Shown here: piece by piece, positions 1 to 59,590 of the stretch
Numbering within the stretch: position 1 is the first letter of the stretch
Layout: every line of letters begins with the position of its first letter
Source: an uncultured Bacillota bacterium
GTDB taxonomy: Bacteria; Bacillota_I; Bacilli_A; Erysipelotrichales; Coprobacillaceae
DNA length: 59,590 bases
NCBI GenBank assembly: GCA_949290865.1
Contig: CASETM010000099.1
Location: 1 to 59,590, forward strand
Direction: 5' to 3'
The notes under the pieces: model-generated
Databases searched by the model: none
What the model saw: the letters and a program-made list of their open reading frames with translations, nothing else
Told to the model about the DNA's origin: nothing
Program-made: the position numbers and the translations under genes

Positions 1-18
1 CCGGCCTTTTTATATAAA

Positions 19-94
19 TGGTGGAGGTTAACGGGCTCGAACCGCTGACCCTCTGCTTGTAAGGCAGATGCTCTCCCAACTGAGCTAAACCTCC
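19..94 (-). tRNA. tRNA-Val (UAC)
   Basis: On the minus strand the acceptor arms GGAGGTT and AACCTCC pair, followed by discriminator A and an encoded CCA (19-21). The anticodon loop reads CTTACAA, giving anticodon UAC (59-61), read as valine. The T loop (GGTTCGAGCC) and D loop (AGCTCAGTTGGGAGAGC) are canonical. It is a single tRNA, transcribed toward the left edge of the window. Confidence 0.97.
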
Positions 95-110
95 ATCTCA
101 ACGCTTTCTT

Positions 111-139
111 ATATTATCATTTATATTTTTTGAAGTCAA
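111..139 (-). promoter_or_regulatory. Sigma-A promoter of tRNA-Val
   Basis: On the minus strand, TTGACT (134-139) and TAATAT (111-116) are separated by 17 bases. The predicted start lies about 10 bases before the tRNA 5' end. This is nearly consensus spacing and sequence. Confidence 0.8.
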
Positions 140-169
140 TACGAAAATAGAAAATGTATCCTAAAATTA

Positions 170-209
170 TAAAAAAATACCTGATTTTGTAAATTGTAAA
201 ATCAGGTAT
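170..209 (-). terminator. Rho-independent terminator of pgi
   Basis: A perfect 12-bp stem (177-188 with 198-209) with a 9-nt loop is followed on the minus strand by a run of T (170-177). It lies just after the pgi stop codon. Confidence 0.88.
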
Positions 210-222
210 CTGCTGTTTTTGA

Positions 223-1503
223 TTAATAACCAGGTTTACCTAAAAGTTTAAACATATTTTTCTTGTAAACTTCTACACCAGGCTGATTGAAAGGATTAAC
301 ACCTAAGAAATAAACTGACATCGCACATGACATTTCGAAGAAGTATACCATATATCCAAAACCATATGAATTCATCTTATCTAGTGTAATCAAAATATTT
401 GGAACATTTCCTGTATTGACGTGAGCATCGACTGTTCCTTCACATGCTTTTTTGTTAACATAGTCAACTGTTTTTCCAGCCAGATAGTTTAAACCATCCA
501 GATCATCTGGATCACTAGGAATTGTAATATCACCATTAGGTTCTTTTACCTGGAAAATTGTTTCATATAAAACTTTTGAACCTTCCTGGATGAATTGACC
601 TAATGAATGTAAATCAGTAGAGAAGACAGCACTGTGAGGAAGAATACCTTTGTTTTCTTTTCCTTCTGATTCACCATATAGCTGTTTCCACCATTCGGCA
701 ACATTGTTCAGCTGTAATTCGTATGTGACAAACATTTCTGCACTGTATCCCTGTTTATTCAGTAACTGTCTGGCAACACCATAACGGTATGCATCATTTG
801 TTTCAATGTTTGCATCATTGTATTTGTTCATGGCATCTTTAGCACCTTTTAACATTTCATCAATGTCAATTCCAGCCATTGCGATAGGGAACAGACCAAC
901 TGCGGTTAAGACAGAATAACGTCCACCAATATCATCTGGGACAACAAAAGTCACATACCCTTCATCTGTTGCCAGTTTTTTCAAGGCACCTTTTTCTTTA
1001 TCGGTAGTTGCAACGATTCTTTCTCTTGCTTCTTCTTTACCATAACGTTTTTCACACATTTCTTTAAAGATTCTAAAAGAAATAGATGTTTCAGTTGTTG
1101 TTCCTGATTTTGAAATAACATTTATGGCAAAATCTTTATTTTCAATATATTTAGCAACCTGTTTTATATAATTCGAAGAGAAAGTATTACCAACATAAAT
1201 AATTTCTACTTTATCATCTGAATATAAACCGTTAATAGCTTCAATTGCCGCACGTGCTCCTAAATAAGAACCACCAATTCCGCAAACTAATAAGACATCT
1301 ACTTTTTCTCTTAATTTGGCAGCAGTTTCTTTCATTAGTTTCACTTCGTCTTTATCGTAATTTTCAGGTAATTCTACCCAACCTAAAAAATCATTTCCAG
1401 CACCAGTTTTATTATGAATCATATCATGGATTTCTGCCACTTTGTCTTTGTACGATTCTAAATCTTCATTTAATTTTGCTTTTGATAAATCTAAAGTAAT
1501 CAT
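223..1503 (-). CDS. pgi: Glucose-6-phosphate isomerase
   Basis: Converts glucose 6-phosphate to fructose 6-phosphate in cytoplasmic glycolysis and gluconeogenesis. The 426-residue protein has the Gram-positive PGI layout: a first SIS domain with the [12 protein letters not shown] phosphate loop near residues 74-86, the [14 protein letters not shown] segment around 131-144, and the [14 protein letters not shown] motif near 190-205. The length is close to the usual 430-450. It begins directly after the S1-domain gene stop (1504), so the two are almost certainly cotranscribed, an arrangement also known from Bacillus (yugI near pgi). A strong terminator follows. Identification is by clear sequence recognition and nothing looks damaged. 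Confidence 0.97.
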
Positions 1504-1881
1504 TTAGTTTTCCTCCATTATACCTTGTTTTAACCAAATTTGCATCGCATCTGCTAAAGGCTTAAATCCTTTTGGAGTTTCAACAATAGGTTTACGTGGA
1601 TTTTTGTATAAGACTTTTTTGTCTTTTCTACGAAAACGATTGTCTATGGCTTTTAAGCTTAGTTTAGCGTGATTGCTTGTACGATCAAAATCAATGACTT
1701 TCACTCTTACCATATCATTGACGTGAACATAACTGTCGATACTTTTTACAAACTTATCTGAAATTTCTGAAATATGAATTAATCCAGAAGAATTATCAGG
1801 AAGAAGTGCAAAAGCACCATAAGGCTGAATACCTGTTATTTTGACATCTATGATATCTCCACGTTTTATAAGTTTTGTCAC
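1504..1881 (-). CDS. S1 RNA-binding domain protein (YugI/CvfD-like)
   Basis: A 125-residue protein with one S1/OB-fold domain over residues 5-75 (GDIIDVKITGIQPYGAFALL, then GLIHISEIS) and a basic then variable tail. The family (YugI/general stress protein 13, CvfD in streptococci) binds RNA or ribosomes and is linked to translation and stress physiology. That role is family knowledge, not visible here. The start ATG at 1881 is preceded on the minus strand by an AGGTGAAA ribosome binding site. Its stop abuts the pgi start, so the two share a transcript. Confidence 0.9.
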   Translation of the reverse strand: MTKLIKRGDIIDVKITGIQPYGAFALLPDNSSGLIHISEISDKFVKSIDSYVHVNDMVRVKVIDFDRTSNHAKLSLKAIDNRFRRKDKKVLYKNPRKPIVETPKGFKPLADAMQIWLKQGIMEEN

Positions 1882-1972
1882 TTGGTTTCACCTCTTATGA
1901 ATTGATTATAACATATTTTTCATATATGTTGTATTTAATAATGAAAAATAATAAAATATAAATTGTATTTTG

Positions 1973-1981
1973 TGATATAAT
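1973..1981 (+). promoter_or_regulatory. Extended -10 promoter for the NifU-like gene
   Basis: TGATATAAT forms an extended -10 element (TATAAT at 1976-1981). No convincing -35 hexamer lies 17 bases upstream. It is about 30 bases before the start codon. Confidence 0.55.
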
Positions 1982-2012
1982 AATGTAGTTGAATGAAAAA
2001 AAGGAGTCTATT

Positions 2013-2258
2013 ATGGAAAATATTGAAGAACAAATTATTACTGTTATTAATAAATTAAGACCTTATTTACAAAGAGATGGTGGAGACATTGAATTTGTAG
2101 AATTTAAAGAAGGAATTGTTTATGTGAAAATGTTAGGAGCATGTGCTGGCTGCAGTATGCTGGATGAAACTTTAAAAGATGGTGTTGAACAGATTTTACT
2201 GGAAGAAGTGCCAGGTGTTATTGAAGTCCAGAATATTTTGTCACCAGAACTGTATTAA
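2013..2258 (+). CDS. NifU C-terminal domain Fe-S scaffold protein
   Basis: An 81-residue protein that is only the NifU C-terminal (Nfu) domain. It binds an Fe-S cluster through the CAGC motif (Cys44 and Cys47) and passes it to client enzymes. The motif is preceded by the typical LRPYLQRDGGDIEFV segment at 15-29. The ATG at 2013 is preferred over an in-frame TTG at 1989 because AAGGAG lies at 2001-2006, correctly spaced. It is monocistronic as far as can be seen. Small stand-alone Nfu proteins like this are common in Firmicutes that use SUF. Confidence 0.93.
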   Translation: MENIEEQIITVINKLRPYLQRDGGDIEFVEFKEGIVYVKMLGACAGCSMLDETLKDGVEQILLEEVPGVIEVQNILSPELY

Positions 2259-2414
2259 AATGAAATAAAAATGAAACAGAATTTCTAAAAAAACATGATA
2301 TAGTTATATTATCAACATATCTCTTGCAAAGTTAGAGATAATGTAATATTATGTTTTTGTCGAATTTTTTATCATAAATCATCAGAATCATCTCACACTA
2401 GAAGTGGTGAGATT
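2259..2414 (+). other. Spacer between the NifU gene and the small ORF, with two hairpins
   Basis: The stretch holds a small hairpin (ATCTCT pairing with AGAGAT near 2319-2338) and a second one around 2394-2413 that would occlude the region just before the small ORF at 2415. No T-run terminator is evident. I see no other gene. Confidence 0.4.
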
Positions 2415-2528
2415 ATGGATGCAAGAAAACAGCAGCAAATCAAGATTGCCCATATATTGCAGTACTTGGGCCTCGATGATGAACTGATAGAAAAAATGAC
2501 ATCATTAAAAAAAGAAGAATATGAATAA
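2415..2528 (+). CDS. Possible 37-residue protein upstream of the SAM riboswitch
   Basis: An ATG ORF encoding 37 residues, starting MDARKQQQIKIAHILQYL, followed by an acidic segment (GLDDELIEKM) and a lysine/glutamate tail. It looks like one amphipathic helix plus a charged end. A weak GTGGTGAG ribosome binding site lies just upstream inside a hairpin (about 2394-2413). I recognise no family. The codons are normal for this genome, and the ORF fits exactly between the NifU gene and the riboswitch (which begins 6 bases after its stop). It could be a real small protein, a leader peptide or chance. Confidence 0.4.
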   Translation: MDARKQQQIKIAHILQYLGLDDELIEKMTSLKKEEYE

Positions 2529-2533
2529 AAAAG

Positions 2534-2641
2534 TCTCTTATTAAGAATCCACTAGATGAAGATCGATGATGTGGTGGCAACCCTAAATTTTAGAAGGTGC
2601 CTTGACTAAGCAAGTTTTTATAATTCTTGAACAATAAGAGA
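2534..2641 (+). promoter_or_regulatory. SAM-I (S-box) riboswitch upstream of metK
   Basis: A closing P1 helix pairs TCTCTTATT (2534-2542) with AATAAGAGA (2633-2641). Inside are the kink-turn-like GATGA segments, the hallmark GGCAACC (2576-2582) and the P3 segment AGAAGGTGCC (2592-2601). These are S-box signature elements. S-adenosylmethionine binding would stabilise P1 and favour the following terminator, switching off metK. Confidence 0.9.
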
Positions 2642-2678
2642 AAGCTTCCTGAATGCTTTCTCTTTAGGAAGCTTTTTT
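2641..2678 (+). terminator. SAM riboswitch expression-platform terminator
   Basis: The stem AAAGCTTCCT (2641-2650) pairs with AGGAAGCTTT (2666-2675) and is followed by T residues. It overlaps the 3' end of the P1 helix by one base, as expected for a transcriptional-attenuation S-box. Confidence 0.88.
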
Positions 2679-2697
2679 ATTGTGAAGGAGGAAGAAA

Positions 2698-3834
2698 ATG
2701 GAAAACAAAATATTATTTACATCAGAATCTGTTTCTGAAGGACATCCCGATAAAGTATGTGATCAGATCAGTGATGCTATACTTGATGAATGTCTGAAAC
2801 AGGATCCTCATTCAAGAGTTGCGTGTGAATGTTTTGCGACAACAAATCTGATCGTTATTGGTGGTGAAATCACAACACGTGCCCAGGTGGATTATGAACA
2901 GGTTGCAAGAGATGTATTAAAAGAAATCGGTTATGATGATGAAGACAAAGGAATGGATTATCGTACCTGTCAAATTCAGGTCGTTATGGACAGCCAGTCC
3001 AGTGATATTGCTTTAGGAACAAATGAAGATGTTGGTGGTGCTGGTGATCAGGGAATCATGTTTGGTTATGCCTGCCGTGAAACGGAAGGATATATGCCAC
3101 TGGCGATTTCTATTGCCCATCATCTGGTAAGATACGCTTCAGAATTAAGACATCAAGGACAGTTTCCATGGGCTAGACCCGATATGAAAGCGCAGGTAAC
3201 AATGGATTATACTCATGACCAACCAGCCATTGATACAATCCTGATGTCAATTCAGCATGATCCTGATTATGATGAAGATCAATTTAAAAAGTTTATTAAA
3301 GAAGAAATCATGGATGCTGTTGTAAAAAAATATGGATTTGGAACACAGTACAAAGTTCTGATCAATCCTACCGGACGTTTTGTTATTGGTGGACCACATG
3401 GTGATACTGGTTTAACGGGAAGAAAGATCATTGTTGATACATATGGGGGATATGCACGTCATGGTGGAGGTGCATTTTCTGGAAAAGATCCTTCAAAAGT
3501 CGATCGTTCAGCGGCTTATATGGCAAGATATATTGCTAAAAATATCGTTGCTGCGGGATTATGTGATAAAATTGAAATACAGCTGTCTTATGCCATTGGT
3601 GTCAAAGAACCAACTTCAGTTTACGTGGATACTTTTGGTAGTGAAAAGACAGATGTTGGAACGATCTTAAATGCGATCAAAGCGGAATTTGATCTTACAC
3701 CAGGGGGAATTATTCAGGCCTTGGGATTAAAAACTCCAGTTTATAAGCAAACTGCAGCATATGGTCATTTTGGAAGATCACATCTGCCTTGGGAAAAATT
3801 AGATAAGGTCGATGATTTAAAAAAATATCTTTAA
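2698..3834 (+). CDS. metK: S-adenosylmethionine synthetase
   Basis: Makes S-adenosylmethionine from methionine and ATP in the cytoplasm. The 378-residue protein shows the family motifs: GHPDKVCDQISDAILD near the N terminus, the GAGDQGIMFGYA ATP-binding motif near residue 115, and GGGAFSGKDPSKVDRSAAY near 255. It is slightly shorter than the usual 380-400. GGAGG at 2687-2691 sets the start. Expression is under the upstream SAM-I riboswitch, giving product feedback. The stop codon lies inside the 8-bp target duplication of an ISL3-type insertion, so the natural terminator is now about 1.5 kb away at 5381. Confidence 0.98.
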   Translation: MENKILFTSESVSEGHPDKVCDQISDAILDECLKQDPHSRVACECFATTNLIVIGGEITTRAQVDYEQVARDVLKEIGYDDEDKGMDYRTCQIQVVMDSQSSDIALGTNEDVGGAGDQGIMFGYACRETEGYMPLAISIAHHLVRYASELRHQGQFPWARPDMKAQVTMDYTHDQPAIDTILMSIQHDPDYDEDQFKKFIKEEIMDAVVKKYGFGTQYKVLINPTGRFVIGGPHGDTGLTGRKIIVDTYGGYARHGGGAFSGKDPSKVDRSAAYMARYIAKNIVAAGLCDKIEIQLSYAIGVKEPTSVYVDTFGSEKTDVGTILNAIKAEFDLTPGGIIQALGLKTPVYKQTAAYGHFGRSHLPWEKLDKVDDLKKYL

Positions 3835-3836
3835 AA
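3829..3836. repeat. IS target-site duplication, left copy
   Basis: CTTTAAAA immediately precedes the IS left end. An identical copy follows the right end at 5377-5384. It includes the last leucine codon and stop of metK. Confidence 0.92.
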
Positions 3837-5376
3837 GGCTCTGTGTCAAGAGTGGAGGGGAAGTAACTGAATAAGTTACTTCCTTTTTAAATAATGTCAT
3901 ACTTAAAACCAAGATGAAGAAGTATTCTTTTTCTCAGGTTTTGAAAATATCTATAGCCATAGGCATTACGTTTGACCAGTTTCACCTTATTATTCATGCT
4001 TTCAATGAATCCATTATTGAAGCATGTTTTTATTTTTTGATTTTTTCTCTTGTAGTATGTTGTATATGTCAGTGATCTTAGTATTGACGTGAACCAGTTT
4101 TTCCTGAAGTTTTTGGCAGTACCCATATAATAACGATTTTCTGTCCTGAAAATATGATCAAGCCAGTCATTTAATGCTTTCTTATAATCATTGTGTGGCT
4201 CATTAAGTATTTTCAGGAAGTTCTGATAAATGTCATAGTTGATTTTCAGCTCTTCACACGATTCAAGTTCAAGAACTGCCTGGACCAGTTGCCTGTTTGT
4301 CATGTGTTTTTTAAAGTATGGACGATACCATGCTTTCTTTTCGTCAAGTCTTTTTTTATACTGATCAAAAAGATGAAGATTTCTTTTGATAAGTTTTGAC
4401 AGAGAATCATCCTTAAGATTTTTGCAGCAGCTGATTCTTGCCTGCACCATGTTTTCTCTTACAAGTCTTGTATAATGAAATTTATCCGCAATGATCTGAG
4501 CATGAGGAAAGAGAGAATGCATGACTGAACGGAAAGCACCTGAGAGATCCATGACAATGATTCTGACTTTCTTGCGTTCATCGTAAGGAAATCTCATGAA
4601 ATAGTTTTTCAGATAGGAAGCACGTCTGTCTGCAATGATATCAATGGTTTTGCCAGTGATAGGATCAGTTATGTGAAAAGCAAAAGTGCCTTCATCAGCA
4701 GTGGCCCTGAATTCATCAATAGAGATCGTAGAAGGAAGATGATAGAATCTTAGAGGGATGTCTATATGATGATAAAACAGTCTGTAGACAGTGCTCTTAG
4801 AAAGACCCTGAGATCTGGCAAGTACAGCCATTGCAGTATTTTCTCTAAAGCCAAAAAGACAGGTTTGAGCTGCGATGGCAGTCAGTTTAGAATGAGGGAA
4901 TCTAAAAGGGATAGTATCCCTGAAATACTTACGGCAATGTTTGCATCTGTACCTTCTGTAGGTGACCTCGAGCACGGTCTTTAAATGCCCGTTTGAAGTA
5001 TGGGTAAGAAAGATTTTTCTGACGCCTTTAGAATCATGATGATCAACACATCCGCAATGAGGACAGGGCTTGTTCATTGAAGAAGATACGATATTAACAT
5101 ATTTGATAAGGGAACCATCAGGTTTGCGTTCGTATCTGAAACAGGAATCAGAATCAGGATAAGGCATAGGAAAAAACATTCCATTCATTGAATTTAATTC
5201 TAGCGATTTTAAGATATCATTGGTATAATTGGGATTGGACATAGAAAATAGCTCCTTTCTTTTTGTTTGTGGTGAACTAATTGTAAAACGAGTTATCGAC
5301 TATGTCTATTATTATATAAAAAACTGGAAGATAAAGTTTTAAAAGATAACTTCCCCTCCAGTTTTAGTATAGAGCC
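3837..5376 (-). mobile_element. Complete ISL3-family insertion sequence (1540 bp)
   Basis: The ends are imperfect inverted repeats of about 30 bp: the left end starts GGCTCT and contains GGAGGGGAAGT (3854-3864), and the right end carries the complement and finishes AGAGCC at 5376. The GGCTCT terminus and 8-bp direct duplications (CTTTAAAA) are ISL3-family hallmarks. It carries a single intact transposase on the minus strand. The perfect duplications and unbroken gene suggest a recent, potentially active insertion. Confidence 0.95.
3887..5242 (-). CDS. ISL3-family transposase
   Basis: A 451-residue cut-and-paste transposase. The N-terminal zinc-ribbon part has CPHCGCVDHH (about 60-69) and CKHC (about 95-98). 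A helix-turn-helix region around 125-155 (SQGLSKSTVYRLF) follows, then the DDE catalytic domain with candidate acids in SIDEFR (about 173-178), IIVMDLSGAF (about 225-234) and NGFIESMNN (Glu414). The length is typical for the family (about 430-450). It fills the element between the inverted repeats. The GAAAGGAGC ribosome binding site precedes ATG 5242 on the minus strand. There are no frameshifts or internal stops. Confidence 0.96.
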   Translation of the reverse strand: MSNPNYTNDILKSLELNSMNGMFFPMPYPDSDSCFRYERKPDGSLIKYVNIVSSSMNKPCPHCGCVDHHDSKGVRKIFLTHTSNGHLKTVLEVTYRRYRCKHCRKYFRDTIPFRFPHSKLTAIAAQTCLFGFRENTAMAVLARSQGLSKSTVYRLFYHHIDIPLRFYHLPSTISIDEFRATADEGTFAFHITDPITGKTIDIIADRRASYLKNYFMRFPYDERKKVRIIVMDLSGAFRSVMHSLFPHAQIIADKFHYTRLVRENMVQARISCCKNLKDDSLSKLIKRNLHLFDQYKKRLDEKKAWYRPYFKKHMTNRQLVQAVLELESCEELKINYDIYQNFLKILNEPHNDYKKALNDWLDHIFRTENRYYMGTAKNFRKNWFTSILRSLTYTTYYKRKNQKIKTCFNNGFIESMNNKVKLVKRNAYGYRYFQNLRKRILLHLGFKYDII

Positions 5377-5384
5377 CTTTAAAA
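5377..5384. repeat. IS target-site duplication, right copy
   Basis: CTTTAAAA, identical to 3829-3836, directly follows the IS right end. Confidence 0.92.
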
Positions 5385-5407
5385 AGGCTTGAATATATCA
5401 AGCTTTT
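5381..5407 (+). terminator. Original metK terminator, displaced by the IS
   Basis: AAAAAGGCTTGA pairs with TCAAGCTTTTTT over a 5-nt loop and runs into T. Removing the IS and one duplication would put this directly behind the metK stop codon. Confidence 0.82.
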
Positions 5408-5504
5408 TTATTTTACGTCCAAGACTACGTTAAATATTTCCGATTTCAAGTATAAATTTTTCGGTAAATATAGTATAATATAAATATCTAGAGGAGGAAT
5501 TAAT

Positions 5505-6035
5505 ATGAAGATTATATTAAGAGGAAAAAACATTGAAATTACTGATGCTATTGAAAAAAAAGTTGGTGACAAGCTATCAAAATTAGACAAATACTTCATT
5601 GTCAGTGAAAATGTGGAAGCCAAAGTATTAGTAAGAACTTATCCTTATGGACAAAAAATTGAAGTCACGATTCCTACTGAATATGTACTATTAAGAGCAG
5701 AAGTTGTAGAAGAAGATTTATACAACGCCATTGATCTGGTTATTGACAAACTGGAAGGGCAGATCAGAAAGTATAAAACAAGATTAAACAGAAAATCTAA
5801 AGATAATAAATTAGCTTTTAATATTGCTTCAATTGAACCACTGGAAGAAGAGGAAGAAGATGTTCTAGTAAAAACAAAAACCATCAATCCTAAACCAATG
5901 GATATGGAAGAAGCAATCATGCAAATGGAATTAATCGGTCACTCATTCTTCGTATATCGTGATACCGAAACATATTCAATCAGTATCGTATACCGTCGAA
6001 ATGATGGCGACTATGGATTGATCGAAACAGAATAG
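5505..6035 (+). CDS. hpf: Long-form ribosome hibernation promoting factor
   Basis: Binds the 30S decoding region and dimerises ribosomes into inactive 100S particles when growth slows. The 176-residue protein has the N-terminal S30AE/RaiA domain (residues 1-100, starting MKIILRGKNIEITDAIEKKV), a charged linker, and the C-terminal dimerisation domain (about 120-176, with KPMDMEEAIMQMELIGHSFFVYRDTET), so it is the long type found in Firmicutes. AGAGGAGGA at 5490-5498 sets the start. A TATAAT box at 5474-5479 is the likely promoter, just beyond the IS, so the gene should have kept its own promoter. A terminator follows. Confidence 0.95.
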   Translation: MKIILRGKNIEITDAIEKKVGDKLSKLDKYFIVSENVEAKVLVRTYPYGQKIEVTIPTEYVLLRAEVVEEDLYNAIDLVIDKLEGQIRKYKTRLNRKSKDNKLAFNIASIEPLEEEEEDVLVKTKTINPKPMDMEEAIMQMELIGHSFFVYRDTETYSISIVYRRNDGDYGLIETE

Positions 6036-6050
6036 AAAATATAATGAATA

Positions 6051-6079
6051 AAAAAAAGCATCTTAATGATGCTTTTTTT
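6051..6079. terminator. Bidirectional terminator after hpf
   Basis: A run of A (6051-6057), GCATC, loop TTAAT, GATGC and a run of T (6073-6079) form a symmetric hairpin between hpf and the convergent radical SAM gene. Confidence 0.85.
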
Positions 6080-6129
6080 CTTGCTTAAATGAGATGGCTG
6101 TCTTACTGGCATAAAAACAACGCATCCTG

Positions 6130-7080
6130 TTAAACAGGAACTTGTTTTTTGACAAGATCGCCTTGATATATATCCAATTCTTTCATTTTTTTATCAATAT
6201 CATTAATGATCGTTACTTTCTTTACTGACCATAGTGGAGCAATCAGATCATCAGCTTTTCCATCACCTGTTAATCTTTCAATGACGATATGTTCAGGAAT
6301 ATAGCGCAACTGTTCAACAACAAGATCGATATACTCCTGACGTGACAGCAATGAAAATTCATGCTGACTGTACATCTTTTCCAATCTGGTATTTTTAATA
6401 ACATATAGCATATGAATTTTAACTGCCTGAATATCCAGTTGACCGACAGTCTTGGCTGTTTCCAGCATCATTTCTTTTGTTTCATTGGGCAAACCATTGA
6501 TGATATGAACACAGACATCTAAATGATATTTTCTCAGCAGTGCTAAACCATCCAGAAATTCCTGGTATGTATGACCACGGTTGATCAGTTTACTGGTCTG
6601 TTCATGAATCGTTTGTAATCCCAATTCGATATAAATATCTTTTTTTGACTGAATTTGGGAGAGATACTGGACTGTTTGTTCATCAAGACAGTCTGGTCTG
6701 GTTGCCAGAGCAATACCTTTAACATTTTCTTTTTCTAAAAATGGTTCGATCATTTTTTGAATTTTGTCTAATGGACCATAAGTATTGGTATTGGCCTGAA
6801 AATATGCAATAAAGGCACACTGCGGCCATTTTGACTGCATCATTGATGATATTTTTGCAAACTGCTGTTCTAAGGAATCATGGATATCACCAGCATAGTC
6901 ACCAGATCCGCTGGCTGAGCAGAAGATGCATCCACCATAGCCTTTGGTACCATCACGATTGGGACAGGTAAAATCAGCATTTAAAGCGACTTTTGCGACT
7001 TTCTGATGGTATTTGTTCTTTAAAAAATAGTTGTATGTATGATAGCGTTTATTATCAAAACTATAAGGAAATTGATTCAT
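6130..7080 (-). CDS. YhcC/YtqA-type radical SAM protein (TIGR01212 family)
   Basis: A 316-residue radical SAM enzyme of the YhcC family. The cluster-binding cysteines have the family's unusual spacing, Cys39, Cys51 and Cys54 (CX11CX2C), rather than CX3CX2C. Segments NADFTCPNRDG and GLQTIHEQT match the Elp3-like barrel. The substrate of this family is not established. It is convergent with hpf and divergent from the ABC transporter genes, with only about 40 bases between the two starts. The minus-strand GGTGA just before ATG 7080 is a weak ribosome binding site. Confidence 0.88.
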   Translation of the reverse strand: MNQFPYSFDNKRYHTYNYFLKNKYHQKVAKVALNADFTCPNRDGTKGYGGCIFCSASGSGDYAGDIHDSLEQQFAKISSMMQSKWPQCAFIAYFQANTNTYGPLDKIQKMIEPFLEKENVKGIALATRPDCLDEQTVQYLSQIQSKKDIYIELGLQTIHEQTSKLINRGHTYQEFLDGLALLRKYHLDVCVHIINGLPNETKEMMLETAKTVGQLDIQAVKIHMLYVIKNTRLEKMYSQHEFSLLSRQEYIDLVVEQLRYIPEHIVIERLTGDGKADDLIAPLWSVKKVTIINDIDKKMKELDIYQGDLVKKQVPV

Positions 7081-7120
7081 ATTTATTCACCATCGTTATT
7101 ATAGCAAAGGAGGTTCGGTT

Positions 7121-8875
7121 ATGTCTTTAGAAATTGTTAATCTGACAAAAAAAATCAGCTTTAAGAAAGAAGAAATTGTTTTATTTGATCAGCTGAATAT
7201 CAGTTTTCCTGAATATGGAATGATTGGAATCTTTGGTGAAAGTGGTTGCGGTAAAACGACCTTGCTGCATCTGATTGCTGGTTTAGACAGGCAGTATGAA
7301 GGGAAGATACTGATCAATCAGAAAAATATTATTGATTTGCCGTATTATAATCGTGATTATATTGCCATGATCTATCAGGATTATCGTTTGTTTGATTTTT
7401 TGAATGTATATGAAAACTGTGTTATGTTTAACCGGATCAAAGGTACAGTTTTTTCTAAGAGAGAAGCTGATGAATTGTTGACTGTTTTTGGACTGGAGAA
7501 ATTTAAAAATAAGAAACTGAAAGATCTTTCAGGAGGGCAGAAACAAAGAGTAGCTATTGTCAGAGCTCTACTTTCACATTGTCCTATTATTTTATGTGAT
7601 GAGCCGACTGGAGCCTTAAATGAAGCAAACCGTCAACAGGTATACCGTTATTTAAAAAAATACAGTCGCAATCATCTTATTATCATGGTAAGTCACGATC
7701 AAAAGGCAATAGCTTACTGTGATTATTTTATAGATTTTCAGCATCTTCATCATCATTACGTTTTTTCATGGAGCAAGTATCATAAATATTATTTTGAATG
7801 TATACATAGACGCTCGCTGCTGTTGAAAGAAAGTCTGAAAATGCTGTATTTTCAAAAAAACAAACTAATGATGATATTTTTTTCGCAGATTTATATATTT
7901 TTGACAATGACACTTTTGATCACAGGGATAACGGGACTAAATGCATATTATACAGATCTGCAGGCAAACACAATCAATAATAACCTGATTTTTGTAACCA
8001 GAAAAAACAAACAGCCTTTTACAGTTCAAGAAATGGAAGAACTACATCTCAATTATCAGTATTTTCTCGATATTGGAACGATAAAAGGGCTGGATTTTTT
8101 TCTGTCTTCACCGATTGAAGAGAATCTTCAGCGCCATGAAATTATTGTTAACGAGGCTTTTTATGAAAAAATCAAGCAGAAAAAAATAACATATGGCATT
8201 AATGAGCAAAGTTTTTCATTCGTGATCAGACAGGTTATCAGAGACGATTATGAAGAACCAGTGATCTATTATGGGGATAAGACACTTACCGATGATCTGA
8301 AATTAATGACGATTGATGTGTCAACCGGTTATCGGTATGTCAAAAGCTATCATGATGTGTCTACCTGGATTGCTTGTCTGAGTGATGAGTATGAGGGATA
8401 CTGCCTGATAGCAGAGCGATTTCAGGCTTATGATCAGCTGATGACCTTGTGTCAGACTGTTTGCCTGGTTTTTATCATTATTGGTGCGATGATTGTGATC
8501 GTTTTGATGCTTTTTATACTGCTGTCAATGTTTTTTGAACTGCAGAAATACTATATTGTTTTTTTAAGCAATGGGATGAGCTTAAAACAGTTTTATTTTT
8601 TTCTGTTAAGAAAAATTTGGATAATCTGTTTTCATAATGCCGTGATATCATCTTTGTGCTGTTTTATGGCTATCAAGATGACAGATATTTGCGATATATC
8701 AGATCGTGTTTTGGGGATACCTCATATTTTCCAGTATCCGACATTATTTTTTTATGACTATGATATTTATATTGTATATGTCCTTGGCTATTTTCTGATT
8801 GGCATTTTACTGTTTGGGATGATGTCTATCCAGTTGAAAAGAATAAATATGATAGCAATTTTAAGGGAGGAGTAA
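7121..8875 (+). CDS. ABC transporter ATPase-permease fusion (MacB-like), first of a pair
   Basis: A 584-residue protein with an N-terminal ATPase (about 1-215): Walker A GESGCGKTT, signature LSGGQKQR and Walker B IILCDEPTG are all present. A C-terminal permease follows, with one membrane helix near 245-270, an extracytoplasmic stretch (about 270-440) and three more helices (about 450-580). This one-plus-three layout is MacB/FtsX-like. Such exporters in Firmicutes often handle peptides or bacteriocins, but no substrate gene is nearby. AAAGGAGG at 7106-7113 sets the start. One base separates it from the next gene, which has the same layout, suggesting a heterodimer. Confidence 0.88.
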   Translation: MSLEIVNLTKKISFKKEEIVLFDQLNISFPEYGMIGIFGESGCGKTTLLHLIAGLDRQYEGKILINQKNIIDLPYYNRDYIAMIYQDYRLFDFLNVYENCVMFNRIKGTVFSKREADELLTVFGLEKFKNKKLKDLSGGQKQRVAIVRALLSHCPIILCDEPTGALNEANRQQVYRYLKKYSRNHLIIMVSHDQKAIAYCDYFIDFQHLHHHYVFSWSKYHKYYFECIHRRSLLLKESLKMLYFQKNKLMMIFFSQIYIFLTMTLLITGITGLNAYYTDLQANTINNNLIFVTRKNKQPFTVQEMEELHLNYQYFLDIGTIKGLDFFLSSPIEENLQRHEIIVNEAFYEKIKQKKITYGINEQSFSFVIRQVIRDDYEEPVIYYGDKTLTDDLKLMTIDVSTGYRYVKSYHDVSTWIACLSDEYEGYCLIAERFQAYDQLMTLCQTVCLVFIIIGAMIVIVLMLFILLSMFFELQKYYIVFLSNGMSLKQFYFFLLRKIWIICFHNAVISSLCCFMAIKMTDICDISDRVLGIPHIFQYPTLFFYDYDIYIVYVLGYFLIGILLFGMMSIQLKRINMIAILREE

Positions 8876-8876
8876 T

Positions 8877-10700
8877 ATGCTGAAACTGAAACATTTAAGC
8901 AAGCAATATGATGACGTAGTTTTAAATGATATTTCCATCTGTTTTCCAGCAACAGGTTTGATTGTGATCGTTGGCGAAAGCGGATGTGGGAAAAGTACAT
9001 TGCTCCATATTTTAGGAGGAATTGATCAGCATTACAGCGGGAAGATACTTTTGAATCGAAAGAATATCAAATCAGAAAAAAACTATATCAGAAATCATGT
9101 TGGTTTTGTTTTTCAGAACATGTATCTGATTGATGAAATGACAGTGAAAGAAAATTATATGCTTTCTGCTTTTTTTAAGAAAATAGAGATCAGTAAAGAA
9201 AAGCGATATTTAAAAAAGCTGAAAATAGAAATGCTTGCAGATGAAAAAGCCGCTGTTCTTTCAGGTGGAGAAAAACAAAGAGCAGCAATTATGCGGGCTT
9301 TTATGTCAGGAAATGACCTGATTCTGTGTGATGAACCAACGGGATCACTTGACGAAGCAAACAGTGAAACTGTTTTTTCACTTTTAAGAGAACTCGCTAA
9401 AGAGAAACTGGTGATTGCGGTCAGTCATGATATGGTGCTGGCTAGAAAATACAGTGATCATTTATATCGATTAGATCATGGAAAACTCATTTTGATGAAG
9501 AAACGGAAATCTTTTCGAAAATATGCTGAAAAAAAGGGTAAGCAGAAACCGTTTGCTTTTTTGATCGTGAAATTGTTCAAGCTGTCTTGGAGAAGTCATC
9601 TGCTGATGATCCAGGTTATTTTTGTGGCGATTTTATCAATACTTCTTGCTTTTTCTTTAGCAGAAGCTTCTCATCAACAGATTCAAAAAACCATTGAACA
9701 GTTTATACCTTCGACAACCATCCTATGTCAAAGAAAAGATGGACAGAATATCACAGTTAAAGAACTAGATAGTATTCACAAGGATTACATTGTGTACAGA
9801 TGTATGGAATATACAGACATTGAACTGCTGGGTCTGTCTTTTGATGAAACATTGACGGAAAATGATCTGTTTTACATTTCGGATTACAGTCAGAGGGCAA
9901 AAGGGGATCTGCTGATGGGAAAGAATATCAAGAACGATCATGATATGCTGGTCAGCCAGAATACTTATGAAGCCTTGTGTCAGCATTTCCAAAAAGAAAA
10001 TATGCTTAATGAAAAGCTCCATCTTTACTTGAAAAACGGGCAGAAAACAGCGGCAGTGACAGTTGATATCGTCGGTGTGACTTGTCAGGAAACACCACTG
10101 CATACAGTTTATTTAAAAGAATTTGCCTACAGTAATTTCTGTCAGGAACTCTTTTCGGTTAAGGAAGGAGAGCTGTTTTTTGTTCAGACTGAAAAGAGCG
10201 ATGACATTGACAGACTGAAAAAAGATTATCCGCTGTATCAGTTTCAGGTTGCTAATGCGGGACTGACGTCTTCAATTGATGAAAAAATGGATCAATTACA
10301 AAAAATTCTGTTTGGCTTCAGTTTAATGATCATTATCAGTTCCTGTTTTCTTTTAGGAGAAGTATTTTATCTGAATGTCATAAAACGGAAAAAGATGTTT
10401 GCTGTTTTTAAATCTTTAGGAGCATCCGCAATACAGATTTCTCTTTTGGTGCTGTCACAGGGGGTGATCATCGTTATATGTGCTTTTATTGAAGCAACCT
10501 TGCTTTTGAATAATCTGCTGCAACTTTTTAATGGACTGATCGAACAGTATATTAGTGATCAAGGTGAACATATTTTTACCCTGAATATGCAGATGGTCAT
10601 GACGGTTTTTCTTTTTTCTCTGATGCTGACAGCTGTTAGCTGTATGATACCGGTTTATAAAGCCACTCACATTGATATTATTGATGGTCTGAAAGGATAA
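8877..10700 (+). CDS. ABC transporter ATPase-permease fusion (MacB-like), second of a pair
   Basis: A 607-residue homologue of the preceding protein. The ATPase domain has Walker A GESGCGKST, signature LSGGEKQR and Walker B LILCDEPTGSLD with catalytic Glu. The permease part has a first helix near 235-265, a large outside domain, and three C-terminal helices (about 470-605), ending with a FtsX-like PVYKATHIDIIDGLKG tail. AAGGGAGGA overlaps the end of the upstream gene, so translation is coupled. The pair probably forms one exporter. Its substrate cannot be deduced, and no two-component system is adjacent. Confidence 0.88.
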   Translation: MLKLKHLSKQYDDVVLNDISICFPATGLIVIVGESGCGKSTLLHILGGIDQHYSGKILLNRKNIKSEKNYIRNHVGFVFQNMYLIDEMTVKENYMLSAFFKKIEISKEKRYLKKLKIEMLADEKAAVLSGGEKQRAAIMRAFMSGNDLILCDEPTGSLDEANSETVFSLLRELAKEKLVIAVSHDMVLARKYSDHLYRLDHGKLILMKKRKSFRKYAEKKGKQKPFAFLIVKLFKLSWRSHLLMIQVIFVAILSILLAFSLAEASHQQIQKTIEQFIPSTTILCQRKDGQNITVKELDSIHKDYIVYRCMEYTDIELLGLSFDETLTENDLFYISDYSQRAKGDLLMGKNIKNDHDMLVSQNTYEALCQHFQKENMLNEKLHLYLKNGQKTAAVTVDIVGVTCQETPLHTVYLKEFAYSNFCQELFSVKEGELFFVQTEKSDDIDRLKKDYPLYQFQVANAGLTSSIDEKMDQLQKILFGFSLMIIISSCFLLGEVFYLNVIKRKKMFAVFKSLGASAIQISLLVLSQGVIIVICAFIEATLLLNNLLQLFNGLIEQYISDQGEHIFTLNMQMVMTVFLFSLMLTAVSCMIPVYKATHIDIIDGLKG

Positions 10701-10707
10701 ATTTTTA

Positions 10708-10735
10708 TTGCATAAAAATAGGATTATGATATAAT
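10708..10735 (+). promoter_or_regulatory. Promoter of the leuS T-box leader
   Basis: TTGCAT (10708-10713), a 16-base spacer and TATAAT (10730-10735) with an extended TGA before the -10. It is placed just upstream of the leader. Confidence 0.65.
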
Positions 10736-10746
10736 TAATTCACATA

Positions 10747-10966
10747 AAAATCGATGATTAGGAGTACTAGCAATCCAACTATATCTAGAGAGTCAGTGTT
10801 TGGTGGAAACTGTCTGTAGTGTTTGTGAACTCGCCTAGGAGATACATTTGTGAAATTGAGTAATAAATGTCGTAATGCTGCGTTAAAGTATAGAGGGCAT
10901 GATTTCGATCATGAACTAAGGTGGTATCGCGTTTTTATAGCGTCCTTAGACAGGACGCTTTTTTTA
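10747..10966 (+). promoter_or_regulatory. T-box riboswitch (leucine) upstream of leuS
   Basis: The conserved T-box motif AAGGTGGTATCGCG lies at 10918-10931 and is followed by a terminator: GCGTCC (10940-10945) pairs with GGACGC (10953-10958), then a T run to 10965. Upstream, the Stem I region contains GAACTCGCC (10828-10836), in which CTC (10830-10832) is the likely specifier codon, a leucine codon. Uncharged tRNA-Leu binding would favour the antiterminator and raise leuS expression. Confidence 0.92.
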
Positions 10967-10985
10967 TTGATAAGGAGGAAAGAAA

Positions 10986-13403
10986 ATGACATTTGATCAC
11001 ACTAAAGTGGAACCAAAATGGCAAAAGTACTGGGAAGAAAACGAAACTTTTAAAACAGATATATGGGATTTTTCAAAACCTAAGTTTTATGCGCTAGATA
11101 TGTTTCCTTATCCTAGTGGGGTAGGATTACATGCAGGACATCCTGAAGGTTATACAGCAACTGATATCATATCAAGAATGAAAAGAATGCAGGGATATAA
11201 TGTTTTGCATCCAATGGGATATGATTCATTTGGTTTGCCAGCTGAACAGTATGCGGTTCAGACAGGAAATCATCCTAATGGTTTTACACAGAAAAATATT
11301 GCTTATTTTTCAAAACAGTTAAAAGAGCTGGGATTTGATTATGACTGGTCAAGAGTGATTTCAACAAGTGATCCAGATTATTATCACTGGACGCAATGGA
11401 TCTTTAAACAGCTTTATAAAGATGGATATGCAAAATATGTTGATATGCCAGTTAACTGGTGTGAAGAGCTGGGAACAGTTCTGTCAAATGATGAAGTCAT
11501 TGATGGAAAAAGTGAAAGAGGTGGTTTTCCAGTCGTTCGTAAAAACATGAAACAGTTGTGTATTGATCAGCCAGCTTTTGCGGAAAGACTGTTAGAAGGG
11601 CTTGATGAAATTGACTGGCCAGAATCAACGAAAGAAATGCAGAGAAACTGGATTGGAAAATCGACAGGTGTGGAAGTTGATTTTGAAATTGTCGGTGGTG
11701 GCAATTTCTCGATATATACAACCTGTATTGAAACGATCTATGGAATTACTTTTATGGTTTTGGCACCTGATGGTGAACTGGTTCAGGAACTGATGCCTAG
11801 AATCAAAAATCAGGAAGAAGTCAAAGCCTATATTCAGGAAACGATTTCTAAATCAGATATGGATCGTACAGAATTAAATAAAGGAAAGAGTGGTTGCCGT
11901 TTAGAAGGAATTAAAGCAATCAATCCAGCTAATGGTAAAGAAGTTGAAGTCTTTATTGGGGACTTTGTTTTAGCAAATTATGGTACAGGTGCGGTTATGG
12001 CCGTGCCTACCCATGATCAGCGTGATTTTGAATATGCGCAGGTTCATGGTATTGAAATGATTCAGGTCATTGATGGTGGAGATGTTACTGAAAAAGCATT
12101 TGAAAAGAATGAATATCTGGGTAAAAACTGCAAACTGGTCAATTCGGAAGAGTTCAGTGGTATGATCGTCGAAGATGCGAAAGAAGCTATTACTGAAAAA
12201 CTGGTAAAGATGGGTGTTGCCAGAAGAACAACGAATTACCGTTTCAGAGAATGGATCTTTGCCAGACAAAGATACTGGGGAGAACCAGTTCCTATTGTTC
12301 ATCTTGATGATGGAACGGATTATCTGCTGGAAGATGATGAACTGCCATTGATCTTGCCTGAACTGGAAGATTATAAAGGTCATAATGGTCAGGCACCATT
12401 AGAAAATGCAGTCGAATGGAAACAGTACAATAAAAATGGCAAAACTGGAAAAAGAGAAACAAGCACGATGCCAGGATCAGCTGGATCAAGCTGGTATTTC
12501 TTAAGATATATCGATCCTCATAATGATAAGGAATTTGCGAACTATGAATTGCTGAAACATTGGATGCCAGTTGATTTATATGTTGGTGGACCAGAACATG
12601 CGGTAGGACATCTGATGTATTCAAGGATCTGGAACAATTACCTTTATGATAAAGGACTGTCACCAGTTAAAGAACCATTTAAGAAACTGGTTCATCAGGG
12701 AATGATCTTAGGTGAAAATGGAATAAAAATGGGAAAACGTTTCCCAAAATATGTTGTTAATCCTAGTGATATCGTAAAACAGTACGGAGCTGATACGTTA
12801 CGTCTGTATGAAATGTTTATGGGACCTTTAGAAGCAAGTAAACCTTGGTCTTCTGCAGGGGTAGAAGGTGCCAGAAAATGGCTGGATCGAGTTTATCGTT
12901 TATTTATTGAATCAGATAAACTGACAGATCAAAATGATGGCAAGCTGGATTTTGTTTATCATTCAACAGTGAAAAAAGTGACAAACGATTTTGAAACATT
13001 GAACTTTAATACAGCGATTTCACAGATGATGATCTTCATTAATGAATGTTATAAGGCAGAAACAGTTTATAAAGGATATGCAGAAAACTTTGTAAAAATG
13101 TTATCATGTATTGCTCCTCATGTCAGTGAAGAAATGTGGCAGTTAATGGGTCATGATCAGACATTGGCATATGAACCATGGCCAAGCTATGATGAAGAAA
13201 AAACAGTTAATAATACTGTTGAGATGGGTGTTCAGGTCAACGGAAAACTCAGAGCAAAGATTTTGGTTGATAAAAATGAAAGCAAAGAAAACATCCAGGA
13301 AATTGCTTTATCACAAGATAATGTCAAAGTTCATACTGACGGGAAAAACATCGTCAAAATTATTGTTGTTCCAGGAAAGATTGTCAACATTGTTGTAAAA
13401 TAA
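10986..13403 (+). CDS. leuS: Leucyl-tRNA synthetase
   Basis: Charges tRNA-Leu with leucine. The 805-residue class I synthetase has the HIGH-type motif HAGH at 49-52 (in FPYPSGVGLHAGH), an editing CP1 domain in the middle (including the GTGAVMAVPTHDQRD segment near 335-350), the ARQRYWGEP motif near 428, and an anticodon-binding C terminus. The KMSKS loop is a variant, KMGKR (581-585, followed by FPKYVVNP). AAGGAGGA at 10972-10979 sets the start, under the upstream T-box. Its last seven codons plus stop are duplicated at 36099-36122, marking it as the integration site of the island that follows. Confidence 0.98.
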   Translation: MTFDHTKVEPKWQKYWEENETFKTDIWDFSKPKFYALDMFPYPSGVGLHAGHPEGYTATDIISRMKRMQGYNVLHPMGYDSFGLPAEQYAVQTGNHPNGFTQKNIAYFSKQLKELGFDYDWSRVISTSDPDYYHWTQWIFKQLYKDGYAKYVDMPVNWCEELGTVLSNDEVIDGKSERGGFPVVRKNMKQLCIDQPAFAERLLEGLDEIDWPESTKEMQRNWIGKSTGVEVDFEIVGGGNFSIYTTCIETIYGITFMVLAPDGELVQELMPRIKNQEEVKAYIQETISKSDMDRTELNKGKSGCRLEGIKAINPANGKEVEVFIGDFVLANYGTGAVMAVPTHDQRDFEYAQVHGIEMIQVIDGGDVTEKAFEKNEYLGKNCKLVNSEEFSGMIVEDAKEAITEKLVKMGVARRTTNYRFREWIFARQRYWGEPVPIVHLDDGTDYLLEDDELPLILPELEDYKGHNGQAPLENAVEWKQYNKNGKTGKRETSTMPGSAGSSWYFLRYIDPHNDKEFANYELLKHWMPVDLYVGGPEHAVGHLMYSRIWNNYLYDKGLSPVKEPFKKLVHQGMILGENGIKMGKRFPKYVVNPSDIVKQYGADTLRLYEMFMGPLEASKPWSSAGVEGARKWLDRVYRLFIESDKLTDQNDGKLDFVYHSTVKKVTNDFETLNFNTAISQMMIFINECYKAETVYKGYAENFVKMLSCIAPHVSEEMWQLMGHDQTLAYEPWPSYDEEKTVNNTVEMGVQVNGKLRAKILVDKNESKENIQEIALSQDNVKVHTDGKNIVKIIVVPGKIVNIVVK

Positions 13404-13404
13404 T
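13381..13404 (+). repeat. attL: left attachment repeat in the leuS 3' end
   Basis: A 24-base segment starting TTGTCAACAT and ending GTTGTAAAATAAT that spans the last leuS codons and stop. It recurs at 36099-36122 with a single T/C difference at the 11th base, which is synonymous in the leuS frame. Confidence 0.88.
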
Positions 13405-13634
13405 TATTTTTTATAAGTTATTTTAGTATAAAGTAGATGAAATGTACAACTTGAATATAAATGACAAGTGAAATATAAATTATTTAACAATATAAATATT
13501 ATACTTATAAAAAATGATTTTCTTAAAGTAGCCAACTATAAATTATTTAGTGAAAGAATAAGTTTTCAATTTATAACATGAAATAAATATTTTCATCGAT
13601 AACGTTCCTTATAGTTATTTAGATTAAATTATGC

Positions 13635-13640
13635 TAAAAT
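13635..13640 (+). promoter_or_regulatory. Extended -10 promoter of the first RpiR gene
   Basis: TGCTAAAAT gives an extended -10 (TAAAAT at 13635-13640), about 18 bases before the start codon. The 240 bases between leuS and this gene are otherwise AT-rich with no gene visible. Confidence 0.45.
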
Positions 13641-13657
13641 AAAAAGTGGTGATCAAA

Positions 13658-14542
13658 ATGTTAATAAGAGAAAGATTAGAACGATGTGAATTTTCTAATA
13701 GCGAAAGATTGATTGTTGATTATATTCTTAATGAAAAGATGAAAATCAAAAATATGACAATAAAAGATATTGCAGAAGCTACATATACATCGCCGTCAAC
13801 TTTAATTCGAATTGCTCATAAAATGAACTTTAATGGTTGGAATGAATTAAAAGAAGCATATTTAAAAGAAGAAGAATATCTAGAAACACATTTTTTAGAT
13901 ATTGATGCTAATCTTCCTTTTACTAATGATGATACTATCATGTCAATAGCATCTAAAATCGCCATATTAAAAAAAGAAGCTATTGATGATACATTATCTC
14001 TTGTTAGACATGATGATTTACAGAAGGCTGTTCAAATGCTAAAAAAATATTCTTCTATATATCTTTTTGCAGTAAGTAATAACGGATTGATTACACAAGA
14101 ATTTGCTCATAATATGTCAAGAATTAAAAAGAAAGTTATGGTTTGTAATTTACAAGGAGAACTGGTTTATAGTGCAATCAATGCTGATTTAAATTCTTGT
14201 GCAATAATTGTTTCTTATTCTGGTGAAACACCAATTCTTTCAAGGGTTATACAAGCTTTAAAGACAAATAAAATACCAATTATAGCAATTACAAATATTG
14301 GTGAAAATACGCTCTCTAAAAATGCTGATGTAGTCTTAAGAATTTGTACAAGAGAAAAACTTTATTCGAAAATTGCTACATTTTCTACAGATGTTTCTTT
14401 TGAATATATTTTAGATTTATTATATTCCTGTGTTTTTTCGTTGGATTATGAAAAAAATTTGGAAAGAAAAACAAGAATTTCTCAAATGATTGAAAAAGGA
14501 CGTTTTTCTACAGTTGATATTATGAGAGAAGAAGAATTTTAA
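13658..14542 (+). CDS. RpiR/MurR-family transcriptional regulator (copy 1)
   Basis: A 294-residue regulator with an N-terminal HTH_6 domain (about 1-75, including TIKDIAEATYTSPSTLIRIAHKMNF) and a C-terminal SIS domain (about 115-250, with IVSYSGETPIL), the domain that binds phosphosugars in this family. ATG 13658 is chosen over the in-frame GTG at 13646 because GGTGA at 13648-13652 is then a properly spaced ribosome binding site. It is closely similar to the regulator at 28991-29881 (same SERLIVDYIL and THFLDIDANLPFTNDDTIM-type segments). It is convergent with the broken MFS gene. The ligand is unknown. Confidence 0.9.
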   Translation: MLIRERLERCEFSNSERLIVDYILNEKMKIKNMTIKDIAEATYTSPSTLIRIAHKMNFNGWNELKEAYLKEEEYLETHFLDIDANLPFTNDDTIMSIASKIAILKKEAIDDTLSLVRHDDLQKAVQMLKKYSSIYLFAVSNNGLITQEFAHNMSRIKKKVMVCNLQGELVYSAINADLNSCAIIVSYSGETPILSRVIQALKTNKIPIIAITNIGENTLSKNADVVLRICTREKLYSKIATFSTDVSFEYILDLLYSCVFSLDYEKNLERKTRISQMIEKGRFSTVDIMREEEF

Positions 14543-14575
14543 AAGATATTGGTCTCAAACCAATATCTTTTATTT
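14541..14575. terminator. Bidirectional terminator
   Basis: AAAAGATATTGGT (14541-14553) and ACCAATATCTTTT (14559-14571) form a perfect 13-bp stem between convergent genes. Confidence 0.85.
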
Positions 14576-14584
14576 AAGACTTGA

Positions 14585-15756
14585 TTAATCAAATAAATGT
14601 AATTTTTTGCCATCAGGAATTTTGTATAAAATAACAATCATGATTCCTATTAAGGATAGTATGAATAAAATCATGTAAAACATTCTAAAAGAGAAAACTT
14701 CTATTAAAAAACCAGTGACAATTTGAAAAATAATTGATCCAAAATTACGACTTGTTTGAACAAGTGCTAAAGCACTCATTTGGTATTTTTTTCAACAATA
14801 GTTGAAACAATTTTTAAATTTAGCATGATAAACAACATAGTTGATACTGCTTTTGTGCAAATTGAGACAATTATAATTATGAATGGTAAATGTAAAAAAG
14901 AATAAGTAAAAAATTGAATTAAAAGTAAACTAAAACAGAGTTTGAGCAATTGTTTATTTGACATTTGATTCATATAGTGATTAGAAAAAAAGATTACTGG
15001 TATTTCTGATAAGGTAAGTATAGAAATAATAGAAGAAGTAATGGTCATTGAGAATCCTATATCCTGATACATTGCAGGTAAATATGTAGTATTAGTGTTT
15101 GTAATACCATAAAAAAGAAATACAATAATTAAATAGATAATAAAATTTTTTTTAAATAAATTAGAACTGTTTTCTTTTTTTTGAATTACTATTTGTTTAA
15201 TATCATTTGTTCCATAGATACCTACAATACAAATAACAAGCCCAATTGTAAAGAAAATATACATCGCTTCTGGAATGATATTTTCATATATAATTCCAGA
15301 AAGTTTTGATGCTACAGCATATCCAATTGTTCCCCATATTCTTATTTTGCCATAAGAAAAAGATGAGGAGGTTGCCATGCTTTCAATAACAGGATTAGCT
15401 GCATTGAACAACCCTAAGGCAAAACTATAAATAAAAGCAATCATATAAATGTTTTTTGCGAAGATAAAGACTATTCCAAGTAGAGCAGCTAATAATAAAA
15501 TTAGTATATTTAATCTTTTTTGGTGATAGTGATCATTTAGATAGCCAATAATTGGTTGAATAATCATTGAGAAAATATAAGTACATGATACAACAAACGA
15601 TACTTGTGTGCTTTGATACCCTTTATCCATTAGATAAACAGATATATATCCTGAAAAAACAGCTAAAGAGAAAAAATAAAAGAAATACATTAGTAGGTAA
15701 CTCAAATAGCTGTTTTTGTAATAGTTTATTATTTTAGTTTTAAAAATCGAAATCAT
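14585..15756 (-). pseudogene. Frameshifted MFS transporter
   Basis: Two minus-strand reading frames (14776-15756 and 14585-14779) together align end to end with the intact MFS protein at 18715-19908. The first ends at a TGA just after the equivalent of KVVNTIIDEN, and the second resumes with MSALALVQTSRNFGSIIFQ, equivalent to TALAIVATLKNLVSIIFQ. The break follows a run of seven A (in GAAAAAAATACC on the minus strand). One extra A would restore a protein of about 390 residues with 12 membrane helices. The in-frame heptamer A AAA AAT could also allow -1 slippage. It follows and overlaps the aldo/keto reductase gene by 17 bases. Confidence 0.8.
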
Positions 15757-16555
15757 CTGGATTTGGACCAGTTCTTTTGTTTTGGTTCAAAGCATTCATT
15801 AAGTTCATTTCTTCTTCTGTTAATTCAAAATCAAATAGATTTATATTTTCTTTAATACGGTCATTATGAATAGATTTAGGTAAAACTACAATATGTCTTT
15901 GCAGCAACCATCTTAAAATAATTTGTGCTGAAGATTTATGATATTTTTCTGCTATTATACCTATTACTGGAATATTTAAACAGGCTCCACTTCCAAGTGG
16001 TGACCAAGCTTCTAATATTATTTTATTCTCCTGACAGAATTGAATAGTCTCTTCATCTTGCATTTGAGGATTTATTTCAATTTGATTAACACTAGGAATT
16101 TTATGTACATTTGCTAAAAGATTTTGCAAATGAGACTTTCTAAAATTAGAAACGCCAATACTTTTAATTAAACCTTTTTCTTTTAATTTTTCCATTTCTA
16201 AATATGCTTCAATATATCCTTCCACTGGCCAATGTATTAAATATAAATCTATATAATCCAAACCTAACTTATTTAAGCTTTCTTCAAGAGCTTCTTTAGT
16301 TCGATGTTGTCTAATATCATCATTCCATAATTTTGTAGTAACAAAAATTTCTTCCCTTGGAATTCCACTTTCTTTAATAGCCATTCCAACGGCTTCTTCA
16401 TTACCATAACATGATGCTGTGTCAATATGACGATAACCAGCTTTTAATGCATTTAACACTGCTTCTTTTGTATCTTTGCCACTTTGCCATACTCCCAAAG
16501 CTATTATAGGCATTTGTTGGCAACAACATAGTTTAACTTTAGTATCAATATTCAT
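15740..16555 (-). CDS. Aldo/keto reductase
   Basis: A 271-residue NAD(P)H-dependent carbonyl reductase of the AKR superfamily (AKR5-like, 2,5-diketogluconate reductase/prostaglandin F synthase type). The TIM-barrel signatures are present: HIDTASCYGNEEAVG around 44-58 with catalytic Asp and Tyr, a lysine in VTTKLW near 76-81, and LIHWPVEG near 108-115 with the catalytic His. The C-terminal NADP-binding segment VLPKSIHNDRIKEN is also seen. It lies in a three-gene minus-strand operon: MATE, this gene 2 bases after it, then the broken MFS gene. The substrate is unknown. Confidence 0.92.
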   Translation of the reverse strand: MNIDTKVKLCCCQQMPIIALGVWQSGKDTKEAVLNALKAGYRHIDTASCYGNEEAVGMAIKESGIPREEIFVTTKLWNDDIRQHRTKEALEESLNKLGLDYIDLYLIHWPVEGYIEAYLEMEKLKEKGLIKSIGVSNFRKSHLQNLLANVHKIPSVNQIEINPQMQDEETIQFCQENKIILEAWSPLGSGACLNIPVIGIIAEKYHKSSAQIILRWLLQRHIVVLPKSIHNDRIKENINLFDFELTEEEMNLMNALNQNKRTGPNPDDFDF

Positions 16556-16557
16556 TT

Positions 16558-17955
16558 TTATGCTCCTTTATTTATTAAATTTGTTGAATAATGTGATATT
16601 CTTTTTATTTCATCCTTTTTTAGTTTATTAGGAAGAAATCTTTTTTGAAAATATATAAAGTTTGTAATTGTAGTAATAAAATCCGATATTGGCTCTGCTA
16701 GTACGACTGCAAAAACCTGATTTTCAATACACATAGGAAGAATGAAAATTAATGGAATCAGTAAAATGATTTTTCGATAGAATGCGAAGAAAAAAGATAG
16801 TTTTCCTTCACCTAATGAATTATATGATTGTTGACATGTTGAATTTATTCCCATAATACAGCCACCTAATATATATACTCTTAACATCCAGCTTCCTAAA
16901 TTTAATAGTTCTTTATCATTGGTAAATATACTCACAAATACTTGCGGGAATAATATCATCAATAAAACCGCCAATAAACTATATGAACATGTTACTTTCA
17001 TTGCTAATGATATTGTTTCTTTACATCTTTGATAATTTTTAGCCCCGTAATTATAGGAAATAATTGGTTGGCTACCGGATGCAACTCCTTCAATTGGGAG
17101 CAATACAAATTGAAACATTGATGTCATAATTGTCATTGCACTTACTGCTAATGAACCGCCAAAACTAAGTAATTGCTGATTAAATGAAATAGTTAAAAGT
17201 CCTTCAGATGCTGACATAAAAAATGGAGAAGACCCTAATGTCAATATTTTTTTTAAGATGTTCCATTGTATATGAAAATTCTTGAATTGAATATGTAAAA
17301 TAGTTTTTTTACCAAAAAAGAATTTAATAACAAAAATGAATGAAATAGCTTGTGATAAAACTGTTGCTAGTGCTGCACCTTTAACTCCCATATTGAATTG
17401 ATAAATAAACAAAGGATCTAGTACAATATTTAGCCCAGCTCCCAAGAGGACTGTTAACATACTAAAACGCGTGTATCCTTGTGCATTTACAAAATAATTT
17501 AAACCAACAGTAAGTTGAATAAAGATTGTTCCTAAGCAGTAAACAGAAATGTAATCTTTTGCATACTGAATTGTTTCTTCATTAGCACCAAATAAATATA
17601 ATAGCTGATTTTGAAATATGATTACAATTGTTGTTATTAGTACAGATGTTATTACCAAACATAGAAAACTCGTTGTTAATATATGATTTGCTTCATTTTT
17701 TTTCTTTTCTCCAAGTAAAATTGAACTTAACGGGGCACCTCCACGACCAAACAAACCATTGAAAGCTGTAATAATGGTTGTTAAAGGGACACATAAACCA
17801 ATAGCAGCCATAGCCAATGATCCAGATGGCAATCTCCCTATATACATACGATCGACCATGTTATATATCAATGTTACTAATTGACCACATATGGATGGTA
17901 TAGCTAACGTCAATAATAACTTAGATATTTTTTGATTTTTTAATTTTTCTTCCAT
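16558..17955 (-). CDS. MATE-family efflux transporter
   Basis: A 465-residue integral membrane protein with about 12 hydrophobic helices and MATE features: LALPSICGQLVTLIYNMVDRMYIGRL near the N terminus, and AINGLFGRGGAPLSSILLGEKK near residues 63-84. Members export cationic drugs or metabolites using Na+ or H+ gradients. It is the first gene of the minus-strand operon with the aldo/keto reductase and the broken MFS carrier, preceded on that strand by an AAAGGAGG ribosome binding site. Exported compounds cannot be inferred, but the context suggests the same unknown metabolite as the reductase. Confidence 0.93.
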   Translation of the reverse strand: MEEKLKNQKISKLLLTLAIPSICGQLVTLIYNMVDRMYIGRLPSGSLAMAAIGLCVPLTTIITAFNGLFGRGGAPLSSILLGEKKKNEANHILTTSFLCLVITSVLITTIVIIFQNQLLYLFGANEETIQYAKDYISVYCLGTIFIQLTVGLNYFVNAQGYTRFSMLTVLLGAGLNIVLDPLFIYQFNMGVKGAALATVLSQAISFIFVIKFFFGKKTILHIQFKNFHIQWNILKKILTLGSSPFFMSASEGLLTISFNQQLLSFGGSLAVSAMTIMTSMFQFVLLPIEGVASGSQPIISYNYGAKNYQRCKETISLAMKVTCSYSLLAVLLMILFPQVFVSIFTNDKELLNLGSWMLRVYILGGCIMGINSTCQQSYNSLGEGKLSFFFAFYRKIILLIPLIFILPMCIENQVFAVVLAEPISDFITTITNFIYFQKRFLPNKLKKDEIKRISHYSTNLINKGA

Positions 17956-18714
17956 AAAATTACCTCCTTTACAGTGAAGATTATTTCATAGAATATTATT
18001 TAAAAAAATATTTTCTAAAGACTTTCAAATAGCATTTACATATTCTAAATATATTTAATATTGATTTGAAAATAATATTTACATTTCTGTTCTTAATTAT
18101 TGGTTTGTATATCTAATATTTTTTAATATATTTTTTTATCTTGTATTAATAAATAAATATTTCAATATAAACAGAGTTCTGTAATTTCTCTTTTCTTATT
18201 AATTATACAAAGATGATTTTTTTTTGTTATTTTTAAATATGTTCAATTTTGTACTTTAATTGAGAATACTTTTTATAGCATTAATATTTATATTTATTCG
18301 TAAGACCTTGAAGTTATTAAAATATTTATGAATATCATGAAATTTGTTTTTAAATAGGATTTTATTTGAATGATCATAGAAAATATAAAAACTTTTTTAC
18401 ATAATATTTTTAATTTGTCCATGTTGCTTTTACTATTAATAAATGTTTTATAATGAATTTTATATATAATCTGAAATTTGTTCTTATTATTAATGTTTTC
18501 AATCTTTAACATTATGATTTGTATCCATACATAAGATTCTTTAAAACTAATGACTCTTAGTTTGAAAATAAAGATTTTAATAGGAGGTTGTAAAAACAAT
18601 TTACAAAATTGTAATTATCAGGATGATATTTTAAGAATGATTTTCGAATGTGTTTCTAATATGTTTTTTTAATGTTCTCTATATGTTATTTTAATTTGCG
18701 TAAGGAGGATATTT
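17956..18714. other. AT-rich divergent intergenic region
   Basis: About 760 bases between the divergent MATE and MFS operons. It is very AT-rich, with many stop codons and no credible gene. It contains a TTACAAAATTGTAA dyad (18601-18614), resembling other TTTACAA elements upstream of RpiR-linked genes in the island. It presumably holds both promoters, though none is clear enough to mark. Confidence 0.5.
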
Positions 18715-19908
18715 ATGGAAACTGTAAGAAATGATTTAAAAGTAAGTCTATGGACACAATATCAAAATAGTTATTTGAGTTATTTTTTGATGTACAATTT
18801 TTATTATTTATCATGGGCATTGTTTAGTGCTTTAATTTCTGTTTATTTAATTGGTTTGGGATTTAAAGCAAGTGAAGTATCTTTGGTAGTTTCTGCTTCT
18901 TTTTTAACTTCATTATTTACTCAACCAATAATTGGAAAATGGAATAACCAGTATAATTTGAAAAAGGTAAATGTTATCTTATTCACTATAGCTGTGATAG
19001 GTGGTATTGTTTTTATGCTTTCACGAAACCTATTGATGATAACAGTTAGTTATAGTGTTGTTCTAATGATGATTAATGGTGTTAATCCGGTTATGGAAAA
19101 GATAGCTACTGCATCACCTTATCAATATGGGAAAATTAGAATATGGGGAACTATTGGGTATGCATTAGGTTCTCAGATTGCTGGATTATTATATGATAAA
19201 GTTTCCCCACAATCTATTTTTATTGTTTTTGTATTAACCATGTCACTTTGTATCTTAGGTCTAATAGGTACGCAACCACAAATTAAGAAAGAATCTATTG
19301 AAAATAAAGAAAAAACAAGATCAATTGATTTGTTTAAAAATAAAAAATTTATTTATTATTTAGCTATTTGTGCGGTTTTTTATGGAGTTACTAATATGTC
19401 AAATACTTTTATTCCGTCTATGTTGACAGACAAAGGATTAAAAGTAGACATGGCTTCAACAATTTTATCACTGGCAGTATTCTGTGAAGCACCATTAGTA
19501 CTGTTTTCAGGACGTTTTATGGATAAATTAGCAAATAAAATATTATTGTTAATCTCAGTTTCAATGGTATGTATGCAATGTGCAGTTTATGCTTTTGATT
19601 TACCAATGATTTTTATAATTATAGCTACCTTTATCGCAAAGCATCCTGCAGGAATGCTTTATATCATGATTAATTTGAAAGTTGTTAATACCATTATTGA
19701 TGAAAATCAACAAATTACAGCTTTAGCTATTGTAGCGACATTAAAGAATTTAGTTTCTATTATTTTTCAAAATATAGCTGGATATATTATTGATATGACA
19801 TCATATGGAAATTTATACTTTGTTTGTTTTTGGTGTATGATAATTTGCTTTCTTTTGGTTGTGTTTTTCAAAATAAGCAGTGGAAATGATAAAAAATTGT
19901 TTAGTTAG
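18715..19908 (+). CDS. MFS transporter (MFS_1-like)
   Basis: A 397-residue membrane carrier with about 12 helices in two halves, separated by a charged loop near 190-210. The KIRIWGTIGYALGSQIAGLLYD segment near 140-161 is typical of the MFS_1-like/LacY-related group, whose substrates include sugars, nucleosides and aromatic acids. TAAGGAGGA at 18700-18708 sets the start. It is the intact paralogue of the frameshifted gene at 14585-15756. It heads an operon with an ECF S-component 10 bases downstream, then DUF1893 and DUF362 genes, so it probably imports or exports the compound that cluster handles. Confidence 0.9.
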   Translation: METVRNDLKVSLWTQYQNSYLSYFLMYNFYYLSWALFSALISVYLIGLGFKASEVSLVVSASFLTSLFTQPIIGKWNNQYNLKKVNVILFTIAVIGGIVFMLSRNLLMITVSYSVVLMMINGVNPVMEKIATASPYQYGKIRIWGTIGYALGSQIAGLLYDKVSPQSIFIVFVLTMSLCILGLIGTQPQIKKESIENKEKTRSIDLFKNKKFIYYLAICAVFYGVTNMSNTFIPSMLTDKGLKVDMASTILSLAVFCEAPLVLFSGRFMDKLANKILLLISVSMVCMQCAVYAFDLPMIFIIIATFIAKHPAGMLYIMINLKVVNTIIDENQQITALAIVATLKNLVSIIFQNIAGYIIDMTSYGNLYFVCFWCMIICFLLVVFFKISSGNDKKLFS

Positions 19909-19918
19909 GAGAAAAAAT

Positions 19919-20473
19919 ATGAGAACGAAGAAATTAACATTTGGAGCTTTATGTCTAGCTTTGTCATTATTACTACCGCAGATATTTCATATGACTGGTA
20001 TGCAACAGGCAGGTTCTGTTTTTTTACCAATGCATATTCCCGTTTTTATTGGTGGATTATTATTAGGGCCTGTTTTTGGTTTATTCTTGGGTATATTTGC
20101 ACCACTAACAAGTTTTGTGTTGACAGGTATGCCTAGTGTAGATCGTGTTTTGTTTATGGTTGTCGAACTTGCAACTTATGGAACCGTTAGTGGATATTTG
20201 TTTCAACATCTTCAATTTTATAAAAAGAAAATGGGATTGGTGATAGCTCTAGTTATATCAATGATCATAGGAAGAGTTGTTTATGGATTGGTGATTTCTA
20301 TTGCAACATATATTTTGGGTATACCATTAGGTGGGATAATGGCAGTTATCGCGGCAACATCTACTGGAATACCAGGGATTATTATTCAATTGATTTTTGT
20401 CCCTGGGATTGTAACAGCAATTATCAAAGGAGGATATCTTGATGAGACTGCAACAATTACAAAAAATGCTTAA
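19919..20473 (+). CDS. ECF transporter S component (orphan)
   Basis: A 184-residue membrane protein with about six helices, starting MRTKKLTFGALCLALSLLLP and containing PVFIGGLLLGPVFGLFLG near 37-54. This is the pattern of substrate-specific S components of energy-coupling factor (vitamin or metabolite) importers of the ECF_trnsprt type. ATG 19919 is chosen because TTAGGAGAA lies just upstream; an in-frame ATG at 19880 lies inside the preceding gene. No EcfA or EcfT genes are nearby, so it would have to use the shared group II energising module from elsewhere. The substrate is unknown. It is cotranscribed with its neighbours. Confidence 0.85.
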   Translation: MRTKKLTFGALCLALSLLLPQIFHMTGMQQAGSVFLPMHIPVFIGGLLLGPVFGLFLGIFAPLTSFVLTGMPSVDRVLFMVVELATYGTVSGYLFQHLQFYKKKMGLVIALVISMIIGRVVYGLVISIATYILGIPLGGIMAVIAATSTGIPGIIIQLIFVPGIVTAIIKGGYLDETATITKNA

Positions 20474-20861
20474 AGAAAACAATTCATCATTTGTTACATT
20501 TAGGAATGGCAAGATATATGATTCACATCTTCATGGTATTGCACCAATATTAAATCCAATGAAAAAAGATATTTATTATTTTAAAGATTCTGTTATTGTT
20601 GACAAAGTTATTGGAAAAGCAGCTGCGATGTTACTCACATTATCAATGGTAGGTTATGTTTATGCTTATTTAATTAGTGAAAGTGCCATTGAGATATTTG
20701 ATCAATATCAGATCTCTTATGATTATACTATAAGAGTACCTTATATTATCAATCGTACAAAAGATGGAATGTGTCCAATGGAAGATGCTGTAGATAACAT
20801 CTCTGATTTAAAAGTTGCGTATGAAGTATTAAAAGATACACAGCAAGCTATATTAAATTAA
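20442..20861 (+). CDS. DUF1893-domain protein
   Basis: A 139-residue cytoplasmic protein filled by the DUF1893 domain: DKVIGKAAAMLLTLSMVGYVYAYLISE around 50-76, and the cysteine-containing INRTKDGMCPMEDAV motif near 105-119. The family has no assigned reaction; its fold is related to cytidine-deaminase-like proteins, but classical zinc ligands are not all evident. ATG 20442 has AAAGGAGG at 20427-20433 and overlaps the S-component gene by 32 bases, so translation is coupled. The upstream in-frame TTG (20439) is a poorer start. The tight coupling to an orphan ECF S component is a clue that it acts on the imported compound. Confidence 0.85.
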   Translation: MRLQQLQKMLKENNSSFVTFRNGKIYDSHLHGIAPILNPMKKDIYYFKDSVIVDKVIGKAAAMLLTLSMVGYVYAYLISESAIEIFDQYQISYDYTIRVPYIINRTKDGMCPMEDAVDNISDLKVAYEVLKDTQQAILN

Positions 20862-20925
20862 TGTCATAACATTTTGCTTTAGATTATCAACTATAAAAAA
20901 ATTAAGTAAAGAGGTGAAATCAACT

Positions 20926-21789
20926 ATGAAATCAAAAGTGTTGTTTACAAAAACTATTACACCGGAAATGGTATTAAAAATTTATAAGGCTTTAGGTGTT
21001 TTTCTACCAGGTAAAATTGCAATTAAATTACATTCAGGTGAAGCAGGTAATCAAAATTTTTTAAGACCATATTTTTTTAAACCCATTATTGATGAAGTAG
21101 GTGGAACAGTTGTTGAATGTAATACTGCTTATAATGGTGAAAGAAATGAAACACAAAAACATTGGAGAACTATAAAAAATCACGGTTGGACCAAATATTT
21201 TGCCTTTGATTTATTAGATGAAGAAGGACCGGATCTGGTTTTAGATATTCCTGATGGACATATACTTAAACAAAACTATGTTGGAAAACATTTAGAAAAT
21301 TATGATAGTATGTTGGTGCTATCTCATTTCAAAGGACATCCTATGGGTGGTTATGGTGGAGCGTTAAAACAATTATCTATTGGATGTGCATCTTCTTATG
21401 GCAAGGCATATATCCATGGAGCAGGAGTGCCTGAAGAAATATGGACTGCTAATCATGATAAGTTCTTAGAATCAATGGCGGATGCTGCTAAATCAGTTGT
21501 TGATCATTTCGGAGGAAATATTGTTTATATCAATATTATGAAAAATATATCAGTTGATTGTGACTGTGTGGCTAATGCTGAACCACCATGTATGAAAGAT
21601 ATTGGAATATTAGCATCCACAGATCCAATTGCCATTGATCAGGCATGTATTGATTTAGTTTATTGTTCTACTGATTCTGGTAAAAAACATTTAATTGAAC
21701 GTATTGAATCATTAAATGGAATTCATACAATTGAAGCAGCTGCTAATTTAGGATTTGGTAGTCGTGAATATGAGTTAGTTCAAATATAG
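20926..21789 (+). CDS. DUF362-domain protein
   Basis: A 287-residue protein of the DUF362 family (segments VAIKLHSGEAGNQNFLRP-like near 35-50, and LSHFKGHPMGGYGGALKQLSIGCAS near 140-165). DUF362 proteins often have ferredoxin domains; this one does not, though a CDCVANAEPPC cysteine cluster lies near residue 210. The function is unassigned in the literature I know; roles in Fe-S or redox chemistry are proposed. ATG 20926 is preferred to GTG 20914 because AGAGGTG (20910-20916) then acts as the ribosome binding site. It is probably in the MFS-ECF-DUF1893 operon, 64 bases downstream. Confidence 0.82.
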   Translation: MKSKVLFTKTITPEMVLKIYKALGVFLPGKIAIKLHSGEAGNQNFLRPYFFKPIIDEVGGTVVECNTAYNGERNETQKHWRTIKNHGWTKYFAFDLLDEEGPDLVLDIPDGHILKQNYVGKHLENYDSMLVLSHFKGHPMGGYGGALKQLSIGCASSYGKAYIHGAGVPEEIWTANHDKFLESMADAAKSVVDHFGGNIVYINIMKNISVDCDCVANAEPPCMKDIGILASTDPIAIDQACIDLVYCSTDSGKKHLIERIESLNGIHTIEAAANLGFGSREYELVQI

Positions 21790-21808
21790 TATGAGAAAAA
21801 GCAATAAT

Positions 21809-22790
21809 ATGTAAAATTAAGTAATAGTGATTTAATGGTATCTAAAGTTTGTTTGGGATGTATGGAATTTGGCAATCTGCAGAAGAAAATTCCAGGTAAA
21901 ATTATACCTGAAATACATAATTGGACTTTACTACAAGAAGTATCATGAAAATCATTAAATAGGTTTTAGATAACGATATTATTTTTTTCAATACGGTAAT
22001 GATATATCAATCTGGCACCTGAGAGGAATTTTTGATAGAGCAATTAAAGATTTTTCTAAAAGAGTGGATGTGCTTTGTGCAACTAAATTGATCATCCCGA
22101 CAGCAAAATATATTGTAGTAGTATATCCGCCAAGAATACGGTAAAAAATGTCTAGAAGCAAGTTTAAAAAGATTAGATATGGCTTATGTTGATTTATATA
22201 TTTTACATCCATTGCATTAAACGCGATTATTCAGGATTATTTAGAAGGATTACATAAGATGATACAATCTGGTAAGGTTCGATATATCGGCATTTCAAAC
22301 TGTTTTGCTTTAAAGCCAATATGATTCTTCAATCTAAACGATATAATGGATTTATTTCAAGTTAGGGACATTATAAGTTGATTTTTAGAGAAGAAAAAAG
22401 TGAAATGGTTAAATTATGTCAAGAAGATAATATCGCTATGACACCATATAGTGCTCTAGCTTTTGGAAGATTATCAAAATATTCAGGTGAACAATCAAAA
22501 CTATTAAAAGAATATAGTTATGCTAAGAGAAAATGTGATCCAACAGAAGCTGAAGATAGAACTATTACGATTGATTAGAAAAGTTAGAAGATAAGCAAGG
22601 TATTACGATGGCTCAAATTTCTTTAGGTTGCCTAATGTCTAAAGTTACAGTACCAGTTGTTGGATTTACAAAGATACATTGTATTGTTGGAGTAATCAAA
22701 GGTGCTGAATTACAATTAACAGAAGAAGAAATAATTTATTAAGAAGAACCATGTCAACTTCATGCATTAGTTGAAATGAAGGTTCAGAAA
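21809..22790 (+). pseudogene. Degraded aldo/keto reductase
   Basis: Broken AKR reading frames across about 980 bases. Fragments readable on the plus strand include SDLMVSKVCLG (from 21826), a MIYQSGT-like piece near 22001, CLEASLKRLDMAYVDLYILHP (22149-22211), MIQSGKVRYIGISNC (near 22260-22303), NIAMTPYSALAFGRLSKYSG (22430-22489) and LTEEEIIY (22717-22740) with an in-frame stop before the expected C-terminal tail. At least four stops or frameshifts separate them. It sits between the DUF362 and iron-ADH genes and was probably once part of that operon. It is more decayed than anything else in the window. Confidence 0.85.
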
Positions 22791-22810
22791 TTAGTAAGGA
22801 GGAAAAGATT

Positions 22811-23983
22811 ATGTATAATTTTGATTTTTATATGCCTACAAAAGTATTATTCGGACCAGGGAGATTGAATGATTTACATTTACAAATTTTACCTGGAAAA
22901 AAAGCACTTATTGTGACTTCTCAAGGAAAATCAGTAAAAAAATATGGTTATTTACAAAGAGTACAAAATGAATTGGATCTTGCACAAGTTGAATATATTT
23001 TATTTGATCAAATTCGACCAAATCCAACTGTAGAAAATGTTATGGATGGAGTTCAAATGGCTAAAAATCATGGTTGTGATTTCGTTTTAGCTTTAGGTGG
23101 TGGATCTGTTATGGATTGTTCTAAATGTATAGCTTTAATGATGGAAAATGTTGGAGATATTTGGGATTTTTCACAAAGTCAACATGGTAAAAAACAAGTA
23201 CCAACTCATAACGCTGCACCACTTGTATGTATTACAACATCAGCCGGAACAGCTAGTGAGGTTGATATGGGTGCCGTTATTTCTAATGATATTATGAAAG
23301 AAAAAAGTGCTATTATGCATATATCCATGTTTCCAGTTTTATCTATTGTGGATAGTGATTTGATGATGAGTGTCCCACCAAAATTAACAGCTTATCAAGG
23401 TATGGATGCATTTTTTCATGCATCTGAAACTGTAATTAATAAAAATGTTCATCCAATGGCAGAGATGTTTGCCTTAAAGACTATTGAATTAGTTACTAAA
23501 TATTTACCAATAGCTTATCGTGATGGCGACAATCAAGAAGCACGTGCTTATCTTGCTTTAGCTAATTCTTTAGCAGGATATTATATGATGTGTACATCAG
23601 CGCATACAATGGAACATGTCATGGGAAGTTTTCATGAAAATCTAATTCATGGTGCAGGATTGATTGAAATTGCACATGCTTATTATGATTATTTTGCATC
23701 TAGACAGGCTGCTGAAATTCCAATGATGAAGATGGCTAAAGCAATGGGAATGAAAAATGTAACCAATGGTCAAGATTTTATCAAAGCTTTAGATCTGTTA
23801 ATTGAAGATATAGGTTGTGCTGATTTGAAAATGAGTGATGAAGGTATTACTAAAGAAGAAATAAACCTTTATCCATCTAAAATCCATGAAGTATTAGGTG
23901 GAGATATAACAGCCGATCCTTTACCTTTATCAGATGATGATTATTTAGAAATTTACACAAATGCTTTTTGTAAAAGTATATAA
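22811..23983 (+). CDS. Iron-containing alcohol dehydrogenase
   Basis: A 390-residue group III (Fe-type) alcohol dehydrogenase that interconverts alcohols and aldehydes with NAD(P). The N-terminal dinucleotide domain has LALGGGSVMDCSK near 94-106. The metal ligands expected for the fold are present: Asp199 and His203 (GMDAFFHASE), His265 (AHTMEH) and His280 (LIHGAG). The His265-His280 spacing is one residue longer than in FucO or YqhD. AAGGAGG at 22797-22803 sets the start. It is followed at 17 and 14 bases by SemiSWEET and flavin reductase genes, so all three likely share a transcript. Confidence 0.93.
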   Translation: MYNFDFYMPTKVLFGPGRLNDLHLQILPGKKALIVTSQGKSVKKYGYLQRVQNELDLAQVEYILFDQIRPNPTVENVMDGVQMAKNHGCDFVLALGGGSVMDCSKCIALMMENVGDIWDFSQSQHGKKQVPTHNAAPLVCITTSAGTASEVDMGAVISNDIMKEKSAIMHISMFPVLSIVDSDLMMSVPPKLTAYQGMDAFFHASETVINKNVHPMAEMFALKTIELVTKYLPIAYRDGDNQEARAYLALANSLAGYYMMCTSAHTMEHVMGSFHENLIHGAGLIEIAHAYYDYFASRQAAEIPMMKMAKAMGMKNVTNGQDFIKALDLLIEDIGCADLKMSDEGITKEEINLYPSKIHEVLGGDITADPLPLSDDDYLEIYTNAFCKSI

Positions 23984-24000
23984 ATTAAGGAGGTAAATAT

Positions 24001-24240
24001 ATGATTGGAACAATTGCCGCAATACTCACAACATTATCTTTTTTACCACAGGCTTATCAAGTCATTAAAACTAAAGATACATCAAGTATTTCTTTAGGAA
24101 TGTACACAATGTTTGTCTTAGGTGTATTTTTATGGATTATCCATGGATGGAATATTCACGATTATAATTTAATTGGAGCCAATACTATTACATTTGTTTT
24201 TGCTTCTATTATCTTGACATATAAAATTAAATACAAATAG
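24001..24240 (+). CDS. SemiSWEET-type sugar transporter
   Basis: A 79-residue membrane protein with three helices and the PQ-loop signature in the first (LTTLSFLPQAYQVIKTKDTSSIS). This is the bacterial SemiSWEET unit, which works as a homodimer and passes small sugars down their gradient. AAGGAGG at 23988-23994 sets the start. It lies between the iron-ADH and flavin reductase genes. The presence of a sugar facilitator supports a sugar or polyol substrate for this cluster, but the substrate itself cannot be read from sequence. Confidence 0.9.
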   Translation: MIGTIAAILTTLSFLPQAYQVIKTKDTSSISLGMYTMFVLGVFLWIIHGWNIHDYNLIGANTITFVFASIILTYKIKYK

Positions 24241-24254
24241 ATGGAGAAAACAAA

Positions 24255-24809
24255 ATGTTTGTAGAATTACCAGTTGCAAAAGCCTTTACTTTTATTGAAG
24301 AAGGACCCGTCACTTTAATTACAACAAATGATGGACACGATGACAATGTCATGACTATTTCTTGGACTATGGCTATGAATTATGAAGGTCACATAGCCAT
24401 TTCTACTGGTCCATGGAATCATTCGTTTAATACTTTATTAGAAACAAAAGAATGTGTCGTTTGTATTCCAACAGTAGATTTAATAGAAGAAACAGTTAGA
24501 ATTGGGACAATTAATGGGCCAAAAAATAATAAATTCGAATTATTCAATTTATCTAAAATATCTTCACTTAAAGTTAAGGCACCTATGATTAAACAATGTC
24601 GTACTGGAATTGAATGTCATGTTATTGATTATATTGAAAAGCATGGATTAATAATATTAGAACCATTACGTGTAGTTTTTAATGACTCTTTAAAAGAAGC
24701 AAAAATTTTTCATGCAATAGGTGACGGCCGATTTGTAGTAGATGGAGAAATGAAAGATTATTATAATGTTATGAAAAAGTGGGTCCCTGAAAAAGTTCGG
24801 AAAAAATAG
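24255..24809 (+). CDS. Flavin reductase family protein
   Basis: A 184-residue FMN-binding split-barrel protein: GPVTLITTNDG near 17-27, VMTISWTMAMNYEGHIAIS near 33-51, and NPLDLV-type region replaced by VPTVDLIEETVRIG near 76-90. Family members reduce flavin with NAD(P)H or act as flavoprotein oxidoreductases. Ribosome binding site GGAGAA at 24243-24248. It is the last gene of the iron-ADH operon. It may supply reduced flavin to an enzyme elsewhere; no monooxygenase partner is visible in the window. Confidence 0.87.
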   Translation: MFVELPVAKAFTFIEEGPVTLITTNDGHDDNVMTISWTMAMNYEGHIAISTGPWNHSFNTLLETKECVVCIPTVDLIEETVRIGTINGPKNNKFELFNLSKISSLKVKAPMIKQCRTGIECHVIDYIEKHGLIILEPLRVVFNDSLKEAKIFHAIGDGRFVVDGEMKDYYNVMKKWVPEKVRKK

Positions 24810-24859
24810 TTTTTTGAATACGTTCGTTAATTCCTTTAAATATTAAATTAAATAGAAAG

Positions 24860-24870
24860 TTTACAAAATT
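24860..24870. promoter_or_regulatory. TTTACAA box upstream of RpiR copy 2
   Basis: TTTACAAAATT about 60 bases before the second RpiR gene matches the half-site of the dyad at 29921-29958 and that at 18601-18614. It is a candidate autoregulatory operator. Confidence 0.35.
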
Positions 24871-24927
24871 TATGATATAGTTTATATATTAGAGTGATTT
24901 AAATGATCAATAGGAGGAATGCAGGTA

Positions 24928-25737
24928 ATGAGTTGGATAAAACTCTTAGATGAAAGGAAATTATTTACTGATGTAGAATGGAAAGTTGTTCAATATATAA
25001 AAGAAAATATTAGTAAAATTACTTTAATGAATATTAGTCAACTTGCTAAGGTAACATATACATCTAACGCAACAATTCTAAGAACGTGTCGTAAGTTAAA
25101 ATGTAATGGATATAAAGAACTGAAAAGACGCTTGATTAAAGAAATAGAATCACAAAAACATATAAAACACACAGTTGATTTTACAATTCCATTTTATTCT
25201 TCTGAGACGGTTTTAGAAATAGTTAATAATATATCGAATTTATATAAAGAAAGTATTGATATTATTAATGCAAACCTTGATATAGATATTTTGGAACAGA
25301 TTGTAAAAGCAATTTTTTCAGCAAAAAGATTGTTTGTTTATTCTATAGGTGATTCAAGAATAACAGCTAAGAGTTTTATAAATAAATTAATAAAGATTAA
25401 TTATTATGCTATTTCTGCTACAGATAATCATGAAGAAATTTTTATTAGTAGTAGTGCCAAATCTCAAGATTGTGCCTTATTCATTAGCTATAGTGGAGAA
25501 TCTGCAGATTTAAAAAAATGTTTTTATATATTAAAAAGAAGCGGGTGTAAAGTAATTACAATTACTGCCAATGAAAATAGTCTCATTGCTACAAAGAGTG
25601 ATATGTGTATTTTATTACCTGATGAAGAAAGTAATAATAAAATAGCAACTTTTTATTCTCAGTTAGCATTCCAATATGTATTAAATATTATTTATTCACT
25701 GTTATATGCTAAATTAAAAAATGCTAACAAAGTCTGA
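24928..25737 (+). CDS. RpiR/MurR-family transcriptional regulator (copy 2)
   Basis: A 269-residue regulator with N-terminal HTH_6 (LMNISQLAKVTYTSNATILRTCRKL near 35-59) and C-terminal SIS domain (ALFISYSGESADLKKC near 180-195). It is more divergent from copies 1 and 3 than they are from each other. ATG 24928 is preferred; the upstream in-frame ATG 24919 lies only one base from the AGGAGG (24912-24917), too close to serve. It is separated from upstream genes by about 100 bases and ended by a strong terminator, so it is its own unit. It may control the flanking operons. Confidence 0.9.
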   Translation: MSWIKLLDERKLFTDVEWKVVQYIKENISKITLMNISQLAKVTYTSNATILRTCRKLKCNGYKELKRRLIKEIESQKHIKHTVDFTIPFYSSETVLEIVNNISNLYKESIDIINANLDIDILEQIVKAIFSAKRLFVYSIGDSRITAKSFINKLIKINYYAISATDNHEEIFISSSAKSQDCALFISYSGESADLKKCFYILKRSGCKVITITANENSLIATKSDMCILLPDEESNNKIATFYSQLAFQYVLNIIYSLLYAKLKNANKV

Positions 25738-25763
25738 ACTTTAAGTTCAGACTTATTTTTTTT
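25730..25763 (+). terminator. Terminator after RpiR copy 2
   Basis: AAGTCTGAACT (25730-25740) and AGTTCAGACTT (25744-25754) form an 11-bp stem with a 3-nt loop, followed by A and eight T. Confidence 0.9.
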
Positions 25764-25859
25764 AAAAATTAAAAAATCGTACCTTGGTTTCTATATGTGA
25801 GTGAAATCTTTATTATCGTTTTAGCATATGGTAAAAAGTATATTGAAGGAGGGATATTC

Positions 25860-26288
25860 ATGAGAAAAAGTTTATTAGAAAAGGGCGTCTTTTCATTTGA
25901 GAGTTTTAGTCATGAAGATGCACTGAATATCGGTATTAAAGCTCAACAAATTGTAAAAAAAGAAAATTTAAAAGCAGTAGGGATTAGGATTACTTATAAA
26001 AACCTTTTAATTTTTCAGTATCTAATGGATGGAAAGAAAGAAGATCATTGGTTAAAACGAAAAGAAAAAACTGTTCTAGATAGTGGACATAGTTCTTATT
26101 ATGTTTATTGTCATCAAAATGATTATCAATCATGGCTAAATGATGAAAGTTATGCTATTTGTGGGGGCGGGTATCCAATTATCGAAAACGGTCAATGTGT
26201 TGGTTCGATTTGTATTTCAGGATTAAAACATGATGATGATCATCAATTAATTATAAAAATTTTAAAAGAATTGGAGGATATAAAATGA
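25860..26288 (+). CDS. UPF0303/heme-degrading-domain protein
   Basis: A 142-residue single-domain protein of the UPF0303/HbpS-like (GlcG-related) family: FSHEDALNIGIKAQQIVK near 15-32, HWLKRKEKTVLDSGHSSYY near 61-79, and GGGYPIIENGQCVGSICISGL near 101-121. Functions reported for relatives include heme binding or degradation and small-molecule binding; which applies here is unknown. ATG 25860 has GAAGGAGG just upstream, so the longer in-frame start at 25797 is rejected. Its stop overlaps the next start (ATGA), so it is translationally coupled to two Gfo/Idh dehydrogenases. Confidence 0.82.
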   Translation: MRKSLLEKGVFSFESFSHEDALNIGIKAQQIVKKENLKAVGIRITYKNLLIFQYLMDGKKEDHWLKRKEKTVLDSGHSSYYVYCHQNDYQSWLNDESYAICGGGYPIIENGQCVGSICISGLKHDDDHQLIIKILKELEDIK

Positions 26289-27268
26289 AATTAGGTATTC
26301 TAGGCACAGGAATGATTGTTAAAGATTTGTTAACAATTATTCACAAATTTAATTTTGAAAAAATGGCTATATTAGGGACAAAACAGACAAAGGAAGAAAC
26401 GGAAAAACTAGCAAATCAGTATCAAATTCATGGTGTATATTATGATTATAATTTACTCTTAAAAAGTGATATTGATACAATATATGTAGCTTTACCAAAT
26501 TATTTGCATTTTGAATTTGCAAAGAAGGCACTACTTAATTGTAAGCATGTAATTATTGAAAAACCAATTACATCAAATTCCAAAGAACTAGAAGAATTAA
26601 TAGAAATTGCCAATAAGCAGCATGTGATGATATTTGAAGCAATGAATATTCATTATTTGCCAGCATTTCGCTCATTAAAAGAAAATATTCATAAGGTTGG
26701 AAATATCAAAATGGTTAATTTTAATTATAGCCAATACTCATCTCGCTATGATGCATTTAAAAATGGTCATATTTTACCTGCATTTGATTATCATAAATCA
26801 GGTGGAGCTCTAATGGATATAAATGTTTATAATCTTAATGCTATTATGGGATTGTTTGGTACTCCACAAGATAGCTATTATTTTGCGAATATCGAAAAAG
26901 GAATTGATACAAGTGGAATCATGTTTTTAGACTATAAAAAATTTAAAGCTGTTTCAATTGGAGCAAAAGATTGCAAGGCACCAATTATATCAACTATTCA
27001 AGGTGATCAAGGAGTAATTATTATTGAAAAGCCAGTTAATCAGATGACTTCATATAAGTTTATCGATAATAAGGGACAAGAAACTTTTTATAAGGATGAC
27101 TCGATAAAACATCGTCTATATTACGAATTTGAAGAATTTATAAGAATGATTGAAGAAAAGGATTATATAACTCAACAGGAGATGTTGAATTTAAGTATGG
27201 AAATATCAAAGGTTATGGAAGCGGGAAGAAAACAGGAAGGAGTTGTATTTGACAATGATCGATCATAA
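26285..27268 (+). CDS. Gfo/Idh/MocA-family oxidoreductase (first)
   Basis: A 327-residue NAD(P)-dependent dehydrogenase. The Rossmann fold starts at once (LGILGTGMIVKDLL) and the family EKP motif (VIIEKPIT) is near residue 96, providing the conserved lysine. The C-terminal domain contains GGALMDINVYNL near 177-188, with the Asp typical of the catalytic pocket. Members oxidise or reduce sugars, inositols and related compounds. It is coupled by ATGA overlap to the UPF0303 gene and overlaps the next dehydrogenase by 14 bases. The substrate is unknown. Confidence 0.92.
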   Translation: MKLGILGTGMIVKDLLTIIHKFNFEKMAILGTKQTKEETEKLANQYQIHGVYYDYNLLLKSDIDTIYVALPNYLHFEFAKKALLNCKHVIIEKPITSNSKELEELIEIANKQHVMIFEAMNIHYLPAFRSLKENIHKVGNIKMVNFNYSQYSSRYDAFKNGHILPAFDYHKSGGALMDINVYNLNAIMGLFGTPQDSYYFANIEKGIDTSGIMFLDYKKFKAVSIGAKDCKAPIISTIQGDQGVIIIEKPVNQMTSYKFIDNKGQETFYKDDSIKHRLYYEFEEFIRMIEEKDYITQQEMLNLSMEISKVMEAGRKQEGVVFDNDRS

Positions 27269-28286
27269 ATTAGTATTAGGATATATTGGAAATGGCAAAA
27301 GTGCTAATCGTTATCATATTCCTTTTGTTTTACAAAGACCAGATCGTTTTTTAATAAAAAAGATTTTTGATATCCATGTCAGTCATGATCTATGGTCAGC
27401 TATTGATGGTGTTGAATACTGTGAAGATGTCGAAGCATTATTGCATGATCCACAAATCGATATGATTGTTATTTGTACAACCCATCATTTTCATTATCAA
27501 TATGCCAAAATGGTCTTAGAAGCCGGTAAACATTGTCTGGTTGAAAAGCCATTTATGGAAAATAGTCAGCAAGCGAAAGAAATCTTTACTTTAGCCAATC
27601 AGAAAGGATTGTACTGTTCAGCTTATCAGAACAGAAGATATGATAGTGATTTTTTAACTGTTCAAAAAGTCATTGAAAGTGGAAAATTAGGTGATTTATT
27701 AGAATTAGAAATGCATTTTGATTATTTCCGTCCTGAAGTTCCTGAAAATGTACATCAATTTGATCCTGCTATGTCGTATTTATATGGTCATGGATGTCAT
27801 ACTTTGGATCAGGTAATTTCATATTTTGGTAAACCAGATTATATTCATTATGATGTCAGACAATTGCTTGGTGAAGGAAGAATGAATGATTATTTTGATT
27901 TAGACCTTTATTATGGAATATTAAAAATATCAGTCAAATCTAGTTATTTTAGAATCAAAGAAAGACCAAGTTTCATTGTTTATGGTAAAAAAGGAATGTT
28001 TATAAAACAAACCAAAGACCGTCAGGAAGAACATCTTAAATTGTTCTATATGCCAGATCATCCTGATTTTGGAAAGGATACACCTGCCCATTTTGGAGTT
28101 TTGACATATATAGATGACCAGGGACAATATCATGAAGAAAAAGTACCAAGTGTTGATGGTGATTATGGTAGAGTTTATGATGGAATCTATGACTGTATTG
28201 TACATCATCAACCACAGATCATTACACATGATCAAACCTTAATGCAAATGGAAATCATAGAAATAGGTGTTAAAGAATTAAAATAG
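27255..28286 (+). CDS. Gfo/Idh/MocA-family oxidoreductase (second)
   Basis: A 343-residue paralogue-type dehydrogenase: Rossmann motif LGYIGNGKSANRYH, EKP motif in LVEKPFMENS near residue 96, and a C-terminal domain with GHGCHTLDQVISYFG near 176-190 (the family H-x-x-D pattern). ATG 27255 is chosen, with AAGGAG at 27236-27241 inside the preceding gene; an in-frame TTG at 27243 is too close to that site. Its base composition looks a little less AT-rich than the adjacent island genes. It ends the three-gene UPF0303-Gfo-Gfo operon. The close YdgJ/YhhX-like look suggests a sugar-type substrate. Confidence 0.9.
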   Translation: MIDHKLVLGYIGNGKSANRYHIPFVLQRPDRFLIKKIFDIHVSHDLWSAIDGVEYCEDVEALLHDPQIDMIVICTTHHFHYQYAKMVLEAGKHCLVEKPFMENSQQAKEIFTLANQKGLYCSAYQNRRYDSDFLTVQKVIESGKLGDLLELEMHFDYFRPEVPENVHQFDPAMSYLYGHGCHTLDQVISYFGKPDYIHYDVRQLLGEGRMNDYFDLDLYYGILKISVKSSYFRIKERPSFIVYGKKGMFIKQTKDRQEEHLKLFYMPDHPDFGKDTPAHFGVLTYIDDQGQYHEEKVPSVDGDYGRVYDGIYDCIVHHQPQIITHDQTLMQMEIIEIGVKELK

Positions 28287-28990
28287 TATATCTGTTATAT
28301 ATTAGAACAATCAATTATAATTTGTAAAATTATTTACTTTGTGACGTTCATCTTGATAAAAGAAGATTGTGGTATTAAATATTTTTGTTAGTTCATACAA
28401 ATTTTTAAAAGTATTATTTTGTGAATTTTGCTCATAATAAAGAAAAAGTTAAATGTGTGAGAAATTTTATTTGGATGATCTGATACCTAAATGAGTTGTG
28501 AGATAGAAGTGTTACAGAAAAGAGGATGTGTACATCCTCTTTTCTGTAACATATAATATTTTAATGTCAATTAAAAATTAATAATTAATTGCATAATGTT
28601 GTTAAGAAAATCTAATATGTAGTGTTTTTTTTATAGAAAACTTTGAATTGTTTGGTAATGTGTTCTATTGTAAAGAAACCGATTAAATTGAGATGATATG
28701 TGAAATGACGTTTATATTATGATTGTTTTTGTGGCGCTATTAGCAAAATACATACTATACATAAATATAGAAGTTCTTATAAAAGGCAGTGAATGAATAA
28801 TAATATTACTTTCATGTACTTTTAGTATTTCAATATCCTTGCTTACTTTAAAATTTAGAGAATCTTCATTGTAATGCTTCTATCAGCATAAATTGGTTCA
28901 TCAGATTATTAAATAATGAATACAATATTGATATTTAAGTGAACAATTAAAAAATAGCTCTTGAATAACTTGTTAATCAATTATTGAATT
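28287..28990. other. AT-rich intergenic region with a long perfect hairpin
   Basis: About 700 bases without a credible gene between the Gfo operon and the third RpiR gene. It holds a TTTGTAAAAT element (28321-28330) and the inverted repeat at 28510-28551. The rest shows frequent stops on both strands. Confidence 0.55.
28510..28551. repeat. 19-bp perfect inverted repeat with 4-nt loop
   Basis: Arms 28510-28528 and 28533-28551 are exactly complementary (starting TGTTACAGAAAAGAGG) around loop TGTA. No T run follows on either strand, so it is not a standard terminator, although the CTTTT inside the arm is notable. Confidence 0.85.
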
Positions 28991-29881
28991 TTAATACTCC
29001 TTTGTGTCTTCACTAATTATTTCGTTATCAATAATACGATTTGTTTCAATTTCTTTAGCAATCTTTAATTTATAATCAAGATTTTTTTGATAGTTTAAAG
29101 AGAATAAACAACTATATAAGATATCTAAAATTATATTGATTGAAGCTAATGAGGAAAAATTTGCGATTTTAGAAAATGATTTCTCTCTTGTTGTAATATT
29201 TAATGTAACATCAGCAATTGTTGACAAACTGTTAGTTCCTAGACTTGTAATTGCAATGATTGGAACTTGATTGCGTTTTAAAAAGTGAGCAGTTTTTAAT
29301 AAGGTAGGTGTTTCACCAGAATAAGAAATACAAACAGCGCACTCATCTTGAGTAGCCATTAGTGCATTTTGAAACATATTATCTTGAGTTGGATTTATAT
29401 AAGCATTTTTGTGAATTCTGTTTAATTTAAAAACAAATTCTTCTCCAGCATAATTTAAATTTGCAATAGCAAAAACATGAATGTTACGTGAGCGTTTTAA
29501 TATCTGGACAGCTCTTTGCAAATTATCATATTGTATGAGAGACAAGGTATCCATTACACTTTCTTGATGTAAGTTAACAATTTTACTAGCAATCTTCATA
29601 ATTGTATCTTTATCTGTAAAAGGAATATTAGCATCAATGTCTGTAAAATGTCTTTTTAAATATTCTGTTTCTTCAATAAATGCCTCTTTAAATTCATTCC
29701 AACCTGAAAACCCTAATTTTTTAGAAATTCTAATCATAGTAGATGGAGAAGTATAGGTTTCCTTAGCAATCGTTTTTATCGAATAGTTTTTGATTAATTC
29801 ATTTTTTTCTAAGATATAGTCAATGATTATTGTCTCACTATTTGAAAAATGAATATGTTTCATTTGTTCTCTTAATAACAT
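28991..29881 (-). CDS. RpiR/MurR-family transcriptional regulator (copy 3)
   Basis: A 296-residue regulator, HTH_6 (SIKTIAKETYTSPSTMIRISKKLGF near 33-57) plus SIS (VCISYSGETPTLLKTAHFL near 180-198), closely similar to copy 1 along its whole length. The start at 29881 is chosen because GGTGA then ATG has the same 5-base gap as in copy 1 and the N terminus MLLREQ matches MLIRER; the in-frame ATG at 29884 and GTG at 29890 are alternatives. It is divergent from the iron-ADH-like gene at 30045, and a dyad in the shared spacer is its probable operator. Confidence 0.9.
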   Translation of the reverse strand: MLLREQMKHIHFSNSETIIIDYILEKNELIKNYSIKTIAKETYTSPSTMIRISKKLGFSGWNEFKEAFIEETEYLKRHFTDIDANIPFTDKDTIMKIASKIVNLHQESVMDTLSLIQYDNLQRAVQILKRSRNIHVFAIANLNYAGEEFVFKLNRIHKNAYINPTQDNMFQNALMATQDECAVCISYSGETPTLLKTAHFLKRNQVPIIAITSLGTNSLSTIADVTLNITTREKSFSKIANFSSLASINIILDILYSCLFSLNYQKNLDYKLKIAKEIETNRIIDNEIISEDTKEY

Positions 29882-29920
29882 CATTATCACCTTAATTTAT
29901 TATATAAAATTCAAATTTTA

Positions 29921-29958
29921 TTTACAAATAATTATTTAGAAAAAAAATAATTTGTAAA
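29921..29958. promoter_or_regulatory. Candidate RpiR operator (TTTACAAAT dyad)
   Basis: TTTACAAAT (29921-29929) is the exact inverse complement of ATTTGTAAA (29950-29958); the inner flanks (AATTATT and AATAATT) continue the symmetry. It lies in the 163-base spacer between divergent RpiR copy 3 and the ADH-like operon. Confidence 0.55.
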
Positions 29959-30044
29959 CTACATTTTATAATCATTAAAAAGGGTATTTTATCTCTTAGG
30001 ATTGTGATATTTTTTATTTGAAAAATTGAAGGAGGTTAATAGCA

Positions 30045-31214
30045 ATGTTAAATTTCGTATATCAAAATCCTACAAAAATTATTTTTGGAAAAGGAGCTAT
30101 CAATGATTTGCCAAAAGAGGTCTTAAAATATGGTAATAAAGTATTAATAGTATATGGTGGAGATAGCATTTTTAAGAATGGTCTTTATGAAATATTAGAT
30201 ACTCAGTTTAAAGAAAATGGAATAGATTGTTATGAACTTGGAAATGTAACTGTTCCATCATTATCTGTATTATATCGAGGAATAGAAATAGCAAGACAAA
30301 ATCAAGTAGATTTAGTCATCGGTATTGGTGGTGGATGTTGTATAGATATGGCAAAGTCAATTGCAATTGGTGCTAGCAATGACGTTGACATTTGGAAAAT
30401 ATTACAAGGAAAAATAGCATATGATAATTTGAATTGTTTACCTATTGGTACGATTGTAACAATTGCTGGAAGTGGTAGCGAAATGGATGGTAACAGTGAA
30501 ATTGAAAATCTTGAAACTGGGGAACATGGAAGTATAGGAAGTTTTATTAAAAGTTATCCCTCATTCAGTATTTTGGATCCCGAACTAACATATAACTGTC
30601 CCTTTGAACTTACAGCGTATCATGGTATGACAATTATTGTTCAAGCTATGGAACAATATTTAGTAGATCGCGAAGCAACTTTTATTCAAGATGGTTTTGT
30701 TGAAACAATATGTAAAACTGTAATCAGTGCTTTAAGAACTTTAAAAGAAGATTTGAACAATTATAATGCTCGAGCAAACTTAATGTGGGCTAGTGCTATT
30801 ACATGTAATCGTATATTGGGTCGTGGAAAAAATGCTCCTTGGTTGGGTGGACCATTGGGTGGTTTGATTGATGATACTTTAGGAATTACATATTCTCAGG
30901 GAATTACAATTACTTGGCCTAAATATTTAATGACTTGTTATAAAGATTTTGCACAGACTTTGAAATCATTTGCATTAAATGTAATGGAGATTGATCCTGA
31001 AAATCAAACATGTGATGAAATTGCGCTATCTGGAGCAATAGCCTTGCAAGAATTTATTGATGAAATTGGGTTGGCTCATACTATCAAAGATTTGGGTTAT
31101 GAAAATTATGAAATTGAAGAATTTTCAGATAAAATTAATAAATTAGCTAATCGTAATGTTATTAGCAAAAATGATATTGAAACTATTGTTAAATTATCTA
31201 TTGGAGGAAAATAA
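30045..31214 (+). CDS. Iron-ADH-fold protein lacking all metal ligands
   Basis: A 389-residue protein that aligns along its length with YqhD/BdhA-type iron alcohol dehydrogenases: NPTKIIFGKGAI at the N terminus, YGGDSIF near 37-43, and dinucleotide motif GIGGGCCIDMAKS near 93-105. By position, the four metal ligands known in YqhD (Asp194, His198, His267, His281) correspond here to Thr196, Gln200, Gly269 and Tyr283, so none is kept. The gene is otherwise intact, with AAGGAGG at 30029-30035. It overlaps nothing and precedes an Fe-S aldo/keto reductase by one base. It may be a pseudoenzyme, a binding or regulatory protein, or an enzyme with different chemistry. Confidence 0.88.
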   Translation: MLNFVYQNPTKIIFGKGAINDLPKEVLKYGNKVLIVYGGDSIFKNGLYEILDTQFKENGIDCYELGNVTVPSLSVLYRGIEIARQNQVDLVIGIGGGCCIDMAKSIAIGASNDVDIWKILQGKIAYDNLNCLPIGTIVTIAGSGSEMDGNSEIENLETGEHGSIGSFIKSYPSFSILDPELTYNCPFELTAYHGMTIIVQAMEQYLVDREATFIQDGFVETICKTVISALRTLKEDLNNYNARANLMWASAITCNRILGRGKNAPWLGGPLGGLIDDTLGITYSQGITITWPKYLMTCYKDFAQTLKSFALNVMEIDPENQTCDEIALSGAIALQEFIDEIGLAHTIKDLGYENYEIEEFSDKINKLANRNVISKNDIETIVKLSIGGK

Positions 31215-31215
31215 A

Positions 31216-32322
31216 ATGTTATCAAATTCAAAATTAGGTTTTGGCTTGATGAGATTGCCAAAAGATGAACTAGGAAATATTAATTTAATAGAAGTTCAAA
31301 GAATGGTTGATTCTTTTATGGAAAATGGTTTTAACTATTTTGATACTGCTTTTGCCTATGCGGGTAGTGAAGCAGCAATTAGAGAAACCTTAGTAAAGAA
31401 GTACAGTAGAGATTCATTTACTTTGGCCGATAAACTTCCTGCTTGGAAACTGAAAGAGACAAAAGATGTGGAAAAGATTTTTAATGAATCTCTTAATTTA
31501 TGTGGAGTTGAATATTTTGACTTTTATTTGTTGCATAGTATTGAAAAAAGTCATTATCCAACTTATGAAAAATATCATTGTTTTGATTTTATTAAGAAAA
31601 TGAAAGAGCAAGGAAAAATTAAATATATTGGATTTTCTTTTCATGACGATGCAGAATTCCTAGATAAAGTTTTAACAGAACATCCAGAAATGGATTTTGT
31701 ACAATTACAACTCAATTATTTAGATTGGGAGAATGGAGTTATTCAATCTAGAAAGAATTATGAAGTAGCAAGAAAACATAATAAACCAATTGTTGTTATG
31801 GAACCAATAAAAGGAGGTACCTTAGCTCATTTTCAGCCAGAAATTGAAAAAATATATAAAGATTATGATCCAAACCATTCCGTTGCTTCTTGGGCCTTAC
31901 GATATATAGCCTCATTAGAAGGAGTAATGACAATTTTATCAGGAATGTCAAACATTGAACAAATGAATGATAATCTTGATACTATAAAAAATCTAAAAAA
32001 AGTTAATAATGAAGAACTAAAGTTAATTAAACAAGTAAGTGATTTAGTTCTTTCATCTCCAACCATTCCATGTACTAAATGTCGTTATTGCACACCTGGA
32101 TGTCCTATGAATATTCAAATTCCGGATTTATTTACTGCCTATAATAGTGCAAAAATGTATGGTGAAAATAGACGTTATAATACATATTATAAGGACCATA
32201 GTACAGGGGATTTTCAACCAGCAAAAAGCTGTATTGAGTGTGGACAATGTGAAAGTGTTTGTCCTCAACATTTAGAAATTATTTCATTGTTAAAAGAGGT
32301 ATCATCAGTTTTTGATAAGTAA
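31216..32322 (+). CDS. Aldo/keto reductase with C-terminal 4Fe-4S motifs
   Basis: A 368-residue protein: AKR barrel (about 1-270, with GFGLMRLP, FDTAFAYAGSE carrying the catalytic Asp/Tyr, and LLHSIEKSHYP with His) followed by a ferredoxin-like tail with CTKCRYCTPGCP near 281-292 and CIECGQCESVCP near 342-353, eight cysteines enough for two clusters. This YccK-like fusion type is common in gut Clostridia. ATG 31216 is chosen with GGAGG at 31203-31207; the longer in-frame start lies inside the previous gene. It is cotranscribed with the metal-less ADH and an orphan PTS IIB protein. Confidence 0.9.
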   Translation: MLSNSKLGFGLMRLPKDELGNINLIEVQRMVDSFMENGFNYFDTAFAYAGSEAAIRETLVKKYSRDSFTLADKLPAWKLKETKDVEKIFNESLNLCGVEYFDFYLLHSIEKSHYPTYEKYHCFDFIKKMKEQGKIKYIGFSFHDDAEFLDKVLTEHPEMDFVQLQLNYLDWENGVIQSRKNYEVARKHNKPIVVMEPIKGGTLAHFQPEIEKIYKDYDPNHSVASWALRYIASLEGVMTILSGMSNIEQMNDNLDTIKNLKKVNNEELKLIKQVSDLVLSSPTIPCTKCRYCTPGCPMNIQIPDLFTAYNSAKMYGENRRYNTYYKDHSTGDFQPAKSCIECGQCESVCPQHLEIISLLKEVSSVFDK

Positions 32323-32338
32323 AAAGGAGGATTCGTTT

Positions 32339-32932
32339 ATGAAAAAAGATCGTTTATTTCATTATTTTTATAAATGGTTAGCTAATTTTAAAAATGCAAA
32401 TATGTGTGATGCAGAAAAAATAATTTGTTTCTGTAATGAAAAATATCATGCACATGTCACTTTTCATCAGGAATTTGAAACAATTGAATTATCTATCATT
32501 GATAAACTAACAAATCAAAATGTTTTTTATCTTCATTTTGAAGTTAAAGATTTCTGGATGTGTAGAAATAATATTATATCTTTCTTTCGATTTTTAAAAG
32601 GAGAGGAGAAACTCTCAAATCAATCATCAACTTTAAATTTATCTCCAATAAAAATATTAATCACTTGTACATCAGGTTTTACCAGTTCGTACTTTGCTTC
32701 TTTAATGCAAGAAACCTTCGATAAAAACGAAATAACTGTTTTTATTGATGCTTGTCCTATATCAGAATTGGATAATGTAGTAAAGGATTATGATATTGTA
32801 TTATTAGCACCACAAGTTTCATATGTGTATATTCCATTAAAGAAAAAATTTGGAAAAAAGATTATGCAAATTGATGCTATGGATTTTGCTACAGGAAATG
32901 TTAATAAAACTTTACAAAGTATTTTTGCATAA
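32339..32932 (+). CDS. Orphan PTS IIB-like protein with unknown N-terminal domain
   Basis: A 197-residue protein. The C-terminal half (about 103-197) resembles the lactose/cellobiose-type PTS IIB domain: ILITCTSGFTSSYFASLM carries the phosphocysteine-type Cys in a P-loop-like turn, and YDIVLLAPQVSYVYIPLKKKFGKKIMQID matches the family core. The first 90 residues (with KIICFCNEKYHAHVTFHQEFETIELSI split across 23-50) belong to no family I recognise. No IIA, IIC or EI genes are nearby, so a signalling role, perhaps with the adjacent ADH-like protein or RpiR, is as likely as transport. AAAAGGAGG sets ATG 32339. Confidence 0.75.
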   Translation: MKKDRLFHYFYKWLANFKNANMCDAEKIICFCNEKYHAHVTFHQEFETIELSIIDKLTNQNVFYLHFEVKDFWMCRNNIISFFRFLKGEEKLSNQSSTLNLSPIKILITCTSGFTSSYFASLMQETFDKNEITVFIDACPISELDNVVKDYDIVLLAPQVSYVYIPLKKKFGKKIMQIDAMDFATGNVNKTLQSIFA

Positions 32933-33358
32933 TATTATAATTTATCTATTTTCTCGACCTTTTAATATTAAAATCTATATCGATAATTATTTGCATAGAA
33001 CATAAAGTCTTTCAATGCTTAGATGATATGAAGTATTTGTCTTATTGATTAATATAAGCTCGAAAAAAATTGATTGTTAAATTTATTTGTTATTATTAAA
33101 GAGATATTACATTATATAAAGATTACAGATTAACCGATGGTAATTATAATTTTACTTTAGATATTTGTTTAAGTAATCTTCTAATATCTCTATTATTTAT
33201 AATTTAGGTATATTAAAAATAAAATACAATCTAATGAATATTGTATGTAATCATGAAAATGTATTTTTCTATTTGAGTTTTGTTTAAATAAATATATTTA
33301 TAGAGTAGTATTAAGAAAATTTTGAAGGAAAATTATTGCAAAAACTAAGGAAAAAGAT
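32933..33358. other. AT-rich intergenic stretch, nothing seen
   Basis: About 425 bases of very AT-rich sequence with stops in all frames. I see no gene, no clear terminator and no strong promoter here. Confidence 0.6.
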
Positions 33359-33997
33359 ATGAGTAAAGATAATAATTATCATGTAAAAATGTGGGACAGC
33401 TGGTCAAAGAGCCGTTTTGGAAAACCTGTATATGATTTATGGTTAAATGAATATTTACCATTATTTAAAAAATCAGAAATAATTTTAGATTTAGGATGTG
33501 GTATAGGGGCTAATACCTTATATTTAATTGAAAAAGGATATTCAGTCTTGTCTTGTGATTATTCTAAAGAAGCACTAAAAAATATTGATCAATTTATTGA
33601 ACAGAGTAATACAAAATATTTAAACATGAATAATCCATTTCCATTTGATGATGAGAGTTTTTCTATTATTATTGCTGATATTTCATTACATTATTTTACT
33701 GATGAAAAAACAATTCAAATAATGAAAGAAATAAAAAGAGTTTTAAAATATGGTGGTTATCTGATTGCACGTGTATCAAGTATTCATGATGCATATAATG
33801 TTAATGAGGAAGAGAACCCTGATTCACGCTATATTGACTATGGTTGTTATGGACAACGTTATTTTAATGAACAGGATTTAGAACGTTATTTTGGTTTAAT
33901 TGGGAATTATCAATTTCGTGAAGTGTTAATGACCAGAGATGAAGAATTTTATTCTTATCCGAAAGCTTTATATCAGATACTGGTGAACAAAGATTAA
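33359..33997 (+). CDS. Class I SAM-dependent methyltransferase
   Basis: A 212-residue methyltransferase with motif I ILDLGCGIGANT near 42-53, an acidic residue ending strand 2 (LSCDYSKEAL), motif IV-like IIADISLHYF near 100-109, and a KEIKRVLKYGGYLIARV segment near 122-138, a standard Methyltransf_11/25 arrangement. The substrate is unknown. AAGGAAAAATT lies upstream as a distant ribosome binding site, AAGGAAAAAGAT immediately before ATG. It is a single gene in the island with long AT-rich flanks. Its RWG-like N terminus (MWDSWSKSRFG) resembles small-molecule methylases. Confidence 0.87.
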   Translation: MSKDNNYHVKMWDSWSKSRFGKPVYDLWLNEYLPLFKKSEIILDLGCGIGANTLYLIEKGYSVLSCDYSKEALKNIDQFIEQSNTKYLNMNNPFPFDDESFSIIIADISLHYFTDEKTIQIMKEIKRVLKYGGYLIARVSSIHDAYNVNEEENPDSRYIDYGCYGQRYFNEQDLERYFGLIGNYQFREVLMTRDEEFYSYPKALYQILVNKD

Positions 33998-34568
33998 AAC
34001 ATACTAATCTTTAATTGTAAAAATAGATATTGATATAGAATTAGTAAGCACATAATATATGTTTTATAAAATTATTAAACAGGATTAACTATCTCATTTT
34101 TTAAGTAAGTAAAATATTACCTGCTTGAAGTAGATAAAACAATACTTTTAGTTTTATGAAAAAAATGTTACCATTGCTAATTTTACTCCCTTATGGGAGT
34201 ATTTTTATTTATGTATAATTTCATTGAATAAGTGAAAGGCTTATGTAAAAGAACATTGATAAGTAAATAAAGGCAATATCAGACAGTCCACAGCAATGCA
34301 TTGATGCAGGCAAAAATAATGATACTCATAATCAGCTCTAGCCCGAGCGTGATCAAACCGTCACAGCATGAGGATTATACAGGATAAAACAATAGATACC
34401 TGTTTGTCTTTTGACAAGTGTGCTGTTTTGGTGGTTATGCAGCAACTGATATTGATGACTATATTGAGCATTTGGATAACGATGATATCTAAAAGTATCG
34501 AATTTTGTACATTTCTCATTTTCTGGTTTTTTTAATATGATAAAGGTTAAATAAGGAGAAATGAATTT
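33998..34568. other. Intergenic region with relic coding sequence
   Basis: The left part is AT-rich. From about 34240 the composition becomes more balanced and coding-like, yet reading frames are short; for example one frame ends GGYAATDIDDYIEHLDND (34431-34484) before a stop. This looks like the remnant of a gene belonging to the integration module. I cannot identify it. Confidence 0.4.
34184..34206 (+). terminator. Rho-independent terminator
   Basis: TACTCCC (34184-34190), loop TTAT, GGGAGTA (34195-34201) and a T run. It lies 190 bases beyond the methyltransferase gene. Confidence 0.75.
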
Positions 34569-34763
34569 ATGGAAACAACTGAAAATCAAAAAGTATTGCT
34601 CACGCTGAAAGAAGCAGCTGAATATTTTGGAATTGGTATCAACACGTTAAGAAGATTAACAAACAAGCATACAAGTCTCTGTATCTTCAACGGCAACAAA
34701 AGAATGATCAAACGCAAGAACATGGAAAAGTGGTTGTTGAATCATAACGTGCTTGATTGCTAA
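34569..34763 (+). CDS. xis: Tn916-type excisionase
   Basis: A 64-residue winged-helix protein: LTLKEAAEYFGIGINTLRRL near 12-31, then NGNKRMIKRKNMEKWL near 41-56, the pattern of Tn916 Xis, which bends DNA at attachment sites and steers the integrase toward excision. AAGGAG at 34554-34559 sets the start. It sits 12 bases before the integrase gene, the typical xis-int order. It is intact, unlike its partner. Confidence 0.92.
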   Translation: METTENQKVLLTLKEAAEYFGIGINTLRRLTNKHTSLCIFNGNKRMIKRKNMEKWLLNHNVLDC

Positions 34764-34775
34764 GAGGAAAAGAAA

Positions 34776-35923
34776 ATGGGAAAGGATTTAAGAAATAAAG
34801 AACTCGGTTTAGGTATCATACAGAGAAAAGACGGACTTTATATGGCCAGATTTACAAATAAATCAGGTAAACGCATTGCACTGACAGATCCTGATCTGAA
34901 ATGCTTGAGAATGAGGTTTGAAAAGGCAAAGGTAGAAGATTATGAAAGCCAGGGTGTGGCTACACGTAACTACAGTATCAAAGAATGGCATGATTTCTGG
35001 ATAGAGAATATTAAAAAGCCTCAGGGAGTTACTCAACAGTATCTGGACCATCTGGAGACAGCTTTTAACAAATACATCATCAAAAAAGATAGAGGAAATA
35101 TTTCCATCAGAGAATTTCGTATGATTGATGTTCAGCTGATCGTTAATGAAGCCAGTAATGATTCGGTTACTGCAGCCATCAATATACTGTCTGTCTTAAA
35201 ACAAATGTTCAATGTAGCCTATGAAAACGATCTTATTAAGAAAAATCCTGCCAAAAGCATTCATATATCAAAACCAAGAAGAAGGGCAACAGAAGCCATG
35301 TCAAGGAAGGATGAAGAAGTTCTGATCAGTCATATCGCTTCTCAACGCCTTAAGGATATGGTGCTGCTGATGCTGAATACAGGTCTAAGATTAAGTGAAT
35401 TACTTGGTCTTTCTTTTGATGAGGTTGATCTTGAAAAAAAGTATATTTGCATTCGACATCAGCTTTCCTATCGACGCAATGAAGAGGGAGAATACATCTT
35501 TGCAAAAACAAAGAACAAAAAAGCAGGATCATCCCACTCAATAAAACAGCATATGAAATACTGGATAGAAACATCAAAAAAAGAAAGCCTGAACTAGGGA
35601 AGATATATAGAGGAAAATCATCGATCAGTGATGATCTTATCTTTGTATCATCATTTGGTGATGCATACAATCGTACTGGTTTTAGCAGCTCATTAGGATA
35701 CTGTATAGAAAAGGCAAAAAAAAGCGGATATGAATTTGACTGTCCAAGACTTTCAGCGCATATTTTCAGACATACGTTTGCAACGCGTTGTCTAGAAGCG
35801 GGAATGACACCAAATACTGTCAGTTCTCTTTTAGGACATGGGACCATTCGTATGACACTGTCCTATGTTCACAACAGTACAGAAAAATTCAGAGAGGATA
35901 CAGCGTTGTTGGATAAAATCTAA
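34776..35923 (+). pseudogene. int: Tyrosine integrase, frameshifted
   Basis: A Tn916-like integrase. Frame 1 (34776-35597) encodes the arm-binding N terminus, the core-binding domain (about 65-165) and the first catalytic part with the active-site Arg in LLMLNTGLRLSELLGL. The frame then moves by -1 near 35538-35550. The rest continues in another frame to 35923, with TAYEILDRNIKKR, the HIFRHTFATRC box, LLGHG and the nucleophile Tyr in MTLSYVH. All catalytic residues survive on the DNA, so one lost base explains the break. It lies 175 bases from attR. It could still be read if the sequence contains an error. Confidence 0.9.
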
Positions 35924-36098
35924 ATTGTACAATTGGGATGAATATTAATTGGTGTTATAATGATGCTGAAAAAAGCAAGGTTTTATAGCACAGATAAACA
36001 GAATAAATGAGTCAAACGAGTGGTACCTGATGGTACGAATGAGGAAGATAAAAAAAAGCGCTCATTTTAACAGTTTTTTTTGATCAAATAAAACAATC
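35924..36098. other. Spacer between integrase and attR
   Basis: Includes an AAAAAAAGCGCTC stretch near 36051-36063 and T-rich tracts. It probably contains integrase arm-binding sites, but none can be named by eye. Confidence 0.3.
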
Positions 36099-36122
36099 TT
36101 GTCAACATCGTTGTAAAATAAT
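36099..36122 (+). repeat. attR: right attachment repeat
   Basis: Matches 13381-13404 at 23 of 24 bases. Read in the leuS frame it encodes VNIVVK and a stop, with ATC in place of ATT. Confidence 0.88.
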
Positions 36123-36139
36123 CACAATTTTATAAAAAT

Positions 36140-36202
36140 ACCAGATATTCATATAATTTTTGATTTTGTTGAAAATACAAATATATGTTATCTGGTTTTT
36201 TT
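36140..36202 (+). terminator. Likely original leuS terminator, displaced
   Basis: CCAGATA (36141-36147) pairs with TATCTGG (36189-36195), with inner ATATA/TATAT pairing, followed by seven T. It starts 18 bases after attR, so before the island arrived it would have followed leuS directly. Confidence 0.6.
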
Positions 36203-36289
36203 AATGGCATAGAAAATCAGTTAGGATTGCTAAGGAAATAAAGATATAATACAATAGTATATGTAAGAAATGGGGGGAGGAAACATTCT

Positions 36290-37015
36290 ATGTTAAAAAT
36301 AGATCATTTAACAAAATCTTATGGCGATTATAAAGCGGTAGATGATTTATCGCTTCATATTAAGGAAGGTGAGATTTATGGCTTTATTGGTCATAATGGT
36401 GCCGGGAAAACAACGACACTGAAATGTGTAACAGGTATTTTGCCTTTCGAAGAAGGAAATATCTGTATTGATGGTCAGTCAATTACAGAAGATCCGGTTG
36501 GCTGTAAGACGAAAATCGCATATATTCCTGATAATCCTGATCTTTATGAATATTTAAGCGGAATTCAGTTCTTGAATTTTGTTGCTGATATCTATAAAGT
36601 CAATCAGCAGGATAGACAGGAAAGAATAAAAAAATATGGTGATATATTTGAACTGTATGACGATCTTGCTCAGCCAATCAGTGCTTATTCTCATGGGATG
36701 AAGCAGAAACTGGCGATTATTGCTGCTTTTATTCACGAACCAAAACTGATTATTATGGATGAACCGTTTGTTGGACTCGATCCTAAAGCAACACACTTGC
36801 TGAAAACAATGATGAAAGAATTCTGTCAGCAGGGAGGAGCAATATTTTTTTCTACACATATTCTGGAAGTGGCTGAAAAACTGTGCGACCGTATTGCCAT
36901 TATTAAACAGGGAAAACTGGTAGTGAGTGGTCTGATGGAGGAAATTACTCAGCAGGAATCTTTAGAAAGTGTATTTTTAGAGTTAGAAGATGATGAAAGC
37001 ACTATTGAAAATTAA
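36290..37015 (+). CDS. ABC transporter ATP-binding protein
   Basis: A 241-residue ATPase: Walker A GHNGAGKTTT near 34-43, a signature in AYSHGMKQKLAI near 130-141 (SHGMK variant usual in this exporter group), Walker B LIIMDEPFVGLDP near 151-163, and a switch His in FFSTHILE. It resembles the ATPases of ABC-2-type exporters with ATP domains that end in an acidic tail. GGGGGAGG at 36271-36279 sets the start. It overlaps the permease gene by 26 bases, so the pair is translationally coupled. The substrate is unknown. Confidence 0.93.
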   Translation: MLKIDHLTKSYGDYKAVDDLSLHIKEGEIYGFIGHNGAGKTTTLKCVTGILPFEEGNICIDGQSITEDPVGCKTKIAYIPDNPDLYEYLSGIQFLNFVADIYKVNQQDRQERIKKYGDIFELYDDLAQPISAYSHGMKQKLAIIAAFIHEPKLIIMDEPFVGLDPKATHLLKTMMKEFCQQGGAIFFSTHILEVAEKLCDRIAIIKQGKLVVSGLMEEITQQESLESVFLELEDDESTIEN

Positions 37016-38585
37016 GCTTTTAAGTTTTTTTAAACAGACTTTACAGAATAAAAAAACGAAACAGAGCAAATTAAAAACAATAGCTATGCTGTTATTGTTT
37101 GCTTATGTTGGTGTTGTCTTTTTAGGAATGTTTTATCTGCTTTTTGATACAATTATTGAACCGTTTCATCTGTTGAATCTTGATTGGCTTTACTTTGCAA
37201 TTATGGCAGTTATGGTGATTATGCTATGTTTTATCGGCAGTGTTTTTTTAACAGAACATGAGATATATGAAGCTAAAGATAATGAACTGCTACTAGCTAT
37301 GCCGATTACCAGCCGCGATATTCTATTATGTCGATTGTTTATGATCCTGATTCTGGATTATGTTTTTGAATTATTGATTGCTGTTCCAGCACTTATCGTT
37401 TATTATCGTCATATGGCAGCCGGTCTGCTACAGATACTGATACTTTTGATCGTGCTTTTTACATTGCCGTTTCTGGTCATGACATTGACAATGATCATGG
37501 CCTGGATCGTTGCCATGATCATGAAAAAGCTTAGACATAAAAATTTAATTGTTCTTGTTTTGTGGCTGTTGTTCTTTGTCCTGTATTTTTTTGGTGTTTC
37601 CAAAATACAGAGCTATATTATGTATCTGGTAGAAAATGGGACATCAATAGCCAGAGCGATTGAAAAAGGGTTATTTCCGATTTATCATCTGGCTGTCGCA
37701 GTTACGGATATAAAGCCACTCAGCCTGATGTATTATCTTTTGACGGTATTTGTTCCGTTTGCGGTCGTTCTCTATCTGCTGACGACAAATTTTATCAGAT
37801 TGACAACAGCCAAGCCAAAACAAAAGAAAATAAAATATCATGAACAGGCATTAAAGCAGAAAAATATACTGTCTTCTTTATTTGTCAGAGAATTGAAACA
37901 CTTTTTGTCAAATCCTATGGTTATTCTTAATGGTGTGATCGGATCATTGATGATTATTATTGCCAGTGCTGCTCTTATTATCTATCAGCAGGATGTGAAA
38001 GATTTTATAGCCCAGATTCCTTTTCTGGACAAGTATTTTGTAGCGGCAGCTTGTCTGTTTTCCATTGCTATGGGTTCACTGAATACGATCAGTGCTTCTC
38101 TTGTGTCATTAGAAGGAAAAAATCTGTGGATTTTAAAAGTGTTGCCAGTGCAGTCTCGGGATGTTCTTATGGCAAAACTGCTGTTGCATTTAAGCATGTG
38201 TCTTCCTGGACATATCATATTTGGCATTGCTGCATCATGGGTATTTCGTTTTGGAATGATTGACATGATGATTGTTGTCATGGTGCCAAACCTCGTTACT
38301 TTGTTTGTGGCATTGAGCGGCTTGTTGCTGAATTTATGGAAGCCTCGTTTTGACTGGATCAATGAAACTGTCTGTGTCAAACAGTCATTACCGGTATTTT
38401 TGACGATGCTGGTGGCAATGGGAATGGTTTTTGGCATAGGCTATGGTTATATCAAACTTTTTACTGATTATATAGCTATTAATGATTATGTTTATATGAT
38501 TTGTTTCGCTTTTGTCTTGATTGATATTGCATTGTATACTTTGCTGATGAGATATGGTGTTAAAAAATGGGAACAGATTTATTAA
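36990..38585 (+). CDS. ABC transporter permease (large ABC-2-like exporter)
   Basis: A 531-residue membrane protein with about 12 hydrophobic segments in two blocks (about 25-255 and 310-525), joined by a hydrophilic linker (KPKQKKIKYHEQALKQKN near 272-289). It has the look of the putative ABC exporter permeases of Firmicutes encoded beside a single ATPase. It starts inside the ATPase gene (an ATG at 36990, with a second ATG at 36993). Transcription ends at a strong hairpin just after the gene. Function is export of an unknown compound. Confidence 0.85.
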   Translation: MMKALLKIKLLSFFKQTLQNKKTKQSKLKTIAMLLLFAYVGVVFLGMFYLLFDTIIEPFHLLNLDWLYFAIMAVMVIMLCFIGSVFLTEHEIYEAKDNELLLAMPITSRDILLCRLFMILILDYVFELLIAVPALIVYYRHMAAGLLQILILLIVLFTLPFLVMTLTMIMAWIVAMIMKKLRHKNLIVLVLWLLFFVLYFFGVSKIQSYIMYLVENGTSIARAIEKGLFPIYHLAVAVTDIKPLSLMYYLLTVFVPFAVVLYLLTTNFIRLTTAKPKQKKIKYHEQALKQKNILSSLFVRELKHFLSNPMVILNGVIGSLMIIIASAALIIYQQDVKDFIAQIPFLDKYFVAAACLFSIAMGSLNTISASLVSLEGKNLWILKVLPVQSRDVLMAKLLLHLSMCLPGHIIFGIAASWVFRFGMIDMMIVVMVPNLVTLFVALSGLLLNLWKPRFDWINETVCVKQSLPVFLTMLVAMGMVFGIGYGYIKLFTDYIAINDYVYMICFAFVLIDIALYTLLMRYGVKKWEQIY

Positions 38586-38591
38586 AGAGAG

Positions 38592-38624
38592 AAAGGACCA
38601 GATAAGTGATTCTGGTCCTTTTCT
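38592..38624. terminator. Terminator after the ABC exporter
   Basis: AAAGGACCAGA (38592-38602) pairs with TCTGGTCCTTT (38611-38621), then T residues. It lies between convergent genes. Confidence 0.85.
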
Positions 38625-38658
38625 ATGAAAAAAACAAGTTTGTGAAGTAACTTATCTT

Positions 38659-39582
38659 TTACTGTTTTTTATTGATATTTTCAAGCAGATCCATGATTGG
38701 GCAATGGGCAAAGCGTAATGCTTCTTCTCTGATGATCTTAAACTGTGGATTATTACATTTTTCTTTGTGATAGCAAAGCGAAAACATACGATGCCATGAC
38801 CAGTCAGCAAGAGTCAGGACGTGAAGCAGGCCCTGATCGATTTCATTTTGAACAAGGCGGGCAGAGATCAGTGTTAGACCATGATTCATGATGACAGCCT
38901 GTTTGATGCTTGACCAGCTGTGACATTGCCATTCAACGGTGTAGGTGATTTTATGATGATGCATAAAATTATCTAACATTGCTCTTGTTCCGCTGCCTTT
39001 TTCTCTAACGATGAAAGGAAGATGCTGCAGATCGTTGAGCGTAATCACATCATATTGAGAAAGTGGATGTTCTTTTGAACAGACGAGAACGAGCTGATCA
39101 TGAATGATGGGCTCATGGATAATATTGTCGTTATGAATGTCTCCTTCTACAATAGCGATGTCTAATTCGTTTGAAAGCAGTTTTTCTTCGATACTGTGAG
39201 TATTGTCGACATAAACTTGAAAATGCATTTCAGGGTGCTTTTTTTCGATGGTTTTAAGCATTCTTGCAGTTACAGCATTTGCAACGGTCAAGGTTGAACC
39301 GAATTTGATCGTCATCTGGTCATTTTTGTTGAAGAACATATTTTCAATGAAATCAAGTTCGTCTAATATTTTATTGGCATGTTCGAGAAACAGTTTTCCT
39401 TCTGTAGAGATTCCTAAGGTGCGGGAATGACGCTGAAACAGTTTGATATGATAGTAGTTTTCTATTTCCTGTATCTTCTGTGAAATCGTCGGCTGTGAGA
39501 TGTAGAGATTTTCAGCAGCTTTAGACATTGATTTGACACGAGCAACTTCGCGGAAAATAGTAAGGTGTTTGATTGTGATCAT
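38659..39582 (-). CDS. LysR-family transcriptional regulator
   Basis: A 307-residue regulator with an N-terminal winged HTH (about 3-62; SMSKAAENLYISQPTISQKIQEIE) and a C-terminal periplasmic-binding-like effector domain (about 90-295), which carries REKGSGTRAML near 192-202, a CysL/CysB-like ligand loop. It is divergent from hemA; the 112-base spacer holds a LysR-type dyad (39642-39658). It is therefore the likely regulator of the hemACL operon, by arrangement rather than by any direct evidence. The effector is unknown. Confidence 0.9.
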   Translation of the reverse strand: MITIKHLTIFREVARVKSMSKAAENLYISQPTISQKIQEIENYYHIKLFQRHSRTLGISTEGKLFLEHANKILDELDFIENMFFNKNDQMTIKFGSTLTVANAVTARMLKTIEKKHPEMHFQVYVDNTHSIEEKLLSNELDIAIVEGDIHNDNIIHEPIIHDQLVLVCSKEHPLSQYDVITLNDLQHLPFIVREKGSGTRAMLDNFMHHHKITYTVEWQCHSWSSIKQAVIMNHGLTLISARLVQNEIDQGLLHVLTLADWSWHRMFSLCYHKEKCNNPQFKIIREEALRFAHCPIMDLLENINKKQ

Positions 39583-39641
39583 ATAGCCTCCGTATTATCA
39601 GAATAATTAATAATATATATTTGTTTTTGTTTATTTTATAA

Positions 39642-39658
39642 TAACACAAATTGTGCTA
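39642..39658. promoter_or_regulatory. LysR-type operator before hemA
   Basis: TAACACAAATTGTGCTA has arms TAaCACAA and TTGTGcTA around a central A, the T-N11-A style dyad of LysR boxes. A -10-like TAAAAT (39662-39667) follows, so the site overlaps the hemA promoter. Confidence 0.6.
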
Positions 39659-39694
39659 TGATAAAATAGATAGAGTTTTAAGGGAGCGATAGTG

Positions 39695-40897
39695 ATGAAA
39701 TTTCTGATGGCTGGAATCAATCATGAAATATTGAATTTGGATGAAAGAAAAGATTTTTATTTTAGAGAAAGCGATAAATATGCTTTTTCAACCTTACTGC
39801 TGGATGAAATGATCGATCAGACCGTAATACTTTCAACCTGCAACAGGAGTGAGGTCTACGTTTTTGTTGATGATGATTTTGCGGATATCGGACTGAAATA
39901 TATTTTCCTGAAATATTTTCATAAAGCTGATACCCCAGTTTATATCAAAAGTGGTGCAGACGCGATATTGTATCTGCTTCAGGTGTCATGTGGATTAAAA
40001 TCGATGGTGATCGGTGAAGATCAGATCCTGCATCAGCTCAAAGAAGCGTATCAATGGTCTTTGCAGCAGCATTTTACTGGCAAAGAGATGAATTTTCTTT
40101 TTCATCAGATCTTAGGGTTTGCTAAAAAAATGAAAAGAGACTATGCCATATCACAGCATCCTTTATCACTTAGCTATATTGGCTATCAGCATATTGTCAA
40201 TGATCTTTTGCCAACGGATAAAGTGATGATATGTGGCAGTGGTGAGATGGCCTCTTTGATGATGGAATATTTAAGTCAGCATGAAATGTATATTGTTAAT
40301 CGAACATTTACCAATGTCAAAAAATATATGAATGAAAAAAGACAGTATGTTCCTTTTGAGGATCGTTATCAGTTTTTAAATCAGGTCAGGCTTGTTGTCA
40401 GTGCAACAGGTTCACCTCATGAAATTTTTAAAGATGAAAAAGTATTTGTCACTCATGATCTGATTTTTTTGGATCTGGCGATGCCTCGTGATGTTGATAT
40501 TCTTCTGGCAAAGCGATTCAAGGTGATCGATATGGATACTTTGCAGTCTTCTTCGAACAGCGAACTAGAAAAAAGAAAAGAAATTGCCTTGCAGATTGAC
40601 AAGGAATGTCAGCTCTTTTTAAATGAACTTCAGGATGGTTTACAGAAAATGAAAAGTGACAGTTTGATTCAAAGAATGCAGGAAAGATACATCGATATTT
40701 CCGAAGAAACATATTCTTTACTTAACAGAAAGCTGGAACTTTCTGCTAAAGAACAGTATATCTTGAAAAAAATATTAAAAACATCATTTTTAAGACTGCT
40801 GAAGGATCCGGTGCGGCTTTTAAAAGAAGGTGATGTTAAACAGCAGGAACAGTACATACAGTTATTAGAAAAAATGATATCGGGAGAAAAATCATGA
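39695..40897 (+). CDS. hemA: Glutamyl-tRNA reductase
   Basis: Reduces glutamyl-tRNA with NADPH to glutamate semialdehyde, the committed step of C5 tetrapyrrole synthesis. The 400-residue protein has the active-site Cys49 in LSTCNRSE, a GEDQIL motif near 108-113, a Rossmann nucleotide domain (KVMICGSGEMASLM near 170-183) and a helical dimerisation tail. ATG 39695 is chosen with AGGGAG at 39681-39686; the ATG-preceding in-frame GTG is too close. Sequence beyond the active site is rather divergent from Bacillus HemA. It overlaps hemC by four bases (ATGA). Confidence 0.93.
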   Translation: MKFLMAGINHEILNLDERKDFYFRESDKYAFSTLLLDEMIDQTVILSTCNRSEVYVFVDDDFADIGLKYIFLKYFHKADTPVYIKSGADAILYLLQVSCGLKSMVIGEDQILHQLKEAYQWSLQQHFTGKEMNFLFHQILGFAKKMKRDYAISQHPLSLSYIGYQHIVNDLLPTDKVMICGSGEMASLMMEYLSQHEMYIVNRTFTNVKKYMNEKRQYVPFEDRYQFLNQVRLVVSATGSPHEIFKDEKVFVTHDLIFLDLAMPRDVDILLAKRFKVIDMDTLQSSSNSELEKRKEIALQIDKECQLFLNELQDGLQKMKSDSLIQRMQERYIDISEETYSLLNRKLELSAKEQYILKKILKTSFLRLLKDPVRLLKEGDVKQQEQYIQLLEKMISGEKS

Positions 40898-41781
40898 GAA
40901 TTGTTATTGGAAGCAGAGGATCAAAACTGGCCCTTGCCCAAAGCGAGGAAGTCAGGCAGGCGCTGTTAAAAACTGATCCAACATTACAGATAGAAATAAA
41001 AGTTATCTCAACGAGGGGAGACCAGATTCTCGATCGACCTTTAGCGATGATTGGGGAAAAAGGACTATTTACACAGGAAATAGAAGCAGGTCTTATCGAT
41101 GGAACAATTGATCTGGCCGTTCATTCGATGAAGGATATGCCAACGGTGATACCCGAAGAATTAATGTTCTGCGGAACAATCAAAGCGAATGATGAAAGAG
41201 ATTGTCTGGTTTTTAATCATCATTATCAAAGTCTTGATGATTTGCCATTAGGTGCAAAAGTCGCGACTGGAAGTTTAAGAAGAAAGTATCAGCTGTTAAA
41301 GATCAGACCTGATTTAAATATCAGTGATATTCGCGGGAATGTCGTTACCCGTTTAGAAAAAATGGTGAATGAAGATTTGGATGCTTTGGTTTTAGCCAGC
41401 GCGGGATTAAAGAGAATCGGTCTGGGAAATAAAATAGGGCATTATTTTGATGTTCGCGATATGATCCCCGCCTGTGCGCAGGGGATTTTGGCGATTGAAG
41501 TTAAAAAGAATTCGAAGCTGCTGGCACTGATCGACAAGATCGTTGATGAAAAGACAACAAAACGTATGAAACTGGAAAGACTGTTTATTGAAACGATCGA
41601 ATGTGGCTGTCACAGTCCAGTTGGTGCTCATGTTGAATTTCAGGATGAGGGAATTGTTTTCGATGCGATTTATGGTAATGAAAATGGTACAAAAATAGAA
41701 AAATATCATGGTCATATATCTGATCATTATGAAGAAAAGATTAGAAATATTGCTTTAATGATGAAAGAAAAAGTTGAATAG
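40894..41781 (+). CDS. hemC: Porphobilinogen deaminase (hydroxymethylbilane synthase)
   Basis: Condenses four porphobilinogen units into hydroxymethylbilane. The 295-residue protein shows IGSRGSKLALAQ at the N terminus, AVHSMKDMPT with the catalytic Asp near 81, SLRRKYQL near 127-134 and IRGNV near 146-150 for substrate binding, and the dipyrromethane cofactor Cys239 in CGCHSPVG. Length is normal. It is coupled to hemA by ATGA overlap and followed 10 bases later by hemL. hemB, whose product supplies its substrate, is not in this cluster. Confidence 0.96.
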   Translation: MRIVIGSRGSKLALAQSEEVRQALLKTDPTLQIEIKVISTRGDQILDRPLAMIGEKGLFTQEIEAGLIDGTIDLAVHSMKDMPTVIPEELMFCGTIKANDERDCLVFNHHYQSLDDLPLGAKVATGSLRRKYQLLKIRPDLNISDIRGNVVTRLEKMVNEDLDALVLASAGLKRIGLGNKIGHYFDVRDMIPACAQGILAIEVKKNSKLLALIDKIVDEKTTKRMKLERLFIETIECGCHSPVGAHVEFQDEGIVFDAIYGNENGTKIEKYHGHISDHYEEKIRNIALMMKEKVE

Positions 41782-41791
41782 GAGACTGTTT

Positions 41792-43087
41792 ATGAATTCA
41801 GATGAATTGTTTAAAAAAGCTTGCCAATATATTCCCGGAGGCGTTAATTCACCAGTGCGTGCCTTTAGAAATGTAGATATGGTTCCTGTTTTTATCAATC
41901 ATGGGAAAAACAGTAAAGTTTATGATGTTGAAGGAAAGGAATATATTGATTATATCGGTTCCTGGGGGCCATTAATTTTAGGACACAGTAATGATGAAAT
42001 CATCAGCAATATAGAACAAGTTTTTCAAAAAGGAACAAGCTTTGGTTTACCAACAGAAAAGGAAATAAAACTGGCAAAAATGATGTGTGATGCTTATCCA
42101 GGAATGGATAAGGTAAGAATGGTCAATTCGGGAACAGAAGCAACGATGTCAGCAATCAGAGTAGCCAGAGGTTATACCGGTAAAGACAAAATTATTAAAT
42201 TTGAAGGTAACTATCACGGGCATTCTGACTGCCTGCTAGTCCAGGCGGGATCGGGAGCGCTGACTTTTCAGGAACCGACAAGTCCAGGAGTGCCTAATGA
42301 TCTGATTAAAAACACTTTGGTTTGCCGTTATAATGATCTGGATGATGTTGTTAAGATGATTGAAAAGAATAAAGGTGAAATTGCCTGTATTATTTTAGAA
42401 CCAATTGCCTGTAATATGGGATTGGTCGAAGGAGAAAGAAGCTTTATCAGAGGATTAAGAGAGCTCTGTGACAAAGAAAATATTATTCTTATTTTTGATG
42501 AAGTTATTTCAGGATTCCGTATTCAATATGACGGAGCGGCCGGCTATTTTGGCGTGGTTCCAGATATGGCGTGTTTTGGTAAAATCATTGGTGGTGGTCT
42601 GCCGGTAGGTGCATATGGAGGGAAAGCTCGACTGATGGATATGGTTTCTCCTTTAGGACCAGTTTATCAGGCGGGAACTTTATCAGGAAATCCTTTGGCA
42701 ATGGAAATGGGAATCAGACAATTGACTTATCTAAAGGATCATCCTGAAGTCTATGTTTATATCAATGAATATGCCAAAAAACTGCAGGAAGGAATGGAGA
42801 AAATCATTGCTGATTATAATTATCCTTGCCATGTGCAAAGATGCGGTAGCCTGTTAACGTTATTCTTTAAAAAAGAGCAGGTCAAAAATTATGATGATCT
42901 CAATAATATTGATCTGCGAGCCTTTACAGCTTATTATCAGGAAATGGTCAGACAGGGAATCATGCTGGCTCCAAGTCAGTTTGAAGGAATATTTATTGGA
43001 TACAAACATAATGATTCTGATTTAAACAAAACGTTGACTGCCTTGGGAATTGCTTTAAAGAAAGCCTTCGGACATGTCAATGATTAA
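41792..43087 (+). CDS. hemL: Glutamate-1-semialdehyde 2,1-aminomutase
   Basis: A PLP-dependent enzyme that makes 5-aminolevulinate from the HemA product. The 431-residue protein has PGGVNSPVRAF near 15-25, the NSGTEATMSAIRVAR segment near 112-126, IFDEVISGFR near 234-243, and PLP-binding Lys264 in CFGKIIGGGLPVGAYGG. ATG 41792 is chosen with AATAGGAGA at 41777-41785; an in-frame TTG at 41774 lies inside hemC. It is the last gene of the hemACL operon, followed by a terminator. Confidence 0.97.
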   Translation: MNSDELFKKACQYIPGGVNSPVRAFRNVDMVPVFINHGKNSKVYDVEGKEYIDYIGSWGPLILGHSNDEIISNIEQVFQKGTSFGLPTEKEIKLAKMMCDAYPGMDKVRMVNSGTEATMSAIRVARGYTGKDKIIKFEGNYHGHSDCLLVQAGSGALTFQEPTSPGVPNDLIKNTLVCRYNDLDDVVKMIEKNKGEIACIILEPIACNMGLVEGERSFIRGLRELCDKENIILIFDEVISGFRIQYDGAAGYFGVVPDMACFGKIIGGGLPVGAYGGKARLMDMVSPLGPVYQAGTLSGNPLAMEMGIRQLTYLKDHPEVYVYINEYAKKLQEGMEKIIADYNYPCHVQRCGSLLTLFFKKEQVKNYDDLNNIDLRAFTAYYQEMVRQGIMLAPSQFEGIFIGYKHNDSDLNKTLTALGIALKKAFGHVND

Positions 43088-43115
43088 AAATGAAAAAGAG
43101 TGATCGTTAAATCAT

Positions 43116-43149
43116 AATACAGCTACTATCATTATAGCTGTATTTTTTT
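43116..43149 (+). terminator. Terminator of the hemACL operon
   Basis: AATACAGCTA (43116-43125) pairs perfectly with TAGCTGTATT (43135-43144), followed by a T run. Confidence 0.92.
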
Positions 43150-43204
43150 GAAAAAGTATTTTGAAAAAATGATAAATTTATTAAAATAGAAATAGGTGAT
43201 GTAA

Positions 43205-44497
43205 ATGGATACAAATATGATAACAGATATGCTTTATGTTAAATCGATTTGTCCTCACTATCATGAAAATCTGTTAGAGATTATTGTTGTATTAAAAGGA
43301 ACGATTACGATTCACAAATTGGATCGGACTGAGATTGTTTCTGAAGGACAGTTTGTAATGGTTAATAAGAACATTACACATTGGATTGAAAGTAAAGGTG
43401 CATATATACTGGTTACCAAGATAAAGTTAGATAGATTCAAACATATCTATGACAAAATTGAATATGTAGAATTCTATTATCTCAAAGAGAGTGTTGATCG
43501 AGATCTTAGAGAAAGACTTAATGCTATTATTATTGACTGTGTTGTCAAAAATTTTGTTTATCAGGTATTTCGGATTGACCAGATGGACAGTTTTTTAAAT
43601 GACAATCAGCTGATGTCTACCTTATATTCTTTTTATCGTTTGAACAGTTTCAGAAAAATCGATGATGAATATGTTTCTAATGAACTATTGGATAGATATT
43701 ACTATGTCGTAGAATTTGTTAATAAACATGTTCATGAAAAAGTTATTGTTGATGATATTCTCAAACATGTTTATATGAATTCGACATATTTTTCACAGTT
43801 TATGAAAAAAATAGGAGGATTAGGATTTAAAGAGTTTGTTTCTTATGTGAAATTTAGCAAAGTAGTTCAGTATTTGATTGGAGAAGAACTGACAATGACG
43901 GAGATTGCAGCGAAAGTCGGTATGACAGATATGAAGTCATTTTATAATTCATTTAAAAGATATTTTCGTATATCGCCTTCTAAATGGCGTAAATCAATAT
44001 CTTATATGAAAAATGATTATATACAGTGTTTTGATGATCAGATTTTTAAAACTTTTTTACATGAATACAATATTGTTAATCATCATATCAATACCATCAC
44101 TAGAGCGTATAAGCGATTGTTGAAATATCAGATGGATAAAATGAATCTTAAAGGAACAAATATGAAAATAGAGCCTTTTGCTGATATGAGGGATTATAAT
44201 CAAAAACACTATCAGGTCTATAAAAATTTTTCTTTACTGATCAGAAAAGCAGATGAGCTAGGAGTGAAAATAGAATTTATTGTTCCTGTTCGTTTTTTAA
44301 AACGAAATGGTCAGGAAAATCTGTTAAGATGTCTACTTTTAGAAAATACCCGAATCTATAGTCCTCAGGATCTGAAAAAATGGTCTATTTCACTATTGGT
44401 TAATGGGAAAGAAGAATTAAATAAAGCAAAAAAAATTCAAAAATCATTATATGAGATTTCTAAAAACTTTATAATAAATATTGATATAAACTATTAA
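43205..44497 (+). CDS. AraC-family regulator with long C-terminal extension
   Basis: A 430-residue regulator. The N-terminal cupin-like sensor (about 15-85; HYHENLLEIIVVLKGTITIH) is followed by a helical linker and the AraC double HTH at about 170-265 (ending MTEIAAKVGMTDMKSFYNSF and RISPSKWRK). Unusually a further 165 residues follow, with no family I can name but resembling the partial GH39-like barrel seen in other gut Firmicutes AraC proteins. It is 130 bases upstream of the SLC13-trx-assT operon in the same direction, and is its likely activator by position. RBS AATAGGTGA precedes ATG 43205. Confidence 0.88.
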   Translation: MDTNMITDMLYVKSICPHYHENLLEIIVVLKGTITIHKLDRTEIVSEGQFVMVNKNITHWIESKGAYILVTKIKLDRFKHIYDKIEYVEFYYLKESVDRDLRERLNAIIIDCVVKNFVYQVFRIDQMDSFLNDNQLMSTLYSFYRLNSFRKIDDEYVSNELLDRYYYVVEFVNKHVHEKVIVDDILKHVYMNSTYFSQFMKKIGGLGFKEFVSYVKFSKVVQYLIGEELTMTEIAAKVGMTDMKSFYNSFKRYFRISPSKWRKSISYMKNDYIQCFDDQIFKTFLHEYNIVNHHINTITRAYKRLLKYQMDKMNLKGTNMKIEPFADMRDYNQKHYQVYKNFSLLIRKADELGVKIEFIVPVRFLKRNGQENLLRCLLLENTRIYSPQDLKKWSISLLVNGKEELNKAKKIQKSLYEISKNFIINIDINY

Positions 44498-44557
44498 AAA
44501 TAATATTATTCCATTTTTTTATATTTCAAAAAAATACCAAACAAAAAAAACACCATT

Positions 44558-44571
44558 TTAAAGCGCTTACA
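44558..44571. promoter_or_regulatory. CcpA (cre)-like site at the sulfotransferase operon promoter
   Basis: TTAAAGCGCTTACA matches the cre consensus TGWAANCGNTNWCA at all but the second position. A TATAAT (44579-44584) follows 7 bases later, so the site covers the -35/spacer region. Carbon catabolite repression is expected by family knowledge, not shown. Confidence 0.6.
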
Positions 44572-44578
44572 TTTAATT

Positions 44579-44584
44579 TATAAT
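44579..44584 (+). promoter_or_regulatory. -10 element of the SLC13-trxB-trx-assT operon
   Basis: TATAAT about 45 bases before the permease start. The -35 position is a poor TTTTAA, which fits a promoter needing an activator such as the upstream AraC protein. Confidence 0.5.
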
Positions 44585-44628
44585 TTAAATGTTAAAAAAT
44601 TAACAAATTAAAGGAATGAGGGAAAATT

Positions 44629-46128
44629 ATGGAAAAGAAAAGCATGAAAACTCTAATCCATTTTCTGATTGGCTTCGCCATTATGATTGGATTTAGGTTT
44701 ATTCCAATAGGCGTGTTACCTGAAGTAACTGCGGTTGGAATGCAGGTACTAGGTGTTTTTATTGGAACAATCTATTTATGGACAACAGTTGATCCAATTT
44801 TAGGATCAATTGCATCAATGGTCATGTTAGGATTTACAGATTGGGCGTCAATGAACTATGTTCTACTTCAAGGTTTTGGAAACGCAGTTCTTGTTCAATG
44901 TTTATTTCTGATGATCATTATGGGTGGTTTAACTGACAGAAAAATCAATGCCTATATTGCCCGTTTTATTTTAACAAGAAAAATGATTGAAGGAAAACCT
45001 TGGATCTTTACCGGTGCGATTGTTTATGGAAGTTATTTAATGTCAGTATTTGTTGGGTGTTTTGCGCCAATTTTCTTGTTTTGGCCAGTTTTAACATCGG
45101 TTTATGAGGATGTAGGATTTAAGAAAACAGATTTATATCCTAAATTGATGACAATTATGGTTGTTATGGCTGCTTTGATCGGATTCCCAGTGCCACCTTA
45201 CATGGGAAATGGTTTAGCATTAATTGGTTTCTGGCAAGGCATCGCAGGAAATGCTATACAAAACGGAGCTAATCTTGTAGGTGCTACAATCAATACAGGT
45301 ACATATTTTGTTAGCCTTTTGATTTTAGGAGCTGTTTTATTACTTGCTTTGATTCTGTTGATGAAATTTGTCTTCAAGCCAGATGTGAAACCATTACAAA
45401 TGGTAAGTACAGAAATGTTAAATAAGAATCCATTACCACCAATGGATTTTTCACAGAAAACTTATTCAATTGTTTATGTGTTTATGATTTTATGTATGTT
45501 GCTTCCTACATTGATTTCAGGAGTACCATTTTTAGAATTTATTCAGACGAATACATATGGTATCGGTTTGGTTATTACTGTTATCTTATTAGTTATTAGA
45601 CATAATGGTGAACCATTATTAAGATTTAATCCAGTTATGTCAACAAAAATTAACTGGGGTACATATTTTATCATTGCAGCAGCTTTAATCATTGGTACGG
45701 CATTAACTTCTTCACCTATTGAAGGAACGACACAGGCAACAGGTATTACAGAATTTTTAAATGCTGTTTTATCACCTATTTTTTCTGGTATGTCAGGTAC
45801 AATTTTTACAGTGGTTATTCTATTGACAGCTGTAGTATTGACAAATATTTGTAATTCATTGGTTATTGGTATGATTCTGCAGCCAGTTATCTTATCATAT
45901 TGTGCTAATTCTGGAGCAGCTGCTGCACCAATTATCACATTATTGATTTTCACGGTTTTATTGACAGCGGCTATTACTCCAGCTGCATCACCATTTGCGG
46001 CAATGATGTTTGGTAATAAAGAGTTTTTAACAAATGGTGACATCTATAAATACTGTTCAATCATGGTTGTTTTGGAATTAGTGATTATCGTAGTTGTAGG
46101 TATTCCATTTATTAGTATTTTAATGTAA
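44629..46128 (+). CDS. SLC13/DASS-family anion permease
   Basis: A 499-residue membrane protein with about 12 helices and the SLC13 (divalent anion:Na+ symporter) arrangement: two similar halves, re-entrant segments around 165-195 and 410-440, and the ITPAASPFAAMMFG motif near 442-455. Substrates in the family are dicarboxylates, citrate or sulfate. AGGAATGAGGG lies just upstream as the ribosome binding site. It heads an apparent operon with thioredoxin reductase, thioredoxin and two sulfotransferases, so a sulfate, sulfate ester or linked anion is the reasonable guess, but this is inference. Confidence 0.88.
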   Translation: MEKKSMKTLIHFLIGFAIMIGFRFIPIGVLPEVTAVGMQVLGVFIGTIYLWTTVDPILGSIASMVMLGFTDWASMNYVLLQGFGNAVLVQCLFLMIIMGGLTDRKINAYIARFILTRKMIEGKPWIFTGAIVYGSYLMSVFVGCFAPIFLFWPVLTSVYEDVGFKKTDLYPKLMTIMVVMAALIGFPVPPYMGNGLALIGFWQGIAGNAIQNGANLVGATINTGTYFVSLLILGAVLLLALILLMKFVFKPDVKPLQMVSTEMLNKNPLPPMDFSQKTYSIVYVFMILCMLLPTLISGVPFLEFIQTNTYGIGLVITVILLVIRHNGEPLLRFNPVMSTKINWGTYFIIAAALIIGTALTSSPIEGTTQATGITEFLNAVLSPIFSGMSGTIFTVVILLTAVVLTNICNSLVIGMILQPVILSYCANSGAAAAPIITLLIFTVLLTAAITPAASPFAAMMFGNKEFLTNGDIYKYCSIMVVLELVIIVVVGIPFISILM

Positions 46129-46206
46129 GGAAGTATACTATCTTTTTGGGTTGTTAATTACTTATTGAGAGTATAAAATAAAAGTAATGAGAGGGAGGTC
46201 TCTTTA

Positions 46207-47121
46207 ATGAACCAATATGATTTAGTGATTATCGGGTCTGGTCCAGCAGGAATGACTGCTGCTATTTATGGAGCTAGAGCTGATTTGAAAGTTTTAATGT
46301 TAGATAAATTGGCACCAGGTGGACAAATTATTAATACTAATGAAATTCAAAATTATACTGGTGTTGGAACGATCAATGGTGCTGAACTGGCAATGAATAT
46401 GTTTACGCATACACAGGAATTAAATGTCGAATTTGATTATGGAACCGTCTGCTCAATCGAAGCAGAAGGTGATGTGAAGAAGATTCACATTGAAGAAGAT
46501 CCTGATAAGATTATCGAATGTAAAGCAGTGATTATTGCAACAGGAACAACTAACAGAAAACTAAATATTGAAAAAGAAGAACAGTTTATTGGAAATGGGA
46601 TTAGTTTCTGTGCAATCTGTGATGGCGCATTTTATACAGGAAAAGATGTTGTTGTCATTGGTGGGGGGAATTCTGCAGTAGAAGAATCTATTTATTTGGC
46701 AAGTATGGTAAAATCATTAACTATTGTTACGATGTTTGATTTGACTGCGGATCCAATTGCTTGTGACAAATTACGTTCACTTGATAATGTTAAAGTTTAT
46801 CCATATCAGGATGTACTAGAATTTTTAGGAGATTCTTCATTAGAAGGGATTCATTTTAAATCGACAAAGACAGGTGAAGAAACAATATTAAAATGTGATG
46901 GTGTCTTTGAATATATAGGATTATTACCAGTGACTGATTTTGTTAAGGATCTTGGTATTACAAATGATTATGGTTATATTGAAGTCAACGAAAAAATGGA
47001 AACAAAGATACCAGGAATCTATGGTGCTGGAGACTGTATTACAAAGAATCTAAGACAAGTAATAACAGCTTGTGCTGATGGTGCTATAGCAGCTCAAGAA
47101 GCATCACGTTACATTAAATAG
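46207..47121 (+). CDS. Thioredoxin reductase-like flavoprotein
   Basis: A 304-residue FAD enzyme with the low-Mr thioredoxin reductase fold: FAD motif IIGSGPAGMTAA near 8-19, redox CAIC near 135-138, GGGNSAVEE for the second nucleotide near 151-159, and FAD-binding GIYGAGDC near 271-278. The HRRxxxR signature that binds the NADPH 2'-phosphate is replaced by TMFDLTA near 176-182, so NADPH use is doubtful; NADH or ferredoxin are options. GAGGGAGG sets ATG 46207. The adjacent thioredoxin, 12 bases on, is the obvious partner. Confidence 0.92.
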   Translation: MNQYDLVIIGSGPAGMTAAIYGARADLKVLMLDKLAPGGQIINTNEIQNYTGVGTINGAELAMNMFTHTQELNVEFDYGTVCSIEAEGDVKKIHIEEDPDKIIECKAVIIATGTTNRKLNIEKEEQFIGNGISFCAICDGAFYTGKDVVVIGGGNSAVEESIYLASMVKSLTIVTMFDLTADPIACDKLRSLDNVKVYPYQDVLEFLGDSSLEGIHFKSTKTGEETILKCDGVFEYIGLLPVTDFVKDLGITNDYGYIEVNEKMETKIPGIYGAGDCITKNLRQVITACADGAIAAQEASRYIK

Positions 47122-47133
47122 GAGGGTATAAGG

Positions 47134-47445
47134 ATGTTAAAAGAAATTGAAAGTACTGAATTCGAAGAATTAACTTCTACTGGTGTAGCAGTTGTAGATT
47201 TTTTCTCTACGACTTGTGGACCATGTAAAATGTTATCGTTTGTATTAAACGATGTTGAAAAAGCGATAGGAGATAAAGTCAAAATCTTAAAAGTTGATTT
47301 TGACAAAAATAAAGATTTAACTGCTCAGTATGCTGTTAAAGGATATCCAACTTTAATTTTCATGAAAGATGGTGCTGAAGTAAAAAGAATGCAAGGATTA
47401 CAACAAAAACCAGCAATCATCAAAGCTATTGAAGAATTACTATAG
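47134..47445 (+). CDS. Thioredoxin
   Basis: A 103-residue thioredoxin with the classical CGPC active site near 31-34, though the preceding tryptophan is replaced (FFSTTCGPCK). The cis-proline motif GYPTLIFMKDG is intact. There is no signal peptide, so it is cytoplasmic. Ribosome binding site TAGGAGGG at 47120-47127. It forms a reductase-thioredoxin pair immediately upstream of the sulfotransferases, with a hairpin in between that may lower or separate expression. Confidence 0.93.
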   Translation: MLKEIESTEFEELTSTGVAVVDFFSTTCGPCKMLSFVLNDVEKAIGDKVKILKVDFDKNKDLTAQYAVKGYPTLIFMKDGAEVKRMQGLQQKPAIIKAIEELL

Positions 47446-47455
47446 TTTTAAAGAT

Positions 47456-47485
47456 AAGCTGTGCTTTGTCCACAGCTTTCTTTTA
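47456..47485 (+). terminator. Hairpin between trx and the first sulfotransferase gene
   Basis: AAGCTGTG (47456-47463) pairs with CACAGCTT (47471-47478), followed by TCTTTT. It could be a partial terminator or an mRNA processing or stability element within the operon. Confidence 0.55.
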
Positions 47486-47514
47486 AATAAAATAAAAGAA
47501 AAGGAGAAGTAAAA

Positions 47515-49383
47515 ATGGCTGAAAAAATTAATTATTTATCAATTGAACATTTGATTCCAAGACAGGCTAAAGCTGAAAAAGCAATGCTGGAAGAATTTGA
47601 AAATGGAAATTACACAATTGATAACCCATTAGTTAAATATAATGTATATTTAATTAATCCATTATCTGCTGTTGTTTTATTCAACACAGAACAAGAAGTT
47701 GCGGTGACTGTAAGAGTATTAGGAAAAACAAAAGAAGCAACAATTACACATACTTTCCCAAAGGCAAAGAAACATATTTTACCAATTGTTGGTTTATATT
47801 CTGATTACTCTAATAAAGTAGAAATTGAACTTTACAGAGGTAAAAAGACAACTGTTACTATTGATACACCAGATGTATTTAATGGTGAAAAAGTTGTTAA
47901 TTATATGAAAACAACTGCTGAATATCTTGAAGATAATATTATCATTGTTTCACCTGCAGGAGAAAAACTTTCAACAGGTTTTGATTATGCTGGTGATGCA
48001 AGATGGCATATGAATGTACCAACTGTATTTGATTTGAAACGTTTAAAAAATGGAAATTTATTATGTGGAACTGAAAGATTATTAAAGTTATCTTATTACA
48101 TGTCAGGTCTTTATGAAATGTCTATGGTAGGAAAAATCTATAAAGAATATCGTATTCCTGGTGGATATCATCATGACCAGTTTGAAATGCCAGATGGAAA
48201 TCTACTTGTTCTTACTGAAGATTTAAGAACTGATACAGTTGAAGACATGTGTGTCCTAATCAATAGAGAAACTGGTGAAGTGATGAAAACCTGGGATTAT
48301 AAGAAATTCCTAGATCCTAATAAAGTTGGAAAATCAGGAAGTTGGACAGATGAAGACTGGTTCCATAACAATGCGGTGTGGTATGATGAAAATACAAATT
48401 CATTAACTTTCTCAGGACGACATATTGATGGTATGGTCAATATTGATTTTGATTCAGGTGAATTGAATTGGATTATCGGGGATCCAGAAGGATGGGATGA
48501 ATCATATCAGAAATATTTCTTTAAACCAATTGGTAATAACTTTGAATGGCAGTATGAACAGCATGCAAACCTGATTACTCCTAATGGTGATGTTATGTGT
48601 TTTGATAACCACCATTATGGTTCAAAAAACCCAGATAAATTTGCTAAAGCTGAAAACAGCTATTCAAGAGGTGTTAGATATCATATCAATACAGATGATA
48701 TGACAATTGAACAGGTTTGGCAGTATGGTAAAGGAAGAGGAGCAGAATTTTTCTCACCATATATCTGTAACGTAGAATATTATAATGAAGGACATTATAT
48801 GGTTCATTCAGGTGGTATTGCTTATGATAAAGATGGAAATCCTTCAGAAGCCTTAGGACCATTTGCAGCCCAAGCAGGAGGATCACTGACTTCAACAACA
48901 GTTGAAATCTGCAACGATATTGTGCAGTTGGAATTAAGTGTACCAGGTAATTATTACCGTGCTGAAAAACTGAAAATGTATGTACCAGGAACAAATCTGG
49001 AATTAGGAGAAGGAAAGATTTTAGGTCATCTTAATGAAACAAGAGAAATGGAAACTGAAGTTCCAGCAGAAGCTTGTGGTGAATATTTGCCAGAATTCTG
49101 TGAAGCAAGAATTGAAGATGAATTTGACAGATTTACATTCTATTCAAGATTTGTTAAAGGTGATTTAGTATTATTACAGTTAGAAAAAGGCGACGAAGTA
49201 CATAGATACTTTATTTCTACAACATCTCGCCCTGCAACAGCAATGTGTTGTGGTACTTTCTTGGATACTGATGACAGAAACACACGTACTTGTATCACAA
49301 AAACAGGATTATCAGGTACATATGATGTAAGAGTTATCATTAATGACAAGAAATACGAAACTGGTGTACAGATTGAATGTTAA
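47515..49383 (+). CDS. Arylsulfate sulfotransferase (first)
   Basis: A 622-residue PAPS-independent sulfotransferase that moves sulfate from an aryl sulfate to another phenol. It has an N-terminal beta domain (Arylsulfotran_N, about 30-120) and a six-bladed propeller. Conserved candidate catalytic residues: His219/His220 (GGYHHDQFEMPDGN), His284 (DWFHNNAV), His350 with Asn352 (EQHANLITPNGD), Arg385 or Arg388 (SRGVRY) and His431 (YMVHSGG), the likely sulfo-acceptor. There is no signal peptide, unlike the periplasmic E. coli enzyme. AAGGAGAAG at 47500-47508 sets the start. The next gene, 12 bases on, is its paralogue. Confidence 0.93.
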   Translation: MAEKINYLSIEHLIPRQAKAEKAMLEEFENGNYTIDNPLVKYNVYLINPLSAVVLFNTEQEVAVTVRVLGKTKEATITHTFPKAKKHILPIVGLYSDYSNKVEIELYRGKKTTVTIDTPDVFNGEKVVNYMKTTAEYLEDNIIIVSPAGEKLSTGFDYAGDARWHMNVPTVFDLKRLKNGNLLCGTERLLKLSYYMSGLYEMSMVGKIYKEYRIPGGYHHDQFEMPDGNLLVLTEDLRTDTVEDMCVLINRETGEVMKTWDYKKFLDPNKVGKSGSWTDEDWFHNNAVWYDENTNSLTFSGRHIDGMVNIDFDSGELNWIIGDPEGWDESYQKYFFKPIGNNFEWQYEQHANLITPNGDVMCFDNHHYGSKNPDKFAKAENSYSRGVRYHINTDDMTIEQVWQYGKGRGAEFFSPYICNVEYYNEGHYMVHSGGIAYDKDGNPSEALGPFAAQAGGSLTSTTVEICNDIVQLELSVPGNYYRAEKLKMYVPGTNLELGEGKILGHLNETREMETEVPAEACGEYLPEFCEARIEDEFDRFTFYSRFVKGDLVLLQLEKGDEVHRYFISTTSRPATAMCCGTFLDTDDRNTRTCITKTGLSGTYDVRVIINDKKYETGVQIEC

Positions 49384-49395
49384 GGAGGAAAATAA

Positions 49396-51261
49396 ATGGC
49401 AATAGATTATAGTTTTACAAAGAGCATTGTTGATCGCCAAAATGAAGCTGAAAAAGCAATGTTGGATGAATTTAAAAATGGAAATTATACTTTGAATAAT
49501 CCTTTGGTAAAATTAAATCCATATTTTATAAATCCTTTAGCAGCTGTTATCTGTTTTCATACTGATGAAGAAGTTGCGGTAACGATCAGAGTATTGGGAA
49601 AAGAGCCTGAAGGAACGATGGCTCATACTTTCCCGAAAGCAAAAGACCATGTTTTACCTGTTTTGGGATTATATGGTGACTATGAAAATAAAGTTGAAAT
49701 TGAACTTTACAGAGGAGCAAAAAATACGATCACGATTCAGACTGAACCTTTACCAGAAGATGTACCAGAGCTGGTTCATATGAAGACAACTTATAAATAT
49801 CTTCGTGATGAATTGATTTTTGTATCACCTGCACTAACTGATTTGGCGACAGGATTTGACTATAAAGGAGATGTCAGATGGCATATCAATATTCCAACAG
49901 TATTTGACATCAAACGTGCTAAAAATGGGAATATTTTGATTGGAACACACCGTCTTTTGAAAATTCCTTACTATATGTCTGGTATTTACGAAATGACAAT
50001 GGTTGGTAAGATTGTTAAAGAATATACGATTCCTGGTGGATATCACCATGACCAGTTTGAAATGCCGGATGGAAATCTGTTGATCTTAACTGAAGATCTA
50101 ACATCAGATACAGTTGAAGATATGTGTGTTTTGGTTGACAGAAATACCGGAGAAATTCTTAAAACTTGGGATTACAAAGATTTTCTGGATCCTAAAAAGA
50201 CAGCTGGAAGTGGCAGCCAGACAGATGAAGACTGGTTCCATAATAATGCCGTATGGTATGACGAAAATACGAATTCGTTGACTTTCTCAGGTCGTCATAT
50301 CGATGCAATGTGCAATATTGATTATGATACTGGCAAGTTAAACTGGATCATTGGTGATCCTGAAATGTGGCCAGAAGAATATCAGAAATATTTCTTTAAA
50401 CCAGTTGGTGATGGAGAATTTGACTGGCAGTATGAACAACATGCAAACCTGATTACACCTGATGGGGATGTTATGTGTTTTGATAATGGACATTTCCGTT
50501 CTAAAGTACCTGAAAAACGTATTTTGAATAAGGATAATTTCTCAAGAGGTGTTCGTTATAAAATTAATACTGACGATATGACAATTCAGCAGGTATGGCA
50601 ATATGGTAAAGAAAGAGGACAGGAATTCTTCTCACAATATATCTGTAATGTTGAATACTATAAAGAAGGACACTATATGGTTCACTCTGGTGGTATTCAG
50701 TACTATGGTGATGATGCCTCTGAACAGTTTGCTGCACTGATGCAGGATGATCCAAATGTCAGAACATATTCTACGACTGTAGAAGTGCTGGATGATGAAG
50801 TAATGTTAGAATTAAAAGTAAAAGGTAATTTCTATCGTGCTGAAAAACTTCATTTATACCATGACCAGGATAATCTGCCATTAGGAGATGGTATCCGTTT
50901 AGGACATATGGGTGTGACAAAAGAATTTGACACAATTATCCCAGCTGAATCAGCAAATGAACAGATTTCTCACATCTATGAAGCTTCTATTGAAGAAGAA
51001 GATGACAGATTCACTTTTAATGCTACTTTTGAATCAGGGCAGCTGGTTATGTTAATGCTAGAACAGGGGGATGAACAGCATGGTTACTTCATCTCAACAG
51101 CAAAAAATCAGTTTGCTGCATTATGTTGTGGAACATTCATTCAAAAAGACGCTAGAAAAGTATCATGTTCAGTGAATAAATATGGTTTAAAAGGAACTTA
51201 TGATATTCGTGTTATCGTAGATGATAAGAAATACGAAACAGGAATTCAAATTAAATGTTAA
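49396..51261 (+). CDS. Arylsulfate sulfotransferase (second)
   Basis: A 621-residue paralogue of the preceding enzyme, colinear over its full length. Candidate catalytic residues are kept: His217/His218, His282 (DWFHNNAV), His349 (EQHANLITPDGD), and His430 (YMVHSGG). No signal peptide or transmembrane segment is visible, so it too is cytoplasmic. TAAGGAGGA at 49381-49389 sets the start. The two differ most in the region after residue 440 and in the C-terminal third, which may give different acceptor or donor range. A terminator follows. The duplication may be old, as DNA identity is clearly partial. Confidence 0.93.
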   Translation: MAIDYSFTKSIVDRQNEAEKAMLDEFKNGNYTLNNPLVKLNPYFINPLAAVICFHTDEEVAVTIRVLGKEPEGTMAHTFPKAKDHVLPVLGLYGDYENKVEIELYRGAKNTITIQTEPLPEDVPELVHMKTTYKYLRDELIFVSPALTDLATGFDYKGDVRWHINIPTVFDIKRAKNGNILIGTHRLLKIPYYMSGIYEMTMVGKIVKEYTIPGGYHHDQFEMPDGNLLILTEDLTSDTVEDMCVLVDRNTGEILKTWDYKDFLDPKKTAGSGSQTDEDWFHNNAVWYDENTNSLTFSGRHIDAMCNIDYDTGKLNWIIGDPEMWPEEYQKYFFKPVGDGEFDWQYEQHANLITPDGDVMCFDNGHFRSKVPEKRILNKDNFSRGVRYKINTDDMTIQQVWQYGKERGQEFFSQYICNVEYYKEGHYMVHSGGIQYYGDDASEQFAALMQDDPNVRTYSTTVEVLDDEVMLELKVKGNFYRAEKLHLYHDQDNLPLGDGIRLGHMGVTKEFDTIIPAESANEQISHIYEASIEEEDDRFTFNATFESGQLVMLMLEQGDEQHGYFISTAKNQFAALCCGTFIQKDARKVSCSVNKYGLKGTYDIRVIVDDKKYETGIQIKC

Positions 51262-51304
51262 AGACATAGAAAAAGCATAACGCTCCGTGTCTGGAATGGA
51301 GGAT

Positions 51305-51343
51305 AAGGAATAGTTGGAGCATAGCAATAACTATTCCTTTTTT
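51305..51343 (+). terminator. Terminator of the sulfotransferase operon
   Basis: AAGGAATAGTT (51305-51315) and AACTATTCCTT (51329-51339) form an 11-bp stem, followed by T residues. Confidence 0.9.
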
Positions 51344-51380
51344 ATCGAATAAGGCTTTTGAAAAGAAAGGGTGAAAGAAA

Positions 51381-52088
51381 ATGCAAGACTATATTAGAAT
51401 CAAATCTAAATACAATCCAGATTTGGAATTGAAAGTTATTCCTGGACATTTTGCCAGTGACAGATTCCATGTAAATTATTATATTGAAATGTCATCATTA
51501 AAAATGAGACAAACTGATGCTAAAATGGTAGCACATGCCATGGCAGACCGATATATTGAAAAACTGGATATTGATGATAAAGTATTAGGACTGATTAATC
51601 CATCGGTTGTAGATATCGCAATTTCAGCTCAAAAAATTGATACGATTGTGTGTATGGATGGATGTGAAGTTATTGGCGCATATCTGGCTGATGAATTGAC
51701 TCGCGTTGGTGTACAGACAACGAATAAACATGGATGTTTTTATGTTATCACACCAGAATTTGATAACACTGGACAAATGGTTGTTAGAAACAATATTAAA
51801 AAAATGATCAATGGAAAAAATGTTCTGGTTGTTTTGGCCAGCGCGATGTCAGGACGTACAATTTCTAAAGCAATTGGAACAATCAAAGCTTATAATGGTA
51901 AGATTGCTGGACTGTCAGTTATTTTTGGTAATATTGATGAAATTGAAGGGCATAAGATCTATAAAGTCTTTAGCACGGAAGATTTGCCTGATTTTAAATT
52001 GTCATCACCTACTGACTGTGAAGCATGCAAAAAAGGAATCAAGCTGGATGCAGTAGTCAATTCTTATGGATATGAAGAATTAAAATAA
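51381..52088 (+). CDS. Orotate phosphoribosyltransferase-like protein
   Basis: A 235-residue protein with a PRTase-type fold: an acidic loop-like DGCEVIGAYLADEL near 93-106, and the PRPP-loop position VLVVLASAMSGRTISKAIG at about 148-166. In ordinary OPRTases this loop starts with two acids (VDDxxxTG); here it reads LASAMSGRT, so the usual Mg-PRPP acidic pair is missing. A C-terminal CEACKKG pair could bind zinc. It may be a PRTase relative with a changed substrate or a binding protein. It stands alone between two terminators after the sulfotransferase operon. GGGTGAAAG is the ribosome binding site. Confidence 0.72.
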   Translation: MQDYIRIKSKYNPDLELKVIPGHFASDRFHVNYYIEMSSLKMRQTDAKMVAHAMADRYIEKLDIDDKVLGLINPSVVDIAISAQKIDTIVCMDGCEVIGAYLADELTRVGVQTTNKHGCFYVITPEFDNTGQMVVRNNIKKMINGKNVLVVLASAMSGRTISKAIGTIKAYNGKIAGLSVIFGNIDEIEGHKIYKVFSTEDLPDFKLSSPTDCEACKKGIKLDAVVNSYGYEELK

Positions 52089-52112
52089 AGGTCGCGATGA
52101 CCTTTATTTTTT
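52083..52112. terminator. Bidirectional terminator
   Basis: AAATAAAGGTC (52083-52093), loop GCGAT, GACCTTTATTT (52099-52109), with T on one side and A on the other, between convergent genes. Confidence 0.85.
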
Positions 52113-52629
52113 AGCGGAAATTTTTAATGATATGTGAGCCGGCTTTGGAATAAATAAGTTGAGCAATGATACCTATTGCTGCTCCCGATACTGTACCTAT
52201 ACATAGCAGGTAAGGCAGATAGTATAGGAAAACGGATGTATCAAAGAATATCATGGCAATAAGCAGTTGGCCGATGTTATGAAATATGCCACCAATAATA
52301 GAAACAGTATAATTGGAAAAAAGGTGTGTTTTATAGGCGATTGTCATCATTACCAGCGAAAGGATTCCACCTGCCAGACTGTAAATCATCATATAGAGAT
52401 TTGTAAATGCTGCGGCAACAAGAAAAACCCGCAGGATCAAAACAAGCAGAGCGCTTTGAAAACCAAAGCTGAACAACAGTATGATACTGGTTATGTTAGC
52501 AAGCCCAATTTTGGCTCCTGGGATGCCAAATTGAAAAGGAATCATTGATTCAATATAGCTTAAAATGATGGCGATAGCGCAAAATAAAGCCAAATAGCAC
52601 ATCTTTTTTATATCAATATGTTTTGTCAT
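52111..52629 (-). CDS. Gx transporter family protein (HepS1-type)
   Basis: A 172-residue membrane protein with about five helices, of the Gx-transporter/heptaprenyl-diphosphate-synthase-component-I-like family: IPFQFGIPGAKIGLANITSIILL near 30-52, the glycine-rich motif giving the name. ECF S-component-like membrane topology. ATG 52629 is chosen because AAGGTGAAC on the minus strand precedes it; a GTG at 52647 is less likely. It overlaps the NusG-domain-II gene end, so the two are coupled. This pair is regularly seen beside ApbE and Rnf genes in gut Firmicutes, which fits here. Role unproven. Confidence 0.86.
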   Translation of the reverse strand: MTKHIDIKKMCYLALFCAIAIILSYIESMIPFQFGIPGAKIGLANITSIILLFSFGFQSALLVLILRVFLVAAAFTNLYMMIYSLAGGILSLVMMTIAYKTHLFSNYTVSIIGGIFHNIGQLLIAMIFFDTSVFLYYLPYLLCIGTVSGAAIGIIAQLIYSKAGSHIIKNFR

Positions 52630-52969
52630 CGAGTTCACCTTCTTCACCTGTTATCTCAATAATAAGCTTATGAGGCAGGCAAATAATACTGGCTCCAGCT
52701 TTTGAAATGTGACCTTGTTGAATACAGGTTTTATCAGGACATGTTGCCTGATCCATATAGACTTCATAATTTTTAATAATGATGATATTTTCATCATTGA
52801 TATTGATGGTCTGATCATGATTGAGATCGTATATACCATATAATTCACGATCGATCGTAATTTTTACATGATATCCTGGATTACTTTTCTGAAATAAAAA
52901 TAAACAAACAATAACAACAATGACTGTTATTATGATGATCAGATCATATTTTAAAGTTTTTTTCATCAT
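52613..52969 (-). CDS. NusG domain II-containing membrane-anchored protein
   Basis: A 118-residue protein with one N-terminal membrane helix (about 5-27) and an outside beta domain of the NusG_II type ending with the cysteine motif CPDKTCIQQGHISKAGASIICL (residues 75-96, here quoted in parts: CPDKTC and IICLPHKL). It is not NusG itself. Start ATG 52969 with GGAGA on the minus strand. It shares a divergent 40-base promoter region with apbE and is coupled to the Gx transporter. The conserved neighbourhood suggests a role near extracytoplasmic flavinylation or redox, not established. Confidence 0.87.
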   Translation of the reverse strand: MMKKTLKYDLIIIITVIVVIVCLFLFQKSNPGYHVKITIDRELYGIYDLNHDQTININDENIIIIKNYEVYMDQATCPDKTCIQQGHISKAGASIICLPHKLIIEITGEEGELDDKTY

Positions 52970-53009
52970 TGAAATTCTCCGTGTTATAATGATCAGTAGG
53001 AGGCATACC

Positions 53010-53987
53010 ATGAAAAAAATAATAATTTTGATGATTATATATGCATTTATGCTGGGAGGATGTGACAATAGCTCACAGCCACTTACAGATAAACAGTTCT
53101 GTTTAGATACGATTGTCCAGATTTCATTGTATGATTCTTACTCTAGTGATATTTTAAATCACTGCTTTGATATTTGCAATGAGTTTGAGCTCATCTTTTC
53201 CTCAACAGATGAAAACAGTGAACTGTATAAAATCAATCACAGTCAGTACAAACTGGAAAGTCAGTCCATCTCTGATGATCTTTATCAAGTCATCAGTGAA
53301 GGCCTTTATTATAGTCAGCTGTCGAATGGTCAATTTGATATAACGATCGGTGCCGTTTCATCCTTGTGGAATTTTCAAAGTGACACGCCTCAGTTGCCTG
53401 ATCAGCAGCAGCTTCGGGAAAAACTGAAAACCGTTTCATATAAAAATATTGAGCTGGAAAAAAACAGCATTCGATATCTTAATGAGGAAACTATGATTGA
53501 TCTTGGCGGGATAGCGAAAGGTTATATTGCTGATAAAATTAAAGAATATCTGTTGGAGCAGGATGTTGGCAGTGCTCTTATTAATCTGGGTGGAAATGTA
53601 CTTTGTGTAGGAGATAAGAATGATGAGGATTTTGTGATTGGATTGACCGATCCAACAGCGACCAGCAATTCTCTTTTGAGCTTAAACATAGCTGATCTTT
53701 CAGTTGTTACAAGCGGAACATATCAGCGCTATTTTGAAATAGAAGGGAAGCGATATCATCATATTCTTGATCCACAGACAGGTTACAGTTATGATAATGG
53801 ACTAGCCGCAGTTACGATTGTTAGTTCTTCATCCATTCAGGGTGATGCTTTAAGTACGATCTGCTTTGCCTTAGGGAAAGATGAAGGAATAAAGCTTTTG
53901 GATTCACTTAAGGGTGTCTATGGCTGTTTTGTTGATAATGATAATCATATCAGCTATTCTCAAGGATTTAAACAGTTTATCAAATAA
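53010..53987 (+). CDS. apbE: FAD:protein FMN transferase (lipoprotein)
   Basis: Attaches FMN covalently to a threonine of client flavoproteins, notably RnfG and RnfD. The 325-residue protein starts with a lipoprotein signal ending in LGGC (Cys at about residue 19), so it is anchored outside the membrane. The core motif IDLGGIAKGYIADK near 165-178 and HHILDPQTGYS near 248-258 are ApbE hallmarks. AGTAGGAGG at 52995-53003 sets ATG 53010. A TATAAT at 52985-52990 is its likely -10. It faces the rnf operon tail to tail, sharing a terminator, so its clients are next door. Confidence 0.95.
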   Translation: MKKIIILMIIYAFMLGGCDNSSQPLTDKQFCLDTIVQISLYDSYSSDILNHCFDICNEFELIFSSTDENSELYKINHSQYKLESQSISDDLYQVISEGLYYSQLSNGQFDITIGAVSSLWNFQSDTPQLPDQQQLREKLKTVSYKNIELEKNSIRYLNEETMIDLGGIAKGYIADKIKEYLLEQDVGSALINLGGNVLCVGDKNDEDFVIGLTDPTATSNSLLSLNIADLSVVTSGTYQRYFEIEGKRYHHILDPQTGYSYDNGLAAVTIVSSSSIQGDALSTICFALGKDEGIKLLDSLKGVYGCFVDNDNHISYSQGFKQFIK

Positions 53988-54017
53988 AAAGATCTTCTAT
54001 GATGGAAGATCTTTATT
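53988..54017. terminator. Bidirectional terminator between apbE and rnfB
   Basis: AAAGATCTTC and GAAGATCTTT form a hairpin around a 7-nt loop (53998-54004), with A and T tracts outside. It overlaps the last codons of rnfB. Confidence 0.82.
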
Positions 54018-54798
54018 CTATGATTTTTCGTGGACATTTTTCAACACAGGCACCACAGTTCGTGCATTTCGCATAATCAATATGGGCCAGAAAATCCTTA
54101 ACAGTGATTGCTTTTGCCTCACAGACCTTAGTACATAAAGTACAGCCAATACATCCTTCATCACAGGCTTTCGTAACCTTTGGACCTTTATCATGCGAGT
54201 TGCACTGAACACGGTGCAATGAGTGATAAGGAACCATTTCAATAAGATGATTCGGACATACATCGATACATTTCTGACAGGCTTTACAGTTTTCTTTATT
54301 TACAACAGCGACACCATCAACAATATGAATGGCATCAAAAGGACAGACATTGACACAACTGCCATATCCCATACATCCATAGCTGCATTTTTTATCCCCA
54401 GAGCCAGGAACGACGGATGCGCTCAAACAATCCTGAATCCCATAATAATGATATTGTGTTTTAACTTTATCACATGTTCCTTTGCATTTGACATAGGCAG
54501 TCATACGCACGCTTTCCTGGGCTTCTTCTCCCATAACTGCTCCAATTAAAGAGGCAACCTCCATTCCGCCAACAGGACATTGATTGACAGGTGCTTCTTT
54601 TTTGGCAATAGCTGCAGCCAGTCCATCGCAGCCAGGATAGCCACAGGCACCACAGTTGTTTCCAGGCAGAAGAGCTCTGATTTTTTCTTCATTTTCATCA
54701 ACTTTTATTTTAAACTTTTCACTGGCCACACCAAGTACAAGACCAATGACCAAACCAATAATACCGACGACCAGGGCGGCAATCATTATTCCATTCAT
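54013..54798 (-). CDS. rnfB: Rnf complex subunit B (Fe-S)
   Basis: The 261-residue electron-entry subunit that takes electrons from ferredoxin. An N-terminal membrane helix (about 4-27) is followed by CGACGYPGC near 50-58 (the ASKHA-like Fe-S motif, with CPVGG), an extra cysteine-rich part, and C-terminal ferredoxin motifs CSYGCMGYGSCVNVCP, CKACQKCIDVCP, CDEGCIGCTLCTKVCE and CTNCGACVEKCP. That is more clusters than the short proteobacterial RnfB, as is usual in Firmicutes. It is the last gene of rnfCDGEAB. All cysteine motifs look complete. Confidence 0.96.
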   Translation of the reverse strand: MNGIMIAALVVGIIGLVIGLVLGVASEKFKIKVDENEEKIRALLPGNNCGACGYPGCDGLAAAIAKKEAPVNQCPVGGMEVASLIGAVMGEEAQESVRMTAYVKCKGTCDKVKTQYHYYGIQDCLSASVVPGSGDKKCSYGCMGYGSCVNVCPFDAIHIVDGVAVVNKENCKACQKCIDVCPNHLIEMVPYHSLHRVQCNSHDKGPKVTKACDEGCIGCTLCTKVCEAKAITVKDFLAHIDYAKCTNCGACVEKCPRKIIE

Positions 54799-54810
54799 AA
54801 CATTTCCTCC

Positions 54811-55383
54811 TTAAATTAATCCTGAAAAGCCGATAAAAGCAATGGCCATCAATCCGGCTGTAATTAAAACGATAGGAGATCCCTTAAGGGTATCAGGAAT
54901 ATCGTTATCTTCTATTTTTTCTCTAATACCAGCAAGAATGATAATTGCAATAGTAAATCCCAGTGCAGTTCCAAAACCAGCAACAACGCTGGTAATAAAA
55001 TCAAAACCGTTTTGTACATTGGTCAAAGCAACACCAAGAACTGCACAGTTGGTTGTGATCAAAGGCAGATATACACCTAATGAATTATACAGACCTTTAG
55101 AAAATTTTTTCAGGAACAATTCAACCAGTTGAACAAGAGCGGCAATGATTAGTATGAAAGCAACCGTTTCCAGATATTCGACATGAAAAATGACAAGGAC
55201 TTGATAAAGAAGGCTGGTGACAGCCGATGCAATCGTAATGACAAATATAACAGCGGCACCCATTCCTGCGGCAGTTTCCGTTTTTCGTGAAACCCCTAAG
55301 AAGGGACATAAACCTAAGAATTGAGACAGGACAACGTTATTAACAAGAGAAACACTGATCAGTGTTAAAAGTAATTGCTGCAT
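54811..55383 (-). CDS. rnfA: Rnf complex subunit A
   Basis: A 190-residue membrane protein with six helices, homologous to RnfE/NqrD. NNVVLSQFLGLCPFLGVSRK near 15-34 contains the conserved cysteine that with RnfE holds the membrane-embedded Fe-S centre, and GVYLPLITTNCAVLGVAL near 102-119 holds the second. Length and motifs are standard. It sits 2 bases after rnfE and 12 before rnfB. Confidence 0.96.
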   Translation of the reverse strand: MQQLLLTLISVSLVNNVVLSQFLGLCPFLGVSRKTETAAGMGAAVIFVITIASAVTSLLYQVLVIFHVEYLETVAFILIIAALVQLVELFLKKFSKGLYNSLGVYLPLITTNCAVLGVALTNVQNGFDFITSVVAGFGTALGFTIAIIILAGIREKIEDNDIPDTLKGSPIVLITAGLMAIAFIGFSGLI

Positions 55384-55385
55384 AA

Positions 55386-56087
55386 TTATTTATCCTCCTT
55401 TTCTAAGGCAAGCTTATTTGTAGTACATGTCGTTCCATGGCAGTGCAGACAGTCGCCACCACATTTGAGTTTTGAATCATATTTTTTATTTGTTGCACTT
55501 GGCAGTTTAAGCCTGTTCTGAATTGCTGAAAGCAATGCTAGAACAAAGAAAGCACCCGGAGCCATAACAAAAATTGTCATTGGTTCATAGCCGGCAGGCA
55601 TGACAGTCTGACCAAAAGCAGTTCCAGCTCCTAAAATTTCTCTTACCAGACCAATACAGGTCAAGGCAATTGTAAAACCCAGCCCCATACCAATACCATC
55701 CATGATTGATAAAACGGGATTGTTTTTTGAAGCAAATGCTTCTGCACGACCAAGAATGATACAGTTGACAACGATCAAGGGGATATAGATTCCCAAGGTA
55801 CTGTAGAGTGATGGAATATAGCCCTGCAATAATAATTGGACGATCGTAACCATTGAAGCAACGATAACGATGTAGGCAGGGATCCTGACACGGTCAGGAA
55901 TGATTTTTCTAAGTAAAGAAATCATGAAATTTGACATGATCAGTACGACCATGGTAGTCAGACCCATTCCCATCCCATTGATGGCAGAACTGGTGACAGC
56001 TAAAGTAGGGCACATTCCTAACATCAAAACAAATGTAGGGTTTTCTTTAACGATACCATTGAATAATGGCTTTAAATATTGTTTCAT
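55386..56087 (-). CDS. rnfE: Rnf complex subunit E, with Cys-rich tail
   Basis: A 233-residue six-helix subunit paired with RnfA. NPTFVLMLGMCPTLAVTSSA near 16-35 and GIYIPLIVVNCIILGRA near 98-114 hold the conserved membrane cysteines. Beyond the usual end (about residue 205) a hydrophilic tail carries KLKCGGDCLHCHGTTC, four cysteines and a histidine, which typical RnfE proteins of Proteobacteria lack. It may bind a metal or cluster. Its start is 5 bases after rnfG ends. The core is otherwise normal. Confidence 0.95.
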   Translation of the reverse strand: MKQYLKPLFNGIVKENPTFVLMLGMCPTLAVTSSAINGMGMGLTTMVVLIMSNFMISLLRKIIPDRVRIPAYIVIVASMVTIVQLLLQGYIPSLYSTLGIYIPLIVVNCIILGRAEAFASKNNPVLSIMDGIGMGLGFTIALTCIGLVREILGAGTAFGQTVMPAGYEPMTIFVMAPGAFFVLALLSAIQNRLKLPSATNKKYDSKLKCGGDCLHCHGTTCTTNKLALEKEDK

Positions 56088-56092
56088 GCTGT

Positions 56093-56710
56093 CTATCTCC
56101 CTTCTCCAATAATATAAACATGGTAGAAATCTAATGCGCCGTTGACACCATAGGTCATGGCATTAGAAGTGATTGTTGCTCCTGAAAGAGCATCAATTTC
56201 ATTATCTTCTTTACTTCCTGTTTTGGTAACCACAAAAGAATCGACGCTTTTGCCTATATACTGATTTCTGAATTCTTCTTTCGTGGCATTCATACCAAGA
56301 CCAACTGTTTCATCAATGGAAAGAATTTCTACACCAGTAATGATCCCATCGGTATCGATACCAACGGTTATTTCAATATCGCCGTTAAAACCGTCTTTAT
56401 CAATAACCTGGATCACATAACCGACAACTTCTTTTTCATTGTAGGCAGTGAGTGCATTGGTGATTTCAATACCATTGCTGCCATAATCACCAGTGAGCCC
56501 TTTGACAGAATCTTTGATCTGTTGTTTGTATTCTTCTTTAAAATCAGTGGCTGTTTTCATGACCTGGCTGTATGCCTGCATTTTTGTTTCTTCCTGCTGA
56601 ACAGCAATAGGTTCTTTGGTCAGATCGTAGACATAACCGAGCAGGCAGCCTGAAACAATGGTGATGATAAAAAGTATCAGTGTATCTTTGAAAATCGCTT
56701 TACTGTTCAT
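56093..56710 (-). CDS. rnfG: Rnf complex subunit G (covalent FMN)
   Basis: A 205-residue subunit with one N-terminal membrane helix (about 9-29) and an external FMN-binding domain. The flavinylation site is Thr179 in DALSGATITS, the expected ApbE target. The ATG at 56710 overlaps the rnfD end by 11 bases. FMN at this position relays electrons across the outside face of the complex. ApbE for the modification is encoded at 53010-53987. Confidence 0.95.
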   Translation of the reverse strand: MNSKAIFKDTLILFIITIVSGCLLGYVYDLTKEPIAVQQEETKMQAYSQVMKTATDFKEEYKQQIKDSVKGLTGDYGSNGIEITNALTAYNEKEVVGYVIQVIDKDGFNGDIEITVGIDTDGIITGVEILSIDETVGLGMNATKEEFRNQYIGKSVDSFVVTKTGSKEDNEIDALSGATITSNAMTYGVNGALDFYHVYIIGEGR

Positions 56711-57638
56711 TTTTTACACCTTCCTTTCCAAAAGGCGTTGGGAGCGTATATCTCTCGATGAGAGGAACGAGCAGATTTGAAATAATAATTGCATAAGAAA
56801 CGCCCTCAGCACTTGAACCGAAAAATCTGAATAAGCCAGTTAAAATTCCCAGGATGATACCAAAAATAATCTGTCCTTTTGTGGTAATTGGACTGGTAAC
56901 ATAATCAGTTGCCATAAAAAAGGCACCAAATATTAATCCACCACCACATAACTGACATCCTAGATAGTACAGATCAAACTGACGTGGTGAAAAAACAAGT
57001 GTAAATACAGCAAAAGTTATAAGATAAGTCATAGGAATCGTTAATTTTATGACATGTCTTAACAGCAGGTATGCTGCTCCTAACAATAAGGCAATAGCAG
57101 ATGTTTCACCAATTGTTCCATTGATATTTCCGATAAACATTGATAACAGGTCATAGCTTCCACCATTTTTCATGATGGCCAGAGGTGTTGCACTGGTCAT
57201 GCCATCATAAACAAAATTGGTCATTCGTCCAGTAAAAGATATCAGTAAAAAACATCTGGCAGCTAACGCTGGATTCATGAAGTTCTGACCTAAACCACCA
57301 TATAACTGTTTAACAACGATGATAGCAAAAATCCCACCGATGACAGGCAGCCATAAGGGAACACTGGCTGGCAAATTGAGAGCCAGGATCAGACCTGTGA
57401 CAACAGCTGAAAGATCTTTGACTGTAATTGGTTTTTTCATGAAATATTCGAACAGATATTCTGACAGAACACAGGTTATGACCGTAACAGCAATAACCAA
57501 GGCTGCATCAAAATGAAAATTGTAGATACCAAACACTGTTGCTGGCAAAAGTGCAATAATGACATCACGCATGATGTCGGATGTTGTCGTTTTATCACGG
57601 ACATGAGGTGATGCAGAAACATTTAATAATTTATTCAT
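56700..57638 (-). CDS. rnfD: Rnf complex subunit D (covalent FMN)
   Basis: A 312-residue subunit with about nine to ten membrane helices, homologous to NqrB. The covalent FMN site is Thr151 in DGMTSATPLA. QLYGGLGQNFMNPALAARCFLL near 111-132 is the family signature. It probably forms the ion-translocating core. Coupled to rnfG by overlap and 9 bases after rnfC. The ribosome binding site AGGAGG precedes ATG 57638 on the minus strand. Confidence 0.95.
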   Translation of the reverse strand: MNKLLNVSASPHVRDKTTTSDIMRDVIIALLPATVFGIYNFHFDAALVIAVTVITCVLSEYLFEYFMKKPITVKDLSAVVTGLILALNLPASVPLWLPVIGGIFAIIVVKQLYGGLGQNFMNPALAARCFLLISFTGRMTNFVYDGMTSATPLAIMKNGGSYDLLSMFIGNINGTIGETSAIALLLGAAYLLLRHVIKLTIPMTYLITFAVFTLVFSPRQFDLYYLGCQLCGGGLIFGAFFMATDYVTSPITTKGQIIFGIILGILTGLFRFFGSSAEGVSYAIIISNLLVPLIERYTLPTPFGKEGVKNEQ

Positions 57639-57647
57639 ACGAACCTC

Positions 57648-58964
57648 CTATTTTTTTCTAGACGCTGATACCAAGCGTTTCATCTTCTTAAATGACTGTG
57701 TCATGTTTCGTTTGGCAGGACAGATATAACTGCAGCTGCCACATTCTATACATTCCATACCATGAATTTTGACAAAAGCAGAAATGTCATTTTTCTGCGA
57801 GTAACGATACATGAGCTGTGGAACGATGTTGCTGGGGCAGGCATCGACACATCTGCCGCAATGAATACATGGCGTTGGTTCGTTTGCAGCAACTTCATCC
57901 TTGGTTAAGGCCAGGATGGAACTTGATGTTTTTGTTGCGGGAATATCCAAAGACATCAGTGCCGTTCCCATCATTGGGCCGCCACAGATGATTTTTTCTG
58001 GATCGATTTTCAAACCGCCATTTTGATCCAGAATATATTGAAAGTTTGTTCCAGTAGGGACTTCTATATTGCAAGGTGCGTTCATGGCATCACCGGTCAG
58101 TGTCATGATCGTTGAAATCAAAGGATGATCAAATGAAACAGCCTGATAGACTGCAATGACCGTGGCAACATTATTGACAATGCATCCAGCATCGCTGGGC
58201 AGCATTTTTGAATAGATCTTTCGACCAGTGGTTGCATAGATCAACGCTCTTTCTCCACCTTGAGGATATTTGGTGAGCAAAGGCTGGACAGAGATACGTT
58301 GCTGATCAGCACATAGTTTTTTGAGCAGTTCGATGGCTTCTGGTTTATTGTCTTCAATGCCAATGATTCCTTTGGAATGAGGAAATAACTGTAAGATGAT
58401 GTTGAGACCGCTGATCAGTTCTTCTGGTCTTTCTATCATCAATCGATAATCAGATGTCAGATATGGTTCACATTCAGCGCCATTAACAATGATATAGTCA
58501 ATGGCATCTCTGTTTTTTGGTGACAGTTTCACATGGGTAGGGAAGCCGGCTCCACCCAATCCAACAATTCCGGCATTTTTTATTTTTTCAATGATTTCTT
58601 CACTGGAAAGACTGTTTACATCATTGACATGTTCATCATAGGATTTTGTATAAAGTCCATCATTGATTATAACAATAGAATCTTTATATTCACCTGATGC
58701 ATCAAGTCGAGGTTCGATGCTCTTTACTGTTCCAGAGACAGAAGAGACGATGTTGGCGGATACAAATCCTTGCGCCTGAGCAATGATCTGTCCGACTTTG
58801 ATCTCATCTTTAGGTTTAACGGCTGCTTTGGCAGGAGCACCGATATGCTGAGATAATGGGAAAACAACTTCGTTACTTGCATCCATGATTTTTATTGATT
58901 CATTTTTTGTATATTCTTTTCCATCATAGGGATGAATACCACCTTTAAAAGTTTTTAGTCTCAT
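57648..58964 (-). CDS. rnfC: Rnf complex subunit C (NADH-side Fe-S flavoprotein)
   Basis: A 438-residue peripheral subunit that reduces NAD+ with electrons from the complex. The N-terminal RnfC barrel (KTFKGGIHPYDGKEYTKN near 4-21), the nucleotide region with GLGGAGFPTHVKL near 130-142 and VNGAECEPYLTSD near 155-167, and C-terminal CIHCGRCVDACP and CIECGSCSYICP 4Fe-4S motifs are all visible. ATG 58964 is preferred to an in-frame upstream start (59105), because AAGGAGTTG on the minus strand precedes it. First gene of the rnfCDGEAB operon; a cre-like site lies 47 bases upstream. Confidence 0.96.
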   Translation of the reverse strand: MRLKTFKGGIHPYDGKEYTKNESIKIMDASNEVVFPLSQHIGAPAKAAVKPKDEIKVGQIIAQAQGFVSANIVSSVSGTVKSIEPRLDASGEYKDSIVIINDGLYTKSYDEHVNDVNSLSSEEIIEKIKNAGIVGLGGAGFPTHVKLSPKNRDAIDYIIVNGAECEPYLTSDYRLMIERPEELISGLNIILQLFPHSKGIIGIEDNKPEAIELLKKLCADQQRISVQPLLTKYPQGGERALIYATTGRKIYSKMLPSDAGCIVNNVATVIAVYQAVSFDHPLISTIMTLTGDAMNAPCNIEVPTGTNFQYILDQNGGLKIDPEKIICGGPMMGTALMSLDIPATKTSSSILALTKDEVAANEPTPCIHCGRCVDACPSNIVPQLMYRYSQKNDISAFVKIHGMECIECGSCSYICPAKRNMTQSFKKMKRLVSASRKK

Positions 58965-59010
58965 AAATTTCAACTCCTTCCTATTAATTTTACATGAACG
59001 CAGTAGAAAA

Positions 59011-59024
59011 TGAAAGCCTTTACA
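59011..59024. promoter_or_regulatory. cre-like site upstream of the rnf operon
   Basis: TGAAAGCCTTTACA matches TGWAANCGNTNWCA except at position 8. On the other strand it also matches with one mismatch. It lies in the rnf leader and could repress or activate, depending on the start site, which I cannot place. Confidence 0.45.
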
Positions 59025-59122
59025 GCAAGTTAAAAAATTAACAATTTCATCAACAAAAAAAAAGAAATTTGTCTCCTTATGTAAACGAAGAAACGAATAA
59101 GACATAAATAGTCAGGAAAACA

Positions 59123-59151
59123 TTGACTTTAACAGTATTTTGTTGTAATAT
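59123..59151 (+). promoter_or_regulatory. rpsD promoter
   Basis: TTGACT (59123-59128), 17-base spacer, TAATAT (59146-59151), the same hexamers as the tRNA-Val promoter. It leaves a leader of about 160 bases. Confidence 0.82.
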
Positions 59152-59202
59152 ATCAAGGCAATAAAAAATAGCAGCACATAGAGTTTTGAAAAAAGCGTTA
59201 AT

Positions 59203-59300
59203 ATCTGATGATTGCAAAGTACCTGGCTGCAATGGGAAATGCTTAATATTGACACTTATCAGATGATCTATGCAATGTTATTGCTTTATGCAAATAAAAC
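59203..59300 (+). promoter_or_regulatory. Structured rpsD leader (candidate S4 autoregulatory site)
   Basis: ATCTGAT (59203-59209) pairs with ATCAGAT (59258-59264), enclosing a GCAAAGTACC...GGGAAATGC region that can fold further. rpsD leaders of Firmicutes are known to be bound by S4 for translational or attenuation feedback; the resemblance here is by position and foldability only. Confidence 0.5.
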
Positions 59301-59317
59301 AATACGGAGGAAAATTT

Positions 59318-59590
59318 ATGGCACGTTATACTGGACCACAATGGAAATTATCTCGTCGTTTAGGTTTCTCTACTTTAGAAAATGGTAAAGAACTTAACAG
59401 AAGAGCTTATGCTCCAGGTCAACATGGACAAAAAAGAAAAAAACAGACAGAATATGGATTACAGTTAGCAGAAAAACAAAAAGTAAGACATATGTATGGA
59501 GTTAATGAAAAACAATTCCACAACACATTTAAACAGGCAGGTAAATTAGAAGGGATTCATGGTTATAACTTCTTAACTTTACTGGAAAGA
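59318..59590 (+). CDS. rpsD: 30S ribosomal protein S4 (partial, cut by window end)
   Basis: The first 91 residues of S4: [20 protein letters not shown], then [23 protein letters not shown], typical of the cysteine-free Firmicutes form. S4 nucleates 30S assembly by binding 16S rRNA, and in Bacillus it autoregulates its own mRNA. ACGGAGGAAAA at 59304-59314 sets the start. The C-terminal part, including the S4 domain, lies beyond the window. Confidence 0.97.

Follow-up and report, generated by a model that had tools for sequence, protein, structure and literature searches.

A conserved clade of YqhD/butanol dehydrogenase-type proteins with all four metal ligands replaced, encoded beside an Fe-S aldo/keto reductase in Coprobacillaceae

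The window, by which we mean the whole stretch of 59,590 nucleotides analyzed here, encodes a homologue of the iron-containing alcohol dehydrogenases (Fe-ADHs) of the YqhD/butanol dehydrogenase (BDH) type, in which all four metal ligands are replaced (hereafter the ADH-like protein). At the level of sequence, this protein is shown to belong to a real clade of single origin that is conserved and under purifying selection; the gene is neither a one-off nor dying. We propose, with moderate and roughly even confidence, that the clade is a functional and distinct YqhD/BDH subfamily that gave up its catalytic metal and may act as a metal-independent NAD(P)-linked oxidoreductase. A literature search, lying mostly outside subscription journals, found no description of the clade, and the subfamily is undescribed in the sources searched. 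The features of the window are collected in Table 1.

Table 1. Positions of the ADH-like gene and associated features in the window
Feature	Position	Strand	Remark
DkgA-like aldo/keto reductase	15740..16555	-	same accessory island
MFS transporter, LacY/sugar-efflux like	18715..19908	+	homologues flank most ADH-like/AKR pairs
Separate Fe-ADH paralogue, lactaldehyde reductase/ErcA-like	22811..23983	+	DHHH ligands intact; 31% identical to ADH-like protein
Divergent RpiR-family regulator	28991..29890	-	HTH_6 + SIS
Candidate RpiR operator, 52-bp interrupted palindrome	29914..29965	.	AAN5TTTACA-N26-TGTAAAN5TT; core 29921-29958
Ribosome-binding site of ADH-like gene	30030..30035	+	AGGAGG, direct reading
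Ligand-less YqhD/BDH-type Fe-ADH homologue	30045..31214	+	389 aa; metal positions T196/Q200/G269/Y283
Aldo/keto reductase (AKR), C-terminal 2x[4Fe-4S]	31216..32322	+	CxxCxxCxxxC twice; tetrad D43/Y48/K73/H107 kept
PTS lactose/cellobiose IIB-like domain, N-terminal extension	32339..32932	+	next to AKR in only a few relatives
SAM methyltransferase	33359..33997	+	kept beside module in L060, L068, L127

Replacement of the metal ligands and distribution of the clade

The ADH-like gene is intact, as the sequence-only reading had held: an ATG start codon behind AGGAGG opens an uninterrupted frame of 389 amino acids. PF00465 (8e-38; 130.1 bits against a cut-off of 31.3) and PF25137 (1.4e-14; 54.7 bits against 27) together cover the full length of the protein, and the closest solved chains are 7w9x (216.6 bits), TmBDH 1vlj (202), BDH-A 6l1k and E. 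coli YqhD 1oj7. With the profile of YqhD NAD(P)H aldehyde reductase (NF011717), the protein scores 181.7 bits, below the equivalog cut-off of 645. The match to ErcA (NF041833), an Fe-ADH homologue named as regulatory, is weak (94.3 bits against an equivalog cut-off of 550); the intact Fe-ADH paralogue of the window, which is not an orthologue of the ADH-like protein, is closer to ErcA (200 bits). The ADH-like protein has full-length homology, dinucleotide motifs and domain order in common with the YqhD/BDH branch of the group III Fe-ADHs (1oj7, 1vlj and 7w9x), and it is approximately 30-36% identical to intact members, whereas it differs from them in the replacement of all four metal ligands and in K161H, V152E, G193H and T143S.

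The sequence-only reading had assigned T196, Q200, G269 and Y283 to the positions of the Asp/His/His/His ligands, and exactly these residues are found in alignments to YqhD and to TmBDH, the latter sequence taken from the structure-database search alignment. A third aligner setting puts gaps in the G269 region. As no His or Cys between residues 224 and 297 is conserved in the clade, no alignment shift can bring back the third or the fourth His; another Asp/His set at the four canonical positions was looked for in the alignments, and none was present. The protein thus lacks the Asp/His/His/His divalent metal site of the PF00465 family. The pattern (T/E/C)QGY occupies the ligand positions in 12/12 distinct clade members and DHHH is found in each of the six further Fe-ADHs of this genome that could be aligned, indicating that the pattern is not due to chance. 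DHHH is also kept in every one of the 29 intact relatives compared.

In FnYqdH, Ala at any one of the four ligands abolished activity (PMC9917632); therefore, the ancestral mechanism cannot persist unchanged in the ADH-like clade. Maleylacetate reductases (MARs, cd08177) are metal-free members of the same Fe-ADH family, and their activity without metal has been attributed to replacement of the Asp ligand only, by Asn or Arg (PMC5125639). In the MAR PcpE, His172 and Lys238 are essential (PMC5741723). MARs keep the His ligands by description (PMC5125639), whereas the ADH-like protein has all three His replaced and, unlike MARs, belongs to the BDH branch with none of the four ligands. Given the inactive FnYqdH mutants and the Asp-only loss described for MARs, the loss of all four ligands exceeds the MAR precedent.

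The ADH-like gene is present in 9 of the 43 genomes of the family, namely in that of the window and, at 51-79% protein identity, in eight more, and the next best proteins in these genomes reach no more than 37%. It is absent from the rest of the 315 genomes of the order, and 392 genomes of the phylum contained no further carrier. Broader searches retrieved carriers outside the family from Lachnospiraceae/Hungatella MAGs only; the orthologues sit in Coprobacillaceae/Erysipelotrichaceae and three Lachnospiraceae MAGs. Beduini massiliensis is among the cultured carriers, and related matches name Thomasclavelia and Candidatus Stoquefichus. Phage origin was rejected, as no viral contig with a relative of the gene was found, and plasmid origin was also rejected, the Fe-ADHs among the plasmid matches listed being at most 34% identical. 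Phylogenetic analysis united the ADH-like sequences in one group (support 100/100) whose stem measures 1.64 changes per site; the tree does not fix where this group attaches among the intact ones. The homologues sharing the four substitutions, for which the sequence-only reading had proposed a search, thus form a coherent clade under purifying selection, and no orthologue with intact ligands was found in the same neighbourhood position.

The patchy distribution (9/43 family genomes), the copies broken by stops or frameshifts in two relatives (L048/L067 and L053) and the L061 copy without SEMDGN could be read as a former alcohol dehydrogenase decaying toward loss. This is highly improbable, being contradicted by the selection test: NG86 dN/dS ranges from 0.04 to 0.13 in seven pairs and reaches 0.31 in the pair of window and L044, with dS near saturation in several pairs. 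Moreover, nearly all members have full-length frames, identical substitutions occur across families, and the broken copies show later loss, MAG errors also being possible. For 30045..31214 itself, a DNA-level artefact or pseudogene is ruled out by the intact frame, the ribosome-binding site, dN/dS and the orthologues. The L061 copy (L061:7015-8157) is the second one in G651, and its SEMDGN, part of GSGSEMDGNSE, is missing in frame, as a real variant or a MAG error. The copies at L053:7001-7981 and L067:4267-5421 are frameshifted or contain stops, either by later independent loss or by assembly errors; a broken AKR adjoins the broken copy at L067.

Cofactor side and the rebuilt pocket

The segment GGGCCIDMAK of the ADH-like protein matches the NAD(P)-binding motif GGG-x3-D-x2-K, and the residues that contact the cofactor in TmBDH have conserved counterparts in the clade, G39, S41, G97, D101, T139 and N150. 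A switch analysis of the 12 clade members versus the 29 intact relatives gave T143S, V152E, G193H, H200Q, H269G, H283Y and L287I as the strongest opposite-fixed switches. Other clade switches are D196 to T/E/C, K161H (11/12), S98 to C/T and G284 to S/A/T; the list further includes A169K, for which only two intact residues were aligned. The fixed switches cluster at cofactor and metal positions. As the TmBDH positions equivalent to 98, 148, 150 and 161 contact NADPH (PMC9917632) and switched positions are among them, the loss of the metal ligands is accompanied by concerted substitution on the cofactor side and by the gain of a His in the ligand helix. The changes S98 to C/T, K161 to H and V152 to E, taken together with the new H193, indicate that the pocket was rebuilt rather than only lost. 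The clade has a new fixed pocket set, E152, H161, H193, Q200 and Y283, in 11-12 of the 12 members. From the i, i+3/4, i+7 spacing, we infer that H193, T196/I197 and Q200 lie on one helix face. The aligned residues show that the dinucleotide-binding motifs stay while the putative nicotinamide/metal pocket is remodelled. The earlier description of the nucleotide-binding half as intact thus holds for the motifs and contacts that are kept, but not for S98 (C/T), K161 (H) and V152 (E), three positions at or close to a cofactor contact.

The new residues could alternatively form a relocated metal site, in which a divalent metal close to the original position would be held by E152, H161 and H193, possibly together with D/E277 or E203. 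E152, H193 and H161 are clade-specific and invariant or nearly so, D/E is kept at 277, the spacing would put H193 on the helix face of 196/197 and 200, and E203 corresponds to Glu206 of FnYqdH, which contacts Co2+ in the crystal structure (PMC9917632). However, E152 and H161 lie on the cofactor domain side in TmBDH, so a common metal site with H193 would require a closed cleft. Furthermore, the conserved His residues of the clade are limited to H161, H193 and the partly conserved H345. A relocated metal is accordingly judged improbable.

The Fe-S aldo/keto reductase, the accessory island and a candidate operator

The gene order is as the sequence-only reading had given it, with the ADH-like gene in an operon with the Fe-S AKR and the PTS IIB-like gene and divergent from the RpiR gene. 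The AKR and RpiR genes are conserved beside the ADH-like gene, but the PTS IIB-like gene is present in few loci only and was dropped as a constant functional partner. The start codon of the AKR lies 1 nt after the stop codon of the ADH-like gene. Neither its tetrad nor any of its eight cysteines varies among 15 AKR orthologues, and the PDB contained no match to the Fe-S AKR at E 1e-10. The two genes adjoin in both orders, ADH-AKR in Coprobacillaceae and AKR-ADH in Lachnospiraceae, with L064 as the only exception; this is a second copy, and the other copy of the same genome (L061) has the AKR. All nine family carriers of the ADH-like gene have the AKR, counting one broken (L067) and one split (L060) AKR. 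Five family genomes hold the AKR alone, and wherever the ADH-like gene is intact an AKR orthologue is present too (Fisher p 3.6e-6 for co-occurrence in the 43 family genomes, treated as unrelated). In addition, BDH-type Fe-ADHs with intact DHHH adjoin another 4Fe-4S-type AKR, 42-43% identical to that of the window, at L105:1257-3581 and L106:5948-8275; therefore, ADH/AKR pairing exists also with a normal metal site.

Alternatively, the ADH-like protein may serve the 2x[4Fe-4S] AKR as a non-catalytic subunit, with a role in regulation or electron delivery and with NAD(P)H and/or a carbonyl compound as its ligand. The near-obligate adjacency in both gene orders, the occurrence of the AKR alone in five family genomes while no intact ADH-like gene lacks an AKR orthologue, the higher conservation of the AKR (69-80% identity versus 51-79% for the ADH-like protein) and the loss of all four catalytic ligands are consistent with such a role. 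Dead sites usually drift, however, whereas E152, H161, H193, Q200 and Y283 are fixed here in 11-12/12 members, and the AKR persists without the ADH-like protein in at least five genomes. We regard this partnership as possible, though rather unlikely.

In four of the five loci having the AKR but not the ADH-like gene, an SDR is nearby, which weakly suggests that an oxidoreductase step belongs to these loci. Strict replacement of the ADH-like gene by the SDR, prompted by L099-L102, was rejected, as L046, L062, L066 and L068 hold both. Recurrent companions of the ADH-like/AKR loci are the RpiR regulator, MFS transporters, the DkgA-like AKR, the SDR and the methyltransferase, and part of the loci also contain Gfo/Idh enzymes, a GH1-like glycosidase (named from sequence) and MatE, EamA and TauE transporters. 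In the window, the accessory island (13646-33997) follows a leucyl-tRNA synthetase-like ORF, as it does in G006, and it also holds two more RpiR genes, two MFS transporters, MatE, DUF362, a flavin reductase, an HbpS-like protein and two Gfo/Idh proteins. The recurrence of parts of the island in other Coprobacillaceae and in Lachnospiraceae MAGs suggests that modules are exchanged. Immediately downstream of the window's island, an apparently truncated ORF resembles a tyrosine-recombinase (Tn916-type) integrase (34776-35597). A very strong stem-loop of 20 pairs with a 4-base loop (28509-28552), which separates the RpiR gene from the Gfo/Idh genes, is a likely terminator; no RNA element reached the gathering score in 28-36 kb.

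The region between the RpiR gene and the ADH-like gene contains TTTACA-N26-TGTAAA. With 16-34 spacer bases allowed, 22 distinct matches were found in related loci and the spacer is exactly 26 in 16 of them; with flanking AA/TT the palindrome spans 52 bp. An exact search for this 52-bp pattern gave 17 sites in 12/43 family genomes (none for the reversed control), the window's genome holding a single copy. Most of these sites adjoin RpiR genes and companion genes. The palindrome was located at L044:3707, L059:4304, L061:2960 and 5460, L103:12819, L126:7428 and 11829, and L127:5834 and 10521; at these sites it precedes transporter and oxidoreductase genes and neighbours RpiR paralogues. It is likely the operator of the RpiR subfamily, which would bind there.

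Proposed function and implications

Sensor, metal-independent enzyme and subunit, the three roles offered by the sequence-only reading, are not separable by sequence, and we favour the enzyme over the AKR partner and the relocated metal, its two close rivals. The arguments for an enzyme are the ligand pattern shared by 12/12 members, purifying selection, the single 100/100 clade, the fixed switches and the kept cofactor contacts, to which the adjacent, catalytically intact Fe-S AKR, the co-occurrence and the MAR precedent (PMC5125639) add. The loss of K161, which is conserved in all intact relatives, argues against it. In the proposed mechanism, NAD(P)H would be bound in the usual cleft and hydride would be donated to, or taken from, a substrate with a carbonyl group or an activated C=C bond. 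His/Tyr/Glu side chains would polarise the substrate in place of the divalent metal, as in the metal-free MARs, with H193 and Y283 as the likeliest acid/base residues. Judging from the gene neighbourhood, the substrate would probably be a small carbonyl compound or a sugar/aglycone product of the same island, which surrounds it with the Fe-S AKR, the DkgA-like AKR, the SDR, the methyltransferase, transporters and, in some relatives, a GH1 glycosidase. The ADH-like enzyme and the Fe-S AKR would then work side by side, and the accessory island, under RpiR control, would be dedicated to small carbonyls or aglycones. A more speculative extension, with a low chance of being correct, is that the new metal-free site (Glu152/His161/His193/Gln200/Tyr283) forms half of a two-component redox enzyme with the 4Fe-4S AKR, in which electrons would pass between NAD(P)H and the iron-sulfur clusters in a reaction devoted to a small molecule of gut origin.

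Fe-ADHs are automatically annotated as metal-dependent alcohol dehydrogenases, and members of the ADH-like clade would therefore be misannotated. As the substitutions are few and nearly invariant, a single purified protein plus four or five mutants would be enough to address the question. The Fe-S AKR neighbour and the conserved candidate operator would provide a defined regulon for the substrate search. The exchange of a whole metal site for a fixed set of residues would represent a natural experiment in rebuilding a metalloenzyme fold for metal-free chemistry.

What the first reader, a model, noticed from the sequence alone, without database searches (positions are those of the whole stretch)
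44629..51261. Arylsulfate sulfotransferase operon with a dedicated thioredoxin pair and an SLC13 permease
Two signal-peptide-less ASST paralogues follow an anion permease, a thioredoxin reductase-like protein and a thioredoxin, under an AraC regulator and a cre-like site. In E. coli the periplasmic AssT is linked to oxidising DsbL/DsbI; here the enzymes seem cytoplasmic and linked to a reducing system. This could be a sulfate-ester handling system of gut bacteria that imports a sulfated compound, moves the sulfate between phenols and is tied to redox state.
Basis: partly seen in the sequence, partly recalled or inferred. Interest (0 to 1): 0.75.

Follow-up and report, generated by a model that had tools for sequence, protein, structure and literature searches.

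The report
Sulfate esters turned into sulfite
A gut bacterium carries a conserved gene cassette that pairs a sulfate-ester enzyme with its own private thioredoxin, and its repeated linkage to sulfite-reducing genes suggests that it turns sulfated compounds into sulfite and then hydrogen sulfide without spending ATP, a route found in none of the papers searched here.

Summary
The trio TrxB-TrxA-ASST recurs in 50 of 69 ASST loci from gut Clostridia, Peptoniphilaceae, Desulfosporosinus and Desulfobulbaceae. The TrxA is private: in 43 family genomes, scores above 170 bits occur only inside the cassette (8 genomes); all others score 96 or less. In Lachnospiraceae-type loci the next genes are anaerobic sulfite reductase AsrABC plus siroheme genes. 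In the window's own family all 9 ASST genomes have AsrC (7 of 34 others do), and the window's hemA-hemC-hemL, part of the Asr operon in relatives, sit directly upstream. None of 30 such genomes has ATP sulfurylase, so Asr needs sulfite from elsewhere. I infer that ASST passes the sulfuryl group to a thiol (TrxA or an invariant cysteine) and that the dithiol releases sulfite, as in APS/PAPS reductase. That chemistry is untested: the cysteine also occurs in membrane-anchored relatives without Trx neighbours, and assayed relatives sulfate phenols and alcohols in vitro.

The parts
38659..39582 (-). LysR regulator; 46-51% identical relatives sit beside the asr operon in other genomes of the family
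39692..40897 (+). hemA, glutamyl-tRNA reductase (siroheme precursor path); inside the asr operon in relatives
40894..41781 (+). hemC, hydroxymethylbilane synthase
41774..43087 (+). hemL, glutamate-1-semialdehyde aminomutase
43205..44497 (+). AraC-type regulator (cupin + HTH_18); kept beside the cassette in several genera
44558..44571 (+). cre-like palindrome TTAAAGCGCTTACA, one mismatch to the cre consensus; same place in the closest relative only
44629..46128 (+). SLC13/DASS-type anion permease, candidate importer of the sulfate ester
46207..47121 (+). TrxB, thioredoxin reductase-like (CAIC kept; HRRxxxR NADPH motif missing)
47134..47445 (+). TrxA, private thioredoxin: TCGPC in place of WCGPC, invariant Arg85 and Lys92
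47456..47478 (+). hairpin with T-rich tail between trxA and ASST1 (possible attenuator or processing site)
47515..49383 (+). ASST1: catalytic H220, H284, R302, H350; C-terminal Ig/FN3-like domain with invariant Cys578
49396..51261 (+). ASST2, tandem paralogue, 65% identical to ASST1, same catalytic set and cysteine
51381..52088 (+). PRTase-like protein of the cassette; weak PF00156 match, degenerate PRPP loop, four invariant Cys (91, 95, 213, 216)

Best explanation
The cassette is an ATP-free entry from sulfate esters into sulfite reduction. The permease imports an organic sulfate (inferred). Cytoplasmic ASST takes the sulfuryl group onto its histidine (the family's chemistry, known from E. 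coli AssT; residues present here). In place of a phenol, the physiological acceptor is a thiol: either the private TrxA directly, or the invariant Cys578 of ASST, giving an S-sulfonate. The dithiol of TrxA then releases sulfite and is re-reduced by TrxB. AsrABC with siroheme (DsrAB in sulfate reducers) reduces the sulfite to sulfide. Shown: gene content, recurrence, private TrxA, association with sulfite reductases, absence of sulfate activation. Inferred: transport, thiol acceptor, sulfite as product, substrate identity. It would work like APS/PAPS reductase with thioredoxin, with an ester-derived sulfo-histidine in place of APS/PAPS.
For: TrxB and TrxA both linked in 50/69 loci, TrxA-ASST gap mostly 3-182 bp; loci were chosen by ASST alone. 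Linkage also in other gene orders: ASST-TrxB-TrxA (L104), and a divergent CHVC Trx plus TrxB downstream of ASST in Desulfosporosinus (L097, L099, L107). Private TrxA: >170 bits only in 8 cassettes, next best 96. AsrA/B/C above NCBIfam cut-offs, within 9 kb of 18/50 Trx-linked and 0/19 unlinked loci (Fisher 0.0015); L052 reads permease-TrxB-TrxA-ASST-AsrA-AsrB-AsrC. Family: AsrC in 9/9 ASST genomes, 7/34 others, p 2e-5; in the window's genus the two with ASST have Asr and the four without lack it. Lachnospiraceae: 9/10 vs 41/289, p 5e-7. No ATP sulfurylase in 30/30; no PAPS-reductase-family protein in the window's genome. DsrA in 9/9 sulfate-reducer-type genomes that lack AsrC. Window hemA/C/L and LysR belong to the asr operon in relatives. 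Cys578 invariant in 100/100. The disulfide-bearing loop of E. coli AssT is missing here.
Against: No sulfite release by any ASST is reported in the papers found. Relatives DsAST and HefAST sulfate phenols and alcohols from pNPS in vitro (PMC13426309). The Cys578 equivalent also occurs in membrane-anchored relatives without Trx or Asr neighbours, so it does not mark the Trx-linked type. 19/69 loci lack a nearby Trx pair of this type. Five of 38 ASST genomes show neither AsrC nor DsrA, though some are incomplete drafts. Co-occurrence is not corrected for phylogeny. The thermodynamics of reducing an aryl sulfate with a thioredoxin were only considered roughly and may need pull from Asr.
Confidence: 0.55

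Rival explanations
1. One reading: ASST moves sulfate between phenols (detoxification or signalling) and the Trx pair only keeps ASST cysteines reduced or tunes its activity.
For: Known in vitro activity of close relatives with pNPS and many phenol or alcohol acceptors (PMC13426309). Several conserved cysteines.
Against: Does not explain AsrABC, siroheme genes, DsrA association or lack of sulfate activation. A private thioredoxin just to keep a cytoplasmic enzyme reduced is unusual: the genome has another thioredoxin.
Confidence: 0.22
2. ASST hands the sulfuryl group to a nucleotide (AMP or PAP), making APS or PAPS without ATP, and a Trx-dependent reductase elsewhere makes sulfite.
For: Would also need thioredoxin and feed Asr or Dsr. 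Plausible in sulfate reducers, which have APS reductase (own knowledge).
Against: No PAPS/APS-reductase-family protein (PF01507) in the window's genome or most tested relatives. AprAB was not searched.
Confidence: 0.08
3. Small thiols (cysteine, CoA, sulfide) are the acceptors; Trx then reduces the S-sulfo product or thiosulfate to give sulfite.
For: Same genomic evidence; only the acceptor differs. The in vitro acceptor range of relatives is broad (PMC13426309).
Against: TrxA is highly conserved, private and adjacent, which fits direct contact better.
Confidence: 0.1
4. Coincidental grouping: separate anaerobic sulfur and redox genes cluster in a sulfur island without one pathway.
For: Sulfur genes often cluster. 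Some ASST loci lack Trx, and five genomes lack both AsrC and DsrA.
Against: Gene order and the TrxA subfamily are kept across families and a second phylum with changed flanks.
Confidence: 0.05

Closest known systems
PAPS-independent arylsulfate sulfotransferase, 'cluster II' type (D. hafniense DhAST, Desulfosporosinus HMP52 DsAST, Hungatella effluvii HefAST)
   Same: Same family; catalytic residues kept; the genomes of two studied organisms (H. effluvii, Desulfosporosinus HMP52) are among the loci here. Homologues with 628 residues are 51-53% identical to ASST1.
   Different: Reported as phenol or alcohol sulfating enzymes with unknown natural acceptor (PMC13426309). The link to a private thioredoxin and sulfite reductase is not mentioned there (0 hits for thioredoxin and sulfite).
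E. coli AssT with DsbL/DsbI
   Same: Same Pfam family, propeller fold (Z 34.9 over 429 residues) and catalytic residues; a thiol-redox partner nearby.
   Different: AssT is periplasmic with a disulfide made by an oxidising pair; here cytoplasmic, disulfide loop missing, extra C-terminal Ig-like domain, reducing partner.
APS/PAPS reductase with thioredoxin
   Same: Proposed chemistry: thiol takes a sulfuryl group, thioredoxin releases sulfite.
   Different: No sequence relationship; no nucleotide; donor would be sulfo-histidine from an ester.
Anaerobic sulfite reductase AsrABC
   Same: Same genes, adjacent in Lachnospiraceae-type loci; present elsewhere in the window's genome (G000:C80).
   Different: Not in the window; a lower-scoring AsrC subtype (about 350-400 bits, 345-400 aa) accompanies most ASST genomes.

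Membership tests
Arylsulfotransferase PF05935 | Pfam match over cut-off | tested here: met
   358 bits vs 24, both paralogues
Arylsulfotransferase PF05935 | Catalytic His/His/Arg/His of AssT | tested here: met
   alignment to 3elq; invariant in 100/100 relatives
Arylsulfotransferase PF05935 | Propeller fold of AssT | tested here: met
   AF2 model pLDDT 92; 3ets Z 34.9, rmsd 2.8, 429 aligned
Arylsulfotransferase PF05935 | Sulfuryl transfer from aryl sulfate | not testable with these tools
   shown in the literature for relatives DsAST and HefAST (PMC13426309)
AssT-DsbL/DsbI system | Export signal, disulfide loop, oxidising Dsb partner | tested here: not met
   no signal peptide in 100/100; cysteine-bearing insert of AssT aligns to a gap; partner is Trx/TrxR
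Thioredoxin | PF00085, CGPC, cis-Pro | tested here: met
   87 bits vs 23.5; CGPC and PT invariant in 40/40. Below NCBIfam equivalog cut-off
Thioredoxin reductase | FAD/NAD domains and redox CxxC | tested here: met
   Pyr_redox_2 160 bits, CAIC 41/41; equivalog model 325 vs 343 bits, just missed
Thioredoxin reductase | HRRxxxR NADPH motif | tested here: not met
   TMFDLTADP in its place in nearly all 41; electron donor may be NADH
SLC13/DASS permease | Na_sulph_symp or CitMHS over cut-off | tested here: inconclusive
   window protein 25 vs 32 bits; homologue L029 71 vs 27 bits
AsrABC sulfite reductase | TIGR02910/02911/02912 over cut-off | tested here: met
   in linked loci 434/337/374 bits; own genome AsrC 371 bits. 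Not in the window
APS/PAPS reductase | PF01507 protein in the genome | tested here: not met
   none in G000; claim is 'works like', not 'is a'
APS/PAPS reductase (mechanism) | S-sulfo-cysteine intermediate released by thioredoxin | not testable with these tools
   candidate thiols: TrxA Cys28/31 and ASST Cys578

The most novel reading that the evidence does not exclude
A previously undescribed dissimilatory route: ATP-independent, thioredoxin-driven reductive desulfation of organic sulfate esters to sulfite by a cytoplasmic ASST branch, feeding AsrABC or DsrAB, spread over Bacillota and Desulfobacterota. It would supply the missing natural acceptor of cluster II ASTs and a direct path from phenol sulfates to gut hydrogen sulfide.
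Probability: 0.5. Interest if true: 0.9.

Novelty: new variant of a known kind. Interest (0 to 1): 0.78.

Why it matters
A 2026 review says the natural sulfuryl acceptors and roles of most bacterial ASTs are unknown (PMC13426309). Genomes here offer a testable answer: a thiol. If true, host and dietary phenol sulfates, steroid sulfates or drug sulfates become direct electron acceptors and sulfide sources for gut Clostridia that cannot activate sulfate, and AsrABC gains a dedicated sulfite supplier.

Tried and rejected
Distance of Cys578 to the catalytic His350: the model's coordinates are not released, and the loop 571-580 has pLDDT about 64, so not measured. Cys578 as a mark of Trx linkage: rejected, since unlinked and membrane-anchored homologues keep it. 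C-terminal domain function from fold: only Ig/FN3-like sandwiches at Z below 8, uninformative. PRTase-like protein against PDB: no usable match. Permease against PDB: none. DhAST Val579Asp (a change that raises sugar sulfation, PMC13426309) lies in or near the Cys loop by homologue numbering (Cys at 576-584), but the DhAST sequence itself was not identified, so it is only suggestive. One alignment contained a junk row (A1) and another a wrong short row (A5); neither was used. Papers: eight searches found none that join ASST, thioredoxin and sulfite reductase; the library lacks most subscription journals and preprints.

Full report
OBSERVATION. Pfam gives PF05935 at 358 bits for both ASSTs. E. 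coli AssT (3elq) is the best solved relative; its catalytic histidines and arginine align with His220, His284, Arg302 and His350, and the cysteine-bearing insert of AssT aligns to a gap. Neither ASST has a signal peptide. A further gene, a PRTase-like protein at 51381-52088, follows and belongs to the cassette in most relatives.

THE GENOME. The window is a 59590-base contig of a 2.33 Mb genome. The closest named relative found is [Clostridium] spiroforme An567 (L031, 94% identical ASST1). A third ASST in this genome (G000:C60) is membrane-anchored and lacks the C-terminal domain.

RECURRENCE. In 43 genomes of the family, 9 carry the ASST cassette. In seven neighbourhoods with enough sequence the order permease-TrxB-TrxA-ASST-ASST is kept (in one of them only one, shortened, ASST frame is seen), mostly with the PRTase-like gene, and with changed flanks. 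A scan of 84,980 species genomes with the ASST alignment gave 79 loci. In 69 of them with at least 1.6 kb upstream, 50 have both TrxB and TrxA on the same strand within 9 kb, mostly 3-182 bp from ASST. They include Lachnospiraceae, Peptoniphilaceae, Desulfosporosinus and Desulfobulbaceae. Order can differ: ASST-TrxB-TrxA in L104, and a second, divergent Trx (CHVC) plus TrxB downstream of ASST in Desulfosporosinus. The loci were chosen by ASST only, so the neighbours are not a selection effect.

A PRIVATE THIOREDOXIN. A profile of cassette TrxA scores 173-181 bits in 8 family genomes, each time inside the cassette, and at most 96 bits anywhere else in the 43 genomes; the window's genome has another thioredoxin at 92 bits. 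The ninth ASST genome has its ASST at a contig edge. Cassette TrxA replaces the tryptophan before CGPC by threonine in 39 of 40 and keeps Arg85 and Lys92 in all. TrxB keeps CAIC but lacks the HRRxxxR motif of NADPH-dependent enzymes.

LINK TO SULFITE REDUCTION. The genes after ASST in many Lachnospiraceae-type loci are AsrA, AsrB and AsrC, each over the NCBIfam cut-off, followed by hemA and other tetrapyrrole genes. Asr lies within 9 kb of 18 of 50 Trx-linked loci and of none of 19 unlinked ones (Fisher 0.0015). In Diplocloster agilis the order is permease-TrxB-TrxA-ASST-AsrA-AsrB-AsrC. In the window's family, AsrC is over the cut-off in 16 of 43 genomes and in all 9 with ASST (p 2e-5); within the genus, the two genomes with ASST have it and the four without do not. 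The window's own asrABC lies on another contig with cobA/hemD, hemB and a siroheme dehydrogenase-like gene. In relatives, LysR, asrABC, hemA, hemC, cobA/hemD, hemB, hemL and that gene form one cluster; in the window, LysR, hemA, hemC and hemL lie just upstream of the ASST cassette. In 299 Lachnospiraceae-family genomes AsrC occurs in 9 of 10 with ASST and 41 of 289 without (p 5e-7; the centre genome was chosen because it has ASST). These tests are not corrected for phylogeny.

NO SULFATE ACTIVATION. None of 30 ASST-bearing genomes, nearly all with Asr, has ATP sulfurylase PF01747, with working controls, and the window's genome has no PF01507 protein. So its Asr cannot live on sulfate by the known path and needs sulfite from elsewhere. 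Of 38 ASST genomes checked, 24 have AsrC over the cut-off and 9 others have DsrA; five have neither. Two of those five carry, directly after ASST, a PF03601 membrane protein, a family often annotated as sulfate exporter (own knowledge).

MECHANISM. E. coli AssT forms a sulfo-histidine (reviewed in PMC13426309). Thioredoxin-dependent APS/PAPS reductase makes an S-sulfo-cysteine and releases sulfite (own knowledge). Putting a sulfo-histidine enzyme beside a private dithiol and its reductase, next to a sulfite reductase, in genomes without sulfate activation, suggests the reaction ester + dithiol -> alcohol + sulfite + disulfide. The acceptor thiol could be TrxA itself or Cys578 of ASST, invariant in 100 of 100, in a C-terminal Ig-like domain that AssT lacks, on a loop that the AF2 model leaves uncertain (pLDDT about 64). 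Against Cys578 as specific to the Trx type: membrane-anchored relatives without Trx or Asr neighbours keep it too. The steps transport, thiol acceptor and sulfite are inferred.

KNOWN. Cluster II ASTs such as DsAST (Desulfosporosinus HMP52, genome of L107) and HefAST (Hungatella effluvii, genome of L032, L064 and L086) sulfate phenols, alcohols and sugars from pNPS in vitro, and their natural acceptors are unknown (PMC13426309). A survey of asrABC in gut genomes does not mention sulfate esters or arylsulfate enzymes as a source (PMC9016944). No paper found joins ASST, thioredoxin and sulfite reductase. The library is incomplete.

VERDICT. The pathway is probable but the central reaction has not been shown.

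Noticed in passing
51381-52088: PRTase-like protein recurs near ASST in 24 of 69 loci; its PRPP loop lacks the usual acidic pair (VVLASAMSG) and Cys91, Cys95, Cys213 and Cys216 are invariant in 23 of 23. Function unknown.
   Followed up: partly
54013-59105: A complete rnfCDGEAB cluster lies downstream on the other strand, with an ApbE-like gene at 52920-53987; possible source of NADH or reduced ferredoxin for sulfite reduction.
   Followed up: partly
L028:11246-12856: A third ASST of the same genome is membrane-anchored and lacks the C-terminal cysteine domain, so two ASST types coexist.
   Followed up: partly
L127-L142 and one search list: AsrC falls into two score groups: about 345-390 bits (mostly in ASST genomes) and 455-570 bits (classical). 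They may be separate subfamilies.
   Followed up: partly
L097:12095-13679: Desulfosporosinus ASST is followed by a divergent thioredoxin with CHVC and a TrxB-like protein, a second kind of Trx partner.
   Followed up: partly
L074:12082-13092: PF03601 membrane protein directly after ASST in two genomes without AsrC or DsrA; candidate sulfite or sulfate exporter.
   Followed up: no
3887-5242: ISL3-family transposase on the - strand.
   Followed up: no
2535-2640 and 10745-10950: SAM riboswitch upstream of S-adenosylmethionine synthetase and a T-box leader upstream of leucyl-tRNA synthetase-like gene.
   Followed up: no
47456-47478: Hairpin with T-rich tail between trxA and ASST1; may set different levels of Trx and ASST.
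   Followed up: no
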